Virus record (IMG/VR): IMGVR_UViG_3300042987_004038
Location: 1-64,000 of that record
Source: a virus
Reading direction: 5' to 3' (one strand)
Length of the DNA stretch: 64,000 bases
A program made the position numbers and the translations under genes. Of this stretch, positions 1 through 64,000 are shown in pieces (position 1 is the first letter of the stretch; the number at the start of each line of letters is the position of its first letter). The notes under the pieces are model-generated. The model ran no database searches and had not been told where the DNA came from. It saw nothing but the letters and a program-made list of their open reading frames with translations.

Positions 1-1
1 C

Positions 2-424
2 GGTGAGACTCACGTTCCGACGCTGCTGAAGAACTGCGACAAGCTCCGGGCCGCCAATCCGGGCAAGTCCTTCTTCCTCTTCGTCGACAGCCTCCAGTGC
101 ATGGACGACGGCCACTACCCGGACGGCCAGACCAACAGCAAGTCGGCCGAGCGGTCCCTGGCCCTGATGACCGACTGGGCGAAGGCGAACTTCACCAATC
201 CGGTCGTCATCGGACAGGTCACGAAGGGCGGACAGTTCCAGGGGTCCAACACCCTGAAGCACATGGTGGACACGATGATCCATCTGTCGATCGAGCGGAA
301 GGACCCGGACTTCTCGGGCTGCCGAATCCTCGAGACCGTCAAGAACCGGTTCGGAAGCTCCGGGTCCAAGGCCTACCTTGGTCTGACGGAGTCCGGCTTC
401 AAGATGGTCGGCCTCGTGAGCTGA
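2..424 (+). CDS. RadA/Sms-like RecA-family ATPase, 3' part
   Basis: The reading frame is open from base 2 and the start lies outside the window; 140 residues are seen. They match the second half of a RadA/Sms ATPase core: a Walker B strand (FFLFVDSLQ), then a loop of the type IGQVTKGGQ...LKHMVDT, then the RadA signature KNRFG as VKNRFGSS, ending LTESGF. RadA helps branch migration in recombination, and phage copies are thought to act in replication and recombination. The Lon-like C-terminal domain of bacterial RadA is absent, as the frame stops soon after the ATPase core. The N-terminal zinc finger and Walker A cannot be seen. Family assignment is firm; the exact role is inferred. Confidence 0.85.
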   Translation, partial: GETHVPTLLKNCDKLRAANPGKSFFLFVDSLQCMDDGHYPDGQTNSKSAERSLALMTDWAKANFTNPVVIGQVTKGGQFQGSNTLKHMVDTMIHLSIERKDPDFSGCRILETVKNRFGSSGSKAYLGLTESGFKMVGLVS

Positions 425-431
425 CATCCTG

Positions 432-461
432 GGCCCCGCCCGCCTCGTGTGTGGCGGGGCC
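432..461 (+). terminator. Hairpin terminator overlapping a promoter
   Basis: GGCCCCGCC and GGCGGGGCC form a 9-bp stem with a 12-nt loop just after the RadA-like stop codon. There is no clear T-run. The -35 element of the next promoter (446-451) lies in the loop. Confidence 0.6.
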
Positions 462-474
462 ACCGTGTTATGAT
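446..474 (+). promoter_or_regulatory. CGTGCG-class promoter for 493 array
   Basis: CGTGTG, 17-bp spacer, TATGAT. It differs by one base from the common -35. Confidence 0.7.
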
Positions 475-492
475 GGGGGCATGGAGGCGGTC

Positions 493-672
493 ATGAAGCC
501 TGGTGATCTCGTCCGCATCAACTACGGTGCGCCCCAGTTCCGCGATGAGCTCCACGGCCAGATCGGCATCATCATCAGGCACATCGTTGGATACTCCTAC
601 GCTGTCTTTGTCGGAGGACAGTGTGTCCACTTCCACAAGCATGTCCTGGAGCCTGTCAATGAAAGCGGGTGA
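493..672 (+). CDS. Small GDLV-family protein, array member 1
   Basis: 59 residues beginning MKPGDLVRI. ATG 493 is chosen over ATG 481 because GGAGGCGG lies just before it and because the product then starts like its neighbours. The K-P/A-G-D-L-V start followed by short beta strands resembles the opening of SH3-like/KOW-type small barrels, but no function is known. It is first in a run of overlapping small genes and ends 14 nt inside the next one, so translation is probably coupled. Confidence 0.8.
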   Translation: MKPGDLVRINYGAPQFRDELHGQIGIIIRHIVGYSYAVFVGGQCVHFHKHVLEPVNESG

Positions 673-838
673 TCTCGTGCGTTGCAAGATCTGGGGCAAG
701 ACGGGCCTCATCCTCGTCGCCCCGAAGAGCCACGGTTACGACAATCGCCCAGGCAAGCTCCTCAAGGTGCTTTGGTCGGATGGCACTCAAGCCATGGAGC
801 ATATCAACAACGTGGAGGTCATCAGTGAAGCCGGGTGA
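659..838 (+). CDS. Small GDLV-family protein, array member 2
   Basis: 59 residues, MKAGDLVRCKIWGKTG start. It overlaps both the preceding and the following gene by 14 nt, so the ribosome probably re-initiates. Within the overlap the stop of one gene and the KxGD codons of the next share sequence, which gives the array its regular look. Function unknown; the predicted short beta strands fit an SH3-like fold. Confidence 0.8.
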   Translation: MKAGDLVRCKIWGKTGLILVAPKSHGYDNRPGKLLKVLWSDGTQAMEHINNVEVISEAG

Positions 839-1034
839 TCTGGTCGCAACCTACAAGTCTGAATGGTTCATCATCGACAAGGGCGAGCGGTGGGTGACGC
901 TGCCCGAGGATGATACACTGATCGTGCTTGATGCGAGGTATCATCTCCGTGCGGTCCATCCCATCCACGGGCCGGGTCACTTCCCAGGGATCAATCCCGA
1001 ATACAAGGCGCGGGTGATCAATGCAGCCGGGTGA
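825..1034 (+). CDS. Small GDLV-family protein, array member 3
   Basis: 69 residues from a GTG start giving VKPGDLVATYKSEW. The GTG is chosen because it places the conserved PGDLV at residues 3-7, as in the other members. The C-terminal half (histidine- and proline-containing, GPGHFPGINPEY) is not shared with the neighbours. Function unknown. Confidence 0.78.
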   Translation: MKPGDLVATYKSEWFIIDKGERWVTLPEDDTLIVLDARYHLRAVHPIHGPGHFPGINPEYKARVINAAG

Positions 1035-1215
1035 CCTCGTCCGGTTCTGGACGTCCATCAACGGCTGGGAGCACGCGCTCATCCTCGAGTTCGTGCCGCA
1101 CATGCAGGACGGACTGGAGGCGCTGGTCCTCAGAGCTGATGGGCGACAGGTGTTCAAACGACCCGACGACCTGGAGGTGGTGCGTGAAGAAAGAAGTGCC
1201 CACGCTGGTGGGTGA
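1021..1215 (+). CDS. Small GDLV-family protein, array member 4
   Basis: 64 residues, MQPGDLVRFW start. It overlaps the previous gene by 14 nt and runs 32 nt into the next gene. After the shared N-terminus it has an alternating hydrophobic pattern (HALILEFVPH, EALVLRADG) that fits a small barrel. Function unknown. Confidence 0.78.
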   Translation: MQPGDLVRFWTSINGWEHALILEFVPHMQDGLEALVLRADGRQVFKRPDDLEVVREERSAHAGG

Positions 1216-1444
1216 GCTCTACACCGTCCATGCCCCGATCTCGGGCTACTGCTACGCGTGGCCCCCAGGCGGTGTGTCGGTCGACCTCAAGCACGGCGAC
1301 AAGGTGCTCTACCTGGGCAAGGATCTGACGCAGAGCGCACAGCGGAACCAGCCCATCTGCGCGGTCCTCACCCACAAGGGGCGCCTCTTCATGGACCAGC
1401 GGTGGCTGGCACACGTGCCCGCTGCGGGCGATGGTGTAGAATAG
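1184..1444 (+). CDS. Small protein, diverged array member 5
   Basis: 86 residues from GTG (VKKEVPTLVGELYTVHAP). The GDLV signature is replaced by VGELY, and an internal HGDKVLYLGKD repeats the GD-hydrophobic pattern. Its start lies inside the preceding gene, so it is probably translated from the same message. The last codons overlap the promoter at 1414-1442. Function unknown. Confidence 0.7.
   Translation: MKKEVPTLVGELYTVHAPISGYCYAWPPGGVSVDLKHGDKVLYLGKDLTQSAQRNQPICAVLTHKGRLFMDQRWLAHVPAAGDGVE
1414..1442 (+). promoter_or_regulatory. CGTGCG-class promoter for 1458
   Basis: CGTGCC, 17-bp spacer, TAGAAT with an upstream TG. It lies within the 3' end of the preceding gene. Confidence 0.7.
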
Positions 1445-1457
1445 GGAAGCGGAGGCA

Positions 1458-1670
1458 ATGATGCACAGCTGGCAGTCTGGTGATCTCGTCCAGATCAAGC
1501 GGGGCGTCACGGGCACAGGTGACGTTGGGATGGTCGTCGGCCCCTCGGTGGCGTTCTACATGAACTCAAGCGTGACGCTGCTTGCTGTCCTCTTCAGCGA
1601 CGGCATGCGTTCAGTCCACCCAGGTAACCTGCAGAAGCCGGACGGTAGGACCCGCAGGGCAAGCCGGTGA
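1458..1670 (+). CDS. Small GDLV-family protein, array member 6
   Basis: 70 residues, MMHSWQSGDLVQIKRG. GGAGGC lies just before the paired ATGs, and either may be used. Here GDLV sits at residues 8-11, with a short N-terminal extension compared with the other members. A GxVGMVVGPS segment and LLAVLFSDG follow. The stop overlaps the GTG of the next gene by 4 nt. Confidence 0.75.
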   Translation: MMHSWQSGDLVQIKRGVTGTGDVGMVVGPSVAFYMNSSVTLLAVLFSDGMRSVHPGNLQKPDGRTRRASR

Positions 1671-1879
1671 AGAAGGGCGACCTCGTACAGATCCGTGTCG
1701 GGTGCGGTGACGAGGGCCGTGTCGGTGTCCTAATGCATGATGCCGGGACGCCCTTCACCCACTGCATGGTGCTCTTCCCAGAGGGTATGATGGGGATTAA
1801 CAGGTACTGGCTAGATGTGCTCGACACCCGTGCAAGGGACGACTCGCGTGATATGATAAGCATACCCAAGGAGGCATGA
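1667..1879 (+). CDS. Small GDLV-family protein, array member 7
   Basis: 70 residues from GTG with a GTGA overlap, starting VKKGDLVQIRVG. The central part (RVGVLMHDAG, HCMVLFPEGMMGI) parallels member 6 (GMVVG, LLAVLFSDGM), so members 6 and 7 look like a recent tandem duplication that has diverged. Function unknown. Confidence 0.75.
   Translation: MKKGDLVQIRVGCGDEGRVGVLMHDAGTPFTHCMVLFPEGMMGINRYWLDVLDTRARDDSRDMISIPKEA
1829..1857 (+). promoter_or_regulatory. CGTGCG-class promoter for 1876
   Basis: CGTGCA, 17-bp spacer, TATGAT. It lies inside the previous gene. Confidence 0.7.
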
Positions 1880-2595
1880 TGGAAGGTTGGGATCTCGAGA
1901 AGGTGAAGGAGCTGAAGGCGCAGTACGAGGCTGCGGGTGTCACCTCGACCTCGTCCTACCACTTCCTCAGCTCGATCGTGCAGGCGGGCACACCGCCCCG
2001 CGGCCGTGGGATCGGGTGGCTCCAGCAGCTCCTTGCCCAGGGATCTCCGGGCGACATCAGGTCTGTGATTGCCAGGGCGGAGCACCTTCACAAGGAGGTC
2101 TTCACCGCCGACCTCGAGCGGATCATCCAGATGATCAAGAGCAGCGGGCGGGTCGAGAAGTGGCAGCACGAGAAGATCGACGCGGTTGAGGCTGCGCTCG
2201 AGAAGGGATGGATCGAGGTGACGCCTGAACAGCTCACTGTCCTGCGGCAGATTCAGGAGGTCGCCAAAGGCCGCCACACCTGGTGGATGAATCGCGCTGC
2301 TCAGCACCGCAGGTTCATGCTCATCTACGGCGGCCTGTCCCAGAGCAACCGCATGCTGCAGGCCGACTTTGACTTTGTCACCGAGCTCTTCGGTCCCGCC
2401 TACCGTGAGCTCACCAAGCCAAGCTTCGCTGAGGGTGACCTCGTGAGGGTGAAGAGCCGGATGCCCCAGGTGATCCTGGGCGTGGTCACCTCCCCGCCCA
2501 GGGTGGTTGGTGATGATATCTGCTACGACATTCTCGCGGGTGACGTGGGCATCATCCCAGTGGCTCGGGACAAGCTCCTGAAGAGGCTCAAGTGA
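1876..2595 (+). CDS. Helical protein with C-terminal GDLV domain
   Basis: 239 residues behind a strong AAGGAGGC site; ATG 1879 is an alternative start. Residues 1 to about 185 are mostly helical, with many charged residues and no recognised motif. The last 55 residues contain EGDLVRVKSRMPQVILGV, the same signature as the short array proteins. The gene therefore looks like a fusion of a helical domain to one GDLV unit, which suggests that the unit is an autonomous domain. The stop overlaps the next start by 4 nt. Confidence 0.75.
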   Translation: MMEGWDLEKVKELKAQYEAAGVTSTSSYHFLSSIVQAGTPPRGRGIGWLQQLLAQGSPGDIRSVIARAEHLHKEVFTADLERIIQMIKSSGRVEKWQHEKIDAVEAALEKGWIEVTPEQLTVLRQIQEVAKGRHTWWMNRAAQHRRFMLIYGGLSQSNRMLQADFDFVTELFGPAYRELTKPSFAEGDLVRVKSRMPQVILGVVTSPPRVVGDDICYDILAGDVGIIPVARDKLLKRLK

Positions 2596-2861
2596 AAGAG
2601 GGTGCGCTGGTCTGGTTCGAGCTCCACCGCAATGAGTGGCACCCGGGGGTCGTGATCGGTTACCGCCCGCAGGTGCATGGCGGAAGCAGGTCGCAGTCAT
2701 ACTGGGAGGGATCCTACCGTGTGAATGAGTTCGTGACTGAGCCCATCCGCGGCTCGTGCCTCGTCCAGCTCCTCGACGGCGAGGGTGTAGGCTGGGTGGA
2801 CGAGCGGAGCCTCAGAACGCCAGAGGAGCACGAGATGGCGAGCGCCCAGGGTGCGAGCTAG
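2592..2861 (+). CDS. Small GDLV-like protein, array end
   Basis: 89 residues from GTG in a GTGA overlap, starting VKEGALVWFELHRNEW. The motif is changed from GDLV to GALV. An internal GSCLVQLLDGEGVGWVDE resembles the second half of the other members. It is the last gene of the array and its 3' end runs into the GCGCCC repeat zone. Function unknown. Confidence 0.7.
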   Translation: MKEGALVWFELHRNEWHPGVVIGYRPQVHGGSRSQSYWEGSYRVNEFVTEPIRGSCLVQLLDGEGVGWVDERSLRTPEEHEMASAQGAS

Positions 2862-2951
2862 CGAGCGCTCAGCTTCTGCGCGATATCAAGCGCCCAGGGC
2901 ACTCGCTGTCTAGCGCCCGCCATCTTGCGCCCAGCATCTTGCGCCCGTGCG
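2842..2951. repeat. GCGCCC repeat cluster A
   Basis: Five copies of a short unit with core GCGCCC, several extended to AGCGCCC-A/G-GC and separated by AT-containing spacers such as CATCTT. The last copy merges with the -35 of the following promoter (GCGCCCGTGCG). The stretch AGCGCCCGCCATCT recurs exactly in cluster B at 6300-6388. Confidence 0.65.
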
Positions 2952-2975
2952 CAGCGGGTTAATGCCTGTTACAAT
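2946..2975 (+). promoter_or_regulatory. CGTGCG-class promoter for 3001
   Basis: CGTGCG and TACAAT with an 18-bp spacer, one of only two copies with 18 bp. Confidence 0.7.
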
Positions 2976-3000
2976 CTAAGGGCAAGGAGGCATAAACCAT

Positions 3001-3252
3001 ATGGGGCAGTGGTCAACCGGTTCCCAGGCGCGCACTGGCTCATTCTCTGAGCCCGCGGGCGGCGGCATCGCCGATGCCTCCAATGACGGCTACTACCACG
3101 TCTGGTTCTGGCCGGGCGGGAAGTCTGAATGTGAGTGCGCCGCCTTCCGGGTCTTCGGCAAGGGGTGCAAGCACATCACCGCGGTGAAGGAGTCGATCCG
3201 CAAGGGAGCCCCAGCTGAGGGGGTGATCTCCTTCTTCGGCGGCAGCAAGTGA
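3001..3252 (+). CDS. SWIM-type zinc finger small protein
   Basis: 83 residues. CECAAFRVFGKGCKH at about residues 40-54 fits the SWIM zinc finger pattern CxC...CxH. SWIM fingers bind DNA or protein partners; here the finger stands almost alone, so it may be an adaptor. The glycine- and serine-rich N-terminus looks flexible. A GGAGG lies 12-14 nt upstream, an unusually wide spacing. Confidence 0.7.
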   Translation: MGQWSTGSQARTGSFSEPAGGGIADASNDGYYHVWFWPGGKSECECAAFRVFGKGCKHITAVKESIRKGAPAEGVISFFGGSK

Positions 3253-3531
3253 CGGGAAGGGCCGCGATTCAGACGCGGCCGATCGGATCACTCAGCTTTC
3301 AGCGCAGGGCGTCAGCTGCAGTCCCTCTGACGTCATCGTCAGCCTCGAGCTCACCCTTCCGCTGCCGCCACCGCAGCTCGCTCTTGACGGTCCCCTTGAA
3401 GGGTGACCTCTCTTCAGCACCTCTTCAGAAGGGCAGCTTGAAGTTGGCTAGTTTCGATGGCCCCTCCATCCTAGCCCCTGCGACCGAAGCCCGCACGACG
3501 GGCAGCTCGCCCACCGCCGCAGCTCGACACC
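3253..3531. other. Gene-free interval
   Basis: No convincing gene in about 280 nt (340 nt to the next ATG). A perfect hairpin (GGCCGCG, 7-nt loop, CGCGGCC, 3260-3280) follows the stop codon without a T-run. The rest is GC-rich with recurring CAGCTC and AGGGCAGCT words. The plus-strand frame across it is serine- and proline-rich and looks spurious. Confidence 0.5.
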
Positions 3532-3561
3532 CGTGCAAACCGCCCACCCCCATGGTATGAT
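3532..3561 (+). promoter_or_regulatory. CGTGCG-class promoter for 3592
   Basis: CGTGCA, 18-bp spacer, TATGAT with upstream TGG. Confidence 0.7.
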
Positions 3562-3591
3562 GGGCGGGCAACCAACCACACTGGAGAGACA

Positions 3592-3810
3592 ATGACCCCG
3601 ACCCCGTTCGAACAGGCAGCCCGCAACGGTGCCACCCTCTACGGCAACATGATCGCAGCCTACAGCGTGAACGCCCAGATCCACCAGCTCATGCAGGAGG
3701 AGGCTGAGCTCAACCGCCAGGGCGGCGGCGCTCCCGGATACTACGAGGTCGCCTCGATCGGCCTTCGCTGGTCTGAACTTACCACCGCTTTCACCTACGG
3801 GGAGGCTTAA
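3592..3810 (+). CDS. Hypothetical helical protein
   Basis: 72 residues, start after GGAGAGACA. Mostly helical (NAQIHQLMQEEAELNRQ), then a glycine stretch and aromatic residues. It shares a message with the small membrane protein that follows 2 nt later. Not recognised. Confidence 0.65.
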   Translation: MTPTPFEQAARNGATLYGNMIAAYSVNAQIHQLMQEEAELNRQGGGAPGYYEVASIGLRWSELTTAFTYGEA

Positions 3811-3812
3811 TC

Positions 3813-3992
3813 ATGGGACCCATCTCTGCGCTCGCCGCCGTTGCGGGCATCTACACCTCCATGCTCTGGCTCACCGCTCGCCGTCTGAAGCAGGTGACCG
3901 AAGCCTTCGTCCGTCGCGAGGCTGAGATCGATGCGAAGGAGCAGGAGCTCCTCAAGAAGATGCACCAGAGCGCCCGCCCAAACGAGTTCTAA
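3813..3992 (+). CDS. Small membrane-anchored helical protein
   Basis: 59 residues. Residues 4-20 form one hydrophobic span and residues 22-52 a charged helix (RREAEIDAKEQELLKKM) able to form a coiled coil. GGGGAGGC lies 6-8 nt before the ATG. It follows gene 3592 after 2 nt. Function unknown. Confidence 0.65.
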   Translation: MGPISALAAVAGIYTSMLWLTARRLKQVTEAFVRREAEIDAKEQELLKKMHQSARPNEF

Positions 3993-3993
3993 T

Positions 3994-4022
3994 CGTGCGC
4001 GGCCCGGGTGCGGTGATACAAT
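3994..4022 (+). promoter_or_regulatory. CGTGCG-class promoter for 4050
   Basis: CGTGCG, 17 bp, TACAAT; begins 1 nt after the previous stop codon. Confidence 0.75.
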
Positions 4023-4049
4023 GGGCAGGCAACTAACCAAGGAGACAAC

Positions 4050-4214
4050 ATGAACACGATCATCCTCTTCCTCGTCGGCCTCTTCAACGTCGCGAAGGCC
4101 CCCACCCTCGAGGGCCACGTCTACACCGGCGGCCTCGAGGCGGAAGCGATCTACGTCCCGGCCGGCTGGGAAGGACCGGTCGTCGCCCTGCCCCTGGACG
4201 AGACGGTGTTCTAA
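4050..4214 (+). CDS. Small protein with hydrophobic N-terminus
   Basis: 54 residues. The first 17 (MNTIILFLVGLFNVAKA) look like a signal peptide or membrane anchor, followed by an acidic tail. It has its own promoter and an AAGGAGA site. Function unknown. Confidence 0.65.
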   Translation: MNTIILFLVGLFNVAKAPTLEGHVYTGGLEAEAIYVPAGWEGPVVALPLDETVF

Positions 4215-4216
4215 CC

Positions 4217-4245
4217 CGTGCGGGTCCTCCGCAACCTGATACAAT
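4217..4245 (+). promoter_or_regulatory. CGTGCG-class promoter for 4265
   Basis: CGTGCG, 17 bp, TACAAT with upstream TGA. Confidence 0.75.
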
Positions 4246-4264
4246 ATAGGAGCAAGGAGGAATC

Positions 4265-4468
4265 ATGGCACACACGAATCGCCACACGCTGAAGGCCACA
4301 GCGCTGAAGAAGCTTGACACCCTCAGGCTTCTCCGCGGCTTCGATCGAGCTGCCCACTTCGCCGCCGGTGGCACACCGGCCGACTGGCGGGGTGAGCACA
4401 GCGTCCGACCGGACAAGCGGCGGGAATCAAATCGGAAGGCATGCCGGGGTCCGGTCAAGGACCTCTAG
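4265..4468 (+). CDS. Hypothetical small basic protein
   Basis: 67 residues, rich in Arg, Lys and His, with a helical N-terminal half (LKKLDTLRLLRGFDRAAHF). Good AAGGAGGAATC leader. The charge would suit nucleic acid binding, but no family is recognised. Confidence 0.6.
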   Translation: MAHTNRHTLKATALKKLDTLRLLRGFDRAAHFAAGGTPADWRGEHSVRPDKRRESNRKACRGPVKDL

Positions 4469-4521
4469 CACGCCACTCGGAGATGGCACGATCTGGAGAC
4501 CATATCGGCAATGCCGACGGT

Positions 4522-4550
4522 CGTGCGATCCCCTAGTTGCGTGGTAGAAT
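4522..4550 (+). promoter_or_regulatory. CGTGCG-class promoter for 4570
   Basis: CGTGCG, 17 bp, TAGAAT. Confidence 0.75.
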
Positions 4551-4569
4551 AACGGGGCAAGGAGGCACA

Positions 4570-4920
4570 ATGGACTGCAAGCACTGCGGCATCGAGTTCA
4601 ATCCGGACACCCCTCAGAAGCGCTCGGTCGGCGGCCGGATCAACGAGTGCCCGGACTGTGTGGAAGAGCTGGGCACCGAGACAGCGGTCCCCTATGCGGG
4701 GGTCGCGGCGGGCGACGGAAAGGGCGTCGGCGTCACCGTCCTCGCCTTCGGGTCGAACAAGGACCGCGAGGCCTATGTGAAGGCGTGGCGATCCAACAGC
4801 GGACAGAACGTGGGCAAGGCCTGTCAGATGTCCAACAGTAATAGTTACATGGGCAATCTGAAGTTCAAGAAGGTGGGTGAGTCCGGCTCGATCGGAACGA
4901 ACCACAAGGGCCGCCTCTGA
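4570..4920 (+). CDS. Zinc-ribbon-like protein
   Basis: 116 residues. N-terminal CxxC (CKHC) and CxxC (CPDC) pairs at about residues 3-6 and 28-31 form a likely zinc ribbon. The rest carries a YVKAW / NSYMGNLKFKK segment of unknown fold. The ATG after AAGGAGGCACA is used. Function unknown. Confidence 0.7.
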   Translation: MDCKHCGIEFNPDTPQKRSVGGRINECPDCVEELGTETAVPYAGVAAGDGKGVGVTVLAFGSNKDREAYVKAWRSNSGQNVGKACQMSNSNSYMGNLKFKKVGESGSIGTNHKGRL

Positions 4921-4922
4921 CC

Positions 4923-4951
4923 CGTGCGACGGACCGGTGCGGTGGTAGAAT
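4923..4951 (+). promoter_or_regulatory. CGTGCG-class promoter for 4971
   Basis: CGTGCG, 17 bp, TAGAAT; it starts 2 nt after the previous stop. Confidence 0.78.
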
Positions 4952-4970
4952 AACGAAGCAAGGAGGAATC

Positions 4971-5309
4971 ATGGAATACGTCACTCTCACTCGGGTCAAG
5001 GACCCCTCCAAGAACCGCTGGTTGGCGGCTGTCAGCCGAGACTACATGGTCCCGCGGAATGCCACTGTCTTCGCTGGATGGGGCCCCTACGACGACCGAA
5101 TCGCGGTCTGGGTGGGTGAGGACGGCAGGGGATTCGGGGCGATCGACAAGGACCCGGCGGGTTATGTCGAGCTCTCCGCTGCGATTGATCGCGGTGACCT
5201 CGACTTCGAGTCGAACCATCCGGGCGTCGATGAGTACGAGTTCGAGCCAGGCACCTTCGACCCTTCCGATGAGACCATCGAGTTCGAAGTGGGGTCCTCC
5301 CTCTTCTAG
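4971..5309 (+). CDS. Hypothetical acidic protein
   Basis: 112 residues, N-terminal half with alternating hydrophobics (NATVFAGWGPYDDRIAVWVG), C-terminal half strongly acidic. Strong AAGGAGGAATC site. Not recognised. Confidence 0.7.
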   Translation: MEYVTLTRVKDPSKNRWLAAVSRDYMVPRNATVFAGWGPYDDRIAVWVGEDGRGFGAIDKDPAGYVELSAAIDRGDLDFESNHPGVDEYEFEPGTFDPSDETIEFEVGSSLF

Positions 5310-5312
5310 TCT

Positions 5313-5341
5313 CGTGCATCGAGACCGGTCAGTGATAGAAT
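5313..5341 (+). promoter_or_regulatory. CGTGCG-class promoter for 5367
   Basis: CGTGCA, 17 bp, TAGAAT. Confidence 0.72.
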
Positions 5342-5366
5342 AACCAAGCCAACCAAGGAGATAACA

Positions 5367-5594
5367 ATGACCGTCGCTGAACTGATCAAGGAACTTCAGG
5401 CTCTCCCCGGCGACATGAAGGTCCAGGTCCTCGACTCGGAAAGGGGGGATCCCGAGGACATCGTCCAGGTCTCCCGGGGTTCCTGGGGCGGGCCGCTCGA
5501 CGACGACGAGGACCTCGACCTCGACAGCATGATGAACGGCGAGTTCATCCAGGACGACGAGAACGGTCAGATCGCGGTGCTCGTCATCTGGTGA
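5367..5594 (+). CDS. Small phage protein, VAELIKELQALPGD family
   Basis: 75 residues. The start TVAELIKELQALPGDMKVQV is typical of a widespread small phage family of unknown function, and gene 13805 (KISELIAIL...DGDLPVMI) is a likely relative. The middle is acidic (DDDEDLDLD) and it ends with a hydrophobic strand (IAVLVIW). Confidence 0.7.
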   Translation: MTVAELIKELQALPGDMKVQVLDSERGDPEDIVQVSRGSWGGPLDDDEDLDLDSMMNGEFIQDDENGQIAVLVIW

Positions 5595-5597
5595 TCC

Positions 5598-5626
5598 CGT
5601 GCGACGGACCCAGACAGTGATACAAT
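5598..5626 (+). promoter_or_regulatory. CGTGCG-class promoter for 5674
   Basis: CGTGCG, 17 bp, TACAAT. Confidence 0.75.
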
Positions 5627-5673
5627 AATCAAGCAAGGCGGCGGTGATGGACACCGCCCTGGAGGACGGAATC

Positions 5674-5901
5674 ATGGATCAAGACATGGCTCAGCTCGCT
5701 GACATCCTCGTGGATTGGTGCGACATGGATCTCGAAGGTGACAGCTTCGCCGGGGCGAGCTCGACGGTCGTCGCCCAGACGATGGTCAAGTGCCTCGCCT
5801 TCACCCTGTCGCACGATCCGAATGCCCGCGAGGTCCTTGATCGGATCGTCCGCAAAGAGATGGCTGAGATCCGGGCTCGGTTCGAGGAATACGATCGCTG
5901 A
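5674..5901 (+). CDS. Hypothetical helical protein
   Basis: 75 residues. ATG 5674 follows GGAGGACGG; ATG 5647 in the same frame would add nine residues and lies closer to the promoter, so the start is uncertain. The protein is acidic and largely helical (VLDRIVRKEMAEIRARFEE). Function unknown. Confidence 0.65.
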   Translation: MDQDMAQLADILVDWCDMDLEGDSFAGASSTVVAQTMVKCLAFTLSHDPNAREVLDRIVRKEMAEIRARFEEYDR

Positions 5902-5904
5902 TCC

Positions 5905-5933
5905 CGTGCGAATGAACGGGAACCTGGTACAAT
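5905..5933 (+). promoter_or_regulatory. CGTGCG-class promoter for 5974
   Basis: CGTGCG, 17 bp, TACAAT; the 40-nt leader that follows is rich in CAA. Confidence 0.75.
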
Positions 5934-5973
5934 AATCAAGCCAATCACGGCAACAAACGAAAGGAAGGAAACA

Positions 5974-6297
5974 ATGGCCAAGGACATCAAGATCTCTGAC
6001 GTGACGGTGGTGGACGGAAAGGCGGTGGTCTTCGGCACGGTCGGTGACCAGTCGTTCCAGGCCTCCCAGCTCCAGTGGGGCGGCAAGGTCCTCATGCACG
6101 TCACCGGTGGGGACTTCGATCGTGGGACCCGGATCGCCATCGGACATGCGGCCAAGAAGGCCGTCCGTTCCCAGGGCATCGACCTCACCCCGGCCCCCCT
6201 CAAGCGCCCCCGGAAGGCGAAGGAGGCTGAGGTGGTCGCTTCGGAAGAGCCGGTGGTCCTCGCTGAGGTGACCTTTGAGGCGCAGATCGAGGGCTGA
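5974..6297 (+). CDS. MAKDI-family protein, copy 1
   Basis: 107 residues, one of three paralogues (also 7566 and 12947). The conserved core is a beta-rich N-terminus, then LQWGGKVLMHVTGGDFDRGT at about residues 33-52 and a basic KRPRKAKEAE stretch. The C-terminal tail is variable. All three genes have the same C/A-rich leader between promoter and start, which suggests strong translation. The basic PLKRPRKA segment may bind nucleic acid. Function unknown. Confidence 0.75.
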   Translation: MAKDIKISDVTVVDGKAVVFGTVGDQSFQASQLQWGGKVLMHVTGGDFDRGTRIAIGHAAKKAVRSQGIDLTPAPLKRPRKAKEAEVVASEEPVVLAEVTFEAQIEG

Positions 6298-6299
6298 GC

Positions 6300-6388
6300 C
6301 CTTCAGGGCTAGGTGGGCGCTGGACATCCAGCGCTCATCTCGCGCCCAACTTATCGAGCGCCCGCCATCTAGCGCCCAGCTTCGTGCG
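6300..6388. repeat. GCGCCC repeat cluster B
   Basis: A non-coding stretch with GGGCGCT (inverted), CAGCGCTC, CGCGCCCAAC, GAGCGCCCGCCATCT and AGCGCCCAGC, ending in CTTCGTGCG, which is the -35 of the next promoter. It shares AGCGCCCGCCATCT with cluster A. Confidence 0.65.
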
Positions 6389-6411
6389 CAGCGAATGGCC
6401 CGTGATACGAT
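6383..6411 (+). promoter_or_regulatory. CGTGCG-class promoter for 6430
   Basis: CGTGCG, 17 bp, TACGAT. Confidence 0.72.
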
Positions 6412-6429
6412 GAACAAGCAACGGAGGCA

Positions 6430-6729
6430 ATGATGCAGAAGGCTGTCGATATCGTGAAGGTGGTCCTCGCGCAGGAGATGGTCAAGATGGAGCTCGACGC
6501 CAACGTCGAGAAGATGGTGTACCGCGGCGGCCGGGACCCGGGCGGCTGGAGCAACGGGCTCGCGCTCGCCTGCGTCATTCACGAGGGCACCGGGCTCCCT
6601 AACGACTACAACCACCCTGACCCGTTCGGCTGGTGGGACCGCATCGGAAATGATGTGAGCAAGCTTCTCGGTGAGCGGGTCTATTTCGAGTGGATCAACG
6701 GCTGCGTCGCAGCGCTCTACAAGGTCTGA
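6430..6729 (+). CDS. Hypothetical protein
   Basis: 99 residues (or 98 from ATG 6433). CGGAGGC precedes the start. Helical N-terminus, then an aromatic C-terminal part (NHPDPFGWWDRIGNDV). A small membrane protein follows 1 nt later. Not recognised. Confidence 0.68.
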   Translation: MMQKAVDIVKVVLAQEMVKMELDANVEKMVYRGGRDPGGWSNGLALACVIHEGTGLPNDYNHPDPFGWWDRIGNDVSKLLGERVYFEWINGCVAALYKV

Positions 6730-6730
6730 T

Positions 6731-6880
6731 ATGTCAATAATCAATACGCTCTGTGCCATCATCGCTGCCGGTGTCGCAACCGGTCTCGCATTCTACGCCA
6801 CTGCCGCGCTGCTCGACGTCAGCTACCGCGTCATCGCGGCAGCCCTCGACCGTCGCCGCAGCGGGCCGCCGCCGCCCTAA
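6731..6880 (+). CDS. Small membrane protein
   Basis: 49 residues with one long hydrophobic stretch (residues 5-40, alanine-rich) and a basic, proline-rich tail (DRRRSGPPPP). No good ribosome site is seen; it starts 1 nt after the previous stop, so it depends on coupling. Confidence 0.55.
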   Translation: MSIINTLCAIIAAGVATGLAFYATAALLDVSYRVIAAALDRRRSGPPPP

Positions 6881-6920
6881 CCCTACACTGGGCGACCCGG
6901 CGGCGCACGCTGCAGCATCC

Positions 6921-6949
6921 CGTGCGGGCGGACCTGCAGATGGTATGAT
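6921..6949 (+). promoter_or_regulatory. CGTGCG-class promoter for 6969
   Basis: CGTGCG, 17 bp, TATGAT. Confidence 0.75.
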
Positions 6950-6968
6950 GGTGGGGCAAGGAGGCAAG

Positions 6969-7250
6969 ATGAAGACGAAGTCGATCGAGCAGTACCGGGC
7001 GGACTACAAGGACCTGCAGGACTTCTCGGCCCGCTTCGGGGTGAGCCCGGCGGACTTCAACGCCCGGGTGCGCAAGGCCCTCGGCCGCGGGACCCCGACC
7101 CCCCTCGCATGGACCCACCACGCCCGCACGGTGGCCGAGACCATCAGCGGCGGACGCTGCTGCCCGAAGGCGGTGGAGGTCCCGTGCTGCTGCATCGTCA
7201 GTTACAGCTGCCCCGACCACGGGGTCCGGTGCCGGGGCTCTCACGACTGA
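6969..7250 (+). CDS. Cysteine-rich C-terminal protein
   Basis: 93 residues. The first 60 are helical and basic. The last 30 hold seven cysteines (RCCPKAVEVPCCCIVSYSC then CPDHGVRC), probably a zinc site. AAGGAGGC precedes ATG 6969. Function unknown. Confidence 0.68.
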   Translation: MKTKSIEQYRADYKDLQDFSARFGVSPADFNARVRKALGRGTPTPLAWTHHARTVAETISGGRCCPKAVEVPCCCIVSYSCPDHGVRCRGSHD

Positions 7251-7254
7251 GGCT

Positions 7255-7283
7255 CGTGCGGGCGGATGGCGTGGTGGTAGAAT
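7255..7283 (+). promoter_or_regulatory. CGTGCG-class promoter for 7303
   Basis: CGTGCG, 17 bp, TAGAAT. Confidence 0.75.
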
Positions 7284-7302
7284 GACAGGGCAAGGAGGCA
7301 AC

Positions 7303-7497
7303 ATGGTCAACGTCACTCGGATCCGCTTCTTCCAGACCTCGGCCGACATCCGCGAGACGGTCCTCGCTGCGAAGGCCAAGTTCGAGGCCGAGCACCCCGG
7401 TCGCTGGGTGCTCCGCATGCCCACCATCGTCGCGGCCTCCCCGGGCGATGCTGATGGCAACCGCTGGGTCGACATCGAGCTCCGGTGGATCCGCTGA
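7303..7497 (+). CDS. Hypothetical small protein
   Basis: 64 residues, AAGGAGGCAAC leader. One helix (ADIRETVLAAKAKFEAEH) between short beta strands. Not recognised. Confidence 0.65.
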   Translation: MVNVTRIRFFQTSADIRETVLAAKAKFEAEHPGRWVLRMPTIVAASPGDADGNRWVDIELRWIR

Positions 7498-7500
7498 GCC

Positions 7501-7529
7501 CGTGCGGGCTGGGCGCCACCTGGTAGAAT
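7501..7529 (+). promoter_or_regulatory. CGTGCG-class promoter for 7566
   Basis: CGTGCG, 17 bp, TAGAAT, followed by a CAACAACAACC leader. Confidence 0.75.
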
Positions 7530-7565
7530 AACCAAGCCAACAACAACCAAACAAGGAAAGAACAA

Positions 7566-8003
7566 ATGGCCAAGGACATCACCATCTCCTCCGTCTCCTC
7601 CATCGATGGGGTCCCGACCGTGGTCGGCACCGCCGGCGGGGTCCCCTTCACCGCCACCCGCCTCCAGTGGGGCTCGAAGGTCCTCATGCACGTCGCGGCC
7701 CGCGACCTCGACCGCGGCACGCGAATCGCGGTGGGCCACGCCGCCAAGAAGGCGGTCCGTGAGGCCGGTCTGGACCTCGCCCCGGCCCCGCTCAAGCGGC
7801 CCCGCAAGGCGGCGGACCTCACGGTCACCGTGAAGGTCGAGCCGACCGAGCCCCAGATCGTGGACCTGGTCGTGGACCCGACCCCGGCGCACGAGGACCT
7901 CACCGCCCTGACGGTCCCCCAGCTGAAGGCCCGTGCGAAGGCCCGCGGCCTCAAGGGCTACTCCGACCTCAACAAGCCCCAGCTCCTCGCCCTCCTTGCC
8001 TAA
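7566..8003 (+). CDS. MAKDI-family protein with SAP-like tail, copy 2
   Basis: 145 residues. Residues 1 to about 85 match the other MAKDI paralogues (LQWGSKVLMHVAARDLDRGT, PLKRPRKA). Residues 110-145 (LTVPQLKARAKARGLKGYSD then LNKPQLLALL) look like a SAP or Rho N-terminal-like helix-extension-helix, a DNA/RNA-binding module absent from copies 1 and 3. This supports nucleic acid binding for the family. A terminator hairpin follows. Confidence 0.78.
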   Translation: MAKDITISSVSSIDGVPTVVGTAGGVPFTATRLQWGSKVLMHVAARDLDRGTRIAVGHAAKKAVREAGLDLAPAPLKRPRKAADLTVTVKVEPTEPQIVDLVVDPTPAHEDLTALTVPQLKARAKARGLKGYSDLNKPQLLALLA

Positions 8004-8016
8004 GGGGAGCTGGGCC

Positions 8017-8042
8017 GGCCGCCCCGCAAGGGGCGGCCGTTT
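8017..8042 (+). terminator. Hairpin terminator
   Basis: GGCCGCCCC, GCAA loop, GGGGCGGCC: 9-bp stem with a stable tetraloop, then GTTT. The next -35 element starts at 8043. Confidence 0.75.
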
Positions 8043-8071
8043 CGTGCGGGCGGCGATGCGGATGGTACAAT
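8043..8071 (+). promoter_or_regulatory. CGTGCG-class promoter for 8093
   Basis: CGTGCG, 17 bp, TACAAT, directly after the terminator. Confidence 0.78.
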
Positions 8072-8092
8072 AATCAGGCCAAGGAGGACAGA

Positions 8093-8287
8093 ATGGACAA
8101 GCTCTTCTTCAATCCGCGCGCCGCCACCGCCAAGCGCCGTCAGCCGGCCCACAGCCCCTCCCGCATCATTCAGGCGAACATGATCGGGTCGGCGAAGGAC
8201 TGGGGCCGTGAGTGCAAGTGGTGTGGCACCTGGGAGGCGAACTGGCCTTCCAATCAGATGTACATCTGTGACAAGTGCAAGGACTGA
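8093..8287 (+). CDS. Zinc-ribbon small protein
   Basis: 64 residues. A basic N-terminus (RAATAKRRQPAHSPSR), then two CxxC pairs (CKWC, CDKC) forming a zinc ribbon in the last 25 residues. Possibly nucleic acid binding; function unknown. Confidence 0.7.
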   Translation: MDKLFFNPRAATAKRRQPAHSPSRIIQANMIGSAKDWGRECKWCGTWEANWPSNQMYICDKCKD

Positions 8288-8297
8288 TCGAGAGGCT

Positions 8298-8326
8298 CGT
8301 GCGGGCTGACAGCGACCTGGTACAAT
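8298..8326 (+). promoter_or_regulatory. CGTGCG-class promoter for 8362
   Basis: CGTGCG, 17 bp, TACAAT. The leader contains AAGGAACCACGGACCAAGGAG, nearly the same as before gene 19974. Confidence 0.75.
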
Positions 8327-8361
8327 GAGAAGGTAAGGAACCACGGACCAAGGAGAACGAA

Positions 8362-8694
8362 ATGAGCACCGCCAACCTTCGCTGGAGCTTCTCGATCACG
8401 GACATCCGCCGCTCGGCCACAGGCCAGATCGCGGTGAGCGGGGTGGCCCGGTCCCCGGAAGGCACGGAGCACAAGTTCGTCGCGACGGATCGGATGGACC
8501 CCCGGTACCCCACCCGGTTCAAGGTCAACTGGAATGGCCTCCTGCCCCGGATGCCCAAGCCGGTCGGGCACGGGGTCAAGGACGAGGTCCTCGCCTGCAC
8601 CGCCGGGGTCGATGAGGACCTGTTCATGGGGCGTGGGGCCCGAGTGGCCATCGCCCGGATGTGCAAGGACCTGGTCTCCAACGGGGCCTTCTGA
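8362..8694 (+). CDS. NLRW-family protein, copy 1
   Basis: 110 residues, paralogue of 19974. The block from DRMDPRYPTRFKVNWNGLLP to RMPKPVGHGV is almost identical in the two. The C-terminal RGARVAIARMCKDLV resembles RGTRIAIGHAAKKAV of the MAKDI family, so both families may share a fold. The gene overlaps the next start by 1 nt (TGATG). Function unknown. Confidence 0.75.
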   Translation: MSTANLRWSFSITDIRRSATGQIAVSGVARSPEGTEHKFVATDRMDPRYPTRFKVNWNGLLPRMPKPVGHGVKDEVLACTAGVDEDLFMGRGARVAIARMCKDLVSNGAF

Positions 8695-8915
8695 TGGGGC
8701 CGGGCGACCTCGTCCGCCTCAGCCCTGAGCTGTGGACCCACGAATACGCTGGGCGGCTCGCCATGGTCGTGGGCAATGCCGACTACGAGATGGACGAGCA
8801 TTATAGTGACAGGCTCATCATCGTGGCGGACCCAACCTGCCCAGGCGCCCTCATCTCCTGCTGGCCAGAGGAGCTTCTGCCCTGGGATGCTGACCTGGAG
8901 CAGCGGGCCATATAA
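8694..8915 (+). CDS. Small GDLV-family protein, solitary copy
   Basis: 73 residues, MGPGDLVRLSPELW. It belongs to the same family as the array at 493-2861 but sits behind an NLRW gene with a TGATG overlap. The middle (GRLAMVVGNADYEMDEHYSD) differs from all array members. Function unknown. Confidence 0.72.
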   Translation: MGPGDLVRLSPELWTHEYAGRLAMVVGNADYEMDEHYSDRLIIVADPTCPGALISCWPEELLPWDADLEQRAI

Positions 8916-8963
8916 CCACCCATCTTCGATCAAAACGACGCGCGAGGTTTGAACGCTGCGACC

Positions 8964-8992
8964 CGTGCGACCCAATGCAGCAGTGGTAGAAT
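8964..8992 (+). promoter_or_regulatory. CGTGCG-class promoter for 9013
   Basis: CGTGCG, 17 bp, TAGAAT. Confidence 0.75.
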
Positions 8993-9012
8993 AGAGGAGC
9001 AAGGAGGCAGTG

Positions 9013-9168
9013 ATGGACAGCGACGATGACTACTGGGACCGTGACTTCGATGAGGACTCCGACGATGAGTACGATGCGATCCGCGACTGGGCCCTGATGA
9101 CGGGCCAGACCTACGACGAGGTGAATGAGCAGCGAAAGGATGGGATCCTGGGTCGGCCCAGGGGCTGA
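9013..9168 (+). CDS. Small very acidic protein
   Basis: 51 residues. The first 25 are mostly Asp/Glu and aromatic residues (DSDDDYWDRDFDEDSDDEY). Such charge is seen in DNA-mimic inhibitors but also in many disordered proteins, so no function is claimed. Own promoter and AAGGAGGCAGTG leader. Confidence 0.62.
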   Translation: MDSDDDYWDRDFDEDSDDEYDAIRDWALMTGQTYDEVNEQRKDGILGRPRG

Positions 9169-9173
9169 TGGTT

Positions 9174-9202
9174 CGTGCGGGATCCTCCCGCGATGATACA
9201 AT
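9174..9202 (+). promoter_or_regulatory. CGTGCG-class promoter for 9233
   Basis: CGTGCG, 17 bp, TACAAT. Confidence 0.75.
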
Positions 9203-9232
9203 GATCAAGTGGACAACGATTCTGGAGGCAAG

Positions 9233-9460
9233 ATGAGCAACAGCAACATCGAGTTCGTGACCCGCCCCTCGCAGCCCAGCTGCGACTCCTGCGGCCGACC
9301 CACCCGGGTGGGCTTCGAGGCCCTGGTCAACGGGACTCCGGTCCTCTTCGACTGCGACCCCTGTGCCCGCCGCACCTACGGCAACGGCGCGGTCGAGGCA
9401 GCGATCGAAGTGGACCGCCAGCGGGCCTTCACGAAGGCAGCTGTGGGTGGCCTGTGGTAG
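9233..9460 (+). CDS. Zinc-finger-like protein
   Basis: 75 residues. CDSC (about residues 17-20) and CDPC (about 41-44) give a likely zinc site around a beta hairpin, then a helical tail. ATG 9233 after GGAGGCAAG is used. Its 3' end overlaps the next gene by 7 nt. Function unknown. Confidence 0.7.
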   Translation: MSNSNIEFVTRPSQPSCDSCGRPTRVGFEALVNGTPVLFDCDPCARRTYGNGAVEAAIEVDRQRAFTKAAVGGLW

Positions 9461-9729
9461 GCGGCCTGAAGGTGGGCGACACCGTGCGGTTCGATGCGAC
9501 CGCGGGTGGCATGACCCTGGGTGACTGGGAGATGGAGCCCGACGACGGCTTCGGCCGCTTCATCAAGCACTGCAACGGCCTCCTGGGCGAGGTGATGGAG
9601 ATCGACCCCGATGACCCCGACTACGTCTCAGTCCACTTCCAGGACGGTGAGCTCCTCGACGATGTGCACATCGATCACCTGATCCCGGTCACCGGCGTCA
9701 GGATCCTGTCGCCCAGGCTCGCCGCATGA
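9454..9729 (+). CDS. SH3-like small protein
   Basis: 91 residues from GTG. VGDTVRFDAT near the N-terminus and GEVMEIDPDDPDYVSVHFQD later resemble the GDLV proteins and the KOW-type barrel pattern more clearly than most. It overlaps both neighbours, so 9233-9950 is one translation unit. Confidence 0.7.
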   Translation: MVGGLKVGDTVRFDATAGGMTLGDWEMEPDDGFGRFIKHCNGLLGEVMEIDPDDPDYVSVHFQDGELLDDVHIDHLIPVTGVRILSPRLAA

Positions 9730-9950
9730 CGGTGCACCTCGGGCAGCTCAGGAAGTGGCATCACCCGGTCGAGGGGCAGTCTGACTTCTTTGTCGTGGTC
9801 AGGCGGATCGGGAAGTTCGTTCCGAACGGATCACGGGCAGGTGCCTCGAGGATCGATCACTGGGAGCTCCTCCACGACGGGCAGATCAGCACCGGCTGGC
9901 CCGAGGATCTGATCATGGAGGAGAGCGTCCCGTGCAGCGAGATCCAGTGA
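9726..9950 (+). CDS. Hypothetical beta-rich protein
   Basis: 74 residues, ATGA overlap with the previous stop. The pattern DFFVVVRRIGKF and WELLHDGQISTGWPEDLI fits the same small-barrel type as its neighbour. Not recognised. Confidence 0.66.
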   Translation: MTVHLGQLRKWHHPVEGQSDFFVVVRRIGKFVPNGSRAGASRIDHWELLHDGQISTGWPEDLIMEESVPCSEIQ

Positions 9951-9990
9951 ACAACCCGCCCAGGGGCGGTATGATCTTCAAGGAGACTAG

Positions 9991-10263
9991 ATGAGCGAAC
10001 GAACTGGATTCACCTACCCGCATCCCGATGACATGCCCCGGGCAGTCGCCGAGGCCTGCTGGGATGTCTACTGGGGCCGAGAACCTGAACGGGCGGGCCG
10101 TCTGCTGCGGGACAAGTACGGGACGATCGAGTGGGTCTACCGGATGGCGGAGGAGGTCCACTCCGTCAACGGGATCCCGTTCAACGCGGAGGCGAAGCGG
10201 AAGCTTCGCTCAGCCTTCACCGGTGTGCCCATCGAAGAGCTGCGCAAGAGGAAGCCCAAGTGA
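9991..10263 (+). CDS. Hypothetical protein
   Basis: 90 residues after AAGGAGACTAG. Trp/Tyr-rich helical protein ending in a basic tail (EELRKRKPK). The upstream TATGAT at 9970 lacks a good CGTGCG element at the right distance, so its promoter is unclear. The next gene starts in a GTGA overlap. Confidence 0.68.
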   Translation: MSERTGFTYPHPDDMPRAVAEACWDVYWGREPERAGRLLRDKYGTIEWVYRMAEEVHSVNGIPFNAEAKRKLRSAFTGVPIEELRKRKPK

Positions 10264-10445
10264 CCCGCAGCTCGATGCCCTGGAACCAATTGAACGAGAC
10301 GATCGAGTGTCTCCGGCGCGAGGCTGCTGCGATGGAGAGGTCGCCGTCGGCTGCCGTCAAGGAGGCAGCGAAGGACATGAGACGGCACATCGAGATGCTC
10401 GAGGCAGAGCGCCGGCTCTACGACCCGAGGCCCCACATCCTGTGA
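10260..10445 (+). CDS. Hypothetical helical protein
   Basis: 61 residues from GTG in a GTGA overlap (or from ATG 10275). Nearly all helix with heptad-like spacing (VKEAAKDMRRHIEMLEAERR), probably a coiled coil. Function unknown. Confidence 0.62.
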   Translation: MTRSSMPWNQLNETIECLRREAAAMERSPSAAVKEAAKDMRRHIEMLEAERRLYDPRPHIL

Positions 10446-10450
10446 GACAC

Positions 10451-10558
10451 ATGGATCACATTGCCCTTCGTCACCCCGTGCCGATCTTCGTCGCCGCAGG
10501 ACTTGTCTCTCCCTTCATCACCTTCAGCCTCATCAGGCTGATCGAGCGGCTCATGTAG
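10451..10558 (+). CDS. Tiny membrane peptide
   Basis: 35 residues with one hydrophobic span (VPIFVAAGLVSPFITFSLI), short basic end. No strong ribosome site; it follows the previous stop by 5 nt. Confidence 0.5.
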   Translation: MDHIALRHPVPIFVAAGLVSPFITFSLIRLIERLM

Positions 10559-10562
10559 CTCT

Positions 10563-10591
10563 CGTGCGTTGCAATGATACATTGATACAAT
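10563..10591 (+). promoter_or_regulatory. CGTGCG-class promoter for 10608
   Basis: CGTGCG, 17 bp, TACAAT. A second TGATACAT lies 11 bp upstream of the -10. Confidence 0.75.
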
Positions 10592-10607
10592 GATCACAGG
10601 AGGCAAT

Positions 10608-10700
10608 ATGGTCATCGACATTCTGGCTCTTCTGACCCTCGCTCTCGTCTCTGGCTGGATGCTCGGCAGCCTGCAGCTCTGGCTCGGGGATCACCAGTGA
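10608..10700 (+). CDS. Tiny membrane peptide
   Basis: 30 residues, one hydrophobic span (MVIDILALLTLALVSGWMLG). AGGAGGC leader. Its GTGA overlap with the GIY-YIG gene suggests it may serve as a translated leader for that gene. Confidence 0.55.
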   Translation: MVIDILALLTLALVSGWMLGSLQLWLGDHQ

Positions 10701-11260
10701 GCGGTGACCAGATCTGGCGGTTCGAGGACTGGGGTGGGCTCCCGCTCGGTCGCATCCAGGGCGCAGCGCTCCACCGCAGCGGGACAGCCCCGGTGCTTGG
10801 GGATCTCTCCGTCCGAGACCTGATGGTGCAGGCGCTGGCGGGTGAGCCCCATCCTGTGGGCATCTACATCCTGTTCGAGGGCGAGCAGATCATGTACGCG
10901 GGCAAGACCCATGGGCGCTCGCTGGCTGAGAGACTGATCACCCATCTCGACAGCCGGACCCCGACGGGCGGTGGCTGGTCGATGTCCTGTGCGGCTGCAG
11001 CCATGGTGCACCAGGGCCTGTCCCCGAACCGGGTGGAGGCAGTGGACCGGCTGATGGGGATGCGGGTGCTCTGGGCCCATGTCCCGCCACCCACGAACGG
11101 CAGGGACCACCAGCACCAGATCGCGGTGATCGAGAACCGGCTCAAGTGGGCAGGAGCGTTGGATCCAACTCTCGTCTCTCTCAAGGACCGGCAGCGTTCC
11201 TACTTCACGGTGGGCGGATACCGAGAGATCCGCCAGGTGACCACGATCGCCGGCAGCTGA
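10697..11260 (+). CDS. GIY-YIG nuclease-like protein
   Basis: 187 residues from GTG. VGIYILF (GIY at residues 55-57) and MYAGKT (67-71) are the two half-motifs of the GIY-YIG fold; Arg79 and Glu146 (VIENRL...LDP) are in place for the catalytic Arg and Glu. The residues before 50 are not part of the domain. Phage GIY-YIG enzymes may be homing endonucleases or host-DNA degrading enzymes; no intron or intein was seen nearby. Confidence 0.75.
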   Translation: MSGDQIWRFEDWGGLPLGRIQGAALHRSGTAPVLGDLSVRDLMVQALAGEPHPVGIYILFEGEQIMYAGKTHGRSLAERLITHLDSRTPTGGGWSMSCAAAAMVHQGLSPNRVEAVDRLMGMRVLWAHVPPPTNGRDHQHQIAVIENRLKWAGALDPTLVSLKDRQRSYFTVGGYREIRQVTTIAGS

Positions 11261-11262
11261 CC

Positions 11263-11291
11263 CGTGCACTGGCAGGCGCTGATGGTATGAT
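11263..11291 (+). promoter_or_regulatory. CGTGCG-class promoter for 11312
   Basis: CGTGCA, 17 bp, TATGAT. Confidence 0.73.
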
Positions 11292-11311
11292 TGAGGAGCA
11301 AGGAGGACGGA

Positions 11312-11515
11312 ATGCACATCAGCAGCTTCCACTCAGTCTCGATCCACGAGACGCTCAATGACGACGGCATCAACTGGACCCAGTTCTACGTCGTCTACCA
11401 GGGCTTGTCCGGTGCCCGTCGAGTCGGGGTCCACCCCATCGGAACCCCTCACGAGATTCTCAGGCGTCTCTACCCTGGGATCGGTCACATCCCACAACCT
11501 CCCGTGCAGCGCTGA
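11312..11515 (+). CDS. Hypothetical small protein
   Basis: 67 residues, AAGGAGGACGGA leader. Beta-rich N-terminal half (NWTQFYVVYQGLSGARRVGV). Its last codons contain the -35 of the next promoter. Not recognised. Confidence 0.65.
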   Translation: MHISSFHSVSIHETLNDDGINWTQFYVVYQGLSGARRVGVHPIGTPHEILRRLYPGIGHIPQPPVQR

Positions 11516-11531
11516 GCTGGGGTGGTATGAT
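11503..11531 (+). promoter_or_regulatory. CGTGCG-class promoter for 11553
   Basis: CGTGCA, 17 bp, TATGAT; overlaps the previous stop codon. Confidence 0.73.
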
Positions 11532-11552
11532 CTACACACAATGGAGGACAAC

Positions 11553-11777
11553 ATGGACGCGCTCCAGATCGCCACCCTCATCAATCTCACCGCCGACGCA
11601 GCCCACGCTGGGAATCTCCCACTGAAGACCGCATCTGGCATCATCCGTGAGCTCTGGCGCCTCGCCGCCGCGGCGGGTCACAGTGCCGCTGTTGATGCTC
11701 AGCTTCAGGAGTGGTCCGAGGCTGAGATGGAGGTCGCGACCGCTGCCCTCCCCCGGGACGGCTCCGCCGCGATCTGA
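11553..11777 (+). CDS. Hypothetical helical protein
   Basis: 74 residues, alanine-rich and helical. ATG 11553 is preferred over ATG 11541 because GGAGGA lies between them. Not recognised. Confidence 0.65.
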   Translation: MDALQIATLINLTADAAHAGNLPLKTASGIIRELWRLAAAAGHSAAVDAQLQEWSEAEMEVATAALPRDGSAAI

Positions 11778-11779
11778 CC

Positions 11780-11808
11780 CGTGCGAATCCGCCGCGACCT
11801 GATACAAT
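11780..11808 (+). promoter_or_regulatory. CGTGCG-class promoter for 11830
   Basis: CGTGCG, 17 bp, TACAAT. Confidence 0.75.
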
Positions 11809-11829
11809 AAAGCGGCAACCGAGGACAAC

Positions 11830-11940
11830 ATGAACAACACCATCCGCACCACCATCAGCCGCACCCTTGACTTCATCGCCGACACCTGGCTGCCCCTCGG
11901 CGTCGTGCTCATGTGCTTCGCGGCGTATCTCATCGGCTGA
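11830..11940 (+). CDS. Tiny membrane peptide
   Basis: 36 residues. A polar N-terminal helix (NNTIRTTISRTLDFIAD), then a hydrophobic span (WLPLGVVLMCFAAYLIG). Single gene with its own promoter. Confidence 0.58.
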   Translation: MNNTIRTTISRTLDFIADTWLPLGVVLMCFAAYLIG

Positions 11941-11945
11941 GGTCC

Positions 11946-11974
11946 CGTGCGACCGACCCGATTGATGGTATAAT
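11946..11974 (+). promoter_or_regulatory. CGTGCG-class promoter for 12004
   Basis: CGTGCG, 17 bp, TATAAT: a perfect -10. Confidence 0.8.
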
Positions 11975-12003
11975 ATCAAGGTCCGGAACCAAGGAGGACA
12001 TCA

Positions 12004-12291
12004 ATGAACGGTCTCAACTTCATCGTCGAAACGAAGGTCGCCCCCGCTGGTGTCATCGCGAACCTCTACGTCCAGGGTCTGACCGAGGACGTCTGGAAGA
12101 CCTACATCAGCGCGATCCCCATGGGTCACTACGTCGTCACCGGTGACTGGGGAACCTCCGAGGATGACGCGGTCATCCTTCTGAAGCGGGTCATCGAGAA
12201 GGAGGTCAAGAAGTTGTCCAATCACCGTGATCCCCGTCCTTCCCAGGTCCGACGGGTCGAACTCCTGAAGATGGGTCTCGCGTCGATCTGA
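12004..12291 (+). CDS. Hypothetical protein
   Basis: 95 residues, AAGGAGGACATCA leader. A beta-rich start (NFIVETKVAPAGVIANLYVQ) and a basic C-terminal helix (LLKRVIEKEVKKLSNHRD). Not recognised. Confidence 0.68.
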   Translation: MNGLNFIVETKVAPAGVIANLYVQGLTEDVWKTYISAIPMGHYVVTGDWGTSEDDAVILLKRVIEKEVKKLSNHRDPRPSQVRRVELLKMGLASI

Positions 12292-12293
12292 CC

Positions 12294-12322
12294 CGTGCGG
12301 GTGACGACGGAAGTGATACAAT
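12294..12322 (+). promoter_or_regulatory. CGTGCG-class promoter for 12348
   Basis: CGTGCG, 17 bp, TACAAT. Confidence 0.75.
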
Positions 12323-12347
12323 GAACACACCAACCAAGGAGATCAAC

Positions 12348-12635
12348 ATGAACGGTTTCGTCGTCACCCTCCCCTCGTCGGCCGGCACCCCCTGCTTCCT
12401 GGTCACCCCCGGTCGGGTGGGTCAGCCCGTCCACACCTGGTATCCCTGGGCCCGGGCGACCTTCGTCGCCGCCGTCTTCCCCACCCAGCACGAGGCCCAG
12501 GCGGCCCTCAAGTGGATGAAGGAAATCCACAGCTACATCGCCCCTGAGCTCAACGGCGGCCTCACCGCGCGCCTCTGGCAGGCCCAGGTGGTCCCCGTCG
12601 CCGAGGTGGCCGGGATCGAGTTCGAGGCTCCCTGA
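12348..12635 (+). CDS. Hypothetical protein
   Basis: 95 residues; ATG 12348 after AAGGAGATCAAC is used rather than the ATG in the leader. Contains Pro/Trp-rich HTWYPWARATF and a helix (EAQAALKWMKEIHSY). Not recognised. Confidence 0.67.
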   Translation: MNGFVVTLPSSAGTPCFLVTPGRVGQPVHTWYPWARATFVAAVFPTQHEAQAALKWMKEIHSYIAPELNGGLTARLWQAQVVPVAEVAGIEFEAP

Positions 12636-12638
12636 GCC

Positions 12639-12667
12639 CGTGCGGGTCGGAATGCTGGTGGTAGAAT
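12639..12667 (+). promoter_or_regulatory. CGTGCG-class promoter for 12687
   Basis: CGTGCG, 17 bp, TAGAAT. Confidence 0.75.
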
Positions 12668-12686
12668 ATCTTCACAAGGAGGCAAC

Positions 12687-12878
12687 ATGGTCAAGTTCAA
12701 GTACAAGGTCGGCAGCACCATCAAGTACCGCGCCTTCGACGGCGAGGTCCGGACCGTGGTGGTCGAGGAGAAGTCCTCCGACATCAAGAACGGCCGGCCC
12801 GGCTTCGACGGCACCACCACGTCCGGCATGGACTGCTGGGGCTACGACGACCAAATCATCTCGGTGGTCAAGTTCTAG
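12687..12878 (+). CDS. SH3-like small protein
   Basis: 63 residues, AAGGAGGCAAC leader. KYKVGSTIKYRAFDGEVRTV suggests a small barrel related in style to the GDLV set but without the GDLV motif. Lysine-rich start. Function unknown. Confidence 0.65.
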   Translation: MVKFKYKVGSTIKYRAFDGEVRTVVVEEKSSDIKNGRPGFDGTTTSGMDCWGYDDQIISVVKF

Positions 12879-12881
12879 TCC

Positions 12882-12910
12882 CGTGCGGGCTGCAAGGAAC
12901 CTGGTAGAAT
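12882..12910 (+). promoter_or_regulatory. CGTGCG-class promoter for 12947
   Basis: CGTGCG, 17 bp, TAGAAT, then a CAACAACAACAAAC leader. Confidence 0.75.
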
Positions 12911-12946
12911 AATCTGGCCAACAACAACAAACAAAGGAAGGACAAC

Positions 12947-13333
12947 ATGGCGAAGGACATCAAGGTTTCGGAAGTGGTCGCGGTCGAGGACGGCAACATC
13001 GTGGTCCGTGGCACGGTGGGCGAGACGGCCTTCGAGGCGAAGACCCTCCGCTGGGGCTCCAAGATGCTGATGCACGTGACCGGCGGTGACTTCGACCGCG
13101 GGACCCGGGTCTCGATCGGTCATCGTGCGAAGGCCGCGGTGAAGGCAGCGGGGATGACCCTGCCCGAGGCGGTCCTCAAGCGGCCCCGGAAGGCGAAGGA
13201 GGCCGAGATGGCCGCGGTGGTCCCGGTCCTGACGGCCGATGAGGTGGTCAGCAGCGAGGCCGCGGCGATGATGGCGAAGCTGGACCTCGTCCTCGGTGAC
13301 GACGGCTTCTTCGGGCTCGAGGCGGCGGTCTAA
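12947..13333 (+). CDS. MAKDI-family protein, copy 3
   Basis: 128 residues. LRWGSKMLMHVTGGDFDRGT and LKRPRKAKEAE match copies 1 and 2. The C-terminal 45 residues (alanine-rich, then LDLVLGDDGFFGLE) are unique. Leader and spacing match the other copies, so the duplications carried the regulatory sequence with them. Confidence 0.75.
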   Translation: MAKDIKVSEVVAVEDGNIVVRGTVGETAFEAKTLRWGSKMLMHVTGGDFDRGTRVSIGHRAKAAVKAAGMTLPEAVLKRPRKAKEAEMAAVVPVLTADEVVSSEAAAMMAKLDLVLGDDGFFGLEAAV

Positions 13334-13355
13334 GCCGCCGGCCCTCCGGGTCATT

Positions 13356-13384
13356 CGTGCGAATCCGAAATTGATTGGTATAAT
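13356..13384 (+). promoter_or_regulatory. CGTGCG-class promoter for 13407
   Basis: CGTGCG, 17 bp, TATAAT. The spacer AATCCGAAATTGATTGG is nearly that of the promoter at 14021. Confidence 0.8.
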
Positions 13385-13406
13385 AAGGGGGCCAAGGAGG
13401 AAATCA

Positions 13407-13721
13407 ATGGCTCTCACTCTCACCGAAATTCGAAAGCTCAAGCCCAGCACCCTCACCATTATTAAGAAGTGCCAACTTCTTGGGACTCCTGTCCATTACT
13501 GGCTCACCAATCGCACCAACTCTGCTTGGGCCACCTACCCTGTTCAACCTGATCCCAGCCTCCACCTGAACCCCAGTGATCAAATCGAAATCCTCGATAT
13601 TCTCGAGGCCTCCAAAGATCGAAACTTCGGATACCAATATACTCGGCTCCTTGCCCGCAACTCCAATGGCATCGAGTTCACCATCCATGCCAAGGAAATC
13701 TCTCGATTCCTCAGCCTCTAA
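13407..13721 (+). CDS. MAL-family protein, copy 1
   Basis: 104 residues, paralogue of 14070. Shared pieces: MALTLTEIR...PSTLTI, YPVQPDPSLHLNPSDQIEIL, GIEF and the end SRFLSL. Promoter spacer and leader are also shared, so promoter and gene were duplicated together. Its sequence uses fewer GC-ending codons than its neighbours. Function unknown. Confidence 0.75.
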   Translation: MALTLTEIRKLKPSTLTIIKKCQLLGTPVHYWLTNRTNSAWATYPVQPDPSLHLNPSDQIEILDILEASKDRNFGYQYTRLLARNSNGIEFTIHAKEISRFLSL

Positions 13722-13727
13722 ATCCTT

Positions 13728-13752
13728 GGCCCCGGCCTCAATGGCCGGGGCC
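13728..13752 (+). terminator. Hairpin terminator
   Basis: GGCCCCGGCC, TCAAT loop, GGCCGGGGCC: 10-bp perfect stem, 4 nt before the next -35. Confidence 0.75.
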
Positions 13753-13755
13753 CTT

Positions 13756-13784
13756 CGTGCGGGCGGCGGAAATGATGGTATGAT
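13756..13784 (+). promoter_or_regulatory. CGTGCG-class promoter for 13805
   Basis: CGTGCG, 17 bp, TATGAT. Confidence 0.77.
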
Positions 13785-13804
13785 GCCGAAGCAAGGAGGA
13801 CAGA

Positions 13805-14014
13805 ATGAAGATCTCTGAACTGATCGCGATTCTCACGACCACCCTCGAGACCGACGGCGACCTCCCGGTGATGATCCCCACCCTCTACAACTCCTCGGTC
13901 CTGGACGAACCCCAGGATGTGGCGGTCCTCTTCGGGGACAGCACTGATCCGGACTACTCTCAGCCCGAAGATCACCCCTCCGGCCGGTACCTCTTCATTG
14001 GGGGACAGGCCTGA
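13805..14014 (+). CDS. Small phage protein, ELI-family
   Basis: 69 residues. KISELIAILTTTLETDGDLP with a following PVMIP resembles gene 5367 and its widespread phage family. It lies between the two MAL paralogues. Function unknown. Confidence 0.7.
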   Translation: MKISELIAILTTTLETDGDLPVMIPTLYNSSVLDEPQDVAVLFGDSTDPDYSQPEDHPSGRYLFIGGQA

Positions 14015-14020
14015 GGGTCC

Positions 14021-14049
14021 CGTGCGAATCCGAAATCAATTGGTATAAT
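14021..14049 (+). promoter_or_regulatory. CGTGCG-class promoter for 14070
   Basis: CGTGCG, 17 bp, TATAAT. Confidence 0.8.
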
Positions 14050-14069
14050 GAATAGGCCAAGGAGGACAA

Positions 14070-14375
14070 ATGGCTCTCAACCTCACCATCATCCGGAACA
14101 CCAACCCCTCCACCCTCACCATCACCAAGAAAACCTGCATCAACTTCAACCCCCGCATTCCCAACCTTGTTTCCCGGCATCCCGGCCCCTACAATTCCTA
14201 CCCCATCAATCCTGATCCCTCCTCCCACCTGAACCCCGGTGATCAAGTCCAGCTCCTGGCCATCCTCACTGCCAAGCAAGCCGGCTATGCCCACCCCCAG
14301 CTCCACCTCAAAACCCAATCCGGCATTGAGTTCTACTGTGATTCCTCTGATATCTCTCGATTCCTTTCCCTCTAA
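14070..14375 (+). CDS. MAL-family protein, copy 2
   Basis: 101 residues, paralogue of 13407 with PINPDPSSHLNPGDQVQLL, SGIEFYC and the end SRFLSL. Very rich in Pro, Asn and Thr. Followed by a terminator of the same type as after copy 1. Function unknown. Confidence 0.75.
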   Translation: MALNLTIIRNTNPSTLTITKKTCINFNPRIPNLVSRHPGPYNSYPINPDPSSHLNPGDQVQLLAILTAKQAGYAHPQLHLKTQSGIEFYCDSSDISRFLSL

Positions 14376-14382
14376 CCACTCC

Positions 14383-14407
14383 GGCCCCGGCCTCACCGGC
14401 CGGGGCC
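14383..14407 (+). terminator. Hairpin terminator
   Basis: GGCCCCGGCC, TCACC loop, GGCCGGGGCC: the same stem as at 13728, with the next -35 starting 2 nt later. Confidence 0.75.
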
Positions 14408-14408
14408 T

Positions 14409-14437
14409 CGTGCGATCCTGACAGCTGATGGTAGAAT
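14409..14437 (+). promoter_or_regulatory. CGTGCG-class promoter for 14458
   Basis: CGTGCG, 17 bp, TAGAAT. Confidence 0.77.
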
Positions 14438-14457
14438 AATCTGGCAAGGAGGCAAAC

Positions 14458-14604
14458 ATGGCGGCTCACCACTTCATCGATCAGATCCTCGCGACCAAGG
14501 CCCAGGGGCTCGACACCGGGGTGGTCATCTCTCGTGCCCTCTGGTCCGGTCTCGACCTCGACACGATCGAGGGGCTCCTCCAGATGATCGAGGTCGAGGG
14601 CTAG
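14458..14604 (+). CDS. Hypothetical small helical protein
   Basis: 48 residues, AAGGAGGCAAAC leader, mostly helical (FIDQILATKAQGL, LDTIEGLLQMIEVEG). Not recognised. Confidence 0.62.
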   Translation: MAAHHFIDQILATKAQGLDTGVVISRALWSGLDLDTIEGLLQMIEVEG

Positions 14605-14607
14605 GCC

Positions 14608-14636
14608 CGTGCGACCCCACGGTCGGGTGGTAGAAT
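14608..14636 (+). promoter_or_regulatory. CGTGCG-class promoter for 14656-14955
   Basis: CGTGCG, 17 bp, TAGAAT. Confidence 0.75.
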
Positions 14637-14655
14637 AGGAGCACAAGGAGACAAA

Positions 14656-14709
14656 ATTCTGGTCATCATCAAGATCGTAGCCGCAAACCTCTTCTTCGTG
14701 GGAAAGTAA
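14656..14709 (+). CDS. Possible 17-residue peptide with ATT or CTG start
   Basis: AAGGAGACAAA is followed not by ATG but by ATT CTG; the frame reads LVIIKIVAANLFFVGK and stops. Position and leader match those of all other genes behind this promoter class, so either ATT 14656 or CTG 14659 may start a hydrophobic leader peptide. It could also be a decayed gene start. Confidence 0.3.
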   Translation: MLVIIKIVAANLFFVGK

Positions 14710-14711
14710 TC

Positions 14712-14792
14712 ATGGCTGGCATCGGTATCTTGGCCGGACTTCTGTTTATGCACTTCTTCTGCAAGGACAAGGAGACTCATGGAGACAAGTAA
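14712..14792 (+). CDS. Tiny membrane peptide
   Basis: 26 residues: MAGIGILAGLLFMHFF then a charged tail. It starts 2 nt after the preceding short frame, and its end overlaps the next gene by 14 nt. Confidence 0.45.
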   Translation: MAGIGILAGLLFMHFFCKDKETHGDK

Positions 14793-14955
14793 CGCCCCCA
14801 CCCCTCGCCAGATCGCAGAGAACCTCTGGCTCCTGAACGAGATGGAGCCGGACGACCTCTTCTCGCTGCAGGCCGCCCTACAGGATGATCCTGATCCGGC
14901 TTTGGACGACCTCTGGACCCTGGTCCAAGTGCGGACCGGATCACTCGAACATTAA
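14779..14955 (+). CDS. Hypothetical small acidic protein
   Basis: 58 residues, AAGGAGACTC leader. Helical and acidic (NLWLLNEMEPDDLFSLQAAL). Not recognised. Confidence 0.6.
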   Translation: METSNAPTPRQIAENLWLLNEMEPDDLFSLQAALQDDPDPALDDLWTLVQVRTGSLEH

Positions 14956-14986
14956 CAATCTCAGCGCTGGAATGTAAAGTGAAGCC

Positions 14987-15262
14987 ATGATCACAGCAGA
15001 TCTCGCAATCGCAGCAGCCGTGGCACTTGTCTCGGCCTCCATCGTTCTCACTGTCTCAGCCCTGATGTCGCTGAGGCGGTTTGAGAAGCTCTATGTGATG
15101 CAGATGCAGACGATGACAGAGATCATCTACGCGATTGCGGCGTCCCGCGATGATTATGATGACGATGACCCAACGGACGAGGAGGAGCACCCACGCCCCG
15201 AGCTCGCCCCGGTGATCCCGTTCAGGGGTGGTCCCGACGGGAAGCCAGATGACCCAGCATAG
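14987..15262 (+). CDS. Membrane-anchored protein with acidic tail
   Basis: 91 residues. A hydrophobic N-terminus (residues 5-27), a short helix, then a strongly acidic, proline-rich tail (DDYDDDDPTDEEEHP). No CGTGCG-class promoter directly upstream; an AATGTAAAGT lies before it. It begins a run of close genes to 15893. Confidence 0.65.
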   Translation: MITADLAIAAAVALVSASIVLTVSALMSLRRFEKLYVMQMQTMTEIIYAIAASRDDYDDDDPTDEEEHPRPELAPVIPFRGGPDGKPDDPA

Positions 15263-15273
15263 AGAGGAATAGC

Positions 15274-15504
15274 ATGAACCAATTTGAGATCCGTTTGACC
15301 CCGCGCACCGATAAGAACGGGGATGAGTACCTGATCGGAGGAGCCGATCTGCCCGCCCTGGTCGATCTCCGCGATGCCACCTTCGTCGTCTTCTACCCGA
15401 AGGACGAAGAGGCTCTAAAGCCAGGCGAGCGCCCCCGGGCCACCCTGGTGATCCGCAAGCGGCAGCCGCAGACGGGCAACACCAAGCGTGGCGAGGATGA
15501 GTGA
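15274..15504 (+). CDS. Hypothetical protein
   Basis: 76 residues, AGAGAGGAATAGC leader. Beta-strand pattern (DLRDATFVVFYPKDEEA, RATLVIRKRQP). The stop overlaps the next start (GATGAGTGATGG). Confidence 0.66.
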   Translation: MNQFEIRLTPRTDKNGDEYLIGGADLPALVDLRDATFVVFYPKDEEALKPGERPRATLVIRKRQPQTGNTKRGEDE

Positions 15505-15671
15505 TGGACCGCGCAGGGAAGCGCCAGATTGTGATCGAGCGGCGGCCTGACCAGCCACCAAGCGATGAGACCCCGATCACCCCGGATGATCCCCGCGCTG
15601 AGCCTGACCTCTTTGAGGCGATGCTCACTGATGCTGAGGAATTTGATTGGGAACAGGTGATCACCTTCTAG
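15504..15671 (+). CDS. Hypothetical small protein
   Basis: 55 residues, TGATG overlap start. Basic N-terminus, proline-rich middle, acidic C-terminus (FEAMLTDAEEFDWEQV). Not recognised. Confidence 0.6.
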   Translation: MDRAGKRQIVIERRPDQPPSDETPITPDDPRAEPDLFEAMLTDAEEFDWEQVITF

Positions 15672-15680
15672 GGAGGCGCG

Positions 15681-15893
15681 ATGGAGCCGGAGACCGAGAT
15701 ACCAGGGCTGATTGCGATCAGCGAGACACACAACCCGGGCGGCGGGTCGACGTTCACCTTCGAGATCGAGGATGACAAGGTGGACCAGTTCTTTCAGGCC
15801 TTCGGTCTCCAGCCCGGCGATCAGGAGGGATTCCAGCGGGTGGTGATCGAAGCGATTGAAGCGATGATCGCCCGCGGAGCGAGGAACCAATGA
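15681..15893 (+). CDS. Hypothetical protein
   Basis: 70 residues after GGGAGGCGCG. Beta-alpha layout (TFTFEIEDDKVDQFFQAFGL) followed by a helix (EGFQRVVIEAIEAMIARG). Its stop overlaps the next start by 4 nt (ATGA). Confidence 0.66.
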   Translation: MEPETEIPGLIAISETHNPGGGSTFTFEIEDDKVDQFFQAFGLQPGDQEGFQRVVIEAIEAMIARGARNQ

Positions 15894-16309
15894 CTGAAGA
15901 GAAGGACAAGGCGCTGTGTGCCAAATACCCAAAGATCTTCCGTAACAGGCGGGGTGATCCGAAGCAGACGCTCATGTGCTTCGGCTTCGAGCATGACGAC
16001 GGCTGGTATGACATCATCGACACCCTGTGCCACACAATCCAGCATCACCTTGACTGGAAGCGCGGGATGGACGAGTTCAAGTCTCTGCCCGACGAGGCGT
16101 GGGATGAGAGTCACCAGACGGTCGCTGTGCAGGTGAAGGAGAAGTGGGGCGGGCTCCGCTTCTATGTGAATAGCAGCGACCACTACATCGACGGCGCAAT
16201 CGCTCTCGCTGAATCGCTCAGCCTCAGAACCTGTGAGATCTGTGGTTCACCTGGGAAGCCCCGCGGCGGGGGCTGGGTTCGCACTCTGTGCGACGGTCAC
16301 TTCAAGTGA
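15890..16309 (+). CDS. Conserved phage protein with Cys/His C-terminus
   Basis: 139 residues. The layout KYPKIF..., MCFGFEHDDGWYDIIDTLC, VKEKWGGLRFYV and a C-terminal CEICG...LCDGH is a pattern recurring in many phage genomes and annotated only as hypothetical. The last Cys/His residues probably bind zinc. Role unknown. Confidence 0.75.
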   Translation: MTEEKDKALCAKYPKIFRNRRGDPKQTLMCFGFEHDDGWYDIIDTLCHTIQHHLDWKRGMDEFKSLPDEAWDESHQTVAVQVKEKWGGLRFYVNSSDHYIDGAIALAESLSLRTCEICGSPGKPRGGGWVRTLCDGHFK

Positions 16310-16315
16310 TAGGAT
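16287..16315 (+). promoter_or_regulatory. CGTGCG-class promoter for 16337, variant
   Basis: TGTGCG, 17 bp, TAGGAT, one mismatch at each box. Confidence 0.55.
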
Positions 16316-16336
16316 AGATGTAGGAAGGGAGGTTCC

Positions 16337-16675
16337 ATGAACTTCAGGATGTCGAAGATGGCTGAGGGGATCCTGGTGGTCGAGGTGGAGGACAGGGACA
16401 CCGGGCCCATCGTCGACCGGCTCTCTGACCAGAACCACGGCTATGCGATCCGCGGCATCGAGTCCCCCGTGGCAGTGATCGACGGGCGGATCAGCAAGAA
16501 GAAGTGGTGCACTCCCGACCACCTGCTGGCGATCGAGGCCCACGAGCTGGGTCACATCCTCGCTGACACGGATGACGAGCCCACCGCCGAGCGGAAGGCG
16601 ATTGAGATCCTCGAGGAGCACGGCTTCATCGGCGCCGCACAGATCCTGCGAGAGCGCGGTGTCCTGGTAGAATAG
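16337..16675 (+). CDS. Putative HExxH zinc metallopeptidase
   Basis: 112 residues. EAHELGHIL places HELGH at residues 69-73, and Glu81/Glu85 (DDEPTAERKA) can give the third ligand, as in small zincins. The fold is short for a full protease, but similar small phage zincins exist. Substrate unknown; an anti-host or maturation role is possible. Start ATG after GGGAGGTTCC. Confidence 0.68.
   Translation: MNFRMSKMAEGILVVEVEDRDTGPIVDRLSDQNHGYAIRGIESPVAVIDGRISKKKWCTPDHLLAIEAHELGHILADTDDEPTAERKAIEILEEHGFIGAAQILRERGVLVE
16645..16673 (+). promoter_or_regulatory. CGTGCG-class promoter for 16693, variant
   Basis: CCTGCG, 17 bp, TAGAAT with upstream TGG, in the end of the previous gene. Confidence 0.6.
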
Positions 16676-16692
16676 GGTCACGGAGAGGAACA

Positions 16693-17136
16693 ATGCTCAA
16701 GATCTTGCTGACCGCCGGTGAGATGAACCAGGTGAAGGCGCTCCTCGACGGAGGCTACCGCAACAAGATCGAGGCGATCAAGGTGGTCCGCGGCGCCTCC
16801 CGTCACCAGACCGCTGACCTCTTCGATCCGTCCAGGATGCGGCCGGGCGTCGGACTGAAGGAGGCGAAGGAGGCGGTCGAGACGCTGATGGCTGACATGG
16901 GCATGAAGCACCCCGACGGGTCCCCTGCCCTCCACCCCGCGAACCCCTCGGGCTGCATCGTCCCCTTCCAGCCGATCAAGAGCATCACCGTCAACATGGG
17001 CGGCGGTGATGTGGTCGTCGACATGGAGGAGATGGCGCTCAAGTTCAGCGAAGGCCTCACCTCCCTGCCCCTCGCCGATGTGAAGCGCCTCTTCGACCTC
17101 TGGCAGAGGATCAAGGACTGGGAGGACGGGAAGTAG
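16693..17136 (+). CDS. Protein with ribosomal L7/L12 C-terminal-like segment
   Basis: 147 residues. NKIEAIKVVRG (24-34) followed by GVGLKEAKEAVETL (52-65) copies the two signature pieces of the L7/L12 C-terminal domain, with a 17-residue insertion between them. The rest has a beta-rich middle (SITVNMGGGDVVVDM) and a helical end. L7/L12 recruits translation factors; a phage mimic could act on host translation, but this is inference. It may simply share the small alpha/beta fold. Confidence 0.6.
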   Translation: MLKILLTAGEMNQVKALLDGGYRNKIEAIKVVRGASRHQTADLFDPSRMRPGVGLKEAKEAVETLMADMGMKHPDGSPALHPANPSGCIVPFQPIKSITVNMGGGDVVVDMEEMALKFSEGLTSLPLADVKRLFDLWQRIKDWEDGK

Positions 17137-17140
17137 AGCC

Positions 17141-17169
17141 CGTGCCTCTCCTGTCACACATGGTAGAAT
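17141..17169 (+). promoter_or_regulatory. CGTGCG-class promoter for 17188
   Basis: CGTGCC, 17 bp, TAGAAT. Confidence 0.72.
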
Positions 17170-17187
17170 AGGATCATGGAGGACAGA

Positions 17188-17319
17188 ATGGACAACGTCA
17201 TCTCGGGTTTCCACCAGCTCATGAACGTCGATCACATCGCCTGGTCCGATGGTCCCGGCTGGCTCCTCGCCCTTGTGATTGGATGGGTCGTGATGCTCGC
17301 GGTCGCGGCGCGAGCCTGA
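17188..17319 (+). CDS. Small membrane peptide
   Basis: 43 residues: polar first half, then WLLALVIGWVVMLAVAARA as one membrane span. GGAGGACAGA leader. Confidence 0.6.
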   Translation: MDNVISGFHQLMNVDHIAWSDGPGWLLALVIGWVVMLAVAARA

Positions 17320-17350
17320 TACATTAGCCCGCGGGGCGGTAGGATGTGGT

Positions 17351-17662
17351 ATGCTATCGATCGGTGCAATTCTCTGGGGAGTCATTGTCGTCTGGGACAT
17401 GTGGCGGGCGCTGCGGGCAAATGATCCCACCTGGGCCCTCATCCTCCGCGGGTGTTGGTCCCTGTTCACAGTGCTCCTGATCTCTGGGGGCTGGAGCCTC
17501 ACCTTCCTGCTTGCCAATGTTCTGCTGTACTCAGCCACCCTCGTGATGGTGGGTTTGTCGCTCTTGGTGATGCCACCTCCGACAGCCCGCGACATGGCCC
17601 GGGTGGTGATGGAGATCGGACTTGCAATCGCTTTCGCAGCGCTCTGCTGGGCGCTCAGCTAA
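17351..17662 (+). CDS. Multi-span membrane protein
   Basis: 103 residues with three or four hydrophobic segments (about 3-18, 30-46, 48-73, 86-102). Weak ribosome site (GGTAGG). Could be a holin-like or an accessory membrane protein; no further evidence. The next gene follows after 10 nt. Confidence 0.62.
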   Translation: MLSIGAILWGVIVVWDMWRALRANDPTWALILRGCWSLFTVLLISGGWSLTFLLANVLLYSATLVMVGLSLLVMPPPTARDMARVVMEIGLAIAFAALCWALS

Positions 17663-17672
17663 GGAGGAGAAG

Positions 17673-17888
17673 ATGGTCGGTGAAGTTGTAACTCTCAAGC
17701 AGAAGTATGTCACCCGCTTCGGCACCGAGTGGCCCAAGGGGACAGAGCTGGAGGTTGAACAGAAAGTGAGGCAGGGATGGCAGATCGGCTACAAGACCCG
17801 GGACGGCCGGGTGGGAACACAGAGCATCCTGAAGGAGGAGCTCCCGCCCGAGGTAGCGAAGATGCTCGAATCACATGGCAAGCTGTAG
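17673..17888 (+). CDS. SH3-like small protein
   Basis: 71 residues, AAGGAGGAGAAG leader. GEVVTLKQKYVTRF, WPKGTELEVEQKVRQGWQIG and YKTRDGRVGT fit a small beta barrel. It follows the membrane protein in one message. Function unknown. Confidence 0.66.
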   Translation: MVGEVVTLKQKYVTRFGTEWPKGTELEVEQKVRQGWQIGYKTRDGRVGTQSILKEELPPEVAKMLESHGKL

Positions 17889-17979
17889 CGGTCTGGCTGC
17901 TTGACACGGCAGTGAAGGCGGGAGCGATCCTGTTCTGGAACACAGTGATCACGGTGCTTCTACGATACTTCGATATGTG

Positions 17980-17987
17980 ATATGTAC
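17980..17987 (+). promoter_or_regulatory. ATATGTAC box, candidate late promoter
   Basis: ATATGTAC with its last base 18 nt before the ATG at 18006; part of the set at 18766, 20762 and 21773. Confidence 0.45.
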
Positions 17988-18005
17988 AGACATCGAGGAG
18001 ATCGA

Positions 18006-18389
18006 ATGAGAATCACAGCATCGCAGTTGAGAAAGATCATCAAGGAAGAGCTGAGTAGAGCGGTGAATGAAGGCTACCGTGCTTTTACACCAGTTGAGAG
18101 TCTGGTTGATTATTTTTTCAGGTATCCCATGTTTGTGGAGCGTCTTGGTCTTCGCCCTCACGATTACAGAGATCCCGACCTTGGCAGTCGCATCGCCGCG
18201 TGGATGAAGAGTAGCGATGAGTTCTTAGGTTATGAGCCCGAGGAATACGATGAGGCTGCGATGGAGATCGCCCTCCGGCTCGGTGATCAGTTCCGCGGTA
18301 GCGAAGAGGGAAGGGCGGCATTCAAGCGCATGAAGAGCCACTACGAGCGTGACATCGAGGATCCATACGGTCCTGAGTCAGACTACTAA
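18006..18389 (+). CDS. SQLR-tag protein 1, candidate virion-packaged protein
   Basis: 127 residues. The N-terminus MRITASQLRKIIKEELSRAV is shared with six other proteins up to 24284, while the rest differs completely. The tag is a basic amphipathic helix with an (I/L)-x-E site (I-K-E), the type cleaved by T4 prohead protease. By analogy with T4 internal proteins it may target the protein to the capsid. The remainder is acidic, helical and unrecognised. GAGGAGATCGA leader. Confidence 0.7.
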   Translation: MRITASQLRKIIKEELSRAVNEGYRAFTPVESLVDYFFRYPMFVERLGLRPHDYRDPDLGSRIAAWMKSSDEFLGYEPEEYDEAAMEIALRLGDQFRGSEEGRAAFKRMKSHYERDIEDPYGPESDY

Positions 18390-18400
18390 TCCTATCACTA

Positions 18401-18440
18401 GGGCGCCACGGACCGCAGGAGATGCGATCTGGCGGCGCCC
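18401..18440 (+). other. Inverted repeat in short gap
   Basis: GGGCGCC and GGCGCCC, 26 nt apart, in the 135-nt gap 18390-18524; GCGATCTGGCG also occurs twice there. Possible terminator or regulatory fold. Confidence 0.35.
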
Positions 18441-18524
18441 GATGTGCATCACGGGGTTGGGATCCCGATGCAAGGGGCGCGATCTGGCGCTGACCTGGGC
18501 CATAGATAGAAGGGGAGGCACAAG

Positions 18525-18773
18525 ATGGCGATTGAGACAGGGACGGCGGTGAGAACAGCATCACCCGACAAATGGAAGACATGGGGCTGGATAAACATGA
18601 ACGGAGAGATCCGTCGCGCGTTGCTAGAGCCAGACAGGATCTACACTGTGACAATCGCTTCTTCTCGATTCAAGAAGGCTGATGGAACTTACCAGTCTGT
18701 GACCAAGATGACCTGTCCGGTGACAGGTGTCGAGCTAATGGCTGAGAGATCTACGATCGTCGAGGATATGTAG
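18525..18773 (+). CDS. Hypothetical protein
   Basis: 82 residues after GGGGAGGCACAAG. Beta-rich (IYTVTIASSRFKKADG), with a single Cys in MTCPVTG. It lacks the SQLR tag although both neighbours have it. Its last codons form the ATATGTAG box of the next gene. Confidence 0.65.
   Translation: MAIETGTAVRTASPDKWKTWGWINMNGEIRRALLEPDRIYTVTIASSRFKKADGTYQSVTKMTCPVTGVELMAERSTIVEDM
18766..18773 (+). promoter_or_regulatory. ATATGTAG box, candidate late promoter
   Basis: ATATGTAG ends 18 nt before the ATG at 18792; it includes the stop codon of the previous gene. Confidence 0.45.
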
Positions 18774-18791
18774 CCAGAAAGGAGATAGACC

Positions 18792-19376
18792 ATGAGAATC
18801 ACCGAGAGCCAGCTTCGCCGCATTGTCCGCGAGGAGCTAAATGAGATGCGGAAGTCTGGCATCACGCTTCGCGTCAACCCAGAGACAGGCGAGTACGAGG
18901 AATCAGGGCTGGAGGATTTCCCAGGCGCCGGAGCGGAGCGAGCCCGCTACCAGAAAGCATCCCAGCATATGTTCAGGCGACCCAAGATCACTGACCCTGA
19001 CCTGGGCGACAAGTTCGAAAGGATGATGGCGAGCCTCGACCTAGATGAGCCAGGGGAATACCTGCCATCGATGTTCACAGGCACTGCGGCTGACAATGTC
19101 GCTCGGTTCAATGACGAGATCTCCAGCAAGCTTCCCATGAAGGGAAGCATGTTTAAGCCTGCCAGGGGCTCAGTCAAAACTGATGACTTTGTTGGAACAT
19201 ATGAGATCAAACGAGTTCCGGGCGAGCCTGAATTGTTCGAGGCTAGCGTGATGAGAGGCGAAGATCCTGACACTGAAGCTGGTGTCGCCTCCGCTGATAC
19301 ACCCTACGAAGCCGTTATGAATGCCGTCGAGAATGCGAGCTACGGTCGCGGATCACCCTTCTACGGTAGCTTCTAA
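18792..19376 (+). CDS. SQLR-tag protein 2
   Basis: 194 residues. Tag MRITESQLRRIVREELNEMR with V-R-E and E-E-L at the possible cleavage site. The body has no recognised motif: a Gly/Glu-rich linker, DPDLGDKFERMMAS (compare DPDLGSRIAAWMKS in protein 1, so the two bodies share a short piece) and a beta-rich end (VGTYEIKRVPGEPELFEASV). Function unknown. Confidence 0.7.
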   Translation: MRITESQLRRIVREELNEMRKSGITLRVNPETGEYEESGLEDFPGAGAERARYQKASQHMFRRPKITDPDLGDKFERMMASLDLDEPGEYLPSMFTGTAADNVARFNDEISSKLPMKGSMFKPARGSVKTDDFVGTYEIKRVPGEPELFEASVMRGEDPDTEAGVASADTPYEAVMNAVENASYGRGSPFYGSF

Positions 19377-19384
19377 CTCCACCT

Positions 19385-19406
19385 CGGGCCCCGTCACTGG
19401 GGCCCG
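19385..19406 (+). terminator. Hairpin terminator
   Basis: CGGGCCCC, GTCACT loop, GGGGCCCG: 8-bp stem, 9 nt before the next -35. Confidence 0.7.
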
Positions 19407-19415
19407 ATCTGTGTT

Positions 19416-19444
19416 CGTGCGCTGACACCTCCAGATGGTATGAT
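19416..19444 (+). promoter_or_regulatory. CGTGCG-class promoter for 19465
   Basis: CGTGCG, 17 bp, TATGAT. It follows an SQLR-tag gene, so the two promoter classes are interleaved here. Confidence 0.77.
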
Positions 19445-19464
19445 GGTGAGGTAAGGAGGAAAGA

Positions 19465-19584
19465 ATGACCACCGACACCGCCATCTGGGGCACCGTCTCG
19501 ATCGCCGGCTCTCTCTTCATCGCCAATGTCGCAGCCCTCGTCTACCTCTCCGGGATCTGCCCGCTGATCAGCTGCCTCAACTGA
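19465..19584 (+). CDS. Tiny membrane peptide
   Basis: 39 residues: one long span (VSIAGSLFIANVAALVYLSG) and a short end with two cysteines (CPLISC). AAGGAGGAAAGA leader. Confidence 0.58.
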   Translation: MTTDTAIWGTVSIAGSLFIANVAALVYLSGICPLISCLN

Positions 19585-19588
19585 GGCC

Positions 19589-19617
19589 CGTGCGATCGTC
19601 GGCTGACATGGTAGAAT
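19589..19617 (+). promoter_or_regulatory. CGTGCG-class promoter for 19642
   Basis: CGTGCG, 17 bp, TAGAAT. Confidence 0.75.
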
Positions 19618-19641
19618 AACCTCACAACCAAGGAAGACAAC

Positions 19642-19905
19642 ATGGCCGCCACCGAAGAGCAGATCGATCTCCACTCCTTCCACTCCGACGTCTACAAGGA
19701 GGTCTACAACATCCGGCCCCGCTGGCTCCGCCCGGAGGACCGGACGGTCGAGGAGTGGCGGTGGATGATCAGCCTCATGATCGAAGAGGGGCAGGAGATG
19801 GCCCGCCGCGAGGCTGAGCACGAGGCTGCTCACCGGGCCTGGGTGGCTGAGGTCACCGATCCCAGCCCGCTGCGGGTCCCGCTGGCCGCCTTCATGGTGG
19901 GCTGA
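19642..19905 (+). CDS. Hypothetical helical protein
   Basis: 87 residues. Helical, Glu/Trp-rich (EEWRWMISLMIEEGQEMARR). Not recognised. Confidence 0.66.
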   Translation: MAATEEQIDLHSFHSDVYKEVYNIRPRWLRPEDRTVEEWRWMISLMIEEGQEMARREAEHEAAHRAWVAEVTDPSPLRVPLAAFMVG

Positions 19906-19909
19906 GACC

Positions 19910-19938
19910 CGTGCGCCTCGGGCGCTGAATGGTATGAT
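19910..19938 (+). promoter_or_regulatory. CGTGCG-class promoter for 19974
   Basis: CGTGCG, 17 bp, TATGAT; last copy seen in the window. Confidence 0.77.
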
Positions 19939-19973
19939 GGTGAGGCAAGGAACCACAGACCAAGGAGCTCAAC

Positions 19974-20297
19974 ATGGCCGCTGCAAACCTCCGCTGGACC
20001 TTCAAGATCACCTCCGTCACGACCTCGCCCCTGGGCACCACCGCGGTCTCCGGCATCGCCCGCGGCCCCGAAGGCCAGGAGCACCGCTTCGTGGCCACCG
20101 ACCGCATGGACCCCCGCTACCCGACCCGGTTCAAGGTGAACTGGAACGGGCTCCTCCCCCGGATGCCGAAGCCCGTCGGCCACGGTGTCCCCGAGGCCAC
20201 CCTGTCCGTGACCGAGGGGCACGACCCGGAGCTGCTGATCGGCCGCGGCGGTCGGGTGGCGATCGCCCGGATGTGCAAGGAGCTGGTCCACGGCTAG
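19974..20297 (+). CDS. NLRW-family protein, copy 2
   Basis: 107 residues, near-identical to 8362 in the middle (DRMDPRYPTRFKVNWNGLLP) with a differing N-terminal strand pattern and C-terminal tail. The shared leader AAGGAACCACAGACCAAGGAG shows that the copy included its regulatory sequence. Function unknown. Confidence 0.75.
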   Translation: MAAANLRWTFKITSVTTSPLGTTAVSGIARGPEGQEHRFVATDRMDPRYPTRFKVNWNGLLPRMPKPVGHGVPEATLSVTEGHDPELLIGRGGRVAIARMCKELVHG

Positions 20298-20787
20298 GGG
20301 CTGGGCAGGGGGCACTGCCGCCCTGCTTCTGCAGTACAGCTGCCCACCCTGCTGCCCCGGGCTGGGCAGGGCTGTATTGGAAGCATCGGTGCCCCCAGAG
20401 GGCAGGGGGCGCCCTAGCCCCACCCCAGGAGGGGGGCTGGAGGGGGCGCCCGGGGTGCCCGCCCTGGGGTCCCAAGCCCACCGGGGCCCCCTGCAGGGCG
20501 GCAGGGCCGCCCAAGGCTCCGCCGACCGCCCGGAAATTTTCCGACCTAACCAAGTCCCTGCCAGTTCCCGGATCGCTGAATTTTCCCCCTTCCCGCGATC
20601 TCCCGAAAATTTCCCGGGAAAATTTGACCCGAAGGGCCCCTCGCCCACGTCGCCTGCCGAGGGCTCTCGCGCGAGCTCAAAAATCTGGACCGAGAGAATT
20701 TTGGGAATCGAAAGTGGGCCCAAAAATTTCCCGGGAAAAATAGGTCACTTTTTGAGCTTTGATATGTAGTAGTACTGGAACTAGATC
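20298..20787. other. Gene-free interval with G-runs and AATTTCCCGGGAAAA palindromes
   Basis: 490 nt with no believable gene. The first 220 nt are extremely GC-rich, contain GGGCTGGGCAGGG twice (20301 and 20360 areas) and four G-runs at about 20430-20468 that could form a quadruplex. From 20530 the sequence turns AT-rich, with GGAAATTTTCC, AAATTTCCCGGGAAAATTT (about 20605-20625) and a second AATTTCCCGGGAAAA (about 20724-20740). The layout would suit a replication or regulatory site; no such function is shown. An ATATGTAG box lies at its end. Confidence 0.5.
20762..20769 (+). promoter_or_regulatory. ATATGTAG box, candidate late promoter
   Basis: ATATGTAG ends 18 nt before the ATG at 20788. Confidence 0.45.
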
Positions 20788-21780
20788 ATGAGACTAACAG
20801 AGTCAGAGATTCGTCAGTTAATTCGTGAGGGACTTTTCGGGAGCGATACACCTGATCAGGAAGATGTCAAGCGCAAGATTCGAAAGTCATTGCCCGCGAG
20901 TGTGGTTGACAAGATGGAATCAAACATCCAGCGGATCAAGCTAGGAAATCACCTCCGGTTCTATAGATGGTTCAAAGACGAGTTTGGCGCGCTTGCTGAT
21001 ACTCGATTTCAGATTGATCCCAGTCTTCTAGGCACCCTAGCGGGTGGCGTCGCCAAGGACTATGTTCTCATTGGAAAAAAGCCCGATCCCGAGGATGCAG
21101 GAGTTGTGAAGGAGCTAATTGATGCCGCAGCAGCGGCACCCGATGTGACAGGAATCAGCTGGTTCATGGGCACTTGCTATCGCGGCATGGTGATGCCCGC
21201 TCTGAGATTCATCAAAGGAGTGGATGCGTCAGCATTCGAGGAAAGCAAGGAGGAGCCTGGTTGGTTCTCCGACCCAATTGGTAGATTTCGGGGCGAGACA
21301 ACCTTATATCCCATGGTATCAAACTACTACGATTTTGCGAAGAGAAAGCAGCAGGACTTCTTCGTCTCATTTAGCACGAAGCGGAGCACTGCACGTAGCT
21401 TCACCGAGGAAGATCACGCTTATGGCTTTTGGGCTCGGGCCGCAGCAGAGTCGGGCCGAGAAAACGTTGAGGTCGTGAACCCGTTGTTTGAGTGCCGGCC
21501 CCTTAGCGCAGGCGCTGTATTGGATCCTCGTGTTCGGGCTAAGACGATCGACCGAGAGATGAATGAGGGCCTCAATGAGGTTCTTGGCTGTCCTTACATC
21601 GACAAGAACATTCAGATTGATCGGATATTCATTCCCTATGAGAGCCTTGAGAAATCGATCGAGAAATTTGGGCGCGGGAAGCTAAAGTCTTACAGGGAAA
21701 AGCTCGACGAGAGACGCATTCGAACATACATAGTGGGTGAAGATCTCGTAATTGATCGAAGAGATTTTATAAATAAGTAG
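20788..21780 (+). CDS. SQLR-tag protein 3, ADP-ribosyltransferase-like
   Basis: 330 residues. Tag MRLTESEIRQLIREGLFG. The body has CYRGMVMP (Arg132) and FVSFSTKRSTARSF (192-205), which match the Arg and Ser-x-Ser core of the ADP-ribosyltransferase fold; EMNEGLNE (about 257-264) could hold the catalytic Glu. T4 packs such enzymes (Alt) in the head and injects them to modify host RNA polymerase; tag plus fold suggests a similar role. The fold call is from motifs only. No clear Shine-Dalgarno is seen. Confidence 0.6.
   Translation: MRLTESEIRQLIREGLFGSDTPDQEDVKRKIRKSLPASVVDKMESNIQRIKLGNHLRFYRWFKDEFGALADTRFQIDPSLLGTLAGGVAKDYVLIGKKPDPEDAGVVKELIDAAAAAPDVTGISWFMGTCYRGMVMPALRFIKGVDASAFEESKEEPGWFSDPIGRFRGETTLYPMVSNYYDFAKRKQQDFFVSFSTKRSTARSFTEEDHAYGFWARAAAESGRENVEVVNPLFECRPLSAGAVLDPRVRAKTIDREMNEGLNEVLGCPYIDKNIQIDRIFIPYESLEKSIEKFGRGKLKSYREKLDERRIRTYIVGEDLVIDRRDFINK
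21773..21780 (+). promoter_or_regulatory. ATAAGTAG box, candidate late promoter
   Basis: ATAAGTAG ends 18 nt before the ATG at 21799; TATAAATA, the T4 late consensus, overlaps it just upstream (21769-21776). Confidence 0.5.
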
Positions 21781-21798
21781 GAATATCGAGGAATTCAC

Positions 21799-22383
21799 AT
21801 GAGAATCACACACAGCCAGCTGAGAAGGATCATCAAGGAGGAGGTCTTTCGAGGGCTTCGTGAGATGTCAATGCATGGTGAAGAAAAATCTTCTGGTGGC
21901 GACATTGTTACCATGATCGCTGATGAGCTTAGGTCTGATCTTGAGATGGACCCGGATCTAATGATGTCAGCCCAGATAGCCCTCGAGATGTTCACAGATC
22001 CCGATGCTTATGAGGAGCGCTCAAGACAAGAGAGGCGTCAAGCCTCCTTCTTTGTCGATGATTACATTGGATCAAGACTTTCTAACTACGAAATATTCGA
22101 AGAATCTGAGATTGCCAAGTATGTTCCCAAGATACTAGGTCATGTTCTAGGTGCTCCTGTCGGGAGTGGGCACAGCCAGGATGAGATCGAGGATCGTGCA
22201 AGAGAGTTTGTGAACGATCTAGATGCCTGGGAGCTAGAGAGCGACATCATGAGTGATATGGCGGGAGGCGCTCCTGTCCCGCGGCACCTGGCATCGCGCT
22301 GGGGTGACTGGTCTCCTGAAGAGATTCAGGCAGTCATTGATCTTGTTATGGACATGAGTACAGGTCGTAGAAGGCGCATGTAG
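21799..22383 (+). CDS. SQLR-tag protein 4
   Basis: 194 residues. Tag MRITHSQLRRIIKEEVFRGL. The body is acidic and helical, with runs of Glu/Asp (EIEDRAREFVNDLDAWELES) and a basic end (GRRRRM). GAGGAATTCAC leader. No domain recognised. Confidence 0.7.
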   Translation: MRITHSQLRRIIKEEVFRGLREMSMHGEEKSSGGDIVTMIADELRSDLEMDPDLMMSAQIALEMFTDPDAYEERSRQERRQASFFVDDYIGSRLSNYEIFEESEIAKYVPKILGHVLGAPVGSGHSQDEIEDRAREFVNDLDAWELESDIMSDMAGGAPVPRHLASRWGDWSPEEIQAVIDLVMDMSTGRRRRM

Positions 22384-22395
22384 CTGTTGTTCTCC

Positions 22396-23001
22396 ATGCA
22401 TAGATCCATGCAGATCCTTCGCCAGCTGATCCGTGAGCAAATCGAGTCGTGGAGCGCGGCGTCCGGCGCGGCGATCGCGTTCTTCTCGCCCTTTCCTGAT
22501 TACATCGTCTTTGTCGCGTATGATGTCCAGTCTCTGAACGGCGCCCTCTTCGGTGATATTGAGAAGCCCACTGTCTATTCGACCCTGTATCTCTATTCCG
22601 ATCCTTTTGAGCATTGCAACGGTGCTTTCCAGGTTTCTCGCGCCGACTCAAGTGTGCCTCGTGCTGGCTGGGGCTCTGATGTGCATCTCGCCGCAATTGG
22701 TACTTTGGGGACCGTCATGCCTGATCGGCACTCAAACACAGTCGCGAGCACACGAACCTGGTTGTCTCTCATCCGGCGCAATCTGATTGTGGGTGAGCCA
22801 CTGCCAGATGTGTGCCTGGGCGATGAGATCGACGGGGTTCGTGGATATGAGGAGCCGGCGCTGAACATGTCATATAGCCTCGCTGGTTCTCTTCCTGCAC
22901 ACGTGATGGAGATGCTGGAGCTCGGCCAGGCACATCGAAAAAAGATTGAGGAATCTGAGCTTCTTGAGCTCGCGCAGGATCTTCTGGTTGGTCGCGTGTG
23001 A
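22396..23001 (+). CDS. SQLR-tag protein 5, GWG/MPDR family
   Basis: 201 residues. A diverged tag, MHRSMQILRQLIREQIESW. The start is uncertain (TTG 22387, ATG 22396 or ATG 22408; none has a good ribosome site). The body has a CNGAFQV strand, GWGSDVHLAA and VMPDRHSN...TRTWLSLI, a layout resembling a family of small phage proteins that carry GWGPLLYD and MPDR motifs, possibly of acetyltransferase-like fold. Function unknown. Confidence 0.62.
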   Translation: MHRSMQILRQLIREQIESWSAASGAAIAFFSPFPDYIVFVAYDVQSLNGALFGDIEKPTVYSTLYLYSDPFEHCNGAFQVSRADSSVPRAGWGSDVHLAAIGTLGTVMPDRHSNTVASTRTWLSLIRRNLIVGEPLPDVCLGDEIDGVRGYEEPALNMSYSLAGSLPAHVMEMLELGQAHRKKIEESELLELAQDLLVGRV

Positions 23002-23027
23002 CCTGCTTAATGAATCAGAGAATCAAG

Positions 23028-23035
23028 ATATGTAG
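23028..23035 (+). promoter_or_regulatory. ATATGTAG box
   Basis: ATATGTAG 26 nt upstream of the ATG at 23062; spacing differs from the 18-nt set. Confidence 0.35.
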
Positions 23036-23061
23036 ACCTATCCACATTGGAGAGATTTAAG

Positions 23062-23490
23062 ATGAACAGGCTTACACAAGGAAGGCTTCGTCAGATTATC
23101 AAAGAAGAAGTAAATTTTGCATTACGAGAAGTCGAAGATGAGGATCCTCCTCTTGGCGATCTTGTGATCAAACGAGCGGATCTAAATGTCGAATACAATG
23201 ACGCCGAAACAAGCTCACAAGAGGCAAACATTGAAGTCAATTTTACTTGGATGGACTCACCGGGAGAGGCAGTAGTCTTGATTACTTCTTTTACAGTAAA
23301 TTCAAGATATGTTGTTGAGAGAATAGCAGAAGAGATCAATTACTCCATTAATTACATGGAAGATACTGAAAATAAAGATTTTGTTAGTGCTCAAGACGTA
23401 AAGATGGCAATGGGGAGGAAGCTTGCTCAATTAATGAATGAGATTGAGCAGCTACAGGAAGAATACGAACAGCAAGCTCGTTATTTATAG
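23062..23490 (+). CDS. SQLR-tag protein 6
   Basis: 142 residues. Tag MNRLTQGRLRQIIKEEVNFA. The body is acidic with a beta-rich middle (VNFTWMDSPGEAVVLITSF) and a C-terminal coiled-coil-like helix (LAQLMNEIEQLQEEYEQQ). ATG 23062 after GGAGAGATTTAAG. AT-rich, unlike tag proteins 1 and 2. Function unknown. Confidence 0.68.
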   Translation: MNRLTQGRLRQIIKEEVNFALREVEDEDPPLGDLVIKRADLNVEYNDAETSSQEANIEVNFTWMDSPGEAVVLITSFTVNSRYVVERIAEEINYSINYMEDTENKDFVSAQDVKMAMGRKLAQLMNEIEQLQEEYEQQARYL

Positions 23491-23501
23491 TCCAGGATGT
23501 T

Positions 23502-24284
23502 ATGAAAATGATAGTTTCAAGAACAAATCTCAGAAGAATAATAAAGTCAATCTTGCTCGAAGGAGAAAGCGAAGATTTTTCTTTTAAGTACGGACCTGGA
23601 GAATGGCTTGAAAATCTTGACAAGCCATCTGGATTTGATTATTACGGCGATGTTTTTTATAACTGCTCAAATTTTTATGATGATATGTCAAAATATTTTT
23701 CAGAAAATTCTTTTTATTCAAAAAAGAGCCAATTTGAAAGTGATTTGAAAAGGCATACTGGAAAAATATTAATGCTTACTGACAATATCAAGCAATATGA
23801 TTTTACCAGTGATCCAATTACTCTCACATGGAAAGAAGACGATTCAAGGAGATTTAAAAAGCACCCAAGCCATGGAAATGATCGAGGCATCTGGGTTTCA
23901 ACATATTCTACAATTTTTGATAAACGTATTGAAATTTATCAAATAAAGGGATTCAACAAGATAAAAGAATTTCCTGATGATGCTTATGATTATGAAATAG
24001 AAATGAATAGAATTGATAAACCTGGATCAATTATAAAGATGAGATTAGACATTATTCTAGATAGAATCTTAAATGTTAGAAGCCTTCAGGTAAAGTTGGA
24101 AGGTGTTGGTCACCAAACGATAAACAAGACAGGACCTTTTTATGAAAAAATTATCTCTATGAATCCGGAGATAGCAAAAGATCCACGTGGTCCGCTTGCA
24201 TACCCGTCAAATATTGCTCTTCACGCCCTAGTTATGACTTCCATTCCAGGTTCGAGTCTCTTTGAAATTATCAGGGGTTTATGA
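23502..24284 (+). CDS. SQLR-tag-like protein 7
   Basis: 260 residues. The start MKMIVSRTNLRRIIKSILLE keeps the LRRII core but lacks the K-E-E end. The body is rich in Asp, Lys and aromatic residues, contains KHPSHGNDRGIWVSTYSTIF, and ends with a helix. No family recognised. Ends 6 nt from the convergent gene at 24290. Confidence 0.62.
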   Translation: MKMIVSRTNLRRIIKSILLEGESEDFSFKYGPGEWLENLDKPSGFDYYGDVFYNCSNFYDDMSKYFSENSFYSKKSQFESDLKRHTGKILMLTDNIKQYDFTSDPITLTWKEDDSRRFKKHPSHGNDRGIWVSTYSTIFDKRIEIYQIKGFNKIKEFPDDAYDYEIEMNRIDKPGSIIKMRLDIILDRILNVRSLQVKLEGVGHQTINKTGPFYEKIISMNPEIAKDPRGPLAYPSNIALHALVMTSIPGSSLFEIIRGL

Positions 24285-24289
24285 ATATT

Positions 24290-24667
24290 TCAATAGGCAA
24301 TAAATAGCTTGACAATTTGTCCTGCTACAGAGTTTGCCTCGTCCTCAAAAAATCCTCCTACATCTTTGATGCTTGTACGACCGTAAAATTCATGCTTTCC
24401 TTGTCGCATATGGACCATCTCGTGTGCAATTGATCTGCATATATCGTGAGGATGTCGACCGCACGTGAATATTACAAGTTCGTTTGTGCTTGGGTTGAAA
24501 TATGCGGTTGTTTTTATTCCGTGTTTTTCCTTGTCTCCAGTTAGCAAGACTGAGTAGTCTAGGTCTCCTATTCCAAGGTGGTCGACCGCGAAGAGACAAA
24601 ATTGACAAATAAGCGCAATTGAGTCTGAGTCTTGCCCACAGCTTTTTTCTACAATTACTTTTCTCAT
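24290..24667 (-). CDS. Putative HExxH metallopeptidase
   Basis: 125 residues on the minus strand, one of only two such genes. IAHEMVHMRQG gives HEMVH at residues 82-86, and FFEDEANSVAGQ downstream may hold the third ligand. CQFC and CGRHPHDIC add cysteines. The size and layout resemble small SprT/zincin-like phage proteins. AGGATGG lies upstream of the start. Substrate unknown. Confidence 0.68.
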   Translation of the reverse strand: MRKVIVEKSCGQDSDSIALICQFCLFAVDHLGIGDLDYSVLLTGDKEKHGIKTTAYFNPSTNELVIFTCGRHPHDICRSIAHEMVHMRQGKHEFYGRTSIKDVGGFFEDEANSVAGQIVKLFIAY

Positions 24668-24734
24668 TTTTTATCCATCCTGACGCCAGGGCCCAAAATA
24701 GAATCTGGGTGGCAAATATTACTATTATTTCTAA

Positions 24735-24742
24735 ATATGTAG
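24735..24742 (+). promoter_or_regulatory. ATATGTAG box upstream of YeaH-SpoVR-PrkA
   Basis: ATATGTAG 54 nt before the start of the DUF444 gene; the only such box outside the SQLR-tag region. Confidence 0.35.
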
Positions 24743-24796
24743 CTATGGAACTAATCATCATCACGTTGTATTATTCTACTGAGCCAGGGAGCAAGT

Positions 24797-25990
24797 TTGT
24801 CAATCTTTCGCGAACATAAAACTTCTGCCGATCGATCTGCTTCAGATCGTTCTCGACATAAGAAAAAGATTGAAAAGGCTATCCGAGATGGAATATCCGA
24901 CATTATCTCTGAGGAATCCATCATTGGCCAAGACGGAAAGAAGAGAATTAAAATTCCAGTTCGAGGCATTAAGGAATGGCAATTTGTCTATGGCGAAAAT
25001 GTCGGACAAAAAAAGATAGGCTCTGCACCGGGTCAGGATATTGAGCAAGGTCAGGTTGTTAGAAAAGGACAGCAGCAAGGTCAAGGCGGCGGAAACAAAG
25101 CAGGAAAGGACAAGGGAGAAGAAGCCTATGAGGTTGAAATCTCTCTTGAAGAGCTTGCTGAATATCTTTTTGATTCTCTAAATCTTCCTGATCTTGACAA
25201 GAAGAAGCTCAAGACAATTATGCAGGAAAAGCCAAAGCGACACGGAACTCGGACAAATGGTATTCCTCCTCGTCTCGACAAAAAGCTTTCTGCAATTGAA
25301 AGAATTAAAAGAAAGGTTGCTGCAAAGAAAGCAGGTGAAATAGAAATTGACCCACAGACCGGAGAAGAGCTTTTTCCATTTCACGAAAATGATCTAAGGT
25401 ATCATCACATTAAGACAAAGCCAAAAGAGGCATCAAGCGCGGTTGTCTTCTTTATGATGGATGTCTCCGGTTCAATGACAAAGGAAGTAAAGTATATTGC
25501 ACGTTCATTCTTCTTTGTTCTTTATCATTTTTTAAGATACAAATATGATAATCTAGAAATAGTCTTTATTTCACACACTACAGAAGCCCAAGAAGTTGAT
25601 GAGGATTCATTTTTTAAGCGGATTGAGTCCGGAGGAACTTACATAAGTTCAGCACCTGTAATGGCAAGAGAAATTGCAATGAAGAGGTTTCACCCTTCTT
25701 CCTGGAACATTTATGCATTTCATTGTACTGATGGTGACAACTGGCCTGAAGACAACTTGAAGGCCAAGAAAGCTTTTATTGAGCTATCTGATATCTCTCA
25801 GATGGTTGGATATTGTGAGATTCTTACTGGTGCAAGATCTGCAGATAACTGGAACGAAGATATAGAAAGAACAATGTGGGGAACACTTGTCCCTATACAA
25901 AGCAATAAGTTTAAGATGAATGTGATAAAGAACTCTCAAGATATCTGGCCTGTCTTTAAGAAGCTATTTGGAGGAGTCGAAAATGTCTAA
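24797..25990 (+). CDS. YeaH/YhbH family protein (DUF444)
   Basis: 397 residues from TTG, preceded by GGGAGC. The N-terminus is basic, residues 85-108 are a Gln/Gly/Lys-rich linker, and FFMMDVSGSMTKEVKYIARS at about 217-236 is the DxSxS metal site of a von Willebrand A fold. This is the layout of YeaH/YhbH, a partner of the PrkA (YeaG) kinase in bacteria. It is followed by SpoVR and PrkA in the order yeaH-spoVR-prkA. Full family length, so probably functional. Confidence 0.88.
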   Translation: MSIFREHKTSADRSASDRSRHKKKIEKAIRDGISDIISEESIIGQDGKKRIKIPVRGIKEWQFVYGENVGQKKIGSAPGQDIEQGQVVRKGQQQGQGGGNKAGKDKGEEAYEVEISLEELAEYLFDSLNLPDLDKKKLKTIMQEKPKRHGTRTNGIPPRLDKKLSAIERIKRKVAAKKAGEIEIDPQTGEELFPFHENDLRYHHIKTKPKEASSAVVFFMMDVSGSMTKEVKYIARSFFFVLYHFLRYKYDNLEIVFISHTTEAQEVDEDSFFKRIESGGTYISSAPVMAREIAMKRFHPSSWNIYAFHCTDGDNWPEDNLKAKKAFIELSDISQMVGYCEILTGARSADNWNEDIERTMWGTLVPIQSNKFKMNVIKNSQDIWPVFKKLFGGVENV

Positions 25991-27287
25991 TTGGACTCTG
26001 GAAGAGCTTGCTGATTGGGATAAGAGAATTTGTGATATCTCTCGTGCAAATGGTCTGAATTGGTACGAGATTGCATATGAGACATGTGATTACTTTGAGA
26101 TGATAGGAAACATGTCATATCATGGCATGCCTTCTCATTTTTCTCATTGGTCTTATGGCAAGTCTTTTGAAAGAACTCACCACATGTACAATGCTGGCGC
26201 AGAAGGATTGCCATATGAACTGATAATCAACTCAAATCCATCAATTGCCTATCTAATGCTTGAGAATCCTTTATATCTTCAGATATTGATCATGGCACAT
26301 TGTGTAGGTCATTCTGATTTCTTTAAAATGAATAGAACTTTTAAAGATACAGATGCTGATAATGTAACTGTAAGATTTAGAAGTGCTCGTTCTAGAATTC
26401 AATCATACATTGAGGATCCTTCTATTGGAATAGAGAGAGTTGAGAAGCTTATTGACGCTTGTCATAGCATTCAGTACCAGGTTGACAGAAGAGGGAGATT
26501 CAGAAAAGAAGAGAGAGATCTAGTTGAATCTTTCTGGAAGAACGATAAGAATACAAAAAAACTTAAGGATAATGAGTCACCTAAGCATCCTATAGCACCT
26601 GAGTATGATCTTCTTCTATTTCTTCAGGAAAATTGTAAAGACCTTAAGCCTTGGCAGAAAGATATAATAGAGATCATTAGGGGAGAGTCGCTCTACTTCA
26701 TGCCACAAATTAGAACAAAGGTAATGAATGAAGGATGGGCGAGTTTTTGGCACTATAGAACACTAAATCAGCTCGACTTACCTGATAGTATGCATATTCC
26801 ATTTTTAAGAATTCATAACTTAGTCCTCAGGCCCTGGGGCGGATCTATCAATCCTTATCATCTTGGATTTGAGCTCTTCAAGAAAATTGAGGAAGAAAGA
26901 GGAATTGAGGAATGTTTCATAGCAAGAGAGGTCCACAATGATGAGTCTTTTATTATGCAATATCTGGATCGAGACATTTGTGAGAAACTTAATCTCTTTA
27001 CTTACTCAGCAAAGCAGAGAAATGGAGATTGGACAATTGATGATCTGTCTGATGAAGACGGATGGAAGGTCTGTCGCCAGACCCTTATAAACAGCGTCGG
27101 TGGAAATAGTATTCCCATCATCTATGTTGATGAAGTAAAAAAGGACACACTAGTCCTTGTCCATGAACATGACGGAAGGGATCTTGAGCTTGATTATGCA
27201 GATAACTGTGTAAAAAATATCAGTGAGATCTGGGGTGGTCCAGTTAAGCTGGTAACTGAAATCGAGGACGAATACTTTGAAATCTGA
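25983..27287 (+). CDS. SpoVR family protein
   Basis: 434 residues; ATG 25983 after GGAGGAGTCGA, overlapping the previous gene by 8 nt. NEGWASFWHYRTLNQLDLP is the SpoVR signature, and WYEIAYETCDYFEMIG and MPSHFSHWSYGKSFE near the N-terminus also match the family. In Bacillus SpoVR is needed for spore cortex; in other bacteria it is co-expressed with YeaG-YeaH in stress. Somewhat shorter than usual bacterial SpoVR. Ends 10 nt before prkA. Confidence 0.9.
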   Translation: MSNWTLEELADWDKRICDISRANGLNWYEIAYETCDYFEMIGNMSYHGMPSHFSHWSYGKSFERTHHMYNAGAEGLPYELIINSNPSIAYLMLENPLYLQILIMAHCVGHSDFFKMNRTFKDTDADNVTVRFRSARSRIQSYIEDPSIGIERVEKLIDACHSIQYQVDRRGRFRKEERDLVESFWKNDKNTKKLKDNESPKHPIAPEYDLLLFLQENCKDLKPWQKDIIEIIRGESLYFMPQIRTKVMNEGWASFWHYRTLNQLDLPDSMHIPFLRIHNLVLRPWGGSINPYHLGFELFKKIEEERGIEECFIAREVHNDESFIMQYLDRDICEKLNLFTYSAKQRNGDWTIDDLSDEDGWKVCRQTLINSVGGNSIPIIYVDEVKKDTLVLVHEHDGRDLELDYADNCVKNISEIWGGPVKLVTEIEDEYFEI

Positions 27288-27297
27288 GAGGTCTAAG

Positions 27298-29223
27298 ATG
27301 GATTTTCTAAAGATCATTAAGCAGCAGAGAAACGAGAGTCAAAAAGAGGCGTGGTCTGGCACACTTGTTGAATATCTTGAGATTCTTCAGAAGAATCCAG
27401 ACGTTGCAAAACTTGCAGCAAGTAGACTATTTGATTCAATTGCATCATATGGCGTTGAATCTATGGAAGAGTCAGATCCTCGTTGTAAGAAGCTTTTTGA
27501 CGGAGATAAGCTGAAGACTTACAAGTACTTCAAGGACGACTTCTACGGTCACGAGAGAGTGATCGCAAAGCTCATGAGATTCCTGAAGTCTGCTTCTCTC
27601 AAGGGCGAGGAGAGCCGCCAGGTCCTCCTCCTCATGGGCCCCGTAGGCTCAGGTAAGTCGGCACTTGCCGATGCCGTGAAGAAGGCTCTTGAGAAGGCTG
27701 CTGATCCTGTCTATCATCTTGAAGGATGTCCTATCCGTGAAGAGCCCCTTCACCTCCTCCCGCGTTCGCTCCGCGACCAGTTTGAAAAGCTCCTCGGCGT
27801 CCACATCGAAGGAGACCTCTGTCCGGTCTGTCGTTACCGACTAATGAACGAGTTTGGTGGAGAGTATGAGAAATTCCCTGTTGTCCGCAGTGGTTTCTCG
27901 CAGCGTGGACGGCGTGGTATCGCAGTGGTCCCTCCGATGGATGCCAACTCCCAGGACGTCTCAGCTCTCATCGGTTCCGAGGACATCTCGAAGCTAGACA
28001 AGTACTCCGAGGACGATCCTCGTGTTCTGAACCTCAACGGTGCTTTCAACGTCGGCAATCGTGGTGTCGTGGAGTTCGTTGAGATCTTCAAGAATGAGAT
28101 TGAGTTCCTCCACACGATCCTCACTGCCACCCAGGAGAAGCAGGTTCCGACTCCCGGTAAGAACTCGATGCTCTACTTCGACGGTGTCATCATCTCGCAC
28201 TGTAATGAATCTGAGTGGAACCGCTTCAAGTCCGAGCACACCAACGAGGCCATCCTTGACCGTGTCGTGAAGATCGAGGTCCCATACGTCCTCGAGCTCA
28301 CGCAGGAAATGAAGATCTACGAGAAGATGCTTCGCAAGTCGGACTTCAAGGCACACCTTGCACCGCACACCATCAAGGTCGCTGCAATGTTCTCGGTCAT
28401 GAGCCGGCTTAAGCCCTCACAGAAGTGTGATCTCCTCACTAAGATGAAGATCTACGATGGTCAGGAGGTTGTTGAGAAGGGTCGCACCAAGAAAGTTGAC
28501 ATAAAGGATCTTAGAGACGAGTCTAAGCATGAAGGAATGGACGGAATCTCTACGCGTTTCATTACCAAGGCAATTGATTCTACCCTTTCAGATTCTGAAA
28601 AGAACTTTATTACTCCAATGCGAGTAGTGGATTCTCTTATCAAGCAGGTGAAGGAGCAAGTAGTCGACGAGGAGAAGAAGAAGCACTATCTTGAGATTCT
28701 CCAGAAGACCATCCGAGAGGAGTACTTAAAGATCCTCGAAGGTGAGATTGCCAAGGCTTTTGTTACCGCCTATGAAGAGCAGGCCCAGAGTCTATTCGAC
28801 AACTACCTTGATAATGCAGAATCTTTCACTACAAAGCAGAAGCTGAAAGATCGAATGACCTCCGAGGAGAGGGAGCCTGATGAGAAGTTCATGAAGGCAA
28901 TTGAAGAACAGATTGGAATTGTTGGATCTTCCCGAGACGGATTCCGAGCAGATGTTACAGCGTATATGTTTGCCAAAGTTCGACGTGGTCAAAAAGTTGA
29001 TTACAAGTCCTATGAGCCGCTCAAGGAAGCAATTGAGAGCTACCTCATTGCAACAGTCAAGGATCTTGCGAGGATTGTTACAAAGTCCAAGAGTCGAGAT
29101 AACGAGCAACAGAAGAAATACTCAGAGATGGTTGAGACAATGGTAAAAGATTATGGGTATACTCCTGATTCTGCAGAGGAGATTATTACATTTGCTGCCA
29201 ACAATCTCTGGAGAGATTCATAA
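27298..29223 (+). CDS. PrkA-like AAA serine protein kinase
   Basis: 641 residues. GPVGSGKS (114-121) is the Walker A of the PrkA AAA domain; CPICREEPLH-type CPIREEPLHLLP, a CPVCRYR zinc-like pair and a C-terminal PrkA kinase-like segment follow. PrkA/YeaG is a serine kinase tied to stress and starvation responses. The part from about 27590 to 28490 has GC-ending codons, while both flanks use AT-ending codons, so the gene looks mosaic. ATG 27298 after GAGAGGTC. Confidence 0.88.
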   Translation: MDFLKIIKQQRNESQKEAWSGTLVEYLEILQKNPDVAKLAASRLFDSIASYGVESMEESDPRCKKLFDGDKLKTYKYFKDDFYGHERVIAKLMRFLKSASLKGEESRQVLLLMGPVGSGKSALADAVKKALEKAADPVYHLEGCPIREEPLHLLPRSLRDQFEKLLGVHIEGDLCPVCRYRLMNEFGGEYEKFPVVRSGFSQRGRRGIAVVPPMDANSQDVSALIGSEDISKLDKYSEDDPRVLNLNGAFNVGNRGVVEFVEIFKNEIEFLHTILTATQEKQVPTPGKNSMLYFDGVIISHCNESEWNRFKSEHTNEAILDRVVKIEVPYVLELTQEMKIYEKMLRKSDFKAHLAPHTIKVAAMFSVMSRLKPSQKCDLLTKMKIYDGQEVVEKGRTKKVDIKDLRDESKHEGMDGISTRFITKAIDSTLSDSEKNFITPMRVVDSLIKQVKEQVVDEEKKKHYLEILQKTIREEYLKILEGEIAKAFVTAYEEQAQSLFDNYLDNAESFTTKQKLKDRMTSEEREPDEKFMKAIEEQIGIVGSSRDGFRADVTAYMFAKVRRGQKVDYKSYEPLKEAIESYLIATVKDLARIVTKSKSRDNEQQKKYSEMVETMVKDYGYTPDSAEEIITFAANNLWRDS

Positions 29224-29297
29224 TCTTGAATATTCCAAAATTTTGATAATTTCAATTTTTCTTAAGTATTGTTTTGTTGGCTCCTTTATGAGAGAAA

Positions 29298-30599
29298 ATG
29301 TATTCCTCGCTTGTAGATGAAAAAGATCTCATATCCTTGACCAGGATTGCGTGTGATGATATTGAAAAAATATCAAAGTGTGAAAACACAATATCTCCTT
29401 CTGGATATCATAGCGATCCTGTTCAAACACTTGTCATGAGAAGAGGAGCCAACAAAGACTACATTATCACGCCGATTATTGAAGCATCAGCAATTCAAGC
29501 TGAGATAAAGGCAGCAGGAGCAGGAGAGACATTTTTAAGAATATTTCCTGCTGGAATAAAAGATGATATTTCAAAGAGATCAATCGGGCTTAGATCTGAT
29601 GATGAGTGGAATCAGATTTTAAAGAATATTGAAATTTCATCCATACCATGCAGAAAATCAGACATTGAAGTAATCTTCAAGTCAGGGGGAGACGTATACA
29701 GAAGAATTACTAGAGAATCTTTTGATCTACTAAGATGTGAAGATTCAATTTCTGTGAAGAAGAGCCCTTCTCAAAAGACAGAAATAAAGAGAGAGTCAGG
29801 CTACATTTTTGAAGGATTATCTGTAGATCATAGATTTCTATCTAGAGGGACTTGGGACAGAAAAAATGTGAAAGTTGCGCTTCTTGATGGAGTTATTGAG
29901 AATGTCTCAGAGATTCACAGATTTATAGAAGAAGCTGCAAATAAAAAAACCCCTTGCGTTATTTTTTCTATTGATGCTCTTCCAGATGTAAGTGAGACAC
30001 TTATCAAGAATTTTGAACTAAGAAATCTTGATGTAATCTTAGTAAAGATACCTGTTACTCATGATCACATTAACACACTTGTTGATCTTGGAATAGTTTT
30101 CGAAGAGCAACCTGTTGCTGCGTCTACAGGAGATTCAATTTCAATTGGAATTTCTAGACAAAAATGTTTTGCTGATAGAATTACAATAACTAGAGGGAAA
30201 GTTCTGATTGAAAAAGAAGACAGCAAGCGATCAGTTGAGTCTCACGTAAGAGATCTGAGAAAGAGGATAGAGGAGAACATTGAAACATCAATAATTCTTG
30301 AGCCAAGAGTTTCAAGACTAAGCAATTCTACAGTAAGAATATTTGTAGGGATAGATGACCAAAAGAGAGATCCAAACATAGTTGAAAAGCTAGATAGAAC
30401 TTTTCGTTCGCTTCCAAAAATACTGAGATCAGGATTTATTGAAAAAAATGATTTCCAAGAGTTTTCAAGTGAAAAGATAGATCTATTATTTGGTGTGAAC
30501 CATGAGATATCTGCAGAAATGGCTGCACAATCTATTAAGATATTTCTTTCCGCCAGGGAAGCGATTAAGTCAGCAGCAGCTGGAATCAGAAAAATTTAA
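29298..30599 (+). CDS. GroEL apical-domain-like protein
   Basis: 433 residues. Residues about 168-345 follow the GroEL apical and intermediate domains in order: EGLSVDHRFLS (GroEL EGMQFDRGYLS), VALLDGVIENVSEIHRFIEE, KKTPCVIFSIDALPDVSETL, LDVILVKIP, DSISIGISRQKCFADRITI and SHVRDLRKRIEE. The N-terminal 165 residues do not show the GroEL ATP-binding motifs (no DGTTT seen). So it is a diverged chaperonin or an apical-domain-based binding protein. It follows prkA by 74 nt. Confidence 0.65.
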   Translation: MYSSLVDEKDLISLTRIACDDIEKISKCENTISPSGYHSDPVQTLVMRRGANKDYIITPIIEASAIQAEIKAAGAGETFLRIFPAGIKDDISKRSIGLRSDDEWNQILKNIEISSIPCRKSDIEVIFKSGGDVYRRITRESFDLLRCEDSISVKKSPSQKTEIKRESGYIFEGLSVDHRFLSRGTWDRKNVKVALLDGVIENVSEIHRFIEEAANKKTPCVIFSIDALPDVSETLIKNFELRNLDVILVKIPVTHDHINTLVDLGIVFEEQPVAASTGDSISIGISRQKCFADRITITRGKVLIEKEDSKRSVESHVRDLRKRIEENIETSIILEPRVSRLSNSTVRIFVGIDDQKRDPNIVEKLDRTFRSLPKILRSGFIEKNDFQEFSSEKIDLLFGVNHEISAEMAAQSIKIFLSAREAIKSAAAGIRKI

Positions 30600-30621
30600 T
30601 ATAAAAGAGGCAAAAAAGAGA

Positions 30622-30843
30622 ATGTCAAAATCAACAAGACTTAGAACAGATTTTAGACTCGCTGTTGATCACATTCGAGATCGAGTAATCTCGAATGTTG
30701 TCGAAGCAAAGCGTCAAGGAATGTACAGCTTTAGCGACAGAGATGCAGAAGCACTTGTCCGAGTCATCGAGTCAGCCTTTGAGCAAGGATTTATTTCTGC
30801 ATCATCACAGATTGAGAAGTCAATTAACGAGTCAACGAGGTAA
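30622..30843 (+). CDS. Hypothetical helical protein
   Basis: 73 residues. A basic helical N-terminus and a second helix (DAEALVRVIESAFEQGFISA). ATG 30622. It begins a run of close genes to 31728. Not recognised. Confidence 0.65.
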   Translation: MSKSTRLRTDFRLAVDHIRDRVISNVVEAKRQGMYSFSDRDAEALVRVIESAFEQGFISASSQIEKSINESTR

Positions 30844-30845
30844 AA

Positions 30846-31313
30846 ATGTCAACGGAGGGCTTTAAGCACCTCATACAGTGTCACTGTGTTCTACCGCAAT
30901 TTAGAAATACTAATCCCACTATTTTTCATAAATTTGTAGTTTTTAGTATTTCAGAGGACGATCAAGTTAAAGAGAAGATAGTTCAGTGCAACAATTGCGG
31001 AGTATTACACAAGGTAGAAGACTATTGCAAGTCTGAGATACTATTTGGAAAAGAAAATATCGGAAGCATTAGAACAATTGAAGATATTGAGCTGGGCTTG
31101 CCTGAAAGGCTTGCAGCCTACCTTAAGACACAAAACATAGATGTTGCCACGTGGGAACAAGTTGAATGGCTTATTGAGAATGAAGAAGAATCAGAAATTA
31201 CAATAAGAAGAGATGAACAGTCTGGTCGAACAAATCTTAAAATATTAATCATCAAAAAAGATGGAACTTTTAGGACTCGAAACGAAATCATTAATGACGT
31301 AACGGAGCCATAA
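30846..31313 (+). CDS. Conserved phage protein with zinc site
   Basis: 155 residues. CHCVLPQF (about 12-19) and CNNCGVLHKV (about 48-57) form a CxC...CxxC zinc site; FHKFVVFS lies between. The layout recurs in large T4-like phages without known function. The C-terminal half is acidic with an ATWEQVEWLIE helix. The stop overlaps the next ATG (CATAATGG). Confidence 0.72.
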   Translation: MSTEGFKHLIQCHCVLPQFRNTNPTIFHKFVVFSISEDDQVKEKIVQCNNCGVLHKVEDYCKSEILFGKENIGSIRTIEDIELGLPERLAAYLKTQNIDVATWEQVEWLIENEEESEITIRRDEQSGRTNLKILIIKKDGTFRTRNEIINDVTEP

Positions 31314-31546
31314 TGGATTTTGGAAGATCAAAAGTTCATAAAGTTACAGAAAAGCTTCACCAGTGCAGAGACATAGTCAGAGAGATTGAAAATTTTGGAG
31401 TCGATGAACTCCAGAGAAAGCAAATAATTTATCTTCTTAGTCTGGGTCTGGAAGATAGAATTGCGCTAGAGGATATTTCTTCTGTTGCCAAGAAGTACAT
31501 TGGAAATCCACTAGAAGAAGCAGAAAAGACACAATTGGAGGTATGA
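31313..31546 (+). CDS. Hypothetical helical protein
   Basis: 77 residues, helical throughout (VDELQRKQIIYLLSLGLEDR). Overlaps the next gene by 4 nt. Not recognised. Confidence 0.66.
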   Translation: MDFGRSKVHKVTEKLHQCRDIVREIENFGVDELQRKQIIYLLSLGLEDRIALEDISSVAKKYIGNPLEEAEKTQLEV

Positions 31547-31728
31547 TGAGTCTAGTCAACAAGTGGGAAGAGCTTAAGGTTCTAGTTGAGAGCGTAGAGC
31601 TTGATGTCAAGAAAAATGCAAATGGAAATAAGTCTGCAGGAGTTAGGGCTCGTCGAGGGCTACGGCTAATCAAGCAGACTGCAGGAGAGCTTGTTAAGCT
31701 TTCTAAGGGAACTGACCCCGAAGAGTAG
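31543..31728 (+). CDS. Histone Hc1-like small protein
   Basis: 61 residues. A helix (NKWEELKVLVESVELDVKK) then GNKSAGVRARRGLRLIKQTA, which matches the Hc1-like pattern GNKAAGTRARKxLQELK found in small bacterial and phage histone H1-like proteins. Probably binds DNA or takes part in nucleoid or capsid DNA handling; role inferred. GGAGGT lies before the ATG pair. Confidence 0.6.
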   Translation: MMSLVNKWEELKVLVESVELDVKKNANGNKSAGVRARRGLRLIKQTAGELVKLSKGTDPEE

Positions 31729-31745
31729 AAAAAACAAAAAATTGA

Positions 31746-31773
31746 AAAGGCCGCTTGCGCGGCCTTTCTTTTT
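31746..31773. terminator. Bidirectional terminator
   Basis: AAAGGCCGC, TTGC loop, GCGGCCTTT, then CTTTTT on plus; the minus strand has a run of T after the stem as well. It lies between convergent genes. Confidence 0.85.
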
Positions 31774-31993
31774 ATCTAATGAAGTCTGAAATTTTTTGAA
31801 TTATTCTTTTTTCCATTTGACATATTCTCATTCTTGTTACACCCATTATGTCTCCAATCTCCTGTAAGGACATTGGTCCCTTCTTTGATGCAACAATTGT
31901 ACAATTTTGATTATCCCTGCATTTAATCCACTGTCTGCAGCTTTTGTTTTGACATTCAATTTTGTGAAAGTCATGCATTTCGAAACACTTCAT
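31772..31993 (-). CDS. Stand-alone sigma region 4-like protein
   Basis: 73 residues. ATG 31993 is used because AGAGGT lies just before it. The C-terminal half (MSLQEIGDIMGVTRMRICQM) is a clear sigma-70 region 4.2 helix-turn-helix (compare LEEIGKxLGVTRERIRQIE). The N-terminal half has six cysteines and several His (C-x10-C-x4-C-x5-C-x5-C type), probably a zinc site. Region 4 reads -35 elements, so it could redirect polymerase; this is inference. Divergent from the PhoH gene. Confidence 0.72.
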   Translation of the reverse strand: MKCFEMHDFHKIECQNKSCRQWIKCRDNQNCTIVASKKGPMSLQEIGDIMGVTRMRICQMEKRIIQKISDFIR

Positions 31994-32048
31994 AATTACC
32001 TCTAGATAGAATGTAATCATCGGATCTTACTTTTACCATCGGAGACAA

Positions 32049-33356
32049 ATGGGAAATAGATTAAATCAAGAAGAGAGAAGGAAGAGCTTCATTGTTGATA
32101 CATCAGTTCTTTTGTATGATAAGTGCTCCATTCACTCTTTGCCGGGAAATGATGTAATAATTCCTTTGGTTGTTCTTGACGAACTTGATAGATTTAAAGA
32201 AAAGCAAGGATTGCTAGGAGAATCAGCAAGATACATCAACAGATACCTCGACCAGCTTAGGACAAAAGGATCTTTGCATGACGGAGTCGAGATCGAAAAT
32301 GACCAGACAATAAGGGTCGATATTGACACTCACAATGTTCCTGAGAGCCTAGACGGTGCAACTGGAGATAACAAGATAATAGCCTGTGCTCTTCATCACA
32401 AAAACTCAGGATCAAACAAAGTTATTGTCATCACAAAAGACATAAATTTTAGAGTTAAATGTGACTCTCTAGGAATTAAAGCAGAAGATTACTACAAAGA
32501 TAGGATTGTCAAAGACAAGAGCCAGATGTATTCTGGCCTGGAAGAGATTGAGCTTGAAGACTCTTCTTTGATTGATAGCTTTTATAGAGACAACTTTGTA
32601 GATGTCTCAAAGATGAACTTTGATTTAAATGAAAATCAGTTTGTCATACTTAAGTGTGGAAATCAATCTGCAATAGGTGCCTACTATGATGGATCAATTA
32701 GACAACCAGTAAACAATATTACCAAAGTAATTGGAATAAGCCCGAGAAACAAAGAGCAGAAATTTGCGCTTGATCTCTTGACCAGAGATGATGTCCAGCT
32801 TGTAACAATGACAGGAATTGCAGGATCAGGAAAGACTTTCTTAACCCTGATGGCTGGATTATCAGGATTGCAAGAAAAGAAATACGATAGAATTGTCATC
32901 ACAAGATCTCTCCAGACAGTTGGTAAAGAGATAGGATTTCTACCGGGAGACATTGATGACAAGATGAGCCCGTGGCTTTCTCCTATATTGGATAATTTTA
33001 GACAGGCATTCAAAGATGTCACATACTTTGAAGCCATGAGACAGAAAGGACAAATTGAAATATCACCTCTTGCATTTATTAGAGGCAGAACTTTTAATAA
33101 TACCTTCTTAATAGTTGATGAAGCACAAAATTCTACTATTCATGAGCTGAAAACTATCATCACGCGAGTAGGAGAAAACTCCAAGATTGTTCTTCTTGGC
33201 GATACAGATCAGATCGATACACCGTATCTTGATAGCTTGTCGAATGGATTGACAATTACTATTGAGAAGTTTAAGAAGGAAAGGCTGACAGGTCATATAA
33301 CTCTTACAAAAGGAGAGAGATCTGCGCTAGCTACCTTGGCATCTCACCTGCTCTAG
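32049..33356 (+). CDS. phoH: PIN-PhoH ATPase
   Basis: 435 residues. N-terminal PIN domain with Asp17, Glu45, Asp107 and Asp131 as metal ligands; C-terminal PhoH ATPase with TGIAGSGKT (about 255-263) and LIVDEAQNS. The PIN-PhoH fusion (YlaK type) is proposed to couple RNA cleavage to helicase action. PhoH is common in large phages. Start ATG 32049 after GGAGACAA. It is divergent from the sigma region 4 gene. Confidence 0.88.
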   Translation: MGNRLNQEERRKSFIVDTSVLLYDKCSIHSLPGNDVIIPLVVLDELDRFKEKQGLLGESARYINRYLDQLRTKGSLHDGVEIENDQTIRVDIDTHNVPESLDGATGDNKIIACALHHKNSGSNKVIVITKDINFRVKCDSLGIKAEDYYKDRIVKDKSQMYSGLEEIELEDSSLIDSFYRDNFVDVSKMNFDLNENQFVILKCGNQSAIGAYYDGSIRQPVNNITKVIGISPRNKEQKFALDLLTRDDVQLVTMTGIAGSGKTFLTLMAGLSGLQEKKYDRIVITRSLQTVGKEIGFLPGDIDDKMSPWLSPILDNFRQAFKDVTYFEAMRQKGQIEISPLAFIRGRTFNNTFLIVDEAQNSTIHELKTIITRVGENSKIVLLGDTDQIDTPYLDSLSNGLTITIEKFKKERLTGHITLTKGERSALATLASHLL

Positions 33357-33380
33357 ATATTTAAGAGTAAGGGTGCAAAA

Positions 33381-33710
33381 TTGGCCACAACAATACTCCA
33401 AAAGCGTGATCTTAACAGGTTTACCAAGATTTATCCTTATGCCAGATTTCAAAAGAGAGAGATAACAATAGTAGGAGAAGATTTCAAAGTTGAAACAGGC
33501 ATAATCAATTTTTCTAATGAATCTGGTCCAAAGATCTATAGCTTTTCACAGACTTTTTCTACAGCACCAGCCATTTCAGCTATTTCCGTTCAAACAACGG
33601 AAAATTCTAACGTAAATGTATTCGCTAGCACAGTTTCTACGACGTCAGTTACTTTTGAATCCAGCGCACCATTCACTGGACAAGTAACATTTACAGCAAT
33701 TCAGGCATAA
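33381..33710 (+). CDS. Small beta-rich structural protein
   Basis: 109 residues from TTG (no ATG near; GGGTG before it). Ser/Thr/Asn-rich beta-strand protein. The end of this gene (SAPFTGQVTFTAI) matches the end of the next (SSRFTGKVRVVAV), so both are related, probably fibre accessory or decoration proteins. Confidence 0.62.
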   Translation: MATTILQKRDLNRFTKIYPYARFQKREITIVGEDFKVETGIINFSNESGPKIYSFSQTFSTAPAISAISVQTTENSNVNVFASTVSTTSVTFESSAPFTGQVTFTAIQA

Positions 33711-33711
33711 A

Positions 33712-33942
33712 ATGATACAGATAGACACAACTGAGGTTAATTTTTCCAATCAGGAATTTTTAAACCTGAATTTTTCTCAACCATTTATGTCAATTCCTGC
33801 TATCTCTGCCATTCCAGTAACAGGAGCAGGATCTCCTTGCAACGTTGAGATATTTGTAAGTAACCTAACAACAACCGGATGCACACTTAATTCTTCATCT
33901 CGTTTTACGGGAAAAGTAAGAGTTGTTGCGGTGAGAGGATAA
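33712..33942 (+). CDS. Small beta-rich structural protein
   Basis: 76 residues. PAISAIPVTGAGSPCNVEIF and the end FTGKVRVVAV parallel residues 55-109 of the previous gene (PAISAISVQTTENSNVNVF). Starts 1 nt after that gene. Probably a tail or fibre accessory protein. Confidence 0.62.
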   Translation: MIQIDTTEVNFSNQEFLNLNFSQPFMSIPAISAIPVTGAGSPCNVEIFVSNLTTTGCTLNSSSRFTGKVRVVAVRG

Positions 33943-33946
33943 AAAG

Positions 33947-35890
33947 ATGGCAAGAGATTTTCTCGCTTCCCAGATTAGAACAAATCAGATAATAGCATCA
34001 AGAAGCTTTTCTTCTCAGCCATCTCTTTTTGTTATATCTGCTTCAAACGCAAACGGTCTAGGTGCAATAACTCCCACTATGGGAGCAGGATCAGACACAT
34101 TTTTATTTGTATCGGGAAGTAGATCATCTGATGCTTTAGTTGTGCTAGGTGGAAGTGTAAAGATCAGCGGATCTTTAACTGTATTTGACAATGTGACCCT
34201 TGGACAGAGTGCAGTTGATGTTATTGATTTTGAAGGAAGAATAGGATCAAATGTTGTTCCTTCTTCGAATAAATCCTACATCCTTGGAAATCCGTCATTT
34301 CAGTGGCTTGAAACACATTCAAGCACGGGATCATTTGAGCATCTATCTGTTTCACAAAGAGGCATCTTTCCGTCTCAGCTATCTGGATCAATACAGCGAA
34401 CATCCGCAGGAATATCATACCTTGTTGCAGGAACTGGTGTTACAATAGCATCAGCTTCTAACGGGCAGATAACAATCAGTTCAGCTGGTGGCGCTGGAAC
34501 TCCTGGAGGATCTAATACACAAGTTCAATTCAACGACAGTGGAGCCTTTGGAGGAGATGACGGATTAGTCTATGACAAGTCAACAAAAACTCTCATAGTT
34601 GGAAACTTACTTGTCACAGGATCAGTTACTGCAATTACTACATCAAATCTAACAGTTTCTGATCCTATCATCTACCTTGCATCTGGGTCTTCTGGGCCAA
34701 ACGTAAAGTCTGTGATTGCCTTTGCATCAGGATCTCAGGACATAAATAAGTCTTTGATATTTGGATCAATTGGCGCAAATGATATATTTGCATTTGCAAG
34801 ACAAGATGTTCAAGGAGGTACAATATCGCAGTCTTCCTTGTCGTTTACTGATCTTGCGCCAATAAGAGCTAGCAAACTGGAAATAGGAGGACCTGGTGCT
34901 GCATTAACTTCATCTGATGCATCCAGCGTCCTTTTGTTCTCAGATGCAGCTGGATCTATCAAGATTGTTCCAGGATCAATTGGATTAAGTTTAGGAAATA
35001 GCCTATCTTCAGTTGCAATCTCAGGATCAAATGTTAGATTTGGAAGTGATTCAAGTGAGTTTGGAGGTGAAATACCTCCAATTCCTGGAAATGACGTCTA
35101 TCTTTTTGTGTCAGGATCGGGATCATCAAAAAGAGCTCTATTTGGAGGTGACGCAGTCACTTCAGGATCTTTCATAGTAAAAGCATCTGGCGGATCAACA
35201 GCAGTAATTGCTAATCCTCTAGGAGTTTTGAGCGCATCATCGAACATTCAAGGCGGGGGAAATCTTCTGATTGCAGGAAATGCAACTGCTAGAGGGGGTC
35301 TTCTAACGCTTTCAAACACAGCAGGCGATGCTGCAATAAATCAGGATGGCTCTGGAAATTTCACAATAAGGAACCTCGTTAGCGGTGGTCAATTTTTGGC
35401 CAGCGTAAGAACGTCAGGTGGTGTAACATCGAATTTTCTTGATGTAAGACCCAACGGATCGCTAACGGGCTCTGTTATATCAATTTTTCCGTCATCTATC
35501 TACGCAGGAGCATCAAATCCATTCTTTTCGACAGACACTACCTTCTTCGTTGCAGGCAAGAGAGGAGCAAAAGATGGAATTAATAGAGGCACCGCGGTAT
35601 TTGGCGGAGATGCTGTCATATCAGGTTCAGCCTATATTGGGTCTGATGGGACAGATAAACTTGTCATTCTTGCCAACATAGGATCAGATATAATACCTGA
35701 TTCTAATGTCACCAGAAATCTAGGTTCACCTGTGAGAAGATTCGCGAATGTCTATACAGGAGACCTTCATCTGAAGAATGATAGGGGTGATTACACGCTC
35801 ATTGAAGAAGAAGAATGTCTAACAATCAGATTCAACAAGACAGGAAAAAGATACAAGTTTGTTCTCGAACCTGCCCCAGAATTTGACTAA
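33947..35890 (+). CDS. Large fibre protein 1
   Basis: 647 residues, very rich in Ser, Gly, Thr and Ala with many repeated GSVxISGS-like strands, typical of trimeric fibres. A central block from TSNLTVSDPIIYLASGSSGP is shared with protein 35948. The C-terminus (NLGSPVRRFANVYTGDLHLK, then LTIRFNKTGKRYKFVL) is also shared, probably a trimerisation or attachment end. Likely a tail or head fibre. Confidence 0.78.
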   Translation: MARDFLASQIRTNQIIASRSFSSQPSLFVISASNANGLGAITPTMGAGSDTFLFVSGSRSSDALVVLGGSVKISGSLTVFDNVTLGQSAVDVIDFEGRIGSNVVPSSNKSYILGNPSFQWLETHSSTGSFEHLSVSQRGIFPSQLSGSIQRTSAGISYLVAGTGVTIASASNGQITISSAGGAGTPGGSNTQVQFNDSGAFGGDDGLVYDKSTKTLIVGNLLVTGSVTAITTSNLTVSDPIIYLASGSSGPNVKSVIAFASGSQDINKSLIFGSIGANDIFAFARQDVQGGTISQSSLSFTDLAPIRASKLEIGGPGAALTSSDASSVLLFSDAAGSIKIVPGSIGLSLGNSLSSVAISGSNVRFGSDSSEFGGEIPPIPGNDVYLFVSGSGSSKRALFGGDAVTSGSFIVKASGGSTAVIANPLGVLSASSNIQGGGNLLIAGNATARGGLLTLSNTAGDAAINQDGSGNFTIRNLVSGGQFLASVRTSGGVTSNFLDVRPNGSLTGSVISIFPSSIYAGASNPFFSTDTTFFVAGKRGAKDGINRGTAVFGGDAVISGSAYIGSDGTDKLVILANIGSDIIPDSNVTRNLGSPVRRFANVYTGDLHLKNDRGDYTLIEEEECLTIRFNKTGKRYKFVLEPAPEFD

Positions 35891-35947
35891 AAAACAACGG
35901 GCACAGCATATTAACAAGAGCACGATAGATATTCGAAAGAGGTAAAA

Positions 35948-38176
35948 ATGGCTTTAGTTGGAAATATTTCAGGATCAGGTGGAGTTAGTAACACAATCGG
36001 CATAACGGGATCTTTGATTATTGCCAATCCCGGAACTGCAGTATTTCCTACATTTCCAGGGTCAGACGTAGCCCTATTTGTTTCGGGAAACATTGCATCA
36101 AAGCCTGCAACATCGCCCGATCTTTCTGTTAGAGGAACGACAGTCTTCGGAGGCGATGTTGTAATTAGTGGTACGCTCTTTGGTGGCTCACCACTTTACA
36201 TTGGTTCATTCCTATCAGCATCTCAGGGTGCAGAGATTGGTGGAACTGTTACATTTACAGGCACTACAGCTCCAAAATTCAATAATGGTCTATCTGGATC
36301 ACTAACGAATCTTACTGATGGTACGAGCTACCTCATAGCCGGATCAAACATTACCATTGCTACCGGCACAAACGGTGCAGTTACTATTAGCTCCACTGCA
36401 GCAGGAGGAGGATCAAACTTCTTCCTTGATACTGCAGGCGCTGGAAAGATCTACACGACAGCTAGCTCTGTTACTTTTCCTTTCGGAGAATTATTAGTTG
36501 ATGAAGCAGCAGATAAAGGAACAGATGTTGTCTTCTATGTTTCCGGATCTGCATCTGGCACTGCTACCGCTCTATTTTCTGGAAATATTGTCACATCTGG
36601 ATCAGTTAAGATTGCAGGAAATATAACAGGTGACAATACAGGACCAAGAACAATATTTGGAGATGTTGTTGGAATAACAATTGGAGGGGCTTCCAGCACA
36701 ATTACTTCTCCAGGAAACTTAACAGTCAATGGAAATTTGACCGTTAATGGAACAACAACCACAATAGACACAACTAACCTTCTTGTTAAAGATCCAGTTA
36801 TCCTCATGGCCTCGGGCGCAGCGGGTCCCAATAGAAACGGAGGAATAGCAATCTTTTCTGGATCTTCGGATGCAACTGCTCCGGGCGCTAGGACAGAGCT
36901 TGTATTTGGTCGAGTTGCGAACGATACATGGGGCGCCGGAAAGTTCAATACAGATAATGGAACATCGACAGATCTTACAGGTATGACGTTGCTTCCTGTA
37001 AGGGCTTCAAAGTTTGAAGTTGGAAGCACAAATGCTTATATTACATCTTCAAACGGCAGCGCAGTTTTAATAAATGCTGCGTCATCAAATACCATAGGCT
37101 TCAGCTTCGGTGGAATCGGATTTGCAGAGATTCTTGAATCCGGTGTTGATGCAAAATTTGGATCAACGGGGACAAAAAATCTTGTTCTAAGTGGTACCAG
37201 CATCTCAATGGTCGCAGGTGCAAACGGAACAACGTTCCAGAGAGACACAAGTGTTATTGGAGCTATAACGGGAGTTACCGCTACAAGCATGACTCTTGCT
37301 GCACGTTCAGGTGCAACAGCAACCTCTCTTGTTCTATCTGGATCTGGATTGACGCTGGGCGCAAACTCTACAGTTGTAGACTTCCAGTTTGGAACAGGCG
37401 CAGGATCTCTAAGGGGTGTGGCATCTAGTGCCAACGGATTTACTCTTGGATCACAGGCTGGAGTAAATCTAAATCTCAGCGGATCCAATAACCTCTTGAT
37501 GCGTCACGGTGCAACAGGGGTTGGATTTCAGCAGCATTCTCTGCCATACCTAACGATAAATTCAGGATCAATTACTCTTTCTACAAATACTGCACTTATA
37601 ACGGCAGATGCTGGAAAGGCTCTCTTGGTTGGCGGATCTCTGACTACGGTTGTTAGCGGTTCTGACATATTCCTAGATTCTTCAGCAAATGGTGTAACAC
37701 TCAGGAAAGATTCAGCATCTTTTGCACAAATCTCTTCTCCAGCTGCAAACACATTCACAATTGCACCTGCCGCTACATTCACAACAGCAAATATTGTTAA
37801 CACTGTTGCAACTACAGTGAATTTTGCAGGATTTGCATCAACATTGCTGAACATGGGAAATACAGCCGGAAGTACAGTAATTTCAGGATCTGTAACAATG
37901 CCGGGATCTCTATCAGTTCAGGGCGCCGTGACGCTGGGAGATGGTGTTGGTGATAATATCACGTTTACAGGTCGTGCAGCATCAAGCCTGGTTCCAAATG
38001 CAAATAACTCATTCGATCTTGGTCAGCCAGATCTTAGGTGGCGAAACATGTACACCGGTGACTTGCATCTCAAAAACGAGCGAGGAGACTGGACAATTAT
38101 AGAGGAAAGAGATTTCCTTACAATTACAAACAATCACACAGGAAGAAGATACAAGTTTGTAATGCAAGAGATCTAA
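35948..38176 (+). CDS. Large fibre protein 2
   Basis: 742 residues, paralogue of 33947. It repeats the VTISSTAAGG, TTIDTTNLLVKDPVILMASG and YTGDLHLKNERGDWTIIEE blocks with new material between, including many GATSLVLSGSGLTLG-like repeats. GAGGTAAAA leader. Likely a second fibre subunit or partner. A strong terminator follows. Confidence 0.78.
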   Translation: MALVGNISGSGGVSNTIGITGSLIIANPGTAVFPTFPGSDVALFVSGNIASKPATSPDLSVRGTTVFGGDVVISGTLFGGSPLYIGSFLSASQGAEIGGTVTFTGTTAPKFNNGLSGSLTNLTDGTSYLIAGSNITIATGTNGAVTISSTAAGGGSNFFLDTAGAGKIYTTASSVTFPFGELLVDEAADKGTDVVFYVSGSASGTATALFSGNIVTSGSVKIAGNITGDNTGPRTIFGDVVGITIGGASSTITSPGNLTVNGNLTVNGTTTTIDTTNLLVKDPVILMASGAAGPNRNGGIAIFSGSSDATAPGARTELVFGRVANDTWGAGKFNTDNGTSTDLTGMTLLPVRASKFEVGSTNAYITSSNGSAVLINAASSNTIGFSFGGIGFAEILESGVDAKFGSTGTKNLVLSGTSISMVAGANGTTFQRDTSVIGAITGVTATSMTLAARSGATATSLVLSGSGLTLGANSTVVDFQFGTGAGSLRGVASSANGFTLGSQAGVNLNLSGSNNLLMRHGATGVGFQQHSLPYLTINSGSITLSTNTALITADAGKALLVGGSLTTVVSGSDIFLDSSANGVTLRKDSASFAQISSPAANTFTIAPAATFTTANIVNTVATTVNFAGFASTLLNMGNTAGSTVISGSVTMPGSLSVQGAVTLGDGVGDNITFTGRAASSLVPNANNSFDLGQPDLRWRNMYTGDLHLKNERGDWTIIEERDFLTITNNHTGRRYKFVMQEI

Positions 38177-38194
38177 GACAAGATAGATTATAGA

Positions 38195-38226
38195 AAATCC
38201 CAGGCCTTTTGGGCCTGGGATTTTTG
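38195..38226 (+). terminator. Strong intrinsic terminator
   Basis: AAATCCCAGGCC, 5-nt loop, GGCCTGGGATTT, then TT: a 12-bp stem with a T-rich tail after the fibre genes. Confidence 0.9.
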
Positions 38227-38263
38227 TTTAAACATTATGAATTGTTTGACTACTATTTGATTT

Positions 38264-40102
38264 ATGAATGATAAGATAATTTTTGTAGCTGATCTTTTTT
38301 CTGAAGACTACGCAGGTGGCGCTGAGTTAACGACAGAAGCGCTAATAAGCAAGAACCCAATTAACACAGTTAAGATTCTTTCTAGAAACTTGAACATGCA
38401 AATCATGCAGCAATACGCAGATTGCGTGTGGGTCTTTGGAAATTTTGCATCCCTTGACTTCAATTTAATACCTGCAATTGCAACAAATCTTAGATACGTC
38501 ATTCTCGAGTATGACTACAAGTTTTGTAAATACAGATCAGTTGAAAAGCACTTAATAGAGACAGGGAGTCAGTGTGATTGTCACGATAGGGAAATAGGAA
38601 AACTAGTATCCGCTTTTTATTATGCGTCAGATCACATCTTTTGGATGTCTTTAGAACAGAGAAGCCGATATCTTGAAAGATTTCCATTTTTATCCGATAA
38701 AAAGACTACTGTCCTAAGCTCAGTCTTCAGCGATAACTTCTTTGAAAAAATTTCATCAATAAATTCTGACAAAAGGAAGAGAGATGGATGGATTGTTCTT
38801 GGTTCAAAATCTTGGATCAAGGGAGCAGATGATGCAGAATCCTGGTGCAAGGAGAATGGAAAAAAATATGAGATAGTATGGGATATTCCCTATGAAAAAA
38901 TGCTTGATAAGTTTTCCATTGCAGAAGGATTTGTCTATCTCCCGAAAGGAGGAGATACTTGCCCAAGGATGGTAATAGAGGCAAAGCTTCTTGGCTGCAG
39001 TATTGTCACAAACAGCAATGTCCAGCATGCAACTGAGGAATGGTTCCAGTCAGCGCCAGATGACATCTGTTCCTATCTAAAGGGAAGACCTGATGTGTTC
39101 TGGGGCGAGGTAATTCGAATCAATCAGAACCAACCCAGCATATCAGGATACACTACGACGCTTGACTGCATTAAGCACAGGTATCCCTTTGAAGAATCAA
39201 TCAGATCCATGATAGGATTTTGTGACGAAGTCGTTATTGTCGACGGAGGGTCAACTGATGGAACCTGGGAAGTTCTTCAGAATTGGGCACAAAATGAGAA
39301 GAAGCTTAAAATAGTGCAAAACAAGAGAGACTGGTCTCACAAGAGATTCGCTGTCTTCGATGGAGACCAGAAGGCTGTTGCAAGAAGCTATTGCACCGGT
39401 GATTTTTGCTGGCAAATGGATGCTGATGAAGTCCTGCCAGCAGCTGATTGGGAAAAGGTAAGAAATATTTGTAAAAATTTCCCAAAGAATACAAATCTGA
39501 TATGTCTGCCAGTTGTTGAATACTGGGGATCAAAAGAAAAAGTTAGAATGGATATTACACCCTGGAAGTGGCGGCTTAGTAGAAATCTTCCTCACATCAC
39601 GCACGGCATTCCTGCAAGTCTTCGCAGGGTTGATGAAAATGGAGATACATTCGCGCAACAAGGAACTGATGGATGTGATTACATCAATTCGAAGACCGGA
39701 GAACATATCTCAGCTGCAAACTTCTATACAGAGGAGGCGCATCGTGCCAGAATTGCAGCGCTAAACGGTCATGTCGAGGCACGACATGCATTCCAGGAAT
39801 GGTTTAAGAACGCAATCAGTGTTCTCCCATCTCCCAGGCATTTCTCATGGTTTGATATTGAGAGAAAAATTAGGACTTATAGGGATTACTGGCAAAAACA
39901 CTGGGAAAGCTTGTACGATATTAAGCAAGAAGATACACCTGAAAACAACATGTTCTTTGATAAGTCTTGGAAAGACGTGTCTGATGATGAAATCACTAAT
40001 TTATCAAGTAGGCTTTCTAGAGAAATGGGAGGGTGGATATTTCACAGAAAGATTGACTGGAATCAAAAGACACCCTATATGACAATATCTGAAAATGAAT
40101 AA
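38264..40102 (+). CDS. Two-domain glycosyltransferase (GT-B plus GT2)
   Basis: 612 residues. Residues 1 to about 270 look like a GT4-type GT-B half (DLFSEDYAGGAELTTEA, WIKGADDAESW, GGDTCPRMVIEAKLLGCSIV). Residues about 280-500 form a GT2 GT-A domain (EVVIVDGGSTDGTWEVL, then MDADE as the DxD-type site). A fused two-step transferase for glycan building is the natural reading. First gene of the cluster, after a terminator, so it needs its own promoter. Confidence 0.8.
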   Translation: MNDKIIFVADLFSEDYAGGAELTTEALISKNPINTVKILSRNLNMQIMQQYADCVWVFGNFASLDFNLIPAIATNLRYVILEYDYKFCKYRSVEKHLIETGSQCDCHDREIGKLVSAFYYASDHIFWMSLEQRSRYLERFPFLSDKKTTVLSSVFSDNFFEKISSINSDKRKRDGWIVLGSKSWIKGADDAESWCKENGKKYEIVWDIPYEKMLDKFSIAEGFVYLPKGGDTCPRMVIEAKLLGCSIVTNSNVQHATEEWFQSAPDDICSYLKGRPDVFWGEVIRINQNQPSISGYTTTLDCIKHRYPFEESIRSMIGFCDEVVIVDGGSTDGTWEVLQNWAQNEKKLKIVQNKRDWSHKRFAVFDGDQKAVARSYCTGDFCWQMDADEVLPAADWEKVRNICKNFPKNTNLICLPVVEYWGSKEKVRMDITPWKWRLSRNLPHITHGIPASLRRVDENGDTFAQQGTDGCDYINSKTGEHISAANFYTEEAHRARIAALNGHVEARHAFQEWFKNAISVLPSPRHFSWFDIERKIRTYRDYWQKHWESLYDIKQEDTPENNMFFDKSWKDVSDDEITNLSSRLSREMGGWIFHRKIDWNQKTPYMTISENE

Positions 40103-40835
40103 GTTTCATTTTATTGTTCCTGCTTTTAATTGCAGAAAAGAAATTGAGAGTACCCTCTGGTCAATTGTTGGTCAGACTTATAAAAATTGGACTGCAACAA
40201 TAATTGATGATTTGTCAACAGACGGAACTGGAGAGTTTTGCGAAGACTTCTTTAGAAAAATTGGGATGTCTAATAAAGCTAGAGTCATCTATCGGACTGA
40301 AAAATTTGGAGAGACTAAAAACACTGTCGACGTCTGTTCGACATTAGATGAAGATGAGATAGTCGTTAGACTAGATGCAGGAGACTGGATTACAGATCTT
40401 GGTTGCCTCCAGATATTGGATTCAGTTTACGCATCTCATGATCCCGCTGTTTTGTGGACAGCGCACAGATGGGCATGGACAAACCAAAATATTTCTGGAC
40501 CAATTGACCCAAACATTTCAGTGTATGACCAGCCCTGGAGAAGTAGTCACCTAAAAACATTTAGGGTTAGAGATTTCAAGGGTCTTGGCATAAAAAACTT
40601 CCTAGACGAAGAAGGAAACTATATTGTTATAGCTTGTGATCAAGCTGTATTCTTGCCAATGATGGAAAGGGCCAGAAGGAAGGGTCGCCCTCTTGTATTT
40701 CTTCCTATGGTCATGTATCATTACTCAATAGATCTCCATAAGCCTGATCTTTTTACTTGCGACAGATCATTAAGGCAAAAGCAGAGCGCTGAATGGATAA
40801 GATCTCGAGGCTTTATAGATGAGAATACTATTTGA
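40095..40835 (+). CDS. GT2 family glycosyltransferase
   Basis: 246 residues, overlapping the previous gene by 8 nt. FIVPAFNCRKEIESTLWSIV, IIDDLSTDGT and VVRLDAGDWI are the GT2 nucleotide-sugar motifs. The C-terminal part (FLPMVMYHYSIDLHK) is typical for GT2. It uses a nucleotide sugar to extend a glycan; acceptor unknown. Confidence 0.82.
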   Translation: MNKFHFIVPAFNCRKEIESTLWSIVGQTYKNWTATIIDDLSTDGTGEFCEDFFRKIGMSNKARVIYRTEKFGETKNTVDVCSTLDEDEIVVRLDAGDWITDLGCLQILDSVYASHDPAVLWTAHRWAWTNQNISGPIDPNISVYDQPWRSSHLKTFRVRDFKGLGIKNFLDEEGNYIVIACDQAVFLPMMERARRKGRPLVFLPMVMYHYSIDLHKPDLFTCDRSLRQKQSAEWIRSRGFIDENTI

Positions 40836-41736
40836 AAATGTTGACTTCAATTCAAGGACCGGACCAAATGGATTCGGGCTAAAGCTAGCAAAGAATTTGA
40901 TCAAAGCTGGAAACGAGATTGTATCGAACAATCCTGATGTTTGTTTGTCGTTTATTCAAAGCACTAATTCATTTTTTCCTACTGTTCTTAGGCTTGATGG
41001 AATTTACTTCAATTCAGATCAAGATTGGCAGAAAATGAATGAATTAATCAAGTGTAGCTATCAAAAATCTGAGTCAGTTATTATCCAGAGCCATTTTGAC
41101 AAAGATTTAGTGTTTAAATTTTTTGGACAAAGAGAAAATGTTTTTGTAATACCTAACGGGACAGATATCGGAGAAATATCAAAAATTAATCCCGCGATTG
41201 ATCCAAATAGATTTCCGCGTGAGAAAGTCTGGATGTGTGCATCTTCGTGGAGACCTCACAAAAGGCTTGATGAAAATATAAGACTTTTCCAGGAGAGAGC
41301 AGATAGTGATAGTGTTCTTCTCATTGCAGGTTCTAACATTGAGAGAAACATCTTTCGAAAAGAAAGAATAGACCAGAGAATCAGGATCTTGGGAGATCTA
41401 AGCTGGGAACAAATGATTTCATGCATGAAATCGTCAGGAAATTTTTTACACCTTGCATGGCTTGATCATTGTCCGAATGTTGTAATTGACGCAAAAGCAG
41501 CAGGATGCAAAGTTCACGTCTCAAATTCTGGAGGAACTCCAGAGATTATTGATGAAGAAGATTTTCTATATGAAGATTCATATTTTGATTTTTCCCCGGT
41601 CAGTCTTTATTCTCCCCCTGAATTGAATTTTGTTGAAATGAAAATAAACAAAATCAAAAAATTTGATTTTGACATTTCTTCTTCTGCATCAAAGTACTAT
41701 AGTGTAATGAAGGATTGTTATGAAAAAAACCTCTGA
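40819..41736 (+). CDS. GT4-like glycosyltransferase
   Basis: 305 residues, overlapping by 17 nt. VFVIPNGTD, SSWRPHKRLDENIRLF and CPNVVIDAKAAGCKVHVSNS are the GT-B (GT4) acceptor-to-donor domain motifs. Rather short, with a reduced N-terminal half. Acts on the same glycan as its neighbours by inference. Confidence 0.8.
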   Translation: MRILFENVDFNSRTGPNGFGLKLAKNLIKAGNEIVSNNPDVCLSFIQSTNSFFPTVLRLDGIYFNSDQDWQKMNELIKCSYQKSESVIIQSHFDKDLVFKFFGQRENVFVIPNGTDIGEISKINPAIDPNRFPREKVWMCASSWRPHKRLDENIRLFQERADSDSVLLIAGSNIERNIFRKERIDQRIRILGDLSWEQMISCMKSSGNFLHLAWLDHCPNVVIDAKAAGCKVHVSNSGGTPEIIDEEDFLYEDSYFDFSPVSLYSPPELNFVEMKINKIKKFDFDISSSASKYYSVMKDCYEKNL

Positions 41737-42970
41737 ATATGAATCATATGAGGACTACTGCACACGGCAGATGTCAAAAACACTCAATCCAGAAAAAAGA
41801 GAAAAGTGGCTGAGAGAAGAGTGGAATCCAAAGATTGAAGGTTTTATTCAGATATTTTCAAGATTTTCTGGATTTTTGAAACCTGACTCCAGAGTTCTGT
41901 GCATAGGAGCAAGAACTGGTCAAGAGGTTGTTGCCCTAAATAGGCTAGGAATAAAAGATGTCACGGGAATTGATCTTGTTGAGTGCCCTCCCCATGTAAT
42001 CAAGGGAGACATGCATAATTTGTCATTTGATGATGAATCATTTGATTTTGTTTTTTCAAATATTTTTGATCACTCTTTGTATCCAAAGAAGTTTATAAGT
42101 GAGATTGAGAGAGTCTTGAAAGTTGATGGAATTTGTTCTTTACAATTCCAGATAAGCATAAATCAAGATGAATTCACAGAGCACATTATAGAAAATCCTT
42201 TTTATGACATTTTGCCTCTTTTTGATATTTCATATTGTCACCATGTCGAGAGCTTTCCTCCCAACTTTGCTGGCATGAATTTTGAAGTTATAATGAGAAA
42301 AGACAGAGATCTAACTTCTATATTCAAGAATTATGGTACAATCGAGACGATTGAGGTTCCTGATGATTTCAATAGTCTTTGGTTTGATATCAATCTTCCA
42401 ATCCAATCAAAGAAGCTTGATGATGCAAGAATTTTTGATCCAGATGAGAGAGAAAATATTTTAAACAAGCTTTCAAAGCGAGCGTATTTCTTGGCTGTTC
42501 ATGCTAAGCAATATAATTCAAAAAATATAGCTGAAGTTGGAACAGCTGAGGGTTGGCAATTCTATACGTTTTGCAAAGCTTTAACAGATGAAGATTCTAT
42601 CTGGTCTTGTGATATTAGAGACGCAAGAAGCAAAAAATACAAGGACACTTTTAAATCAGAAAGATTTGTCAATGGAAACAGTCTAGAGCTTGCAAAGAAA
42701 ATCAAAGAAAGCAATCAAAAGATAGATTTTTTCTACATCGATGGTGCACATGATAAGGGATCTGTTATAAATGATGTCATTTCCCTGTTAGATGTACAGG
42801 GAGAGAATCCTGTTTGGGTTTTTGATGATTTCGATCAGAGATTTGGATGCTTTGAAGACATTATCAATATTTCTGTATCTTCAAAGCATTTCAAGGTCTA
42901 TACACTTGGAAAGACTGCTAGCGGTAATCCTACACATCAAGTAATGTGTAAATCAAAGTTTATCAACTAG
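41720..42970 (+). CDS. Fused double methyltransferase
   Basis: 416 residues. The N-terminal class I methyltransferase has VLCIGARTGQEVVALNRLG and FDFVFSNIFDHS (about 60-120). A second one begins near residue 265 (IAEVGTAEGWQFYTFCKAL, DFFYIDGAHDKGSVINDV), of the Methyltransf_24 type. Two SAM-dependent methylations by one protein are suggested, probably on sugars. Overlaps the previous gene by 17 nt. Confidence 0.78.
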   Translation: MKKTSEYESYEDYCTRQMSKTLNPEKREKWLREEWNPKIEGFIQIFSRFSGFLKPDSRVLCIGARTGQEVVALNRLGIKDVTGIDLVECPPHVIKGDMHNLSFDDESFDFVFSNIFDHSLYPKKFISEIERVLKVDGICSLQFQISINQDEFTEHIIENPFYDILPLFDISYCHHVESFPPNFAGMNFEVIMRKDRDLTSIFKNYGTIETIEVPDDFNSLWFDINLPIQSKKLDDARIFDPDERENILNKLSKRAYFLAVHAKQYNSKNIAEVGTAEGWQFYTFCKALTDEDSIWSCDIRDARSKKYKDTFKSERFVNGNSLELAKKIKESNQKIDFFYIDGAHDKGSVINDVISLLDVQGENPVWVFDDFDQRFGCFEDIINISVSSKHFKVYTLGKTASGNPTHQVMCKSKFIN

Positions 42971-42977
42971 CTAATGA

Positions 42978-43004
42978 GTCTAGCCTACCATGTATCTGCT
43001 AGAC
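42978..43004 (+). other. Hairpin between cluster genes
   Basis: GTCTAGC, 13-nt loop, GCTAGAC: perfect 7-bp stem in the 90-nt gap 42971-43060. It could be a weak terminator or processing site. AAGTATAATTC lies upstream of the next start and may be a promoter -10. Confidence 0.4.
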
Positions 43005-43060
43005 AATGTCTTAAAAATTTTCTCAAAATTAAAGTATAATTCAATGGAAGAGGTCTATCT

Positions 43061-44065
43061 ATGAAAGCAATGCTGATAACGGGAATTGCAGGACTTTTGG
43101 GGTCGAGATTCGCAAAATGGGTCCTCGACAATACTGATTACCAGGTCGTCGGCATTGATGACTTGTCTGGTGGATATATTGAAAATGTTGACAATAGAGC
43201 TGTTTTCTATAACGTAGACATATCTACGGAACTAAAGTCTATTCAAGATATTTTTGAAAAGCATAATATTGAAATTGTTTATCACTTTGCTGCTTATGCA
43301 GCAGAGGGACTAAGCCCATTTATTAGAAGGTTTAATTATCAGAACAATCTAATAAGCTCAACTAATCTCATTAACTCCTCTATTAAGCATGATGTTAAAA
43401 GATTTGTCTTCACTAGTTCGATGGCAGTCTATGGAGATAAAAACGAAGCACCGTTTAGTGAAGATCTAGCTCCTTGCCCAATAGATCCCTACGGGATTGC
43501 CAAATATGCAGTTGAAATGGATTTGAAATGTGCGTTTGAGCAGCATGGACTCAAATATACAATTATTAGACCGCACAATGTCTATGGTGAGGGACAAAAT
43601 ATCTGGGACAAGTATAGGAACGTTTTAGGGATTTGGACCTATCAGCTCATGAATGATATTCGTCCAACAATATTCGGGGATGGATTGCAGAAGAGGTCAT
43701 TTAGCTGCATTAGTGACTGTCTTGTTCCTCTGTGGAATGCATCGCAAAACGAAGATTGTGTCGGAGAAATAATCAACTTAGGTGGAATAAAAGAGACAAC
43801 TATTATTGATGCTTATCGAACTCTTTCACGTGTTAGCAAAACAAACGTTGAGCCTAATTTTTTGCAGCCTAGACATGAAGCCAAATATGCATGGTCGACC
43901 TGGGAGAAATCACAAAATCTTCTAGATTTCAATCATAAAATTGATCTTGAAGAAGGATTGACAGAAATGTGGAATTGGGCACAAAGGCAGCCAAACAGAG
44001 AAAGAAAGTCCTGGAGCAGTTACGAACTCGAAAAAGGTCTATACGATTTCTGGAAAAACAAATGA
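43061..44065 (+). CDS. NAD-dependent sugar epimerase/dehydratase
   Basis: 334 residues. TGIAGLLGSRFAKWVL is the Rossmann NAD site, SSMAVYGDKNEAPF and the YGIAK pair give the Ser and Tyr-x3-Lys catalytic residues of the extended SDR family (UDP-glucose 4-epimerase type). It would make a nucleotide sugar for the transferases. Start ATG after GAAGAGGTC. Exact substrate not decided by sequence. Confidence 0.85.
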   Translation: MKAMLITGIAGLLGSRFAKWVLDNTDYQVVGIDDLSGGYIENVDNRAVFYNVDISTELKSIQDIFEKHNIEIVYHFAAYAAEGLSPFIRRFNYQNNLISSTNLINSSIKHDVKRFVFTSSMAVYGDKNEAPFSEDLAPCPIDPYGIAKYAVEMDLKCAFEQHGLKYTIIRPHNVYGEGQNIWDKYRNVLGIWTYQLMNDIRPTIFGDGLQKRSFSCISDCLVPLWNASQNEDCVGEIINLGGIKETTIIDAYRTLSRVSKTNVEPNFLQPRHEAKYAWSTWEKSQNLLDFNHKIDLEEGLTEMWNWAQRQPNRERKSWSSYELEKGLYDFWKNK

Positions 44066-45060
44066 ATATTGACTTTATCTGTAGATCCAGGGATATAAAA
44101 GTTGGAACTTATAGAATCTTAGTGCATGATTTGGCACGTGTCCTAGCTGATCAAGGACACAGCGTCCAAATTCACGGTCACGTTGAATCTACTAGAGAAG
44201 ATTCAGTTCTGATCTATAGCAAAGGTGACGTTAATTTACATAGAACAAATGATAAAAGAATATGCGGTGCAATAAGTCTTAGTGGAGATTCAAATCAAAA
44301 ATTTGATTTTTCAATAGTTAATTCAATTGAAGAGAAGAAATCAGTTGAGCACTTGTGCAAAGAAACTGTTATCATTAATCTTGTAGAAAAGATGTATCAG
44401 GGAATTCCTCTTAAGGATCACAAACCAGGTGATATTTTTACGGTAGGCTACCATGGAAGCTATACACATCTTCCCAAGCTAAAAGATGGATTTGTTGAGG
44501 CCTTTAATCATCTAATAGAAAATGGAAAAAGTATTAGGTTTAACTGTTTGACAAATAGCTCGACTATCTCAGGGGAGATTCTTAAAGATATCGGTCTTAA
44601 TATGAAAAACGTCACATTTAGAGACTGGGATTTTGGAATTGCAAGGGAGTTTATACAGCAGTCAGATGTTGGAATTATCCCAAACCTAACTTCTCTTAGG
44701 GATCACTCAGACATTGTAAATGATCACAATAATCGAATAGGAACATACAATACTGATTATATTTTTAGATTTAAAAACAAGTCAAACCCAGGAAGATCTT
44801 TTGTATTCAATCAGCTAGGAATTCCTGTTATTACTGATCTTACACCTTCAATGATGCCCATGTATTTTGACGAGATGTGCGGATCTGTCGCAACAAATTC
44901 ACACACATGGCTAAGGGCAATCAATAGGTTTATGAGTCACACTGAAAGAAACAGTGCTGCATTAATTGCCTATAATAGATTTTGTGAATTGTACAGCATG
45001 GAAAAAGATGCCCAAAACTTAGTAAGAATCATAGAAAATCTTCGAAAAGAGAGAATCTAG
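44062..45060 (+). CDS. GT-B-like glycosyltransferase
   Basis: 332 residues from ATG 44062, in an ATGA overlap with the previous stop; a longer in-frame start at 43969 is less likely. VGTYRILVHDLARVLADQGH and VGIIPNLTSLRDHSD fit a GT-B protein, with a missing classical E-x7-E. Ends directly before the next ATG. Function by context. Confidence 0.65.
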   Translation: MNIDFICRSRDIKVGTYRILVHDLARVLADQGHSVQIHGHVESTREDSVLIYSKGDVNLHRTNDKRICGAISLSGDSNQKFDFSIVNSIEEKKSVEHLCKETVIINLVEKMYQGIPLKDHKPGDIFTVGYHGSYTHLPKLKDGFVEAFNHLIENGKSIRFNCLTNSSTISGEILKDIGLNMKNVTFRDWDFGIAREFIQQSDVGIIPNLTSLRDHSDIVNDHNNRIGTYNTDYIFRFKNKSNPGRSFVFNQLGIPVITDLTPSMMPMYFDEMCGSVATNSHTWLRAINRFMSHTERNSAALIAYNRFCELYSMEKDAQNLVRIIENLRKERI

Positions 45061-45675
45061 ATGGAATACCAAGATTACGTAAAAATGCAGACAGTATCTT
45101 CTCTTTCTCATGAAGAAGAGAAGCATGTTTGGGCAGAAGGACAACGACGCTTTGTAAGAGACATAATTAAAAATCTCAAAAAAGAAGATTTGATCCTTGA
45201 TTGTGCATGCGGAGATGGAATAGGAATTGAAGAGCTTGGAAGACTGGGATTTGATGCAATCGGCGTAGATCTTGCAGAACCAAAGCTAGAAAGAGCAAGA
45301 AAAAAGAATCTAAAAGTTCTTAATTCTGATATGCATGATCTCTCTATTTTTGCAGATCATCAATTTAGTGTGATTATTTGTTCTCATACTTTAGAGCACG
45401 CCTATAATCCTGACAAAGTTATTGAAAATTTTAGAAGAATTTTAAAGCCAGGCGGTCTATTGTTCATAGTTCTGCCATTCCCTGATCTAAGCAATAATAT
45501 TGATGTTCACATTGCAAAAGATGTGCTAGGAACATCAGATGAGAAAGATGGTGAAAATAAATTGAAATCATTTTTTGAAAATAGAGGATTTTCAATTTTT
45601 GAAAAGAAGTTTGACAGTTACAGAGAGCCAGAAATATGGCTATTTTTAAAAAATGTATCAAATGGTGAAATATGA
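45061..45675 (+). CDS. Class I SAM methyltransferase
   Basis: 204 residues. LILDCACGDGIGIEELGRLG (motif I), AIGVDLAEPKLERARKK and ICSHTLEHAYNPDKVIENFR are typical of Methyltransf_11. Its start abuts the previous stop and its end overlaps the next gene by 4 nt. Probably methylates a sugar. Confidence 0.82.
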   Translation: MEYQDYVKMQTVSSLSHEEEKHVWAEGQRRFVRDIIKNLKKEDLILDCACGDGIGIEELGRLGFDAIGVDLAEPKLERARKKNLKVLNSDMHDLSIFADHQFSVIICSHTLEHAYNPDKVIENFRRILKPGGLLFIVLPFPDLSNNIDVHIAKDVLGTSDEKDGENKLKSFFENRGFSIFEKKFDSYREPEIWLFLKNVSNGEI

Positions 45676-46433
45676 GCAAATCAAAAGGAATACTATACAT
45701 TGCATTCGGCGACTCTTTCACCAGAGAGGGAGTAATGTCTTATTTGTCGCTTAGGCGACATATGCCAAATATAAATGTCTGCTTTATGACTGATCGAACT
45801 GATCTTCTTGAATTGCATAAAAATGAAGATTCAAATTTAATTGTTGAAAAAATACAGCCTAGACACATAAGATCAAAAGTTGACTTTGTATCAAAGACGC
45901 CCTTTGATAAGACGCTGTATCTTGATTCTGATACTTTTGTTGTTAGAGATCTCTCTGATGTTTTTGAATCTCTTGATAGATTTGATGTTGCTCTGACTCA
46001 CGACTTCGCAAGAAAGAGAAAGAAATATGCAGATATTATTCCTGAGTACGACCAAATTCCTTACTCTTTTTCTGAGGTAAATGGAGGAGTTTTTGCCTAT
46101 GCAAAGAATGAAAGGACTGAGAAGTTTTTAAATCTCTGGAATCATTATTTTTACAAATACTTCAATCAGACAAATGGCTGGGATCAGGTAAGTTTAAGAA
46201 TCTCTCTTTGGCAGAGTGATGTAAAGCTTTTTCATCTTCCCGTCGAATTCAACATAAGAAGCAAAGCTGTCAGAGAGAAGCAAGATAGATTCAAACACGA
46301 ATACGGTGAACAGCATATGGCGCCTAGAATCTATCATATGCACTATAATCCTGAAGTCCACCAGGGAATTTTCAGGATTCAAACGCTGGAAGATTTAGAG
46401 AAAAAAATAAAAGAAAATGCTCTGGAGTACTAG
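45672..46433 (+). CDS. GT8-like nucleotide-sugar transferase
   Basis: 253 residues. KTLYLDSDTFVVRDL holds the DxD metal site, SEVNGGVFAY is the typical acceptor-side loop, and GWDQVSL follows. The fold is GT-A of GT8/nucleotide-diphospho-sugar transferase type. Donor unknown. Confidence 0.75.
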   Translation: MSKSKGILYIAFGDSFTREGVMSYLSLRRHMPNINVCFMTDRTDLLELHKNEDSNLIVEKIQPRHIRSKVDFVSKTPFDKTLYLDSDTFVVRDLSDVFESLDRFDVALTHDFARKRKKYADIIPEYDQIPYSFSEVNGGVFAYAKNERTEKFLNLWNHYFYKYFNQTNGWDQVSLRISLWQSDVKLFHLPVEFNIRSKAVREKQDRFKHEYGEQHMAPRIYHMHYNPEVHQGIFRIQTLEDLEKKIKENALEY

Positions 46434-46442
46434 GAGAAAATT

Positions 46443-47201
46443 ATGAAACTAGCTATATTGATCACTGCTCATGCTCAAACAATAGAGTGGGAATTAAATG
46501 CAGAGTTCTTTAAAAGAATGCCAAGCGACAGTATCATTAGAAATGCTGATATAATTGCATATGCTAATTGCAAAGATATTAAAGCTTCAAAAATTGAGCA
46601 ATACTTGGAACTTTTTCCTAATCCGAGAAAGTATCTCTTATACACGCCCTTGAATGGACATTCAGTTGCTAATTTACCAATTGACGTAAGTACAAACCAG
46701 TATAAGACAAACTTCAATAACAGAGCAGGATATTTATTTGGAGCCCTCGAGGCCTACACAGGAACATTTGATCTACTAAAAACATATGACTATGTAGTTC
46801 AAATAAACCCTGATGTTTATATCACTGATTGTTCTAAGCTTGAAACCTATTTGATGGAGAAAGTCAACTCACCTGAAGTTTTTCATGTCAATACAATGAG
46901 AGCTGATATTGACAAGGGATTCACGTGTGACTTTATTGTTTATCGTCCTAACATGATGCCTGGAAATATTTTTTCCTCTTACAGATCTCCTGAAGTAATG
47001 AACTATGTCCTAGAGAAGTCAAATTCTGATCCAAATTTTAAATTCATACCTGAGCAGATACTCAAGAGAATTTGTGATGTGTTCAATTTGAAATACGGAG
47101 TAATATGCCCGGGAACTAGAAATGGTAGACAAATAGACGCTTATGGATTGTGGCATTGTCATGACATAGATGCTGCAAGAAGAGAGCTTGGGCTAGCATG
47201 A
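46443..47201 (+). CDS. Putative glycosyltransferase
   Basis: 252 residues. VVQINPDVYITDC gives a NxD-type site in place of DxD; FTCDFIVYRPN and a C-terminal HCHD follow. It resembles GT-A proteins from glycan clusters but no family was fixed. GGAGAAAATT leader. Confidence 0.55.
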   Translation: MKLAILITAHAQTIEWELNAEFFKRMPSDSIIRNADIIAYANCKDIKASKIEQYLELFPNPRKYLLYTPLNGHSVANLPIDVSTNQYKTNFNNRAGYLFGALEAYTGTFDLLKTYDYVVQINPDVYITDCSKLETYLMEKVNSPEVFHVNTMRADIDKGFTCDFIVYRPNMMPGNIFSSYRSPEVMNYVLEKSNSDPNFKFIPEQILKRICDVFNLKYGVICPGTRNGRQIDAYGLWHCHDIDAARRELGLA

Positions 47202-48139
47202 GAGCACTATTTCTACATTTTTCACATCTAAATGATGAAATTGAAGGAAGAGAGCTTCCTAGATATTTTGCAAAAATGGGTCATAGCGTCCACAGCCTTT
47301 TTGTGAAAGATGTAAGAAAATTTGTTGCAAGATTCCATTCCAATGGTTCGATTGAAACAATTAATGAGAATGAACTTTTTGAAAATTACGAATTGATTGT
47401 TTGCAAGAGTAGCTCATTCCAGAGATACGGAAAGAAATATACGGGACCAACAACACGAGTCGTTAATGTGACCCCAATGGGAATTGATTACAATCTCTCA
47501 GGTGTAACACAGGGTTTTGATGTTAGTCAGCTTATTAAACCCCCAGTTGAAGATATGAAAAATGTCTTAACCGGATACATTCCCTGGGAAAAAAGAAAAA
47601 ACCAAATTGTCATAGCAGCAAGCATAGGATCTGATAAAAATCAACTAGAATTCGTTGACTACTTTGATCCGCAGCTATTTCCTAATTTTAGAATCCTGTT
47701 TTTAGGAACAATTGTTTCTGATTCATACGTCCAGCAATTGAAAAATATTCTAAAAAGAAAAAATGTCGAATTTGAATTTGACAATGTTGATAGAAAAACT
47801 CTGGCTCAAATCTTCTTGGAGTCCAAGTTTTCTGCTTTAACAACAGATCCCAGGCCCGCTCAACCCTACGACCCCAGCCCGAGGGTTGTATTTGAATCAG
47901 TGAGTGCCGGAACACCGTGTCTATTATCAGATCTGGTTAGAGTTCATGATGGAGCAAAGCGTTTTTCCTTCTTTTATGAACATCAAAACAGGAATTCATT
48001 TTTAGATATGATGAATCGTGTTTCTCATTTTGATATTTCTTCTCTATCAAAAGAAAGTCATGATTATGCTTCTCGAGAATATACAATGGAAAATGCGTGT
48101 AAAACTGCCTATAATGATATTATGGAAACAATAAAGTGA
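47198..48139 (+). CDS. GT-B-like glycosyltransferase
   Basis: 313 residues, 4-nt overlap. VIAASIGSDKNQLEFVDYFD and PSPRVVFESVSAGTPCLLSD are the donor-side motifs of a GT-B protein. The N-terminal half is diverged. Glycan assembly by context. Confidence 0.72.
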   Translation: MRALFLHFSHLNDEIEGRELPRYFAKMGHSVHSLFVKDVRKFVARFHSNGSIETINENELFENYELIVCKSSSFQRYGKKYTGPTTRVVNVTPMGIDYNLSGVTQGFDVSQLIKPPVEDMKNVLTGYIPWEKRKNQIVIAASIGSDKNQLEFVDYFDPQLFPNFRILFLGTIVSDSYVQQLKNILKRKNVEFEFDNVDRKTLAQIFLESKFSALTTDPRPAQPYDPSPRVVFESVSAGTPCLLSDLVRVHDGAKRFSFFYEHQNRNSFLDMMNRVSHFDISSLSKESHDYASREYTMENACKTAYNDIMETIK

Positions 48140-48777
48140 CAACCAAAGATTTAATCTGTTTTATGTCTCATATAGACGATTTTGAGATATCTTGCCTCTC
48201 CTATCTCTTTAAGCACAAGGACGAGTATAGGGACATTAAGTGCATAGTGGCAACAACCTGGGATGCCAAAAAAGAGATCTGGAAAGAAAATCTTTCTGCC
48301 ATTGAAGAAAAAATTCAAAGAAAGATTTCTTATGAAAATCTTGGTTTCGAACAGAGAAAAATGCAAACAAATCTTGATGACATAAAAAATAGTCTCTATG
48401 GAAAAATAAGCTTTGATAAGTCATCAAGATTCGATATTATCTCTCACGATTTCAATGATTGTCACACAGATCACCTTGCTGCACATTTAATATCAAAAGG
48501 TCTCTACAAATATTCTGATAGATTTATTACTGTGTATTCTCCAAGCTCTTCAAAATTTGATGCTAATTATTGGATAAATTTGACCGATGAAGATTTTGAA
48601 TTTAAGAAACTTATGCTTGACAAGTATGACATTAATGTTGAGCAGTCCTATACAAAGCTAGGATATTATCTACAGAGTGAAAAGCACTATGATATTGGGA
48701 GTGCCTATTATCTTGAAAACTTTGTTCATAAGCACTACAATCACTATGAATGCTATAGGATACTGAAATGGTCATGA
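48136..48777 (+). CDS. PIG-L-like deacetylase
   Basis: 213 residues from GTG in a 4-nt overlap. MSHIDDFEISCL matches the HPDD-x-E zinc motif (with Ile for Pro), and SHDFNDCHTDHLAAH matches the H-x3-D-x-H-x2-H motif of LmbE/PIG-L. Such enzymes remove N-acetyl groups from amino sugars. It suggests an N-acetylated sugar in the glycan. Confidence 0.78.
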   Translation: MTTKDLICFMSHIDDFEISCLSYLFKHKDEYRDIKCIVATTWDAKKEIWKENLSAIEEKIQRKISYENLGFEQRKMQTNLDDIKNSLYGKISFDKSSRFDIISHDFNDCHTDHLAAHLISKGLYKYSDRFITVYSPSSSKFDANYWINLTDEDFEFKKLMLDKYDINVEQSYTKLGYYLQSEKHYDIGSAYYLENFVHKHYNHYECYRILKWS

Positions 48778-49418
48778 AGAATCCCAGGTACGTTGCAGAT
48801 GCCTTTTATTTTGATACTGATATAGTGAGTAAAAATCCTACATTTGTTCATGTTGGAACTTTTACTGGCAAACTAGAGACAAAATTGACAGAAATGTTTC
48901 CGGATTGCAAAATTTATTCAATTGAGCCGCATCCCGATAATTTTGCCAGGCTTGTCAAGAGCACAAGTCATCTGGAAAATGTAATTAGAATTAACAAAGC
49001 CGTTATTACAACTGATGACGAGAAGACAAAACTAGAAGGCTCGGGATCTTGTGCAACCACGTATCTAACCACTCGTGGCATAGAAGTTCAGGCCACGACA
49101 ATTGAAAAGATAATCAAAGAATATGAAATTTCTGATGTTGATTGCATGTTTTACAATGCTGAAGGATCAGAAATGGAATTTATTCCTTACATTGTATCGA
49201 ATAGTATCAACAAGAAGATCAAGCAACTTTGTCTAAATTTTCACGTTCACGTCCCGCAGTTCAATATAACCTATGAAAAAGTTGATAATCTTCTGAGAAA
49301 TTCAGGTATTTCTGATCTATACGACATCAATGATGACAGGATCACAAAAATTGCTTCAAAAGCGACAGGCAGTCCAACGAGTGAAAAGTATCCATGCTTT
49401 CTTTTTATTAGAAAGTAA
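48768..49418 (+). CDS. FkbM-like methyltransferase
   Basis: 216 residues, 10-nt overlap. VHVGTFTGKLETKL (motif I), YSIEPHPDNFARL, NKAVITTDDEKTKL and MFYNAEGSEMEFI are the order seen in FkbM proteins. O-methylation of a sugar is likely. The next gene starts directly after the stop. Confidence 0.78.
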   Translation: MVMKNPRYVADAFYFDTDIVSKNPTFVHVGTFTGKLETKLTEMFPDCKIYSIEPHPDNFARLVKSTSHLENVIRINKAVITTDDEKTKLEGSGSCATTYLTTRGIEVQATTIEKIIKEYEISDVDCMFYNAEGSEMEFIPYIVSNSINKKIKQLCLNFHVHVPQFNITYEKVDNLLRNSGISDLYDINDDRITKIASKATGSPTSEKYPCFLFIRK

Positions 49419-50012
49419 ATGATTATCTCTATTCATCAGCCTGAGCATTTTCCATACATGGGATTCTTCCAAAAAATGGAAGCCTGTGACCTTTTTGTTG
49501 TACTTGATACAGTAAAGTTTAGAAAAAACTACTTTCAAAATAGAAATAGATTTATCAACAGGTCTGGAGAAGAAGAGTGGTTTACTGTTCCTGTTGAAAA
49601 AGATGCAAATTCAAAGGCAATCAACCAAGTTTCTGTCTCCCAGATTGGAAATTGGCGAACAAAAGTTCCAAAGCAGATCAAGCTTAACCTGGGGCATAAC
49701 GTAGAAGACATCTATCAGTCAAGTAACAAGCTTGTAGACATAAACATGGCATCAATAAACTGGGTAAGAGAAAAGCTTGGCATTAAGACGCCAATGATAA
49801 TGTCATCTGATATCTCTCCAGTAGGCGCCAAGACTGATTTAATCATAGATGTTTGCCAAAAACTAAAAGCAGACGAATACATCTCAGGAGAAAGTGGAAG
49901 AGACTATCTTGAGAGACAAAAATTCTATGATAATGGAATAAAGTTGACTTTTTTTGAACCAAAAGTTGACAATTTAATGTCTTCGATCTACAATATTCCA
50001 ACGAGAAAATAA
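49419..50012 (+). CDS. WbqC-like protein
   Basis: 197 residues. IISIHQPEHFPYMGFFQKME and FVVLDTVKFRKNYFQNRNR are the WbqC family signature, found in O-antigen and glycan clusters. The biochemical role of WbqC is not settled; a transferase role on amino sugars is proposed. Shorter than the usual 220-240 residues. Confidence 0.82.
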   Translation: MIISIHQPEHFPYMGFFQKMEACDLFVVLDTVKFRKNYFQNRNRFINRSGEEEWFTVPVEKDANSKAINQVSVSQIGNWRTKVPKQIKLNLGHNVEDIYQSSNKLVDINMASINWVREKLGIKTPMIMSSDISPVGAKTDLIIDVCQKLKADEYISGESGRDYLERQKFYDNGIKLTFFEPKVDNLMSSIYNIPTRK

Positions 50013-50014
50013 AA

Positions 50015-50779
50015 ATGAAAACTTACGATTGCTTCCTCTTTTTTGATGAATTTGATCTACTTGAATTAAGACTTGAAACTCTTTATGATCATGTTGACGT
50101 GTTTGTTTTGGTCGAAAGTAAGTTTACTTTTACAGGAAATCCAAAGCCTCTTTACTTTTTAGAAAATAGAGATAGATTTAAAAAGTGGTCTGATAAAATT
50201 AGACACGTAATAATTCAAGATAGGTTTGAATCTGAAAATACATGGCAAACTGAGTACAGAGATAGGAATCAAATAGGTGTAGGCCTATTTGACGCTGAGC
50301 CGGAAGATCTAATATTTGTATCAGATTGTGACGAAATCTGGGATCCAGAGAAAAAGCTCTTTTTAGTAGATCAAAATTTTCCCATTAGATACATGGCTAC
50401 GCTGAGTTATTATTTTCTCAATCTAAGAAGAGTGAATTTCTCATCAGGAAGATGCACAGCAAGGACACACTTTAGAAATTTCAAAGATGCCCAATCTTTG
50501 AGATCTAATCAGAACTGTATTAAACTTGAAAATAGTAGCTGGCATTTTAGTTACATTGCTGATGCAGATAGAATTATCAAAAAGATTCAGGCTTTTTCAC
50601 ATACTGAATATAATACTCCGTATTTTACCGACAAAGATAGAATCATAGAGAAGATTAAAGAAGGAAAAGATCTACTCGATAGAGATGCAGTGTATAAAGC
50701 AGTCCCAGTTGATCATACCTTTCCAAAGCCTATCCAGGAAAATCCAGACAGGTGGAAAAATTTCTTGAAAGATTTATGA
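50015..50779 (+). CDS. GT17-like N-acetylglucosaminyltransferase
   Basis: 254 residues. YDCFLFFDEFDLLELRLETL, FVLVESKFTFTGNPKPLYF and FVSDCDEIWDP are the hallmark segments of family GT17 (beta-1,4-mannosyl-glycoprotein GlcNAc-transferase), which is also found in phages and bacteria. It probably adds GlcNAc. Confidence 0.82.
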   Translation: MKTYDCFLFFDEFDLLELRLETLYDHVDVFVLVESKFTFTGNPKPLYFLENRDRFKKWSDKIRHVIIQDRFESENTWQTEYRDRNQIGVGLFDAEPEDLIFVSDCDEIWDPEKKLFLVDQNFPIRYMATLSYYFLNLRRVNFSSGRCTARTHFRNFKDAQSLRSNQNCIKLENSSWHFSYIADADRIIKKIQAFSHTEYNTPYFTDKDRIIEKIKEGKDLLDRDAVYKAVPVDHTFPKPIQENPDRWKNFLKDL

Positions 50780-50807
50780 TTGTTAAAAACAAGCAAAGAG
50801 AGAAAAA

Positions 50808-51752
50808 ATGAGCATTGCAGTAATTGGGCAGGGTTTTGTTGGGGGATCTCTGACGACAGTTTTTTCTGAAAGGGGATTTACTGTCTATACGTATGATAAA
50901 TCAGGAAAGAGATCACCTGGTTCATTTGATCTATCTTCCACATGGTCACTAAAGGGAATGATAGACTACGCAGAGAGAGTAGGACCCACAAAGGGTCAAA
51001 AGTTTTCTGGTGTCTACTTTGTTTGCGTGCCTACTCCAATGTACGAAGATGGATCTGCTGATCTTTCAATTGTTGAAAGTGTACTCGAAGAGCTGGCAGA
51101 ATCTCCTGGTGAGAGAATAGCAGTTGTCAAGTCTACAGTTCCTCCCGGATCGACGGATAAGTGGAACAAGCGTTTTAATTCAAGCGGCCTCTATATTGTT
51201 TTTAATCCAGAGTTTTTAACTGAAGCAAACGCAATTAATGATATGAGAGAGCAAAATCGGATTATTCTCGGAGGACCAAGGCCTCAAATAAATACAGTTA
51301 AAAATGTATTCCAGCGAGCATTTCCAAGCGTACCAATTGTCAAGACAGGCTCGACAACAGCTGAAATGGTAAAGTATGTTACCAATTGCTTCCTTGCAGT
51401 CAAGGTATCATTTGCAAATGAAATATCTCAGATATGTGAATCTCTTGATAAGAATGGATACAACATTGACTATGACAAGGTAATTGAGTATGCCAAATTT
51501 GATCAAAGGATTGGTGAGTCTCACTGGTCAGTACCAGGTCCGGTCCCTACACACGATGGAAGATATGTGAGAGGATTTGGCGGACATTGCTTTCCAAAAG
51601 ATATTAATGCTCTAATTTCAGTTGCAAAAGAAAGCGGAGTAAATCCAACTGTGATGAACGCTGCCTGGGAAAAGAATCTGGAAGTTAGAGGTACAAATGA
51701 TAGAGATTGGGAGCACCAGATTGGTAGGGCTGTGAGTAAAAAGATAAACTAG
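50808..51752 (+). CDS. UDP-glucose/GDP-mannose dehydrogenase-like, shortened
   Basis: 314 residues. IGQGFVGGSL (NAD site, 6-15), FVCVPTP, VKSTVPPGST, NPEFLTEANA and GFGGHCFPKD with the catalytic Cys (about residue 266) are all present. The family usually has about 430 residues; the C-terminal UDP-binding domain is missing after about residue 290. It may still work as a dehydrogenase on another substrate or use a partner. GAGAGAAAAA leader. Confidence 0.82.
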   Translation: MSIAVIGQGFVGGSLTTVFSERGFTVYTYDKSGKRSPGSFDLSSTWSLKGMIDYAERVGPTKGQKFSGVYFVCVPTPMYEDGSADLSIVESVLEELAESPGERIAVVKSTVPPGSTDKWNKRFNSSGLYIVFNPEFLTEANAINDMREQNRIILGGPRPQINTVKNVFQRAFPSVPIVKTGSTTAEMVKYVTNCFLAVKVSFANEISQICESLDKNGYNIDYDKVIEYAKFDQRIGESHWSVPGPVPTHDGRYVRGFGGHCFPKDINALISVAKESGVNPTVMNAAWEKNLEVRGTNDRDWEHQIGRAVSKKIN

Positions 51753-51775
51753 AGAAATATTGGATATGATTTTTT

Positions 51776-52591
51776 GTGACAAATTTTCCAACAGGCAAAC
51801 CTCACGTTTCTTATTCTGAGATTAGGGCATGGAAAGAATGCTCTTGGAGACATAAGCTTGTATATGTTGACAAGATAGACAAGTTTAAGCCTAGTCCAAA
51901 TATTGACTTTGGCACCCATGTTCACGCTGAATGTGAAGACTATCTGGTCAAGAGAACTTTTAATTTAGATCGACTTGAAAATAGCATAGCATCTGGGTGG
52001 AAAGAGAAGAACTTTGGAGATCCCACGCCTTGGATTTCTGAAGCAAAGCAAATCCTAGAAGAAATTCCAGAATTTCTGGAAAATAATTTTCCAGATTGGG
52101 CTTGTATTGCATCAGAACACCAACTTTATGAATCTATTGAAGGTAGCGACGTCAAATTTAAGGGATTCATAGACGGCATGATTAGATCGAAAAATAAGAG
52201 AGGCCAGGAAAAGCTCTGGTTAATAGACTGGAAAACAACCTCTGCTAGGGGCTGGAATAGTGATAAGCGTCGAGATTTTCTTGTTCAGGCACAACTTGCA
52301 CTGTATAAATTTTATACGAGTCAAAAATTTGAAATAGATCCAAAAGACATAAAGTGTGCCTTTGTTCTTCTTAAGAGAGGATCAAAAAAAGGAAAAGCAT
52401 GCGAACTAATAGACATCTCAGTTGGACCAAAAACACTTGAGAATGCTAATAAGCTTGTAACTTCAATGATCAAGAGTGTAAATTCTGGAATTTACCTAAA
52501 AAACAGATCATCGTGCACTTACTGCGAATTCAAGGGCACTGATCATTGCCCTGGATCTACAGAGTTTTCGGCATTTACGACGCAAAGATAG
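51776..52591 (+). CDS. PD-(D/E)XK nuclease, Cas4/RecB-like
   Basis: 271 residues from GTG. His50 (GTHVHAECEDYL), Asp133 (GFIDGMI), Asp151-x-Lys153 (LIDWKTT) and the QAQLALY motif form the PD-(D/E)XK core. CxxC-type cysteines (Cys22 and CTYCEFKGTDHC at the end) fit a Cas4-like iron-sulfur cluster. A phage recombination exonuclease is likely. It is out of context in the glycan cluster. Confidence 0.82.
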   Translation: MTNFPTGKPHVSYSEIRAWKECSWRHKLVYVDKIDKFKPSPNIDFGTHVHAECEDYLVKRTFNLDRLENSIASGWKEKNFGDPTPWISEAKQILEEIPEFLENNFPDWACIASEHQLYESIEGSDVKFKGFIDGMIRSKNKRGQEKLWLIDWKTTSARGWNSDKRRDFLVQAQLALYKFYTSQKFEIDPKDIKCAFVLLKRGSKKGKACELIDISVGPKTLENANKLVTSMIKSVNSGIYLKNRSSCTYCEFKGTDHCPGSTEFSAFTTQR

Positions 52592-52613
52592 AGCTTATTG
52601 TTTGGATAATAAC

Positions 52614-53855
52614 ATGAAGAAGAAAGTACTAATTCTATCGGATCACGCCCTTTCAACGTCTGGTGTAGGAACTCAAACGCGACATCTAGTAAATGGTCTT
52701 CTTGAGAAGGGCAGGTGGACATTTAGACAGTTTGGTGCTGCAATGAAGCACACAGACTATAGGACTGTTGTTGTTAATGAGGATTTTATTATTAAGCCAA
52801 TTGATGGTTTTGGGAATAGAGATCTTCTGAGAGTAACTCTTGCAACAGAGAAGCCCGATCTTCTTTTGATATTTACCGATCCAAGGTTTTTTATTTGGCT
52901 TTTTGAGATGGAAGATGAAATCCATCAAGTCTGTCCAATTGCCTGGTGGCATGTATGGGATAACCTCCCGTATCCTAGCTTCAATTCTCCTCTTTACGAA
53001 GCTACAGATTTAATTAACTGTCACTCATATGCAACATTTGAGATGCTGAAAGACAGATTCCCTAATAAGACAAATTTTATCCCGCACTCACTTCCTCCTG
53101 ATCTTTTTTATCCGCTTTCTGCCCAAGAAAGAAGGATGTACAAGTCAAGTCTTCTAGGAAGCGACAAGATAGAAAATTTTGTAGGAATCTGGGTAAATAG
53201 AAATGCGAGAAGAAAAAGGCCAAGCGATGTCCTTGAGGCTTGGAAGATATTTCTTGATGATTTGAAGAGAACCAAGGGACACCAGAAGGCTTCACTTATA
53301 ATGCATACCGATCCGCTCGATCAAGAAGGGCCAAACTTGTACGCGGTATGTGATCACCTCGGAATATCAAACAATGTTGTATTTTCCAAGGAGAGGCTAG
53401 GCTTTGACAAGATGAATATTCTCTATAATATTTCAGATTTTTGTCTAAATATTAGTTTTGCAGAGGGTTTTGGACTTGCAACGCTTGAATCAATGAATGC
53501 AGGTACACCAATCATAGCGGCAAAAACGGGAGGATTGACAAGGCAGGCTGTTGACCATAGAGACGGATCACACAATGGTATTGCTCTTGATATAGATCTC
53601 AAGGTAATGGTTGGGTCGCAGGGGGTCCCATACATCTATGAGGACTATGTTTCAACAGAAAATACATCTCGAGCAATAATGAAACTCTATGAAATGTCAG
53701 ATCTAGAAAAAGAGAAACTTAGAAGGAAAGTTTTTAGCTATTCAAGATCAGAATTCTCATTCAGCAAGACTATTGACGATTGGCATTCAACAGCTTCAAA
53801 TCTAGTTGAAAACTGGAAAAAAGATAGAAAGAACTACGTTGTGAGGGAAATGTGA
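52614..53855 (+). CDS. GT4 family glycosyltransferase
   Basis: 413 residues from ATG 52614 (TTG 52602 possible). STSGVGTQTRHLVNGLLEKG, NFIPHSLPPDLF, NRNARRKRPSDVLEAW and ISFAEGFGLATLESMNAGTP with the E-x7-E of GT4 are all present. Full length and probably active. The stop overlaps the next start by 1 nt. Confidence 0.85.
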   Translation: MKKKVLILSDHALSTSGVGTQTRHLVNGLLEKGRWTFRQFGAAMKHTDYRTVVVNEDFIIKPIDGFGNRDLLRVTLATEKPDLLLIFTDPRFFIWLFEMEDEIHQVCPIAWWHVWDNLPYPSFNSPLYEATDLINCHSYATFEMLKDRFPNKTNFIPHSLPPDLFYPLSAQERRMYKSSLLGSDKIENFVGIWVNRNARRKRPSDVLEAWKIFLDDLKRTKGHQKASLIMHTDPLDQEGPNLYAVCDHLGISNNVVFSKERLGFDKMNILYNISDFCLNISFAEGFGLATLESMNAGTPIIAAKTGGLTRQAVDHRDGSHNGIALDIDLKVMVGSQGVPYIYEDYVSTENTSRAIMKLYEMSDLEKEKLRRKVFSYSRSEFSFSKTIDDWHSTASNLVENWKKDRKNYVVREM

Positions 53856-55015
53856 TGGAAGTAGTTATCAGAGCTCCTCTGCTGAGTATTTCTGGATACG
53901 GACATCATAGCAGGCAAGTATTCGAATTTTTGATGTCAATTCCAAATACAAATGTTTCAACCCAGGTTGTTCAATGGGGAAATACTTCATGGATAATTGA
54001 TGCTGATCAGGAGCTAGGAATTGCTGGCGATATCATGAAGAGATCGACAGATAGACAATCAGGATTTGATATTTCTTTTCAAGTTCAACTCCCGGATGAA
54101 TGGTCTAACACGCTCGCAAAAGTAAATGTTGGAATTACAGCAGCTGTTGAAACAAATCTTTGTAATCCAGTCTGGGCAGAAAAATGCAACTTAATGGATG
54201 CAATTATTGTTCCATCTAATTTCACAAAGGAAGTCCTTCAGAAATCAGGAAAGATTGAAAAACCTATTTTTGTTGTACCTGAATGGTTCATGCCAGAGAT
54301 TGAATCATCAGAATTTATTACAGATATTTCAACTCGAACTAGATTCAATTTCTTGATAGTAAGCCAGCTTACGGCACAAGATCCCGATTATGATAGAAAG
54401 AACATTGCCAACACTCTGAAGTGGATTTTTGAGACATTCAAAGATGACAATGATGTAGGAATAATATTAAAGACAAATAGCGGAAGAGGAACGACGATTG
54501 ACAGGGCGACAACAGAGCACTTCTTAAATCAGATAATCTCTACATCCAGAAAAAATAGTAAAGTACCTGTCTATTTTGTCCACGGATGCATGACAAACGA
54601 AGAAGTTTCTGGAATTTATAGAAATAAGTCTGTTAGAGCACTTGTTAGTCTCACAAGAGGAGAAGGGTTTGGATTGCCCATTCTTGAGGCAGCCGCATCT
54701 GGATTGCCAGTCATTGCGACGGACTGGTCTGCGCACACTGAGTTTTTGAATCTTGGAAAATGGATAAAAATAGACAGTAATTTGGTTGAAATACCTGAGT
54801 CAAGATCTGATGGCAGAATTTTTATAAAAGGGACAAAGTGGGCTAATCCATCGGAAGAATCATTCAAGAAGAAGATAAAGAAATTTAGAGAGTCTCATGA
54901 AACACCAAGTCAGTGGGCAAGAGAGCTCAAAGACAAGTGCCAAAGCGGATTTTCAAAGAGCACAATTCTCAAAAGGTATCAAGAAGTATTTCAAGAGATA
55001 CTAAAGAATGTTTGA
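53855..55015 (+). CDS. GT4 family glycosyltransferase
   Basis: 386 residues; ATG 53855 or GTG 53852. SISGYGHHSRQVFEFL, IIVPSNFTKEVLQKSG, LTRGEGFGLPILEAAASGLP (E-x7-E) and an HGCMTNEEV segment place it in GT4. It overlaps the next gene by 8 nt. Last gene of the glycan cluster. Confidence 0.85.
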   Translation: MEVVIRAPLLSISGYGHHSRQVFEFLMSIPNTNVSTQVVQWGNTSWIIDADQELGIAGDIMKRSTDRQSGFDISFQVQLPDEWSNTLAKVNVGITAAVETNLCNPVWAEKCNLMDAIIVPSNFTKEVLQKSGKIEKPIFVVPEWFMPEIESSEFITDISTRTRFNFLIVSQLTAQDPDYDRKNIANTLKWIFETFKDDNDVGIILKTNSGRGTTIDRATTEHFLNQIISTSRKNSKVPVYFVHGCMTNEEVSGIYRNKSVRALVSLTRGEGFGLPILEAAASGLPVIATDWSAHTEFLNLGKWIKIDSNLVEIPESRSDGRIFIKGTKWANPSEESFKKKIKKFRESHETPSQWARELKDKCQSGFSKSTILKRYQEVFQEILKNV

Positions 55016-55301
55016 AATTATTTCTTTAATTTTGTTTGTCCTTCTTTGCATTTCTATCTACTTTAACATAAAATTTGGAATAATTATTCTGAATTTAGTG
55101 GATGTTATTGAGGAAGTCCTCGATTCTCTTGACGAAAAATTCAAAATATTTTCGAAGATCCTTGAGAAGCCTGTTTTCTTCGATTCAGTTGAAGTAAGAC
55201 AGGTAATACAAGAGATAAAAAATTGTCAAGATTTAATACTTGAAATTGCAAACAAGCTATCGACATTCGGGAGATCGAAAAATGAAGAAGACAAAGACTA
55301 A
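55008..55301 (+). CDS. Membrane-anchored helical protein
   Basis: 97 residues. One or two N-terminal spans (IISLILFVLLCISIYFNIKF), then a helical, charged part. Overlaps the next gene by 20 nt. Unknown function. Confidence 0.65.
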   Translation: MFEIISLILFVLLCISIYFNIKFGIIILNLVDVIEEVLDSLDEKFKIFSKILEKPVFFDSVEVRQVIQEIKNCQDLILEIANKLSTFGRSKNEEDKD

Positions 55302-56001
55302 GAGATCTCCAAAAAAGAACGATCTTAAGATGTACTTCCACTCCGGAACGCATGATGCGATAGTACTTTTTCAAGAAGAGTCTGATCCAGATACAAGAAA
55401 TAAAATTTATACCAATGAGATTCTTCCTGCTTTTACTAAACTTGTTGAAAATCTAATTTTTATTCACGGAGCAAATGTCCACGTTCAGGTAGAAGAATTT
55501 AAAAGCGACTGCATTAGCTTTCTTTATGAAAAATTAAAAAAATTCGATGCTTCAAGAGGTAGCAAAGCTTTCTCTTACTTTAACGTCGTTGCAAAAAACT
55601 GGATCATTATGAGGATGAGACAGAAGATAAAGCACACTAAAAAGCATGTTAACATCGACGACAAGACTATTGTTCCTGAGCTTGATGTGCTCAACACAGT
55701 TGATCCTTCTTTTGAGATATACGGATCTGCTGGAAAAAAGGCCGCACAAACAGAGCAACTTGACCAAATGTTTTTTGAAGTTTCTGATAGATTGAATCAG
55801 GAAAATGAAAAAATTTGCATGGAAGCAATTATTAAGCTTTTTCAAAATATTGATGATATTGATTTCTTCAATAAGAGGGCTATTTTTGTCTACATAAGAG
55901 AAATGACAAATCTTAATACTAAGCAAATTTCTACTGCTATGTCGTCAATAAAGAAACACTATAGAGAGGCAATGCAAGAATGTGAGTTTGATATTTTCTA
56001 G
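55282..56001 (+). CDS. T4 gp55-like late sigma factor
   Basis: 239 residues; ATG 55282 after GGGAGATCGAAA. Residues about 70-118 (FKSDCISFLYEKLKKFDASR, SKAFSYFNVVAKNWIIMRMR) match sigma region 2 as seen in gp55-type late sigma factors. Basic N-terminus. In T4 gp55 directs host polymerase to late promoters with the sliding clamp and gp33; here it sits right before the baseplate genes. Confidence 0.78.
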   Translation: MKKTKTKRSPKKNDLKMYFHSGTHDAIVLFQEESDPDTRNKIYTNEILPAFTKLVENLIFIHGANVHVQVEEFKSDCISFLYEKLKKFDASRGSKAFSYFNVVAKNWIIMRMRQKIKHTKKHVNIDDKTIVPELDVLNTVDPSFEIYGSAGKKAAQTEQLDQMFFEVSDRLNQENEKICMEAIIKLFQNIDDIDFFNKRAIFVYIREMTNLNTKQISTAMSSIKKHYREAMQECEFDIF

Positions 56002-56013
56002 AGGAAGAAATTC

Positions 56014-56394
56014 ATGTCAAAGAAAAGCTTAGACGTAGAAAGCCTTGATTCTCACCTCACAGATCTGAAGAGCAAGGAGCGGAAAGTTGCACAATTTGAT
56101 GATCTTCTTGAGTCAATTGAAGGACTAGATAGTAAGAAAAAAGTTTTGTGGTCAGAAATTTATAGAAATGCTCTAACTGATAGAGAGAGTGCGTCTATTT
56201 TATTTACTGATACAATCCTTCAAATTAAGGGGAATGCAGCAAATCATTCAATTCTTGGCCCTGTTGTTGTGAAATATATCGAGAGAATGTCAAGGGCAAA
56301 TGATCAAATCATAAAGCTGGCTGAGATTATTACAAACGAAGAAAATCGACCCGTAGACTCTGATTCAATTTTCAATCAGATATCAGAGGATTGA
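56014..56394 (+). CDS. Conserved T4-like phage protein
   Basis: 126 residues, helical. LWSEIYRNALTDRESASILF and GPVVVKYIERMSRANDQIIK are a pattern seen after gp55 in T4-like phages. Position next to gp55 raises the possibility of a gp33-like co-activator, but similarity is not enough to say so. GGAAGAAATTC leader. Confidence 0.68.
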   Translation: MSKKSLDVESLDSHLTDLKSKERKVAQFDDLLESIEGLDSKKKVLWSEIYRNALTDRESASILFTDTILQIKGNAANHSILGPVVVKYIERMSRANDQIIKLAEIITNEENRPVDSDSIFNQISED

Positions 56395-56395
56395 A

Positions 56396-57505
56396 ATGTT
56401 TCAAGAAATACTTGTTACCGATTATATTTCATGCTACAGCAAACTCACCAGCGACCAGATTACAAAGCTTTCAAGCGGCTTGGTTGATATAAACTTTCTA
56501 GAAAATTGTCCAAATGGGACAATTATTGGTGTTTTTATTGATCAAAAGTCTGACATGCAAAAGAGGATTTTTTATCCGTTTTTTTCACACATCAATATGC
56601 CAATCAAGCCAGGAGAAAGGGCATGGGCTTTTAGTCAAGGTCGTGGAAGAGTTCCTTACTGGATTACTAGGAAAGTTCAAAATACATCTGCAAATGACCC
56701 CAATTTCACAAATGATGATAGCGCAAAACTATATTCTGCGCTCGGGAGTCAAGAGAACAAGAGAAATGTTGTATCAGGGATCTTTTATGATTCAAAGTCT
56801 GCTGCAAACTCTCTGGTCAAGATAAGATCAGATTCTTTGGCTTACCAGGATGATTTTATTGGAGAGCCTGCAGCCTATGTTGATGGAAATTGTAATGATG
56901 TTGTCATCCAAGGTTCAAATAACACAGCAATAAAAATTGGAAATTTAGGATCATCAGGTACAGGAACAATAGACATAGTTGCCGGTCTTGGAAATCTTTC
57001 TCTACAAACGACAGTTGTAAACACTGAAGGATACAGCGAAGTCCTAAAACCGCCTCTCGCGACAGACACATTGGTTTCTTCATTTGGGACGCTAAGCTCG
57101 GCGGATGAATCAAGAATTACAATTTCAAGATCTTTCAACGCTGATGAATACTATTCTTTGACAGGAGATGATTCTGGATCTCAAAAATCAATCACTTTAA
57201 AGACAGACAGCGTTAGAATTATTGCACAAAATGATTTAAAAATAATTGTTGGAACCAGTTCTGATCCATCAAGCATAATCCTAAAAAATGATGGGAATAT
57301 CATTATTACTCCTTCTTCTGCTGGCGTTATTAAGCTTGGAGGAGAAGACGCAACAGGTGCAATTCTCGCGTCAGTTGATTCAGTTGTTACATCAGGGCGT
57401 GTTGAGGCACCCTCTCTTGTTTCTACAGCAGGCGGATTGCTTGGTGCGCCTAGCCTTCCGGCAACTGGAATTTTTTCTACTAAGGTCCTGGTCAAGGTAA
57501 CCTAA
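56396..57505 (+). CDS. Baseplate central spike/hub-like protein
   Basis: 369 residues. N-terminal 120 residues with a barrel-like part (GTIIGVFIDQKSDMQKRIFY, AWAFSQGRGRVPYWITRKV), then beta-repeat strands (VRIIAQNDLKIIVGT, LKNDGNIIITPSSAGVIKLG) as in spike proteins of the gp5/gpV kind, here without a lysozyme domain. Likely the central tail spike. Overlaps the next ATG by 1 nt. Confidence 0.65.
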   Translation: MFQEILVTDYISCYSKLTSDQITKLSSGLVDINFLENCPNGTIIGVFIDQKSDMQKRIFYPFFSHINMPIKPGERAWAFSQGRGRVPYWITRKVQNTSANDPNFTNDDSAKLYSALGSQENKRNVVSGIFYDSKSAANSLVKIRSDSLAYQDDFIGEPAAYVDGNCNDVVIQGSNNTAIKIGNLGSSGTGTIDIVAGLGNLSLQTTVVNTEGYSEVLKPPLATDTLVSSFGTLSSADESRITISRSFNADEYYSLTGDDSGSQKSITLKTDSVRIIAQNDLKIIVGTSSDPSSIILKNDGNIIITPSSAGVIKLGGEDATGAILASVDSVVTSGRVEAPSLVSTAGGLLGAPSLPATGIFSTKVLVKVT

Positions 57506-58596
57506 TGGGAACGCTGGAGACTGTAGGAATTATTTCATCGGGAGAGATTACAACTTCCGCACGGACAAAATATAGAGATAATGTTGTCAGCACTCTTCTG
57601 AGCGGAATTACGTTGGGTGCGACGTCTCTCGCTGCAGGAACAATTTCTATGGGAAATTTTGAAACTGATCCAATTGATACAGTTAAACAAAATTATCCTG
57701 CGTGGCATGGTTTCTATATTGATGGACTCCAGAAGAATATTGCATTGCTATTAGACCTGATTCCGCCTGCAGCAATTCTAAAATTTTTGCCTGTCCCAAT
57801 TTTTGATCCAACAGAGCCAATTGCTAGAGTGATAACTGAGCTCCAGGATTTATTTTTACAGATAGAATCATTGATAGGCGCCCCAATTGTTGATATTTTG
57901 ATATCAAAGATTGATGTTACAATTGAAAAAGCTGCCGAAATATCAGCTGCAGTAACTGATGCAAATCCTGAAGCATTTTTTGAATCAATAAAATCAACAA
58001 TAGAAGCTGTGCTTGATGCAGCGGATATCAATCCAGACCTTGCCATTCAGAAAATCGAAGAACAAAGGGAAACAGTTATTGCCAAAGGCGTAGAAATAAT
58101 TGAGAGTGCTAAAAACGCTGTCGAAGGCGTTTTGCCCGAGTTACCTATTCCATCTCTTGATATTTCTTTCATTGATCCTACACTTGACACTTCTCCTCTT
58201 TTTGCAACAGTTGAAGCAGACGGATACGATGGAATAGCTACAAAATTTATCAAAATGATGACTGTATTCTTGTCAATCCCTGCTCAAATTGTTGAAGCTG
58301 CCAAGAGCGCAGCAGAGGCAGCAGCTGACGCGATTAAGGCAATTGTTGATGCTCTTAATTTGCTTATAACAAACTTTAAAGAAGGAATACTGGAACTTCT
58401 TAATGCCGTAGTGGGTTTTGTCTGGGATCTGATATCTCAAGTTTTGAGCATTATTTCGACAGCATTTCTGGAAATTTCTTCTATAATTAATATTATCTTC
58501 TTTTTTGCAAAAAGCTTTATTATTTCAATTATTGGTTTTCTACTCGGATCGGGGATGATTGCACTTGCAGCTGCAAAATCTTTTGAGCTTGTTTAG
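57505..58596 (+). CDS. Baseplate or tail protein with hydrophobic C-terminus
   Basis: 363 residues. Long alanine- and isoleucine-rich helices (VTIEKAAEISAAVTDANPEA, IVEAAKSAAEAAADAIKAIV) and three hydrophobic segments in the last 80 residues. Placed between the spike and gp25 genes, so probably a tail component, possibly one that inserts in the host membrane at injection. Family not recognised. Confidence 0.62.
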   Translation: MGTLETVGIISSGEITTSARTKYRDNVVSTLLSGITLGATSLAAGTISMGNFETDPIDTVKQNYPAWHGFYIDGLQKNIALLLDLIPPAAILKFLPVPIFDPTEPIARVITELQDLFLQIESLIGAPIVDILISKIDVTIEKAAEISAAVTDANPEAFFESIKSTIEAVLDAADINPDLAIQKIEEQRETVIAKGVEIIESAKNAVEGVLPELPIPSLDISFIDPTLDTSPLFATVEADGYDGIATKFIKMMTVFLSIPAQIVEAAKSAAEAAADAIKAIVDALNLLITNFKEGILELLNAVVGFVWDLISQVLSIISTAFLEISSIINIIFFFAKSFIISIIGFLLGSGMIALAAAKSFELV

Positions 58597-58629
58597 CTTT
58601 GATTTCTTTTCTTCAAAATAATTAAAGAC

Positions 58630-59100
58630 ATGGCGTCAATCAGTTTTAAGAGTGTAGGAGACTTAAAAAATAATCCTCGTGCAGCACAAACTGCACAACC
58701 AAAGCCCGTTGGAATTTTAACCCCAGTTAAAATTACCTCCAGGGTTGGAGGACCTCTTGAAATGTCAAATACAGTCGTAGATCAAATGATTGATAATTTT
58801 AGAAATATGCTGATTGTTAATCACGGAGAAAGACTTCCGCTCTATGACTTTGGAGCAAATTTACGAGCACTTCTTACAGAAAGACTGTCACAACCAGATT
58901 ATGATGAACAGGCAATGATGTATATTAAAGCAACAACTGAAAAATACATGCCTTACATAAGCTTGAATTCTTTTGAAACACAAATTCTCGAGAGCAATGA
59001 CAGAACAACTTCAAGAATCAAAGTTCTTGTAGAGTTTTCAATTCCAAAGATCTCAACGGCTGTTCGTACTGTAGAAATCATTCTAAAAAACATCGGTTGA
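58630..59100 (+). CDS. gp25-like baseplate wedge protein
   Basis: 156 residues. VDQMIDNFRNMLIVNHGERL, DFGANLRALL and a later IKVLVEF strand are the T4 gp25 (GPW_gp25) hallmarks. It forms the inner baseplate wedge with gp6 and gp53. Followed by gp6 as in many T4-like phages. Confidence 0.88.
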   Translation: MASISFKSVGDLKNNPRAAQTAQPKPVGILTPVKITSRVGGPLEMSNTVVDQMIDNFRNMLIVNHGERLPLYDFGANLRALLTERLSQPDYDEQAMMYIKATTEKYMPYISLNSFETQILESNDRTTSRIKVLVEFSIPKISTAVRTVEIILKNIG

Positions 59101-59102
59101 AA

Positions 59103-60953
59103 ATGTCACTCACAAACGTAAAGAAAAATCTAAAGCAAAAAAGACAAAGAAACTACTTGGCCAGAGACTTCGACAGTTTCAGGACAGAGCTTATCAAATA
59201 TGCGAAGATCTATTTCCCAGATCAGATTCAGGACTTTTCTGAAGCATCTGTGGGTGGTCTCCTTGTCGATCTAGTTTCCTACATTGGAGATTCAACAGCT
59301 TTTTATCTAGACCACCAGTTCAATGAGCTTGGACTTGATACAGCTGTTGAGAGAAAAAATGTTGAAAGACTAATAAGACTTGCAGGCGTGAAAATCAGAG
59401 GCGCATCTCCCGCGTATTGCAATATTGATTTTTCATTTGTTGTTGACGCAACCACGCAAGGAAATGGGTATATTCCGGTAAATTCTCAATTACCAATTTT
59501 AAGAACTGGTACGCGAGTAACCTCAAATACTGGAATTACATTCACACTTAGAACAAATGTTGATTTTTCTGAAGTTGACCAGTTTGGAAAATACATTTGT
59601 ACATTTGTCACAAAAGATACAGATTCAAATGGAAATCCTACAACATTTACTGTGACAAGATCTGGGATATGTGAATCCGGAGGAACAGCAGAAGAGTCTT
59701 TCCCGTTTGGATCAGATACAACTCCTTTCAAGACAATAACTTTATCAAATCCAAATGTGAATGAAATTCTTTTGGTTGTTGATTCTGAAGGGAACGAATA
59801 CTATGAAGTTGACGCACTTTCACAAGATACAGTTTTTAGATCCATTGAAAACTATAACTCCGATGTAGATTACGTTGAAAATGCTCTAGCAGTCGTTCCT
59901 GCACCATACAGATTTGCAACCCGTGCTGAATCAGATTCGGGAGTTGTGACTATAGTTTTTGGATCTGGTCAAGCTGGGACGCTGGACAACGACATCTTAC
60001 CTGATCCGAGCGAGGTATCGCTTCCTCTTTTTGGAGACAAGAAGACTTTTCCAAGGGCATCAATTGATCCAAATTCAATGATTGGATCGAAGAGTCTAGG
60101 AATAACTCCAATCAATACAACAATAAGAGTCAGATATAGGCACGGAGGAGGAATTTCCCACAATGTCTCCGCAAATACGGTGAAAACAATAAGCAATCTT
60201 GTCACAAAGTTCAGCCCAGGGCTGTCTCCGACTAAGGTTGCAACAATAAGATCAACAATTTCAGTTAATAACCCTAGCGCAGCGAGCGGAGGAGAAAATG
60301 CTCCCACTCTTGAAGATCTAAGATCTGTGGCTCTGAGTATTAGAAATTCTCAAAACAGAGTCGTCTCTAAAGAAGACCTGATCGCAAGAATATTTTTGAT
60401 GCCTACAAATTTTGGAAGAGCATTTAGAGTTGGTATACAGCCAAATCCAGTTAATCCTCTTTCTTCCCTTCTTTATGTGATCAGTAGAGACTCAGATGGA
60501 TATCTTGCACAATCTCCAGACACACTCAAGAGAAACATTTCAACATACATAAATGAGTTCAGAGTTGTTTCGGATGCCTTTGACATACTTGATGCCAAGA
60601 TAATTAATATTGGATTCACTTACAGTGTTGCCATAGACGACAGAGAAGACAAAGAAGGTGTCCTAACAAAGATAAACAATTCTATCGCAACATACTTGGA
60701 CACAAATAATATGCAAATTGATGGCGGAATACAAGTTTCTGATCTAATAAATCTGATATTAAATCAGGATGGTGTGATAAGCCTAGAGAGCTATAGTTTT
60801 TCAAGCCTGACTGGAACTGTTGATGAGAGGGTCTATTCTTCTTTCTCCATAAATCCAAATACTTCAATTAGGCGAGGGGTGCTTTCTCCTCCTGTTGGAT
60901 CAATATTTGAAGTAAAATACCCAGATGTTGATATATCAGGAAATGCAATTTAG
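59103..60953 (+). CDS. gp6/baseplate J-like wedge protein
   Basis: 616 residues (TTG 59097 is an alternative start). RNYLARDFDSFRTELIKYAK, SVGGLLVDLVSYIGDSTAFY and a C-terminal beta-alpha domain with FGRAFRVGIQ are typical of T4 gp6 and baseplate J proteins, which form the ring of the baseplate inner wedge. Length matches T4 gp6 (660). Confidence 0.87.
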   Translation: MSLTNVKKNLKQKRQRNYLARDFDSFRTELIKYAKIYFPDQIQDFSEASVGGLLVDLVSYIGDSTAFYLDHQFNELGLDTAVERKNVERLIRLAGVKIRGASPAYCNIDFSFVVDATTQGNGYIPVNSQLPILRTGTRVTSNTGITFTLRTNVDFSEVDQFGKYICTFVTKDTDSNGNPTTFTVTRSGICESGGTAEESFPFGSDTTPFKTITLSNPNVNEILLVVDSEGNEYYEVDALSQDTVFRSIENYNSDVDYVENALAVVPAPYRFATRAESDSGVVTIVFGSGQAGTLDNDILPDPSEVSLPLFGDKKTFPRASIDPNSMIGSKSLGITPINTTIRVRYRHGGGISHNVSANTVKTISNLVTKFSPGLSPTKVATIRSTISVNNPSAASGGENAPTLEDLRSVALSIRNSQNRVVSKEDLIARIFLMPTNFGRAFRVGIQPNPVNPLSSLLYVISRDSDGYLAQSPDTLKRNISTYINEFRVVSDAFDILDAKIINIGFTYSVAIDDREDKEGVLTKINNSIATYLDTNNMQIDGGIQVSDLINLILNQDGVISLESYSFSSLTGTVDERVYSSFSINPNTSIRRGVLSPPVGSIFEVKYPDVDISGNAI

Positions 60954-60963
60954 GAGATTATAA

Positions 60964-62484
60964 ATGTACAGAATTTTTCAAGCAGACAAGGACTCGTACA
61001 TCACTAACAAGATAATCTCCAATACTCTCCGAGCTACTGATTCAAATCTTGGTCAGGCAGGAACAATTGACTTGTTCAAAATGTATGATGAAAATACATT
61101 TACCGGAGAAGACAGCCCGATAGAGATAAGCAGAGCACTTATCCATTTTGACATTGATGACCTGCGAGATTCAATGAATAGTGGAGAGTTTGACCCCAAT
61201 AGCTCAGATTTTTCTTGCAGCCTCTATTTACACGATGTTTATGGAGGACAGACAACACCCACAAATTTTTCTCTAGTTGTCTACCCACTTTCAAAGAGCT
61301 TTGATGAAGGATCAGGAAGAGATGTTGTTCGCTTTGAAGATATTGATGTTGTAAATTTTATAACAGCCTCCGTCTCGAGCACAGTTGTCACATGGTCGGT
61401 CTCGGGCGCTAATTCGGGTGCTGATATTTCTGGATCCAATCAAGATTATTTTACACAAGGAAATTTAAACGACGGATTAGGAGTTGTTTCTTTTGCTTCA
61501 ACTCAGGTGTTTTCGACTGGGCAGGAAGATCTAAACGTAGATGTCACAAAAATAGTGTCGGGAGTTCTTGCAAATCAGCTACCAGATTCTGGATTTAGAA
61601 TATCCTTTATCTCAAGTCAAGAATTAGACCAAAAAACAAGATTTGTTAAGCGTTTTGCTTCAAGAAACACTACGAATACATCAAAAAAACCCAAATTAAT
61701 AGTCACCTACAACGATGTAATATCAGATAAGACAAAAAATTTTGAATTCAATACTTCTGGTACTCTGTTTTTGAATACATTTGCAGCAGGATCTCCTGCA
61801 AATTTACTTTCAGGCTCAAATTTATCACAACTGACAGGAAGCAGCTGTATCAAGATTAAAATACAGTCAGGAAGTGTACAGAGGACATTTTTTGGATCCC
61901 AGCACAAGGTAGGAGATGTCTCAGTAACGGGAATCTATTCTTCAAGTTTCTTAGTAAATTCTTTTGATAGTGATATCTTTCAAAAGCTAACAGGGTCAGC
62001 TCAGTCTATTGATTCTTTTGATTTTAGCGTGAAATGGCTTTCAAATGATGAATCAGTACAATTTGCTACGGGATCACTCGAAATAAAAAGAAGAGATACA
62101 ACGTATTTTTCACAGACACCACAGCGGTATTTTATAAACATTACAAATATGCAATCATCCTACAAGCAAGATGAAAAGATTAGGTTCAGGCTATTCATCG
62201 AAGACTTCAATAGAAATGTAATATTCGTTAAAACTCCTCTTGAAAATACCGGAGTTGTTGTAGAAAAGTGTCTGTACAGCATTAGAGATTTTGAGAGCGG
62301 AGATATTATAGTTCCTTTCCACGATCCTGGAACGCAGACGTCCAACGATTCAACATCTCATTATTTTGATTTTTATATGTCGACACTGCCAAGAGGAAGA
62401 ACATATACATTTGATTTTAAGATAATAAACAAAGGCTTAGAAGCGCTAATAGGCGATGTAGCTGCAAAATTTAGGATTGAATAA
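60964..62484 (+). CDS. Baseplate/tail structural protein, DNRLRE-like
   Basis: 506 residues. MYRIFQADKDSYITNKI, ISRALIHFDIDDLRDS and a SKKPKLIVTYND strand resemble DNRLRE-type beta-sandwich domains that bind carbohydrate or form surface layers. Rich in Ser, Thr and Asp. GGAGATTATAA leader, baseplate gene order. A wedge or peripheral baseplate role is likely. Confidence 0.65.
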   Translation: MYRIFQADKDSYITNKIISNTLRATDSNLGQAGTIDLFKMYDENTFTGEDSPIEISRALIHFDIDDLRDSMNSGEFDPNSSDFSCSLYLHDVYGGQTTPTNFSLVVYPLSKSFDEGSGRDVVRFEDIDVVNFITASVSSTVVTWSVSGANSGADISGSNQDYFTQGNLNDGLGVVSFASTQVFSTGQEDLNVDVTKIVSGVLANQLPDSGFRISFISSQELDQKTRFVKRFASRNTTNTSKKPKLIVTYNDVISDKTKNFEFNTSGTLFLNTFAAGSPANLLSGSNLSQLTGSSCIKIKIQSGSVQRTFFGSQHKVGDVSVTGIYSSSFLVNSFDSDIFQKLTGSAQSIDSFDFSVKWLSNDESVQFATGSLEIKRRDTTYFSQTPQRYFINITNMQSSYKQDEKIRFRLFIEDFNRNVIFVKTPLENTGVVVEKCLYSIRDFESGDIIVPFHDPGTQTSNDSTSHYFDFYMSTLPRGRTYTFDFKIINKGLEALIGDVAAKFRIE

Positions 62485-64000
62485 TGCCAAGACTTCGAAC
62501 AAAGCCACCCGTCTTTAGGTCAAAAAAAACGCAAACAGTTACAAATTCTGTCAAAAGAGACATCTCAAACGTATCTCTGCAGGGAAGAGATACGTCTAAT
62601 GAGAATTTTTTTCTTGATTCATATAAGACTGGTTTTAAATCAACTCAGCAGCTAGCACTCGACTTTTCACAATTCAAAAATCACACGTTTTTTTCTCCAG
62701 CAAGAGCAAAAGTCGACGTTGCTCTATTTAAATCAATAAATGAATTTCCTTTTACAGGATCAATAACAGAAATTGACAAGTTTTTAGTTGGATTGACAGG
62801 TTTTGAAAGATACGTCTTTGATTCTATCCCAAGAAACACAGGGTATCTATTTTTTTCAGGGACACAAGTCGGAGAAACATCCGGAGGAACATACATAGAT
62901 GTTTCTCCTATTTCGGGACATGAATTTCCAAATTCGCCTGGTGCAACAGCAGAACAAGCTCTTGTCATAAATGGAAGTCCTTTTGAAATTGAATTGCACT
63001 TATATGTGCCTGAGGTTTTTAACGACAATCAAATTGTTGTACAGCGGCTGCAAGATGAAGCCGGATATACTCTGGCTCTCTCTTCTTCTTTGTCAAGTAA
63101 CGAATGCAAGATAGTCTTCCTTGTTTCTTCAGCTTCTGATTCTTACCTCGTTGCGTCTGGAACGTTAGAAAAAGGAAATTTTTCTCACGTTAGAGCGTGT
63201 CTGTTTAATACTGATAACGGGAAGCAGTCTTTTGTGTATCTAGATGATAAACTAATAAGCTCTTCATCGGATACACAAGATTTTGGATCTCTTGTATTTG
63301 ATACATCTAGTCTCATAATTGGAAGTGGATCTCGTCACACAATACTTGATTATGATTTTTTACCAAGACAAACGCTTAGTGGTGCAATCGACGAATTTAG
63401 ATTTTTTTCAAAGCAGCGCGACGAGGAGACTATAAGCAAGTTTTCAAAAAGTCAGATGTTTGCAACCGGAGGCCTTGAAGCTTATTTCAGATTTGATGAG
63501 CCTGCAGGAAACTATAGCATGAAAGACATCGTGCTAGACCACTCAGGAAGGTGTTTGCACTCTAGAATCTTAAACTACATTCCCGTTCTAAGAGTGACAT
63601 CTTCTATCAGCGTTCCGCTTTATAGTCAAAATCCATATTTTAGTCCTGTTCTTTACCCAGATTTTGTTCCATTTTCTTCAAGAATTACTGACCTTATTTC
63701 AAGTGCGTCAAGCTATGATAATGAAAATCCAAATATTGTAACAAATCTTGTGCCAATTCATTATCTTGTTGAGAGTGCAAACGCAGCAGGACTTCAGTCA
63801 GTGAGTAGCGGAATAGGTGTTTTCCCTTCGATTGTTGATTTACCCGGAACTGGAGAGATTCCAGAAACATCTGCTCTCTTGCGTACGCTCATAATGATGT
63901 CAATACCGCTAGATGAAATCAAGCAATTTATTGATAGCATGTCTACACTTCTCGCAGTCGAATTAGGGAATGAAGAAAAATTAAATAGTCAAATGATTAA
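62484..64000 (+). CDS. Large baseplate/tail structural protein, 5' part
   Basis: The frame begins at ATG 62484 (overlap by 1 nt) and is open to the window end, so at least 505 residues. FYLD-like strands, GAIDEFRFFSKQRDEETIS (typical for a LamG/concanavalin-like jelly roll) and ALLRTLIMMSIPLDEIKQF are seen. Basic start (PRLRTKPPVFRSKK). Probably a large baseplate periphery protein or adhesin. C-terminus not seen. Confidence 0.72.
   Translation, partial: MPRLRTKPPVFRSKKTQTVTNSVKRDISNVSLQGRDTSNENFFLDSYKTGFKSTQQLALDFSQFKNHTFFSPARAKVDVALFKSINEFPFTGSITEIDKFLVGLTGFERYVFDSIPRNTGYLFFSGTQVGETSGGTYIDVSPISGHEFPNSPGATAEQALVINGSPFEIELHLYVPEVFNDNQIVVQRLQDEAGYTLALSSSLSSNECKIVFLVSSASDSYLVASGTLEKGNFSHVRACLFNTDNGKQSFVYLDDKLISSSSDTQDFGSLVFDTSSLIIGSGSRHTILDYDFLPRQTLSGAIDEFRFFSKQRDEETISKFSKSQMFATGGLEAYFRFDEPAGNYSMKDIVLDHSGRCLHSRILNYIPVLRVTSSISVPLYSQNPYFSPVLYPDFVPFSSRITDLISSASSYDNENPNIVTNLVPIHYLVESANAAGLQSVSSGIGVFPSIVDLPGTGEIPETSALLRTLIMMSIPLDEIKQFIDSMSTLLAVELGNEEKLNSQMI

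What the first reader, a model, noticed from the sequence alone, without database searches (positions are those of the whole stretch)
18006..24284. Seven otherwise unrelated proteins with one shared N-terminal tag: candidate injected effector set
Genes 18006, 18792, 20788, 21799, 22396, 23062 and 23502 start with M-R-I-T-x-S-Q-L-R-x-I-I-K-E-E-L or a diverged form and differ in the rest. The tag is a short amphipathic helix and contains (I/L)-x-E in most copies, the cleavage rule of T4-type prohead protease. T4 uses a capsid-targeting sequence of this sort on internal proteins, including ADP-ribosyltransferase Alt; one protein here also looks like an ADP-ribosyltransferase. So the region may encode a set of proteins packed in the head and injected with the DNA.
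Basis: partly seen in the sequence, partly recalled or inferred. Interest (0 to 1): 0.88.

Follow-up and report, generated by a model that had tools for sequence, protein, structure and literature searches.

The report
Capsid-packing tag on many phage proteins
A T4-like virus of bacteria, known only from environmental DNA, puts the same roughly 22-residue front end on a set of otherwise unrelated proteins; its own head-building proteins carry that front end too, so it is most likely a label that loads many different cargo proteins into the virus particle.

Summary
The shared N-terminus is real. A profile built only from other viruses' tags ranks six of the seven genes, plus two further genes, as the top eight of 2340 possible starts in the 96.8-kb record; 22396 is not distinguishable from chance. 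The two further genes lie immediately downstream of a T4 gp21-type prohead protease at 92430, outside the window. The first is a conserved neighbour of gp21 (73 of 80 related loci); its N-terminus matches the tag over 24 columns (hhalign E 8e-8), ending in L-x-E-G. Across 136 tags and a separate 180, [LI]xE is enriched just after the tag (z 12.6 and 11.3) while control patterns are not.

The tag is common in uncultured phages (25-30 carriers in the largest records, often in unbroken head-to-tail arrays, 143 body families among 181 bodies) and nearly absent from cellular genomes. In a close relative the flanks are syntenic while most tagged bodies have been replaced.

Best explanation: a capsid-targeting sequence, analogous to but not homologous by sequence with T4's MKTYQEFIAE, that loads a changeable cargo set into the prohead, where gp21 removes it. 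Packaging is strongly inferred; injection is inferred; the ADP-ribosyltransferase claim found no support. No description was found in the searchable literature.

The parts
18006..18389 (+). Tagged gene 1, 127 aa (tag MRITASQLRKIIKEELSRAVNEG, bases 18006-18074)
   Evidence: PSSM 42.0 bits; in relative G132 the tag is kept (80% over 25 aa) but the body is different
18792..19376 (+). Tagged gene 2, 194 aa (tag MRITESQLRRIVREELNEM, LNE|M at residue 18)
   Evidence: PSSM 38.5 bits; homologue in G132, 70% over 89 aa
20788..21780 (+).
   Evidence: PSSM 12.2 bits; no homologue except an identical copy L387; no Pfam/PDB/INPHARED match
21799..22383 (+). Tagged gene 4, 194 aa (tag MRITHSQLRRIIKEEVFRGLREM, LRE|M at residue 22); exact T4-type late promoter word TATAAATA at 21768
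   Evidence: PSSM 37.6 bits; TATAAATA expected 0.05 times in bases 1-22000, found once
22396..23001 (+). Gene 5, 201 aa, starts MHRSMQILRQLIREQIES; tag not demonstrable
   Evidence: PSSM -11.9, inside the shuffled range; included only by position
23062..23490 (+). Tagged gene 6, 142 aa (tag MNRLTQGRLRQIIKEEVNFALREV, LRE|V at residue 23)
   Evidence: PSSM 21.3 bits
23502..24284 (+). Tagged gene 7, 260 aa, diverged tag (MKMIVSRTNLRRIIKSILLEG, LLE|G at residue 20)
   Evidence: PSSM 0.8, above the shuffled maximum of -4.6
18525..18773 (+). Untagged small ORF inside the island
   Evidence: no tag score
19642..20297 (+). Two untagged ORFs (19642-19905, 19974-20297) conserved in relative G132
   Evidence: 54% and 94% identity in L409
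16337..17888 (+). Conserved left flank of the cargo island (ORFs 16337, 16693, 17622)
   Evidence: 77-92% identical and in order in G132
24290..24667 (-). Conserved right flank: small protein with HEMVH zinc-protease-like motif
   Evidence: 72-85% identical beside tagged genes in G132, G131, G136
24797..29223 (+). Conserved right flank: DUF444 (YeaH-type), SpoVR and PrkA genes
   Evidence: Pfam PF04285, PF04293, PF08298/PF06798; synteny

Best explanation
The shared N-terminus is a capsid-targeting sequence (CTS). During head assembly, the amphipathic helix M-[KR]-[IL]-T-x-[ST]-Q-L-[KR]-x-I-I-[KR]-E-E, together with the following few residues ending in L-x-E, associates with the prohead core in the way the N-terminus of the phage's own conserved core protein (gene A, 93039, next to the gp21 protease) does. 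The tagged proteins are thereby enclosed. The T4 gp21-type protease then cuts after the Glu of [LI]-x-E and removes the tag, leaving the bodies inside with the DNA. From there they are most likely delivered to the host at infection, as T4 internal proteins and Alt are. The tag is constant and the bodies are exchanged, so the island at 18-24 kb is a replaceable cargo bay. Shown here: the tag is real and N-terminal, it occurs on a conserved head-module gene beside gp21, the [LI]xE site is enriched after it, the protease is in the same genome, and bodies turn over in a syntenic site. Inferred: physical packaging, cleavage in vivo, injection, and effector function.
For: Protease: the record carries a gp21-type prohead protease at 92430-93035 (phrog_207 E 1.8e-53), a T4-type portal and a terminase. 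Head genes with the tag: the genes directly after gp21 carry tag-like N-termini; in 80 gp21 loci from IMG/VR, 77 of 86 tag-like genes found in 1.16 Mb start within -0.1 to +1.5 kb of the gp21 end. Gene A is present in 73 of 80, with consensus KLSR..LK.IVKECLVEILxEGL in which L20, E22 and G23 are nearly invariant. Tag profile against gene A profile: probability 94.5, E 8e-8, columns 1-24 on gene A's N-terminus. Accessory-tagged genes also lie within about 1 kb of gp21 in several other lineages, and L435 has a protein with the tag in front and a scaffold-like RWKEL end behind. Cleavage site: [LI]xE in residues 16-32 of 136 tags, 99 seen against 40.6 +/- 4.6 shuffled; followed by G/A/S/M 55 against 10.7. 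[VF]xE, [LI]xD and [LI]x[QKR] were not enriched. Repeated on 180 other tags: 103 against 44.7. The major capsid protein keeps LLRE|VNS-type and L[TA]EG sites. Association: tag records of 30-100 kb have gp21 in 17/45, random records in 2/42 (Fisher p 2e-4). All 31 gp21-positive tag records tested have the T4-type portal and none of the 30 gp21-negative viral ones does. Turnover: in relative G132 the flanks are syntenic while five of seven bodies are replaced by other tagged proteins and a sixth keeps only its tag.
Against: No virion proteomics exists for any carrier; only one INPHARED record, a metagenomic huge phage, matched the tag by tblastn. The gp21 association is not significant among records of 100 kb or more (14/15 against 5/8, p 0.10), because large random contigs are often T4-like. 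The tag has no sequence similarity to T4's own CTS (T4 IPII and IPIII score about -54). Part of the [LI]xE signal could come from an amphipathic helix: [LI]xxE is also enriched, though [LI]x[QKR] and [LI]xD are not. Recognised domains are few and mixed (YkuD, FliG_C, SET, Zeta-type kinase, LysM, RMF), so 'effector' is a guess for most bodies. The T4-type late promoter scan was uninformative in the arrays.
Confidence: 0.82

Rival explanations
1. The tagged proteins are prohead core or scaffold parts, packed by the tag and then degraded by the protease like T4 gp22, gp67 and gp68, so they are assembly aids and are not injected.
For: Gene A and gene B beside gp21 look like core components. Some long tagged or tag-like proteins in the head module end in a scaffold-like RWxxLAG motif (L435, L436, L447, L449). 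Gene A has many further LxES sites.
Against: Accessory bodies are extremely varied (143 families among 181), turn over between close relatives, often lie far from the head module, and include enzyme-like domains. A structural core would be expected to be conserved.
Confidence: 0.1
2. The tag is not a packaging signal but directs the proteins to another place in the infected cell (membrane, nucleoid, replication compartment) or is a docking helix for a phage or host protein.
For: The tag is an amphipathic helix (helix 5-44 in the gene A model, pLDDT about 90 over the first 20 residues), which can dock in many ways.
Against: It does not explain the same N-terminus on the gene after gp21, the [LI]xE rule with G/A/S after it, or the presence of tagged genes around gp21.
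Confidence: 0.06
3. The tag DNA is mainly a recombination anchor (a shared 5' end that lets bodies be swapped) or the residue of recent duplication, with little function as a peptide.
For: In eight arrays, codons at identical tag residues agree more often than body codon usage predicts (0.49-0.81 against 0.35-0.50), so tags share recent ancestry. Bodies swap while tags stay.
Against: Codons still vary while residues are kept, tags are conserved across lineages with very different GC, and the cleavage-site pattern is a protein-level signal. This is better seen as how the set spreads than as what the tag does.
Confidence: 0.04
4. Chance or annotation artefact: short charged helices at N-termini look alike.
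For: Helical KEE/REE N-termini are common, and 22396 is within the shuffled range.
Against: A strict pattern expected by my own rough estimate far less than once in IMG/VR gave at least 119 stretches. An external profile ranked these genes top of 2340 starts. Random contigs of 79-348 kb had none or one weak match.
Confidence: 0.01

Closest known systems
Capsid-targeting sequence (CTS) of phage T4 internal proteins IPI, IPII, IPIII and Alt, processed by gp21
   Same: Short N-terminal peptide shared by otherwise unrelated head cargo; ends in an [LI]xE site; T4-type gp21 protease and portal in the same genome; cargo genes lie away from the head genes. The T4 CTS targets proteins into the head, including foreign ones, and is removed there (PMC7697877, PMC9958956).
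   Different: No sequence similarity (T4 MKTYQEFIAE|A is 10 residues, this tag about 22; PSSM about -54). The tag matches a conserved gene beside gp21. Carriers number up to about 30 per genome in contiguous arrays; the reviews name only three IPs and Alt in T4.
N-terminal propeptides of SPN3US and phiKZ-type giant phage head proteins (PMC5694885)
   Same: Many inner-head and ejection proteins carry N-terminal propeptides removed by a prohead protease and proposed to act like a CTS; two SPN3US paralogues share an identical 15-residue start.
   Different: Those propeptides are mostly over 100 residues, use other cleavage rules and are not one short tag on dozens of unrelated proteins.
T4 prohead core proteins gp67 and gp68
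   Same: Small genes directly beside gp21, like genes A and B here; T4 gp67 contains LIKEEKIAIARNFLIEGEE, loosely like the tag with its site.
   Different: In T4 they precede gp21 and have no recognisable tag (PSSM -43 and -31); orthology with genes A and B was not shown.

Membership tests
T4-type CTS system (functional class) | Short N-terminal peptide shared by otherwise unrelated proteins | tested here: met
   internal copies in only 6 of 183 carriers
T4-type CTS system (functional class) | T4 gp21-type prohead protease in the same genome | tested here: met
   phrog_207 E 1.8e-53 at 92430-93035
T4-type CTS system (functional class) | Protease site [LI]xE at the end of the peptide | tested here: met
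   99/136 against 40.6 shuffled and 103/180 against 44.7; statistical, not biochemical
T4-type CTS system (functional class) | Peptide also found on a component of the prohead core | tested here: met
   Gene A after gp21, hhalign E 8e-8; that gene A is a core component is inferred from position and its scaffold-like C-terminus
T4-type CTS system (functional class) | Carriers physically enclosed in the head and cut after the Glu | not testable with these tools
   Needs virion proteomics or a reconstituted prohead
T4-type CTS system (functional class) | Carriers injected with the DNA | not testable with these tools
   Needs an infection experiment; no isolate known
T4 CTS sequence family (MKTYQEFIAE) | Sequence similarity to the T4 CTS | tested here: not met
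   IPI, IPII, IPIII score -52 to -55 on the tag profile
ADP-ribosyltransferase (gene 20788) | Recognisable ART domain or fold | tested here: inconclusive
   No Pfam hit even at E 10, no PDB hit; single-sequence AlphaFold model pLDDT 39.7; only CYRG, FVSFST and NEVL motif-like text by eye

The most novel reading that the evidence does not exclude
Uncultured T4-like phages carry a general protein-delivery system: one tag, shared with a prohead core protein, is attached to dozens of interchangeable proteins per genome (unbroken arrays of about 20 tagged genes in some), so that each virion delivers a large, fast-evolving set of effectors in the way bacteria use secretion-system effector repertoires.
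Probability: 0.5. Interest if true: 0.92.

Novelty: new variant of a known kind. Interest (0 to 1): 0.8.

Why it matters
If true, a simple sequence rule predicts which proteins an uncultured phage packs and probably delivers into its host, opening hundreds of unknown protein families as candidate injected effectors (counter-defence, host take-over). It also suggests a second CTS for protein packaging and makes the T4 idea of injected internal proteins testable in environmental phages.

Tried and rejected
Assembly chimera at the GC drop (60% to 38% near 22-24 kb): rejected, because tagged genes lie on both sides and relatives G132 and G136 show the same shift at the syntenic place. ADP-ribosyltransferase for 20788: sequence searches and a single-sequence fold gave nothing. 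T4-type late promoters (TATAAATA) before tagged genes: one exact match 31 nt before 21799 and one 32 nt before the scaffold gene, but no enrichment in the arrays, so not used as evidence. The tag in isolated phages: one tblastn hit, in an uncultured huge phage; low-complexity filtering could have hidden others. Literature searches for the tag letters and for metagenomic capsid-targeting sequences found no description. Tag records without gp21 as counter-examples: they also lack the T4-type portal, so the head module is simply not on those fragments (positive control).
Full report
WHAT THE WINDOW IS. The window is bases 1-64000 of a 96,830-base IMG/VR virus record. The rest of the record holds the head module of a T4-like myovirus: terminase 87937, portal 89525 (phrog_213 E 1.4e-75), prohead protease 92430-93035 (phrog_207 E 1.8e-53), a scaffold-like protein at 95038, and a major capsid gene starting at 96430 and cut by the record end.

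THE OBSERVATION. Over all 2340 possible starts in this record it ranked 18006, 18792, 21799, 23062, 20788, 93590, 93039 and 23502 as the top eight; the best of 20 shuffles was -4.6. Gene 22396 fell within the null.

THE KEY CLUE. The two additional carriers sit directly after the gp21-type protease. I fetched 80 relatives of that protease with up to 10 kb of flank each side. Of 86 tag-like genes in 1.16 Mb, 77 start within -0.1 to +1.5 kb of the protease end. Gene A (first after the protease in this record) is found in 73 of 80. Its alignment begins KLSRxxLKxIVKECLVEILxEGL, and its end (DLFGESAxKWAxLAF) resembles the scaffold's conserved end (DRWAxLAGxK). The tag profile aligns with gene A's profile over columns 1-24 (probability 94.5, E 8e-8). 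Gene A is predicted as one helix over residues 5-44 (pLDDT about 90 over the first 20). In other lineages accessory-tagged genes also lie just before or after gp21, and in L435 one has the tag in front and a scaffold-like RWKEL end.

THE CLEAVAGE SITE. T4 gp21 cuts the N-terminal peptides off internal proteins and Alt, 65 residues off the capsid protein and 10 off gp24 (PMC9958956); the T4 sequences read here fit [LI]xE, for example MKTYQEFIAE|A, MAKINELLRE|S and FLTE|AE. In 136 tags the triplet [LI]xE occurs in residues 16-32 in 99 cases against 40.6 in shuffles, with the Glu peaking at residues 18-19 and 21-22 and A, G or S most often next. In 180 other tags the numbers are 103 and 44.7. [VF]xE, [LI]xD and [LI]x[QKR] are not enriched. 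[LI]xxE is enriched in the second set (z 7.6), partly because LLxE satisfies both, so I do not claim that all of the signal is cleavage.

ASSOCIATION AND ITS LIMITS. Among tag records of 30-100 kb, 17 of 45 have the protease against 2 of 42 random records (p 2e-4). At 100 kb and above it is 14 of 15 against 5 of 8, not significant. All 31 protease-positive tag records tested have the T4-type portal; none of the 31 protease-negative records searched (30 viral, one cellular genome) does. That is what fragments would give; no head module without the protease was seen. In 84,980 bacterial and archaeal genomes the strict tag appears on four contigs; two of the three genomes concerned encode a gp21.

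SCALE. With a tag HMM, single phage records carry up to 29 matches while random records of 79-348 kb carry none or one weak match. In 20 fetched stretches there are 183 tagged genes, many head-to-tail (21 within 10.5 kb in L389; 126 of 163 gaps between -10 and +60 nt), with 143 body families among 181 and 123 singletons. Six proteins carry a second tag-like stretch inside, as if two tagged genes had fused. Few bodies have known domains: YkuD, FliG_C, EF-hand, DUF6321, Zeta-type kinase, SET, LysM, ribosome modulation factor.

TURNOVER. In relative G132 (protease 88% identical) the left flank (15890-17622, 77-92% identity) and right flank (24290 and DUF444, 85-90%) are kept in order. Between them 18792 is 70% identical over 89 residues, 18006 keeps its tag but has another body, and the other five are absent, with unrelated tagged genes in their place. 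Two further relatives carry tagged genes beside the same 24290-DUF444-SpoVR-PrkA block. This is a cargo island at a fixed place.

MECHANISM. The simplest account is a capsid-targeting sequence: the tag helix joins the prohead core as gene A's N-terminus presumably does, gp21 cuts after [LI]xE, and the body stays in the head. In T4 such proteins include the injected anti-restriction protein IPI and Alt (PMC9958956), so delivery to the host is the likely fate, but nothing here tests it. The main rival is that tagged proteins are core parts that are degraded; body diversity and turnover speak against it.

KNOWN OR NEW. It works like the T4 CTS but is not a member of it by sequence. I found no description of the tag in the searchable literature; subscription papers were not searchable.

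Noticed in passing
window 24797-29223: A phage-borne DUF444 (YeaH-type), SpoVR and PrkA kinase trio, conserved at 78-90% in relatives, beside the cargo island.
   Followed up: partly
L457 (LR756508.1, 150000-164000): The gp21 protease of this 484-kb phage matches in two pieces about 1.1 kb apart, each within an open frame of the same length, suggesting an intein-like insertion; tag-like genes follow it.
   Followed up: partly
L389:5107-5895, L402:16097-17155, L400:7492-8115, L398:8984-9277, L404:9975-10280: Proteins with a second, internal tag, as if two tagged genes fused into a polyprotein that the protease could separate.
   Followed up: partly
window 1-22000 against 24000-64000: GC falls from about 60% to 38% within one phage genome; relatives show the same shift, so it is not an assembly error.
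   Followed up: partly
window 38264-55015: A long run of genes between structural genes that from their sequence look like sugar-handling enzymes (glycosyltransferase, epimerase and methyltransferase types); no family search was run on them.
   Followed up: no
L424-L451, just before gp21: A small protein (MELxxFxLCAYGLTQILVY...CPMCxGFxxG) next to gp21 in many lineages; function unknown.
   Followed up: no
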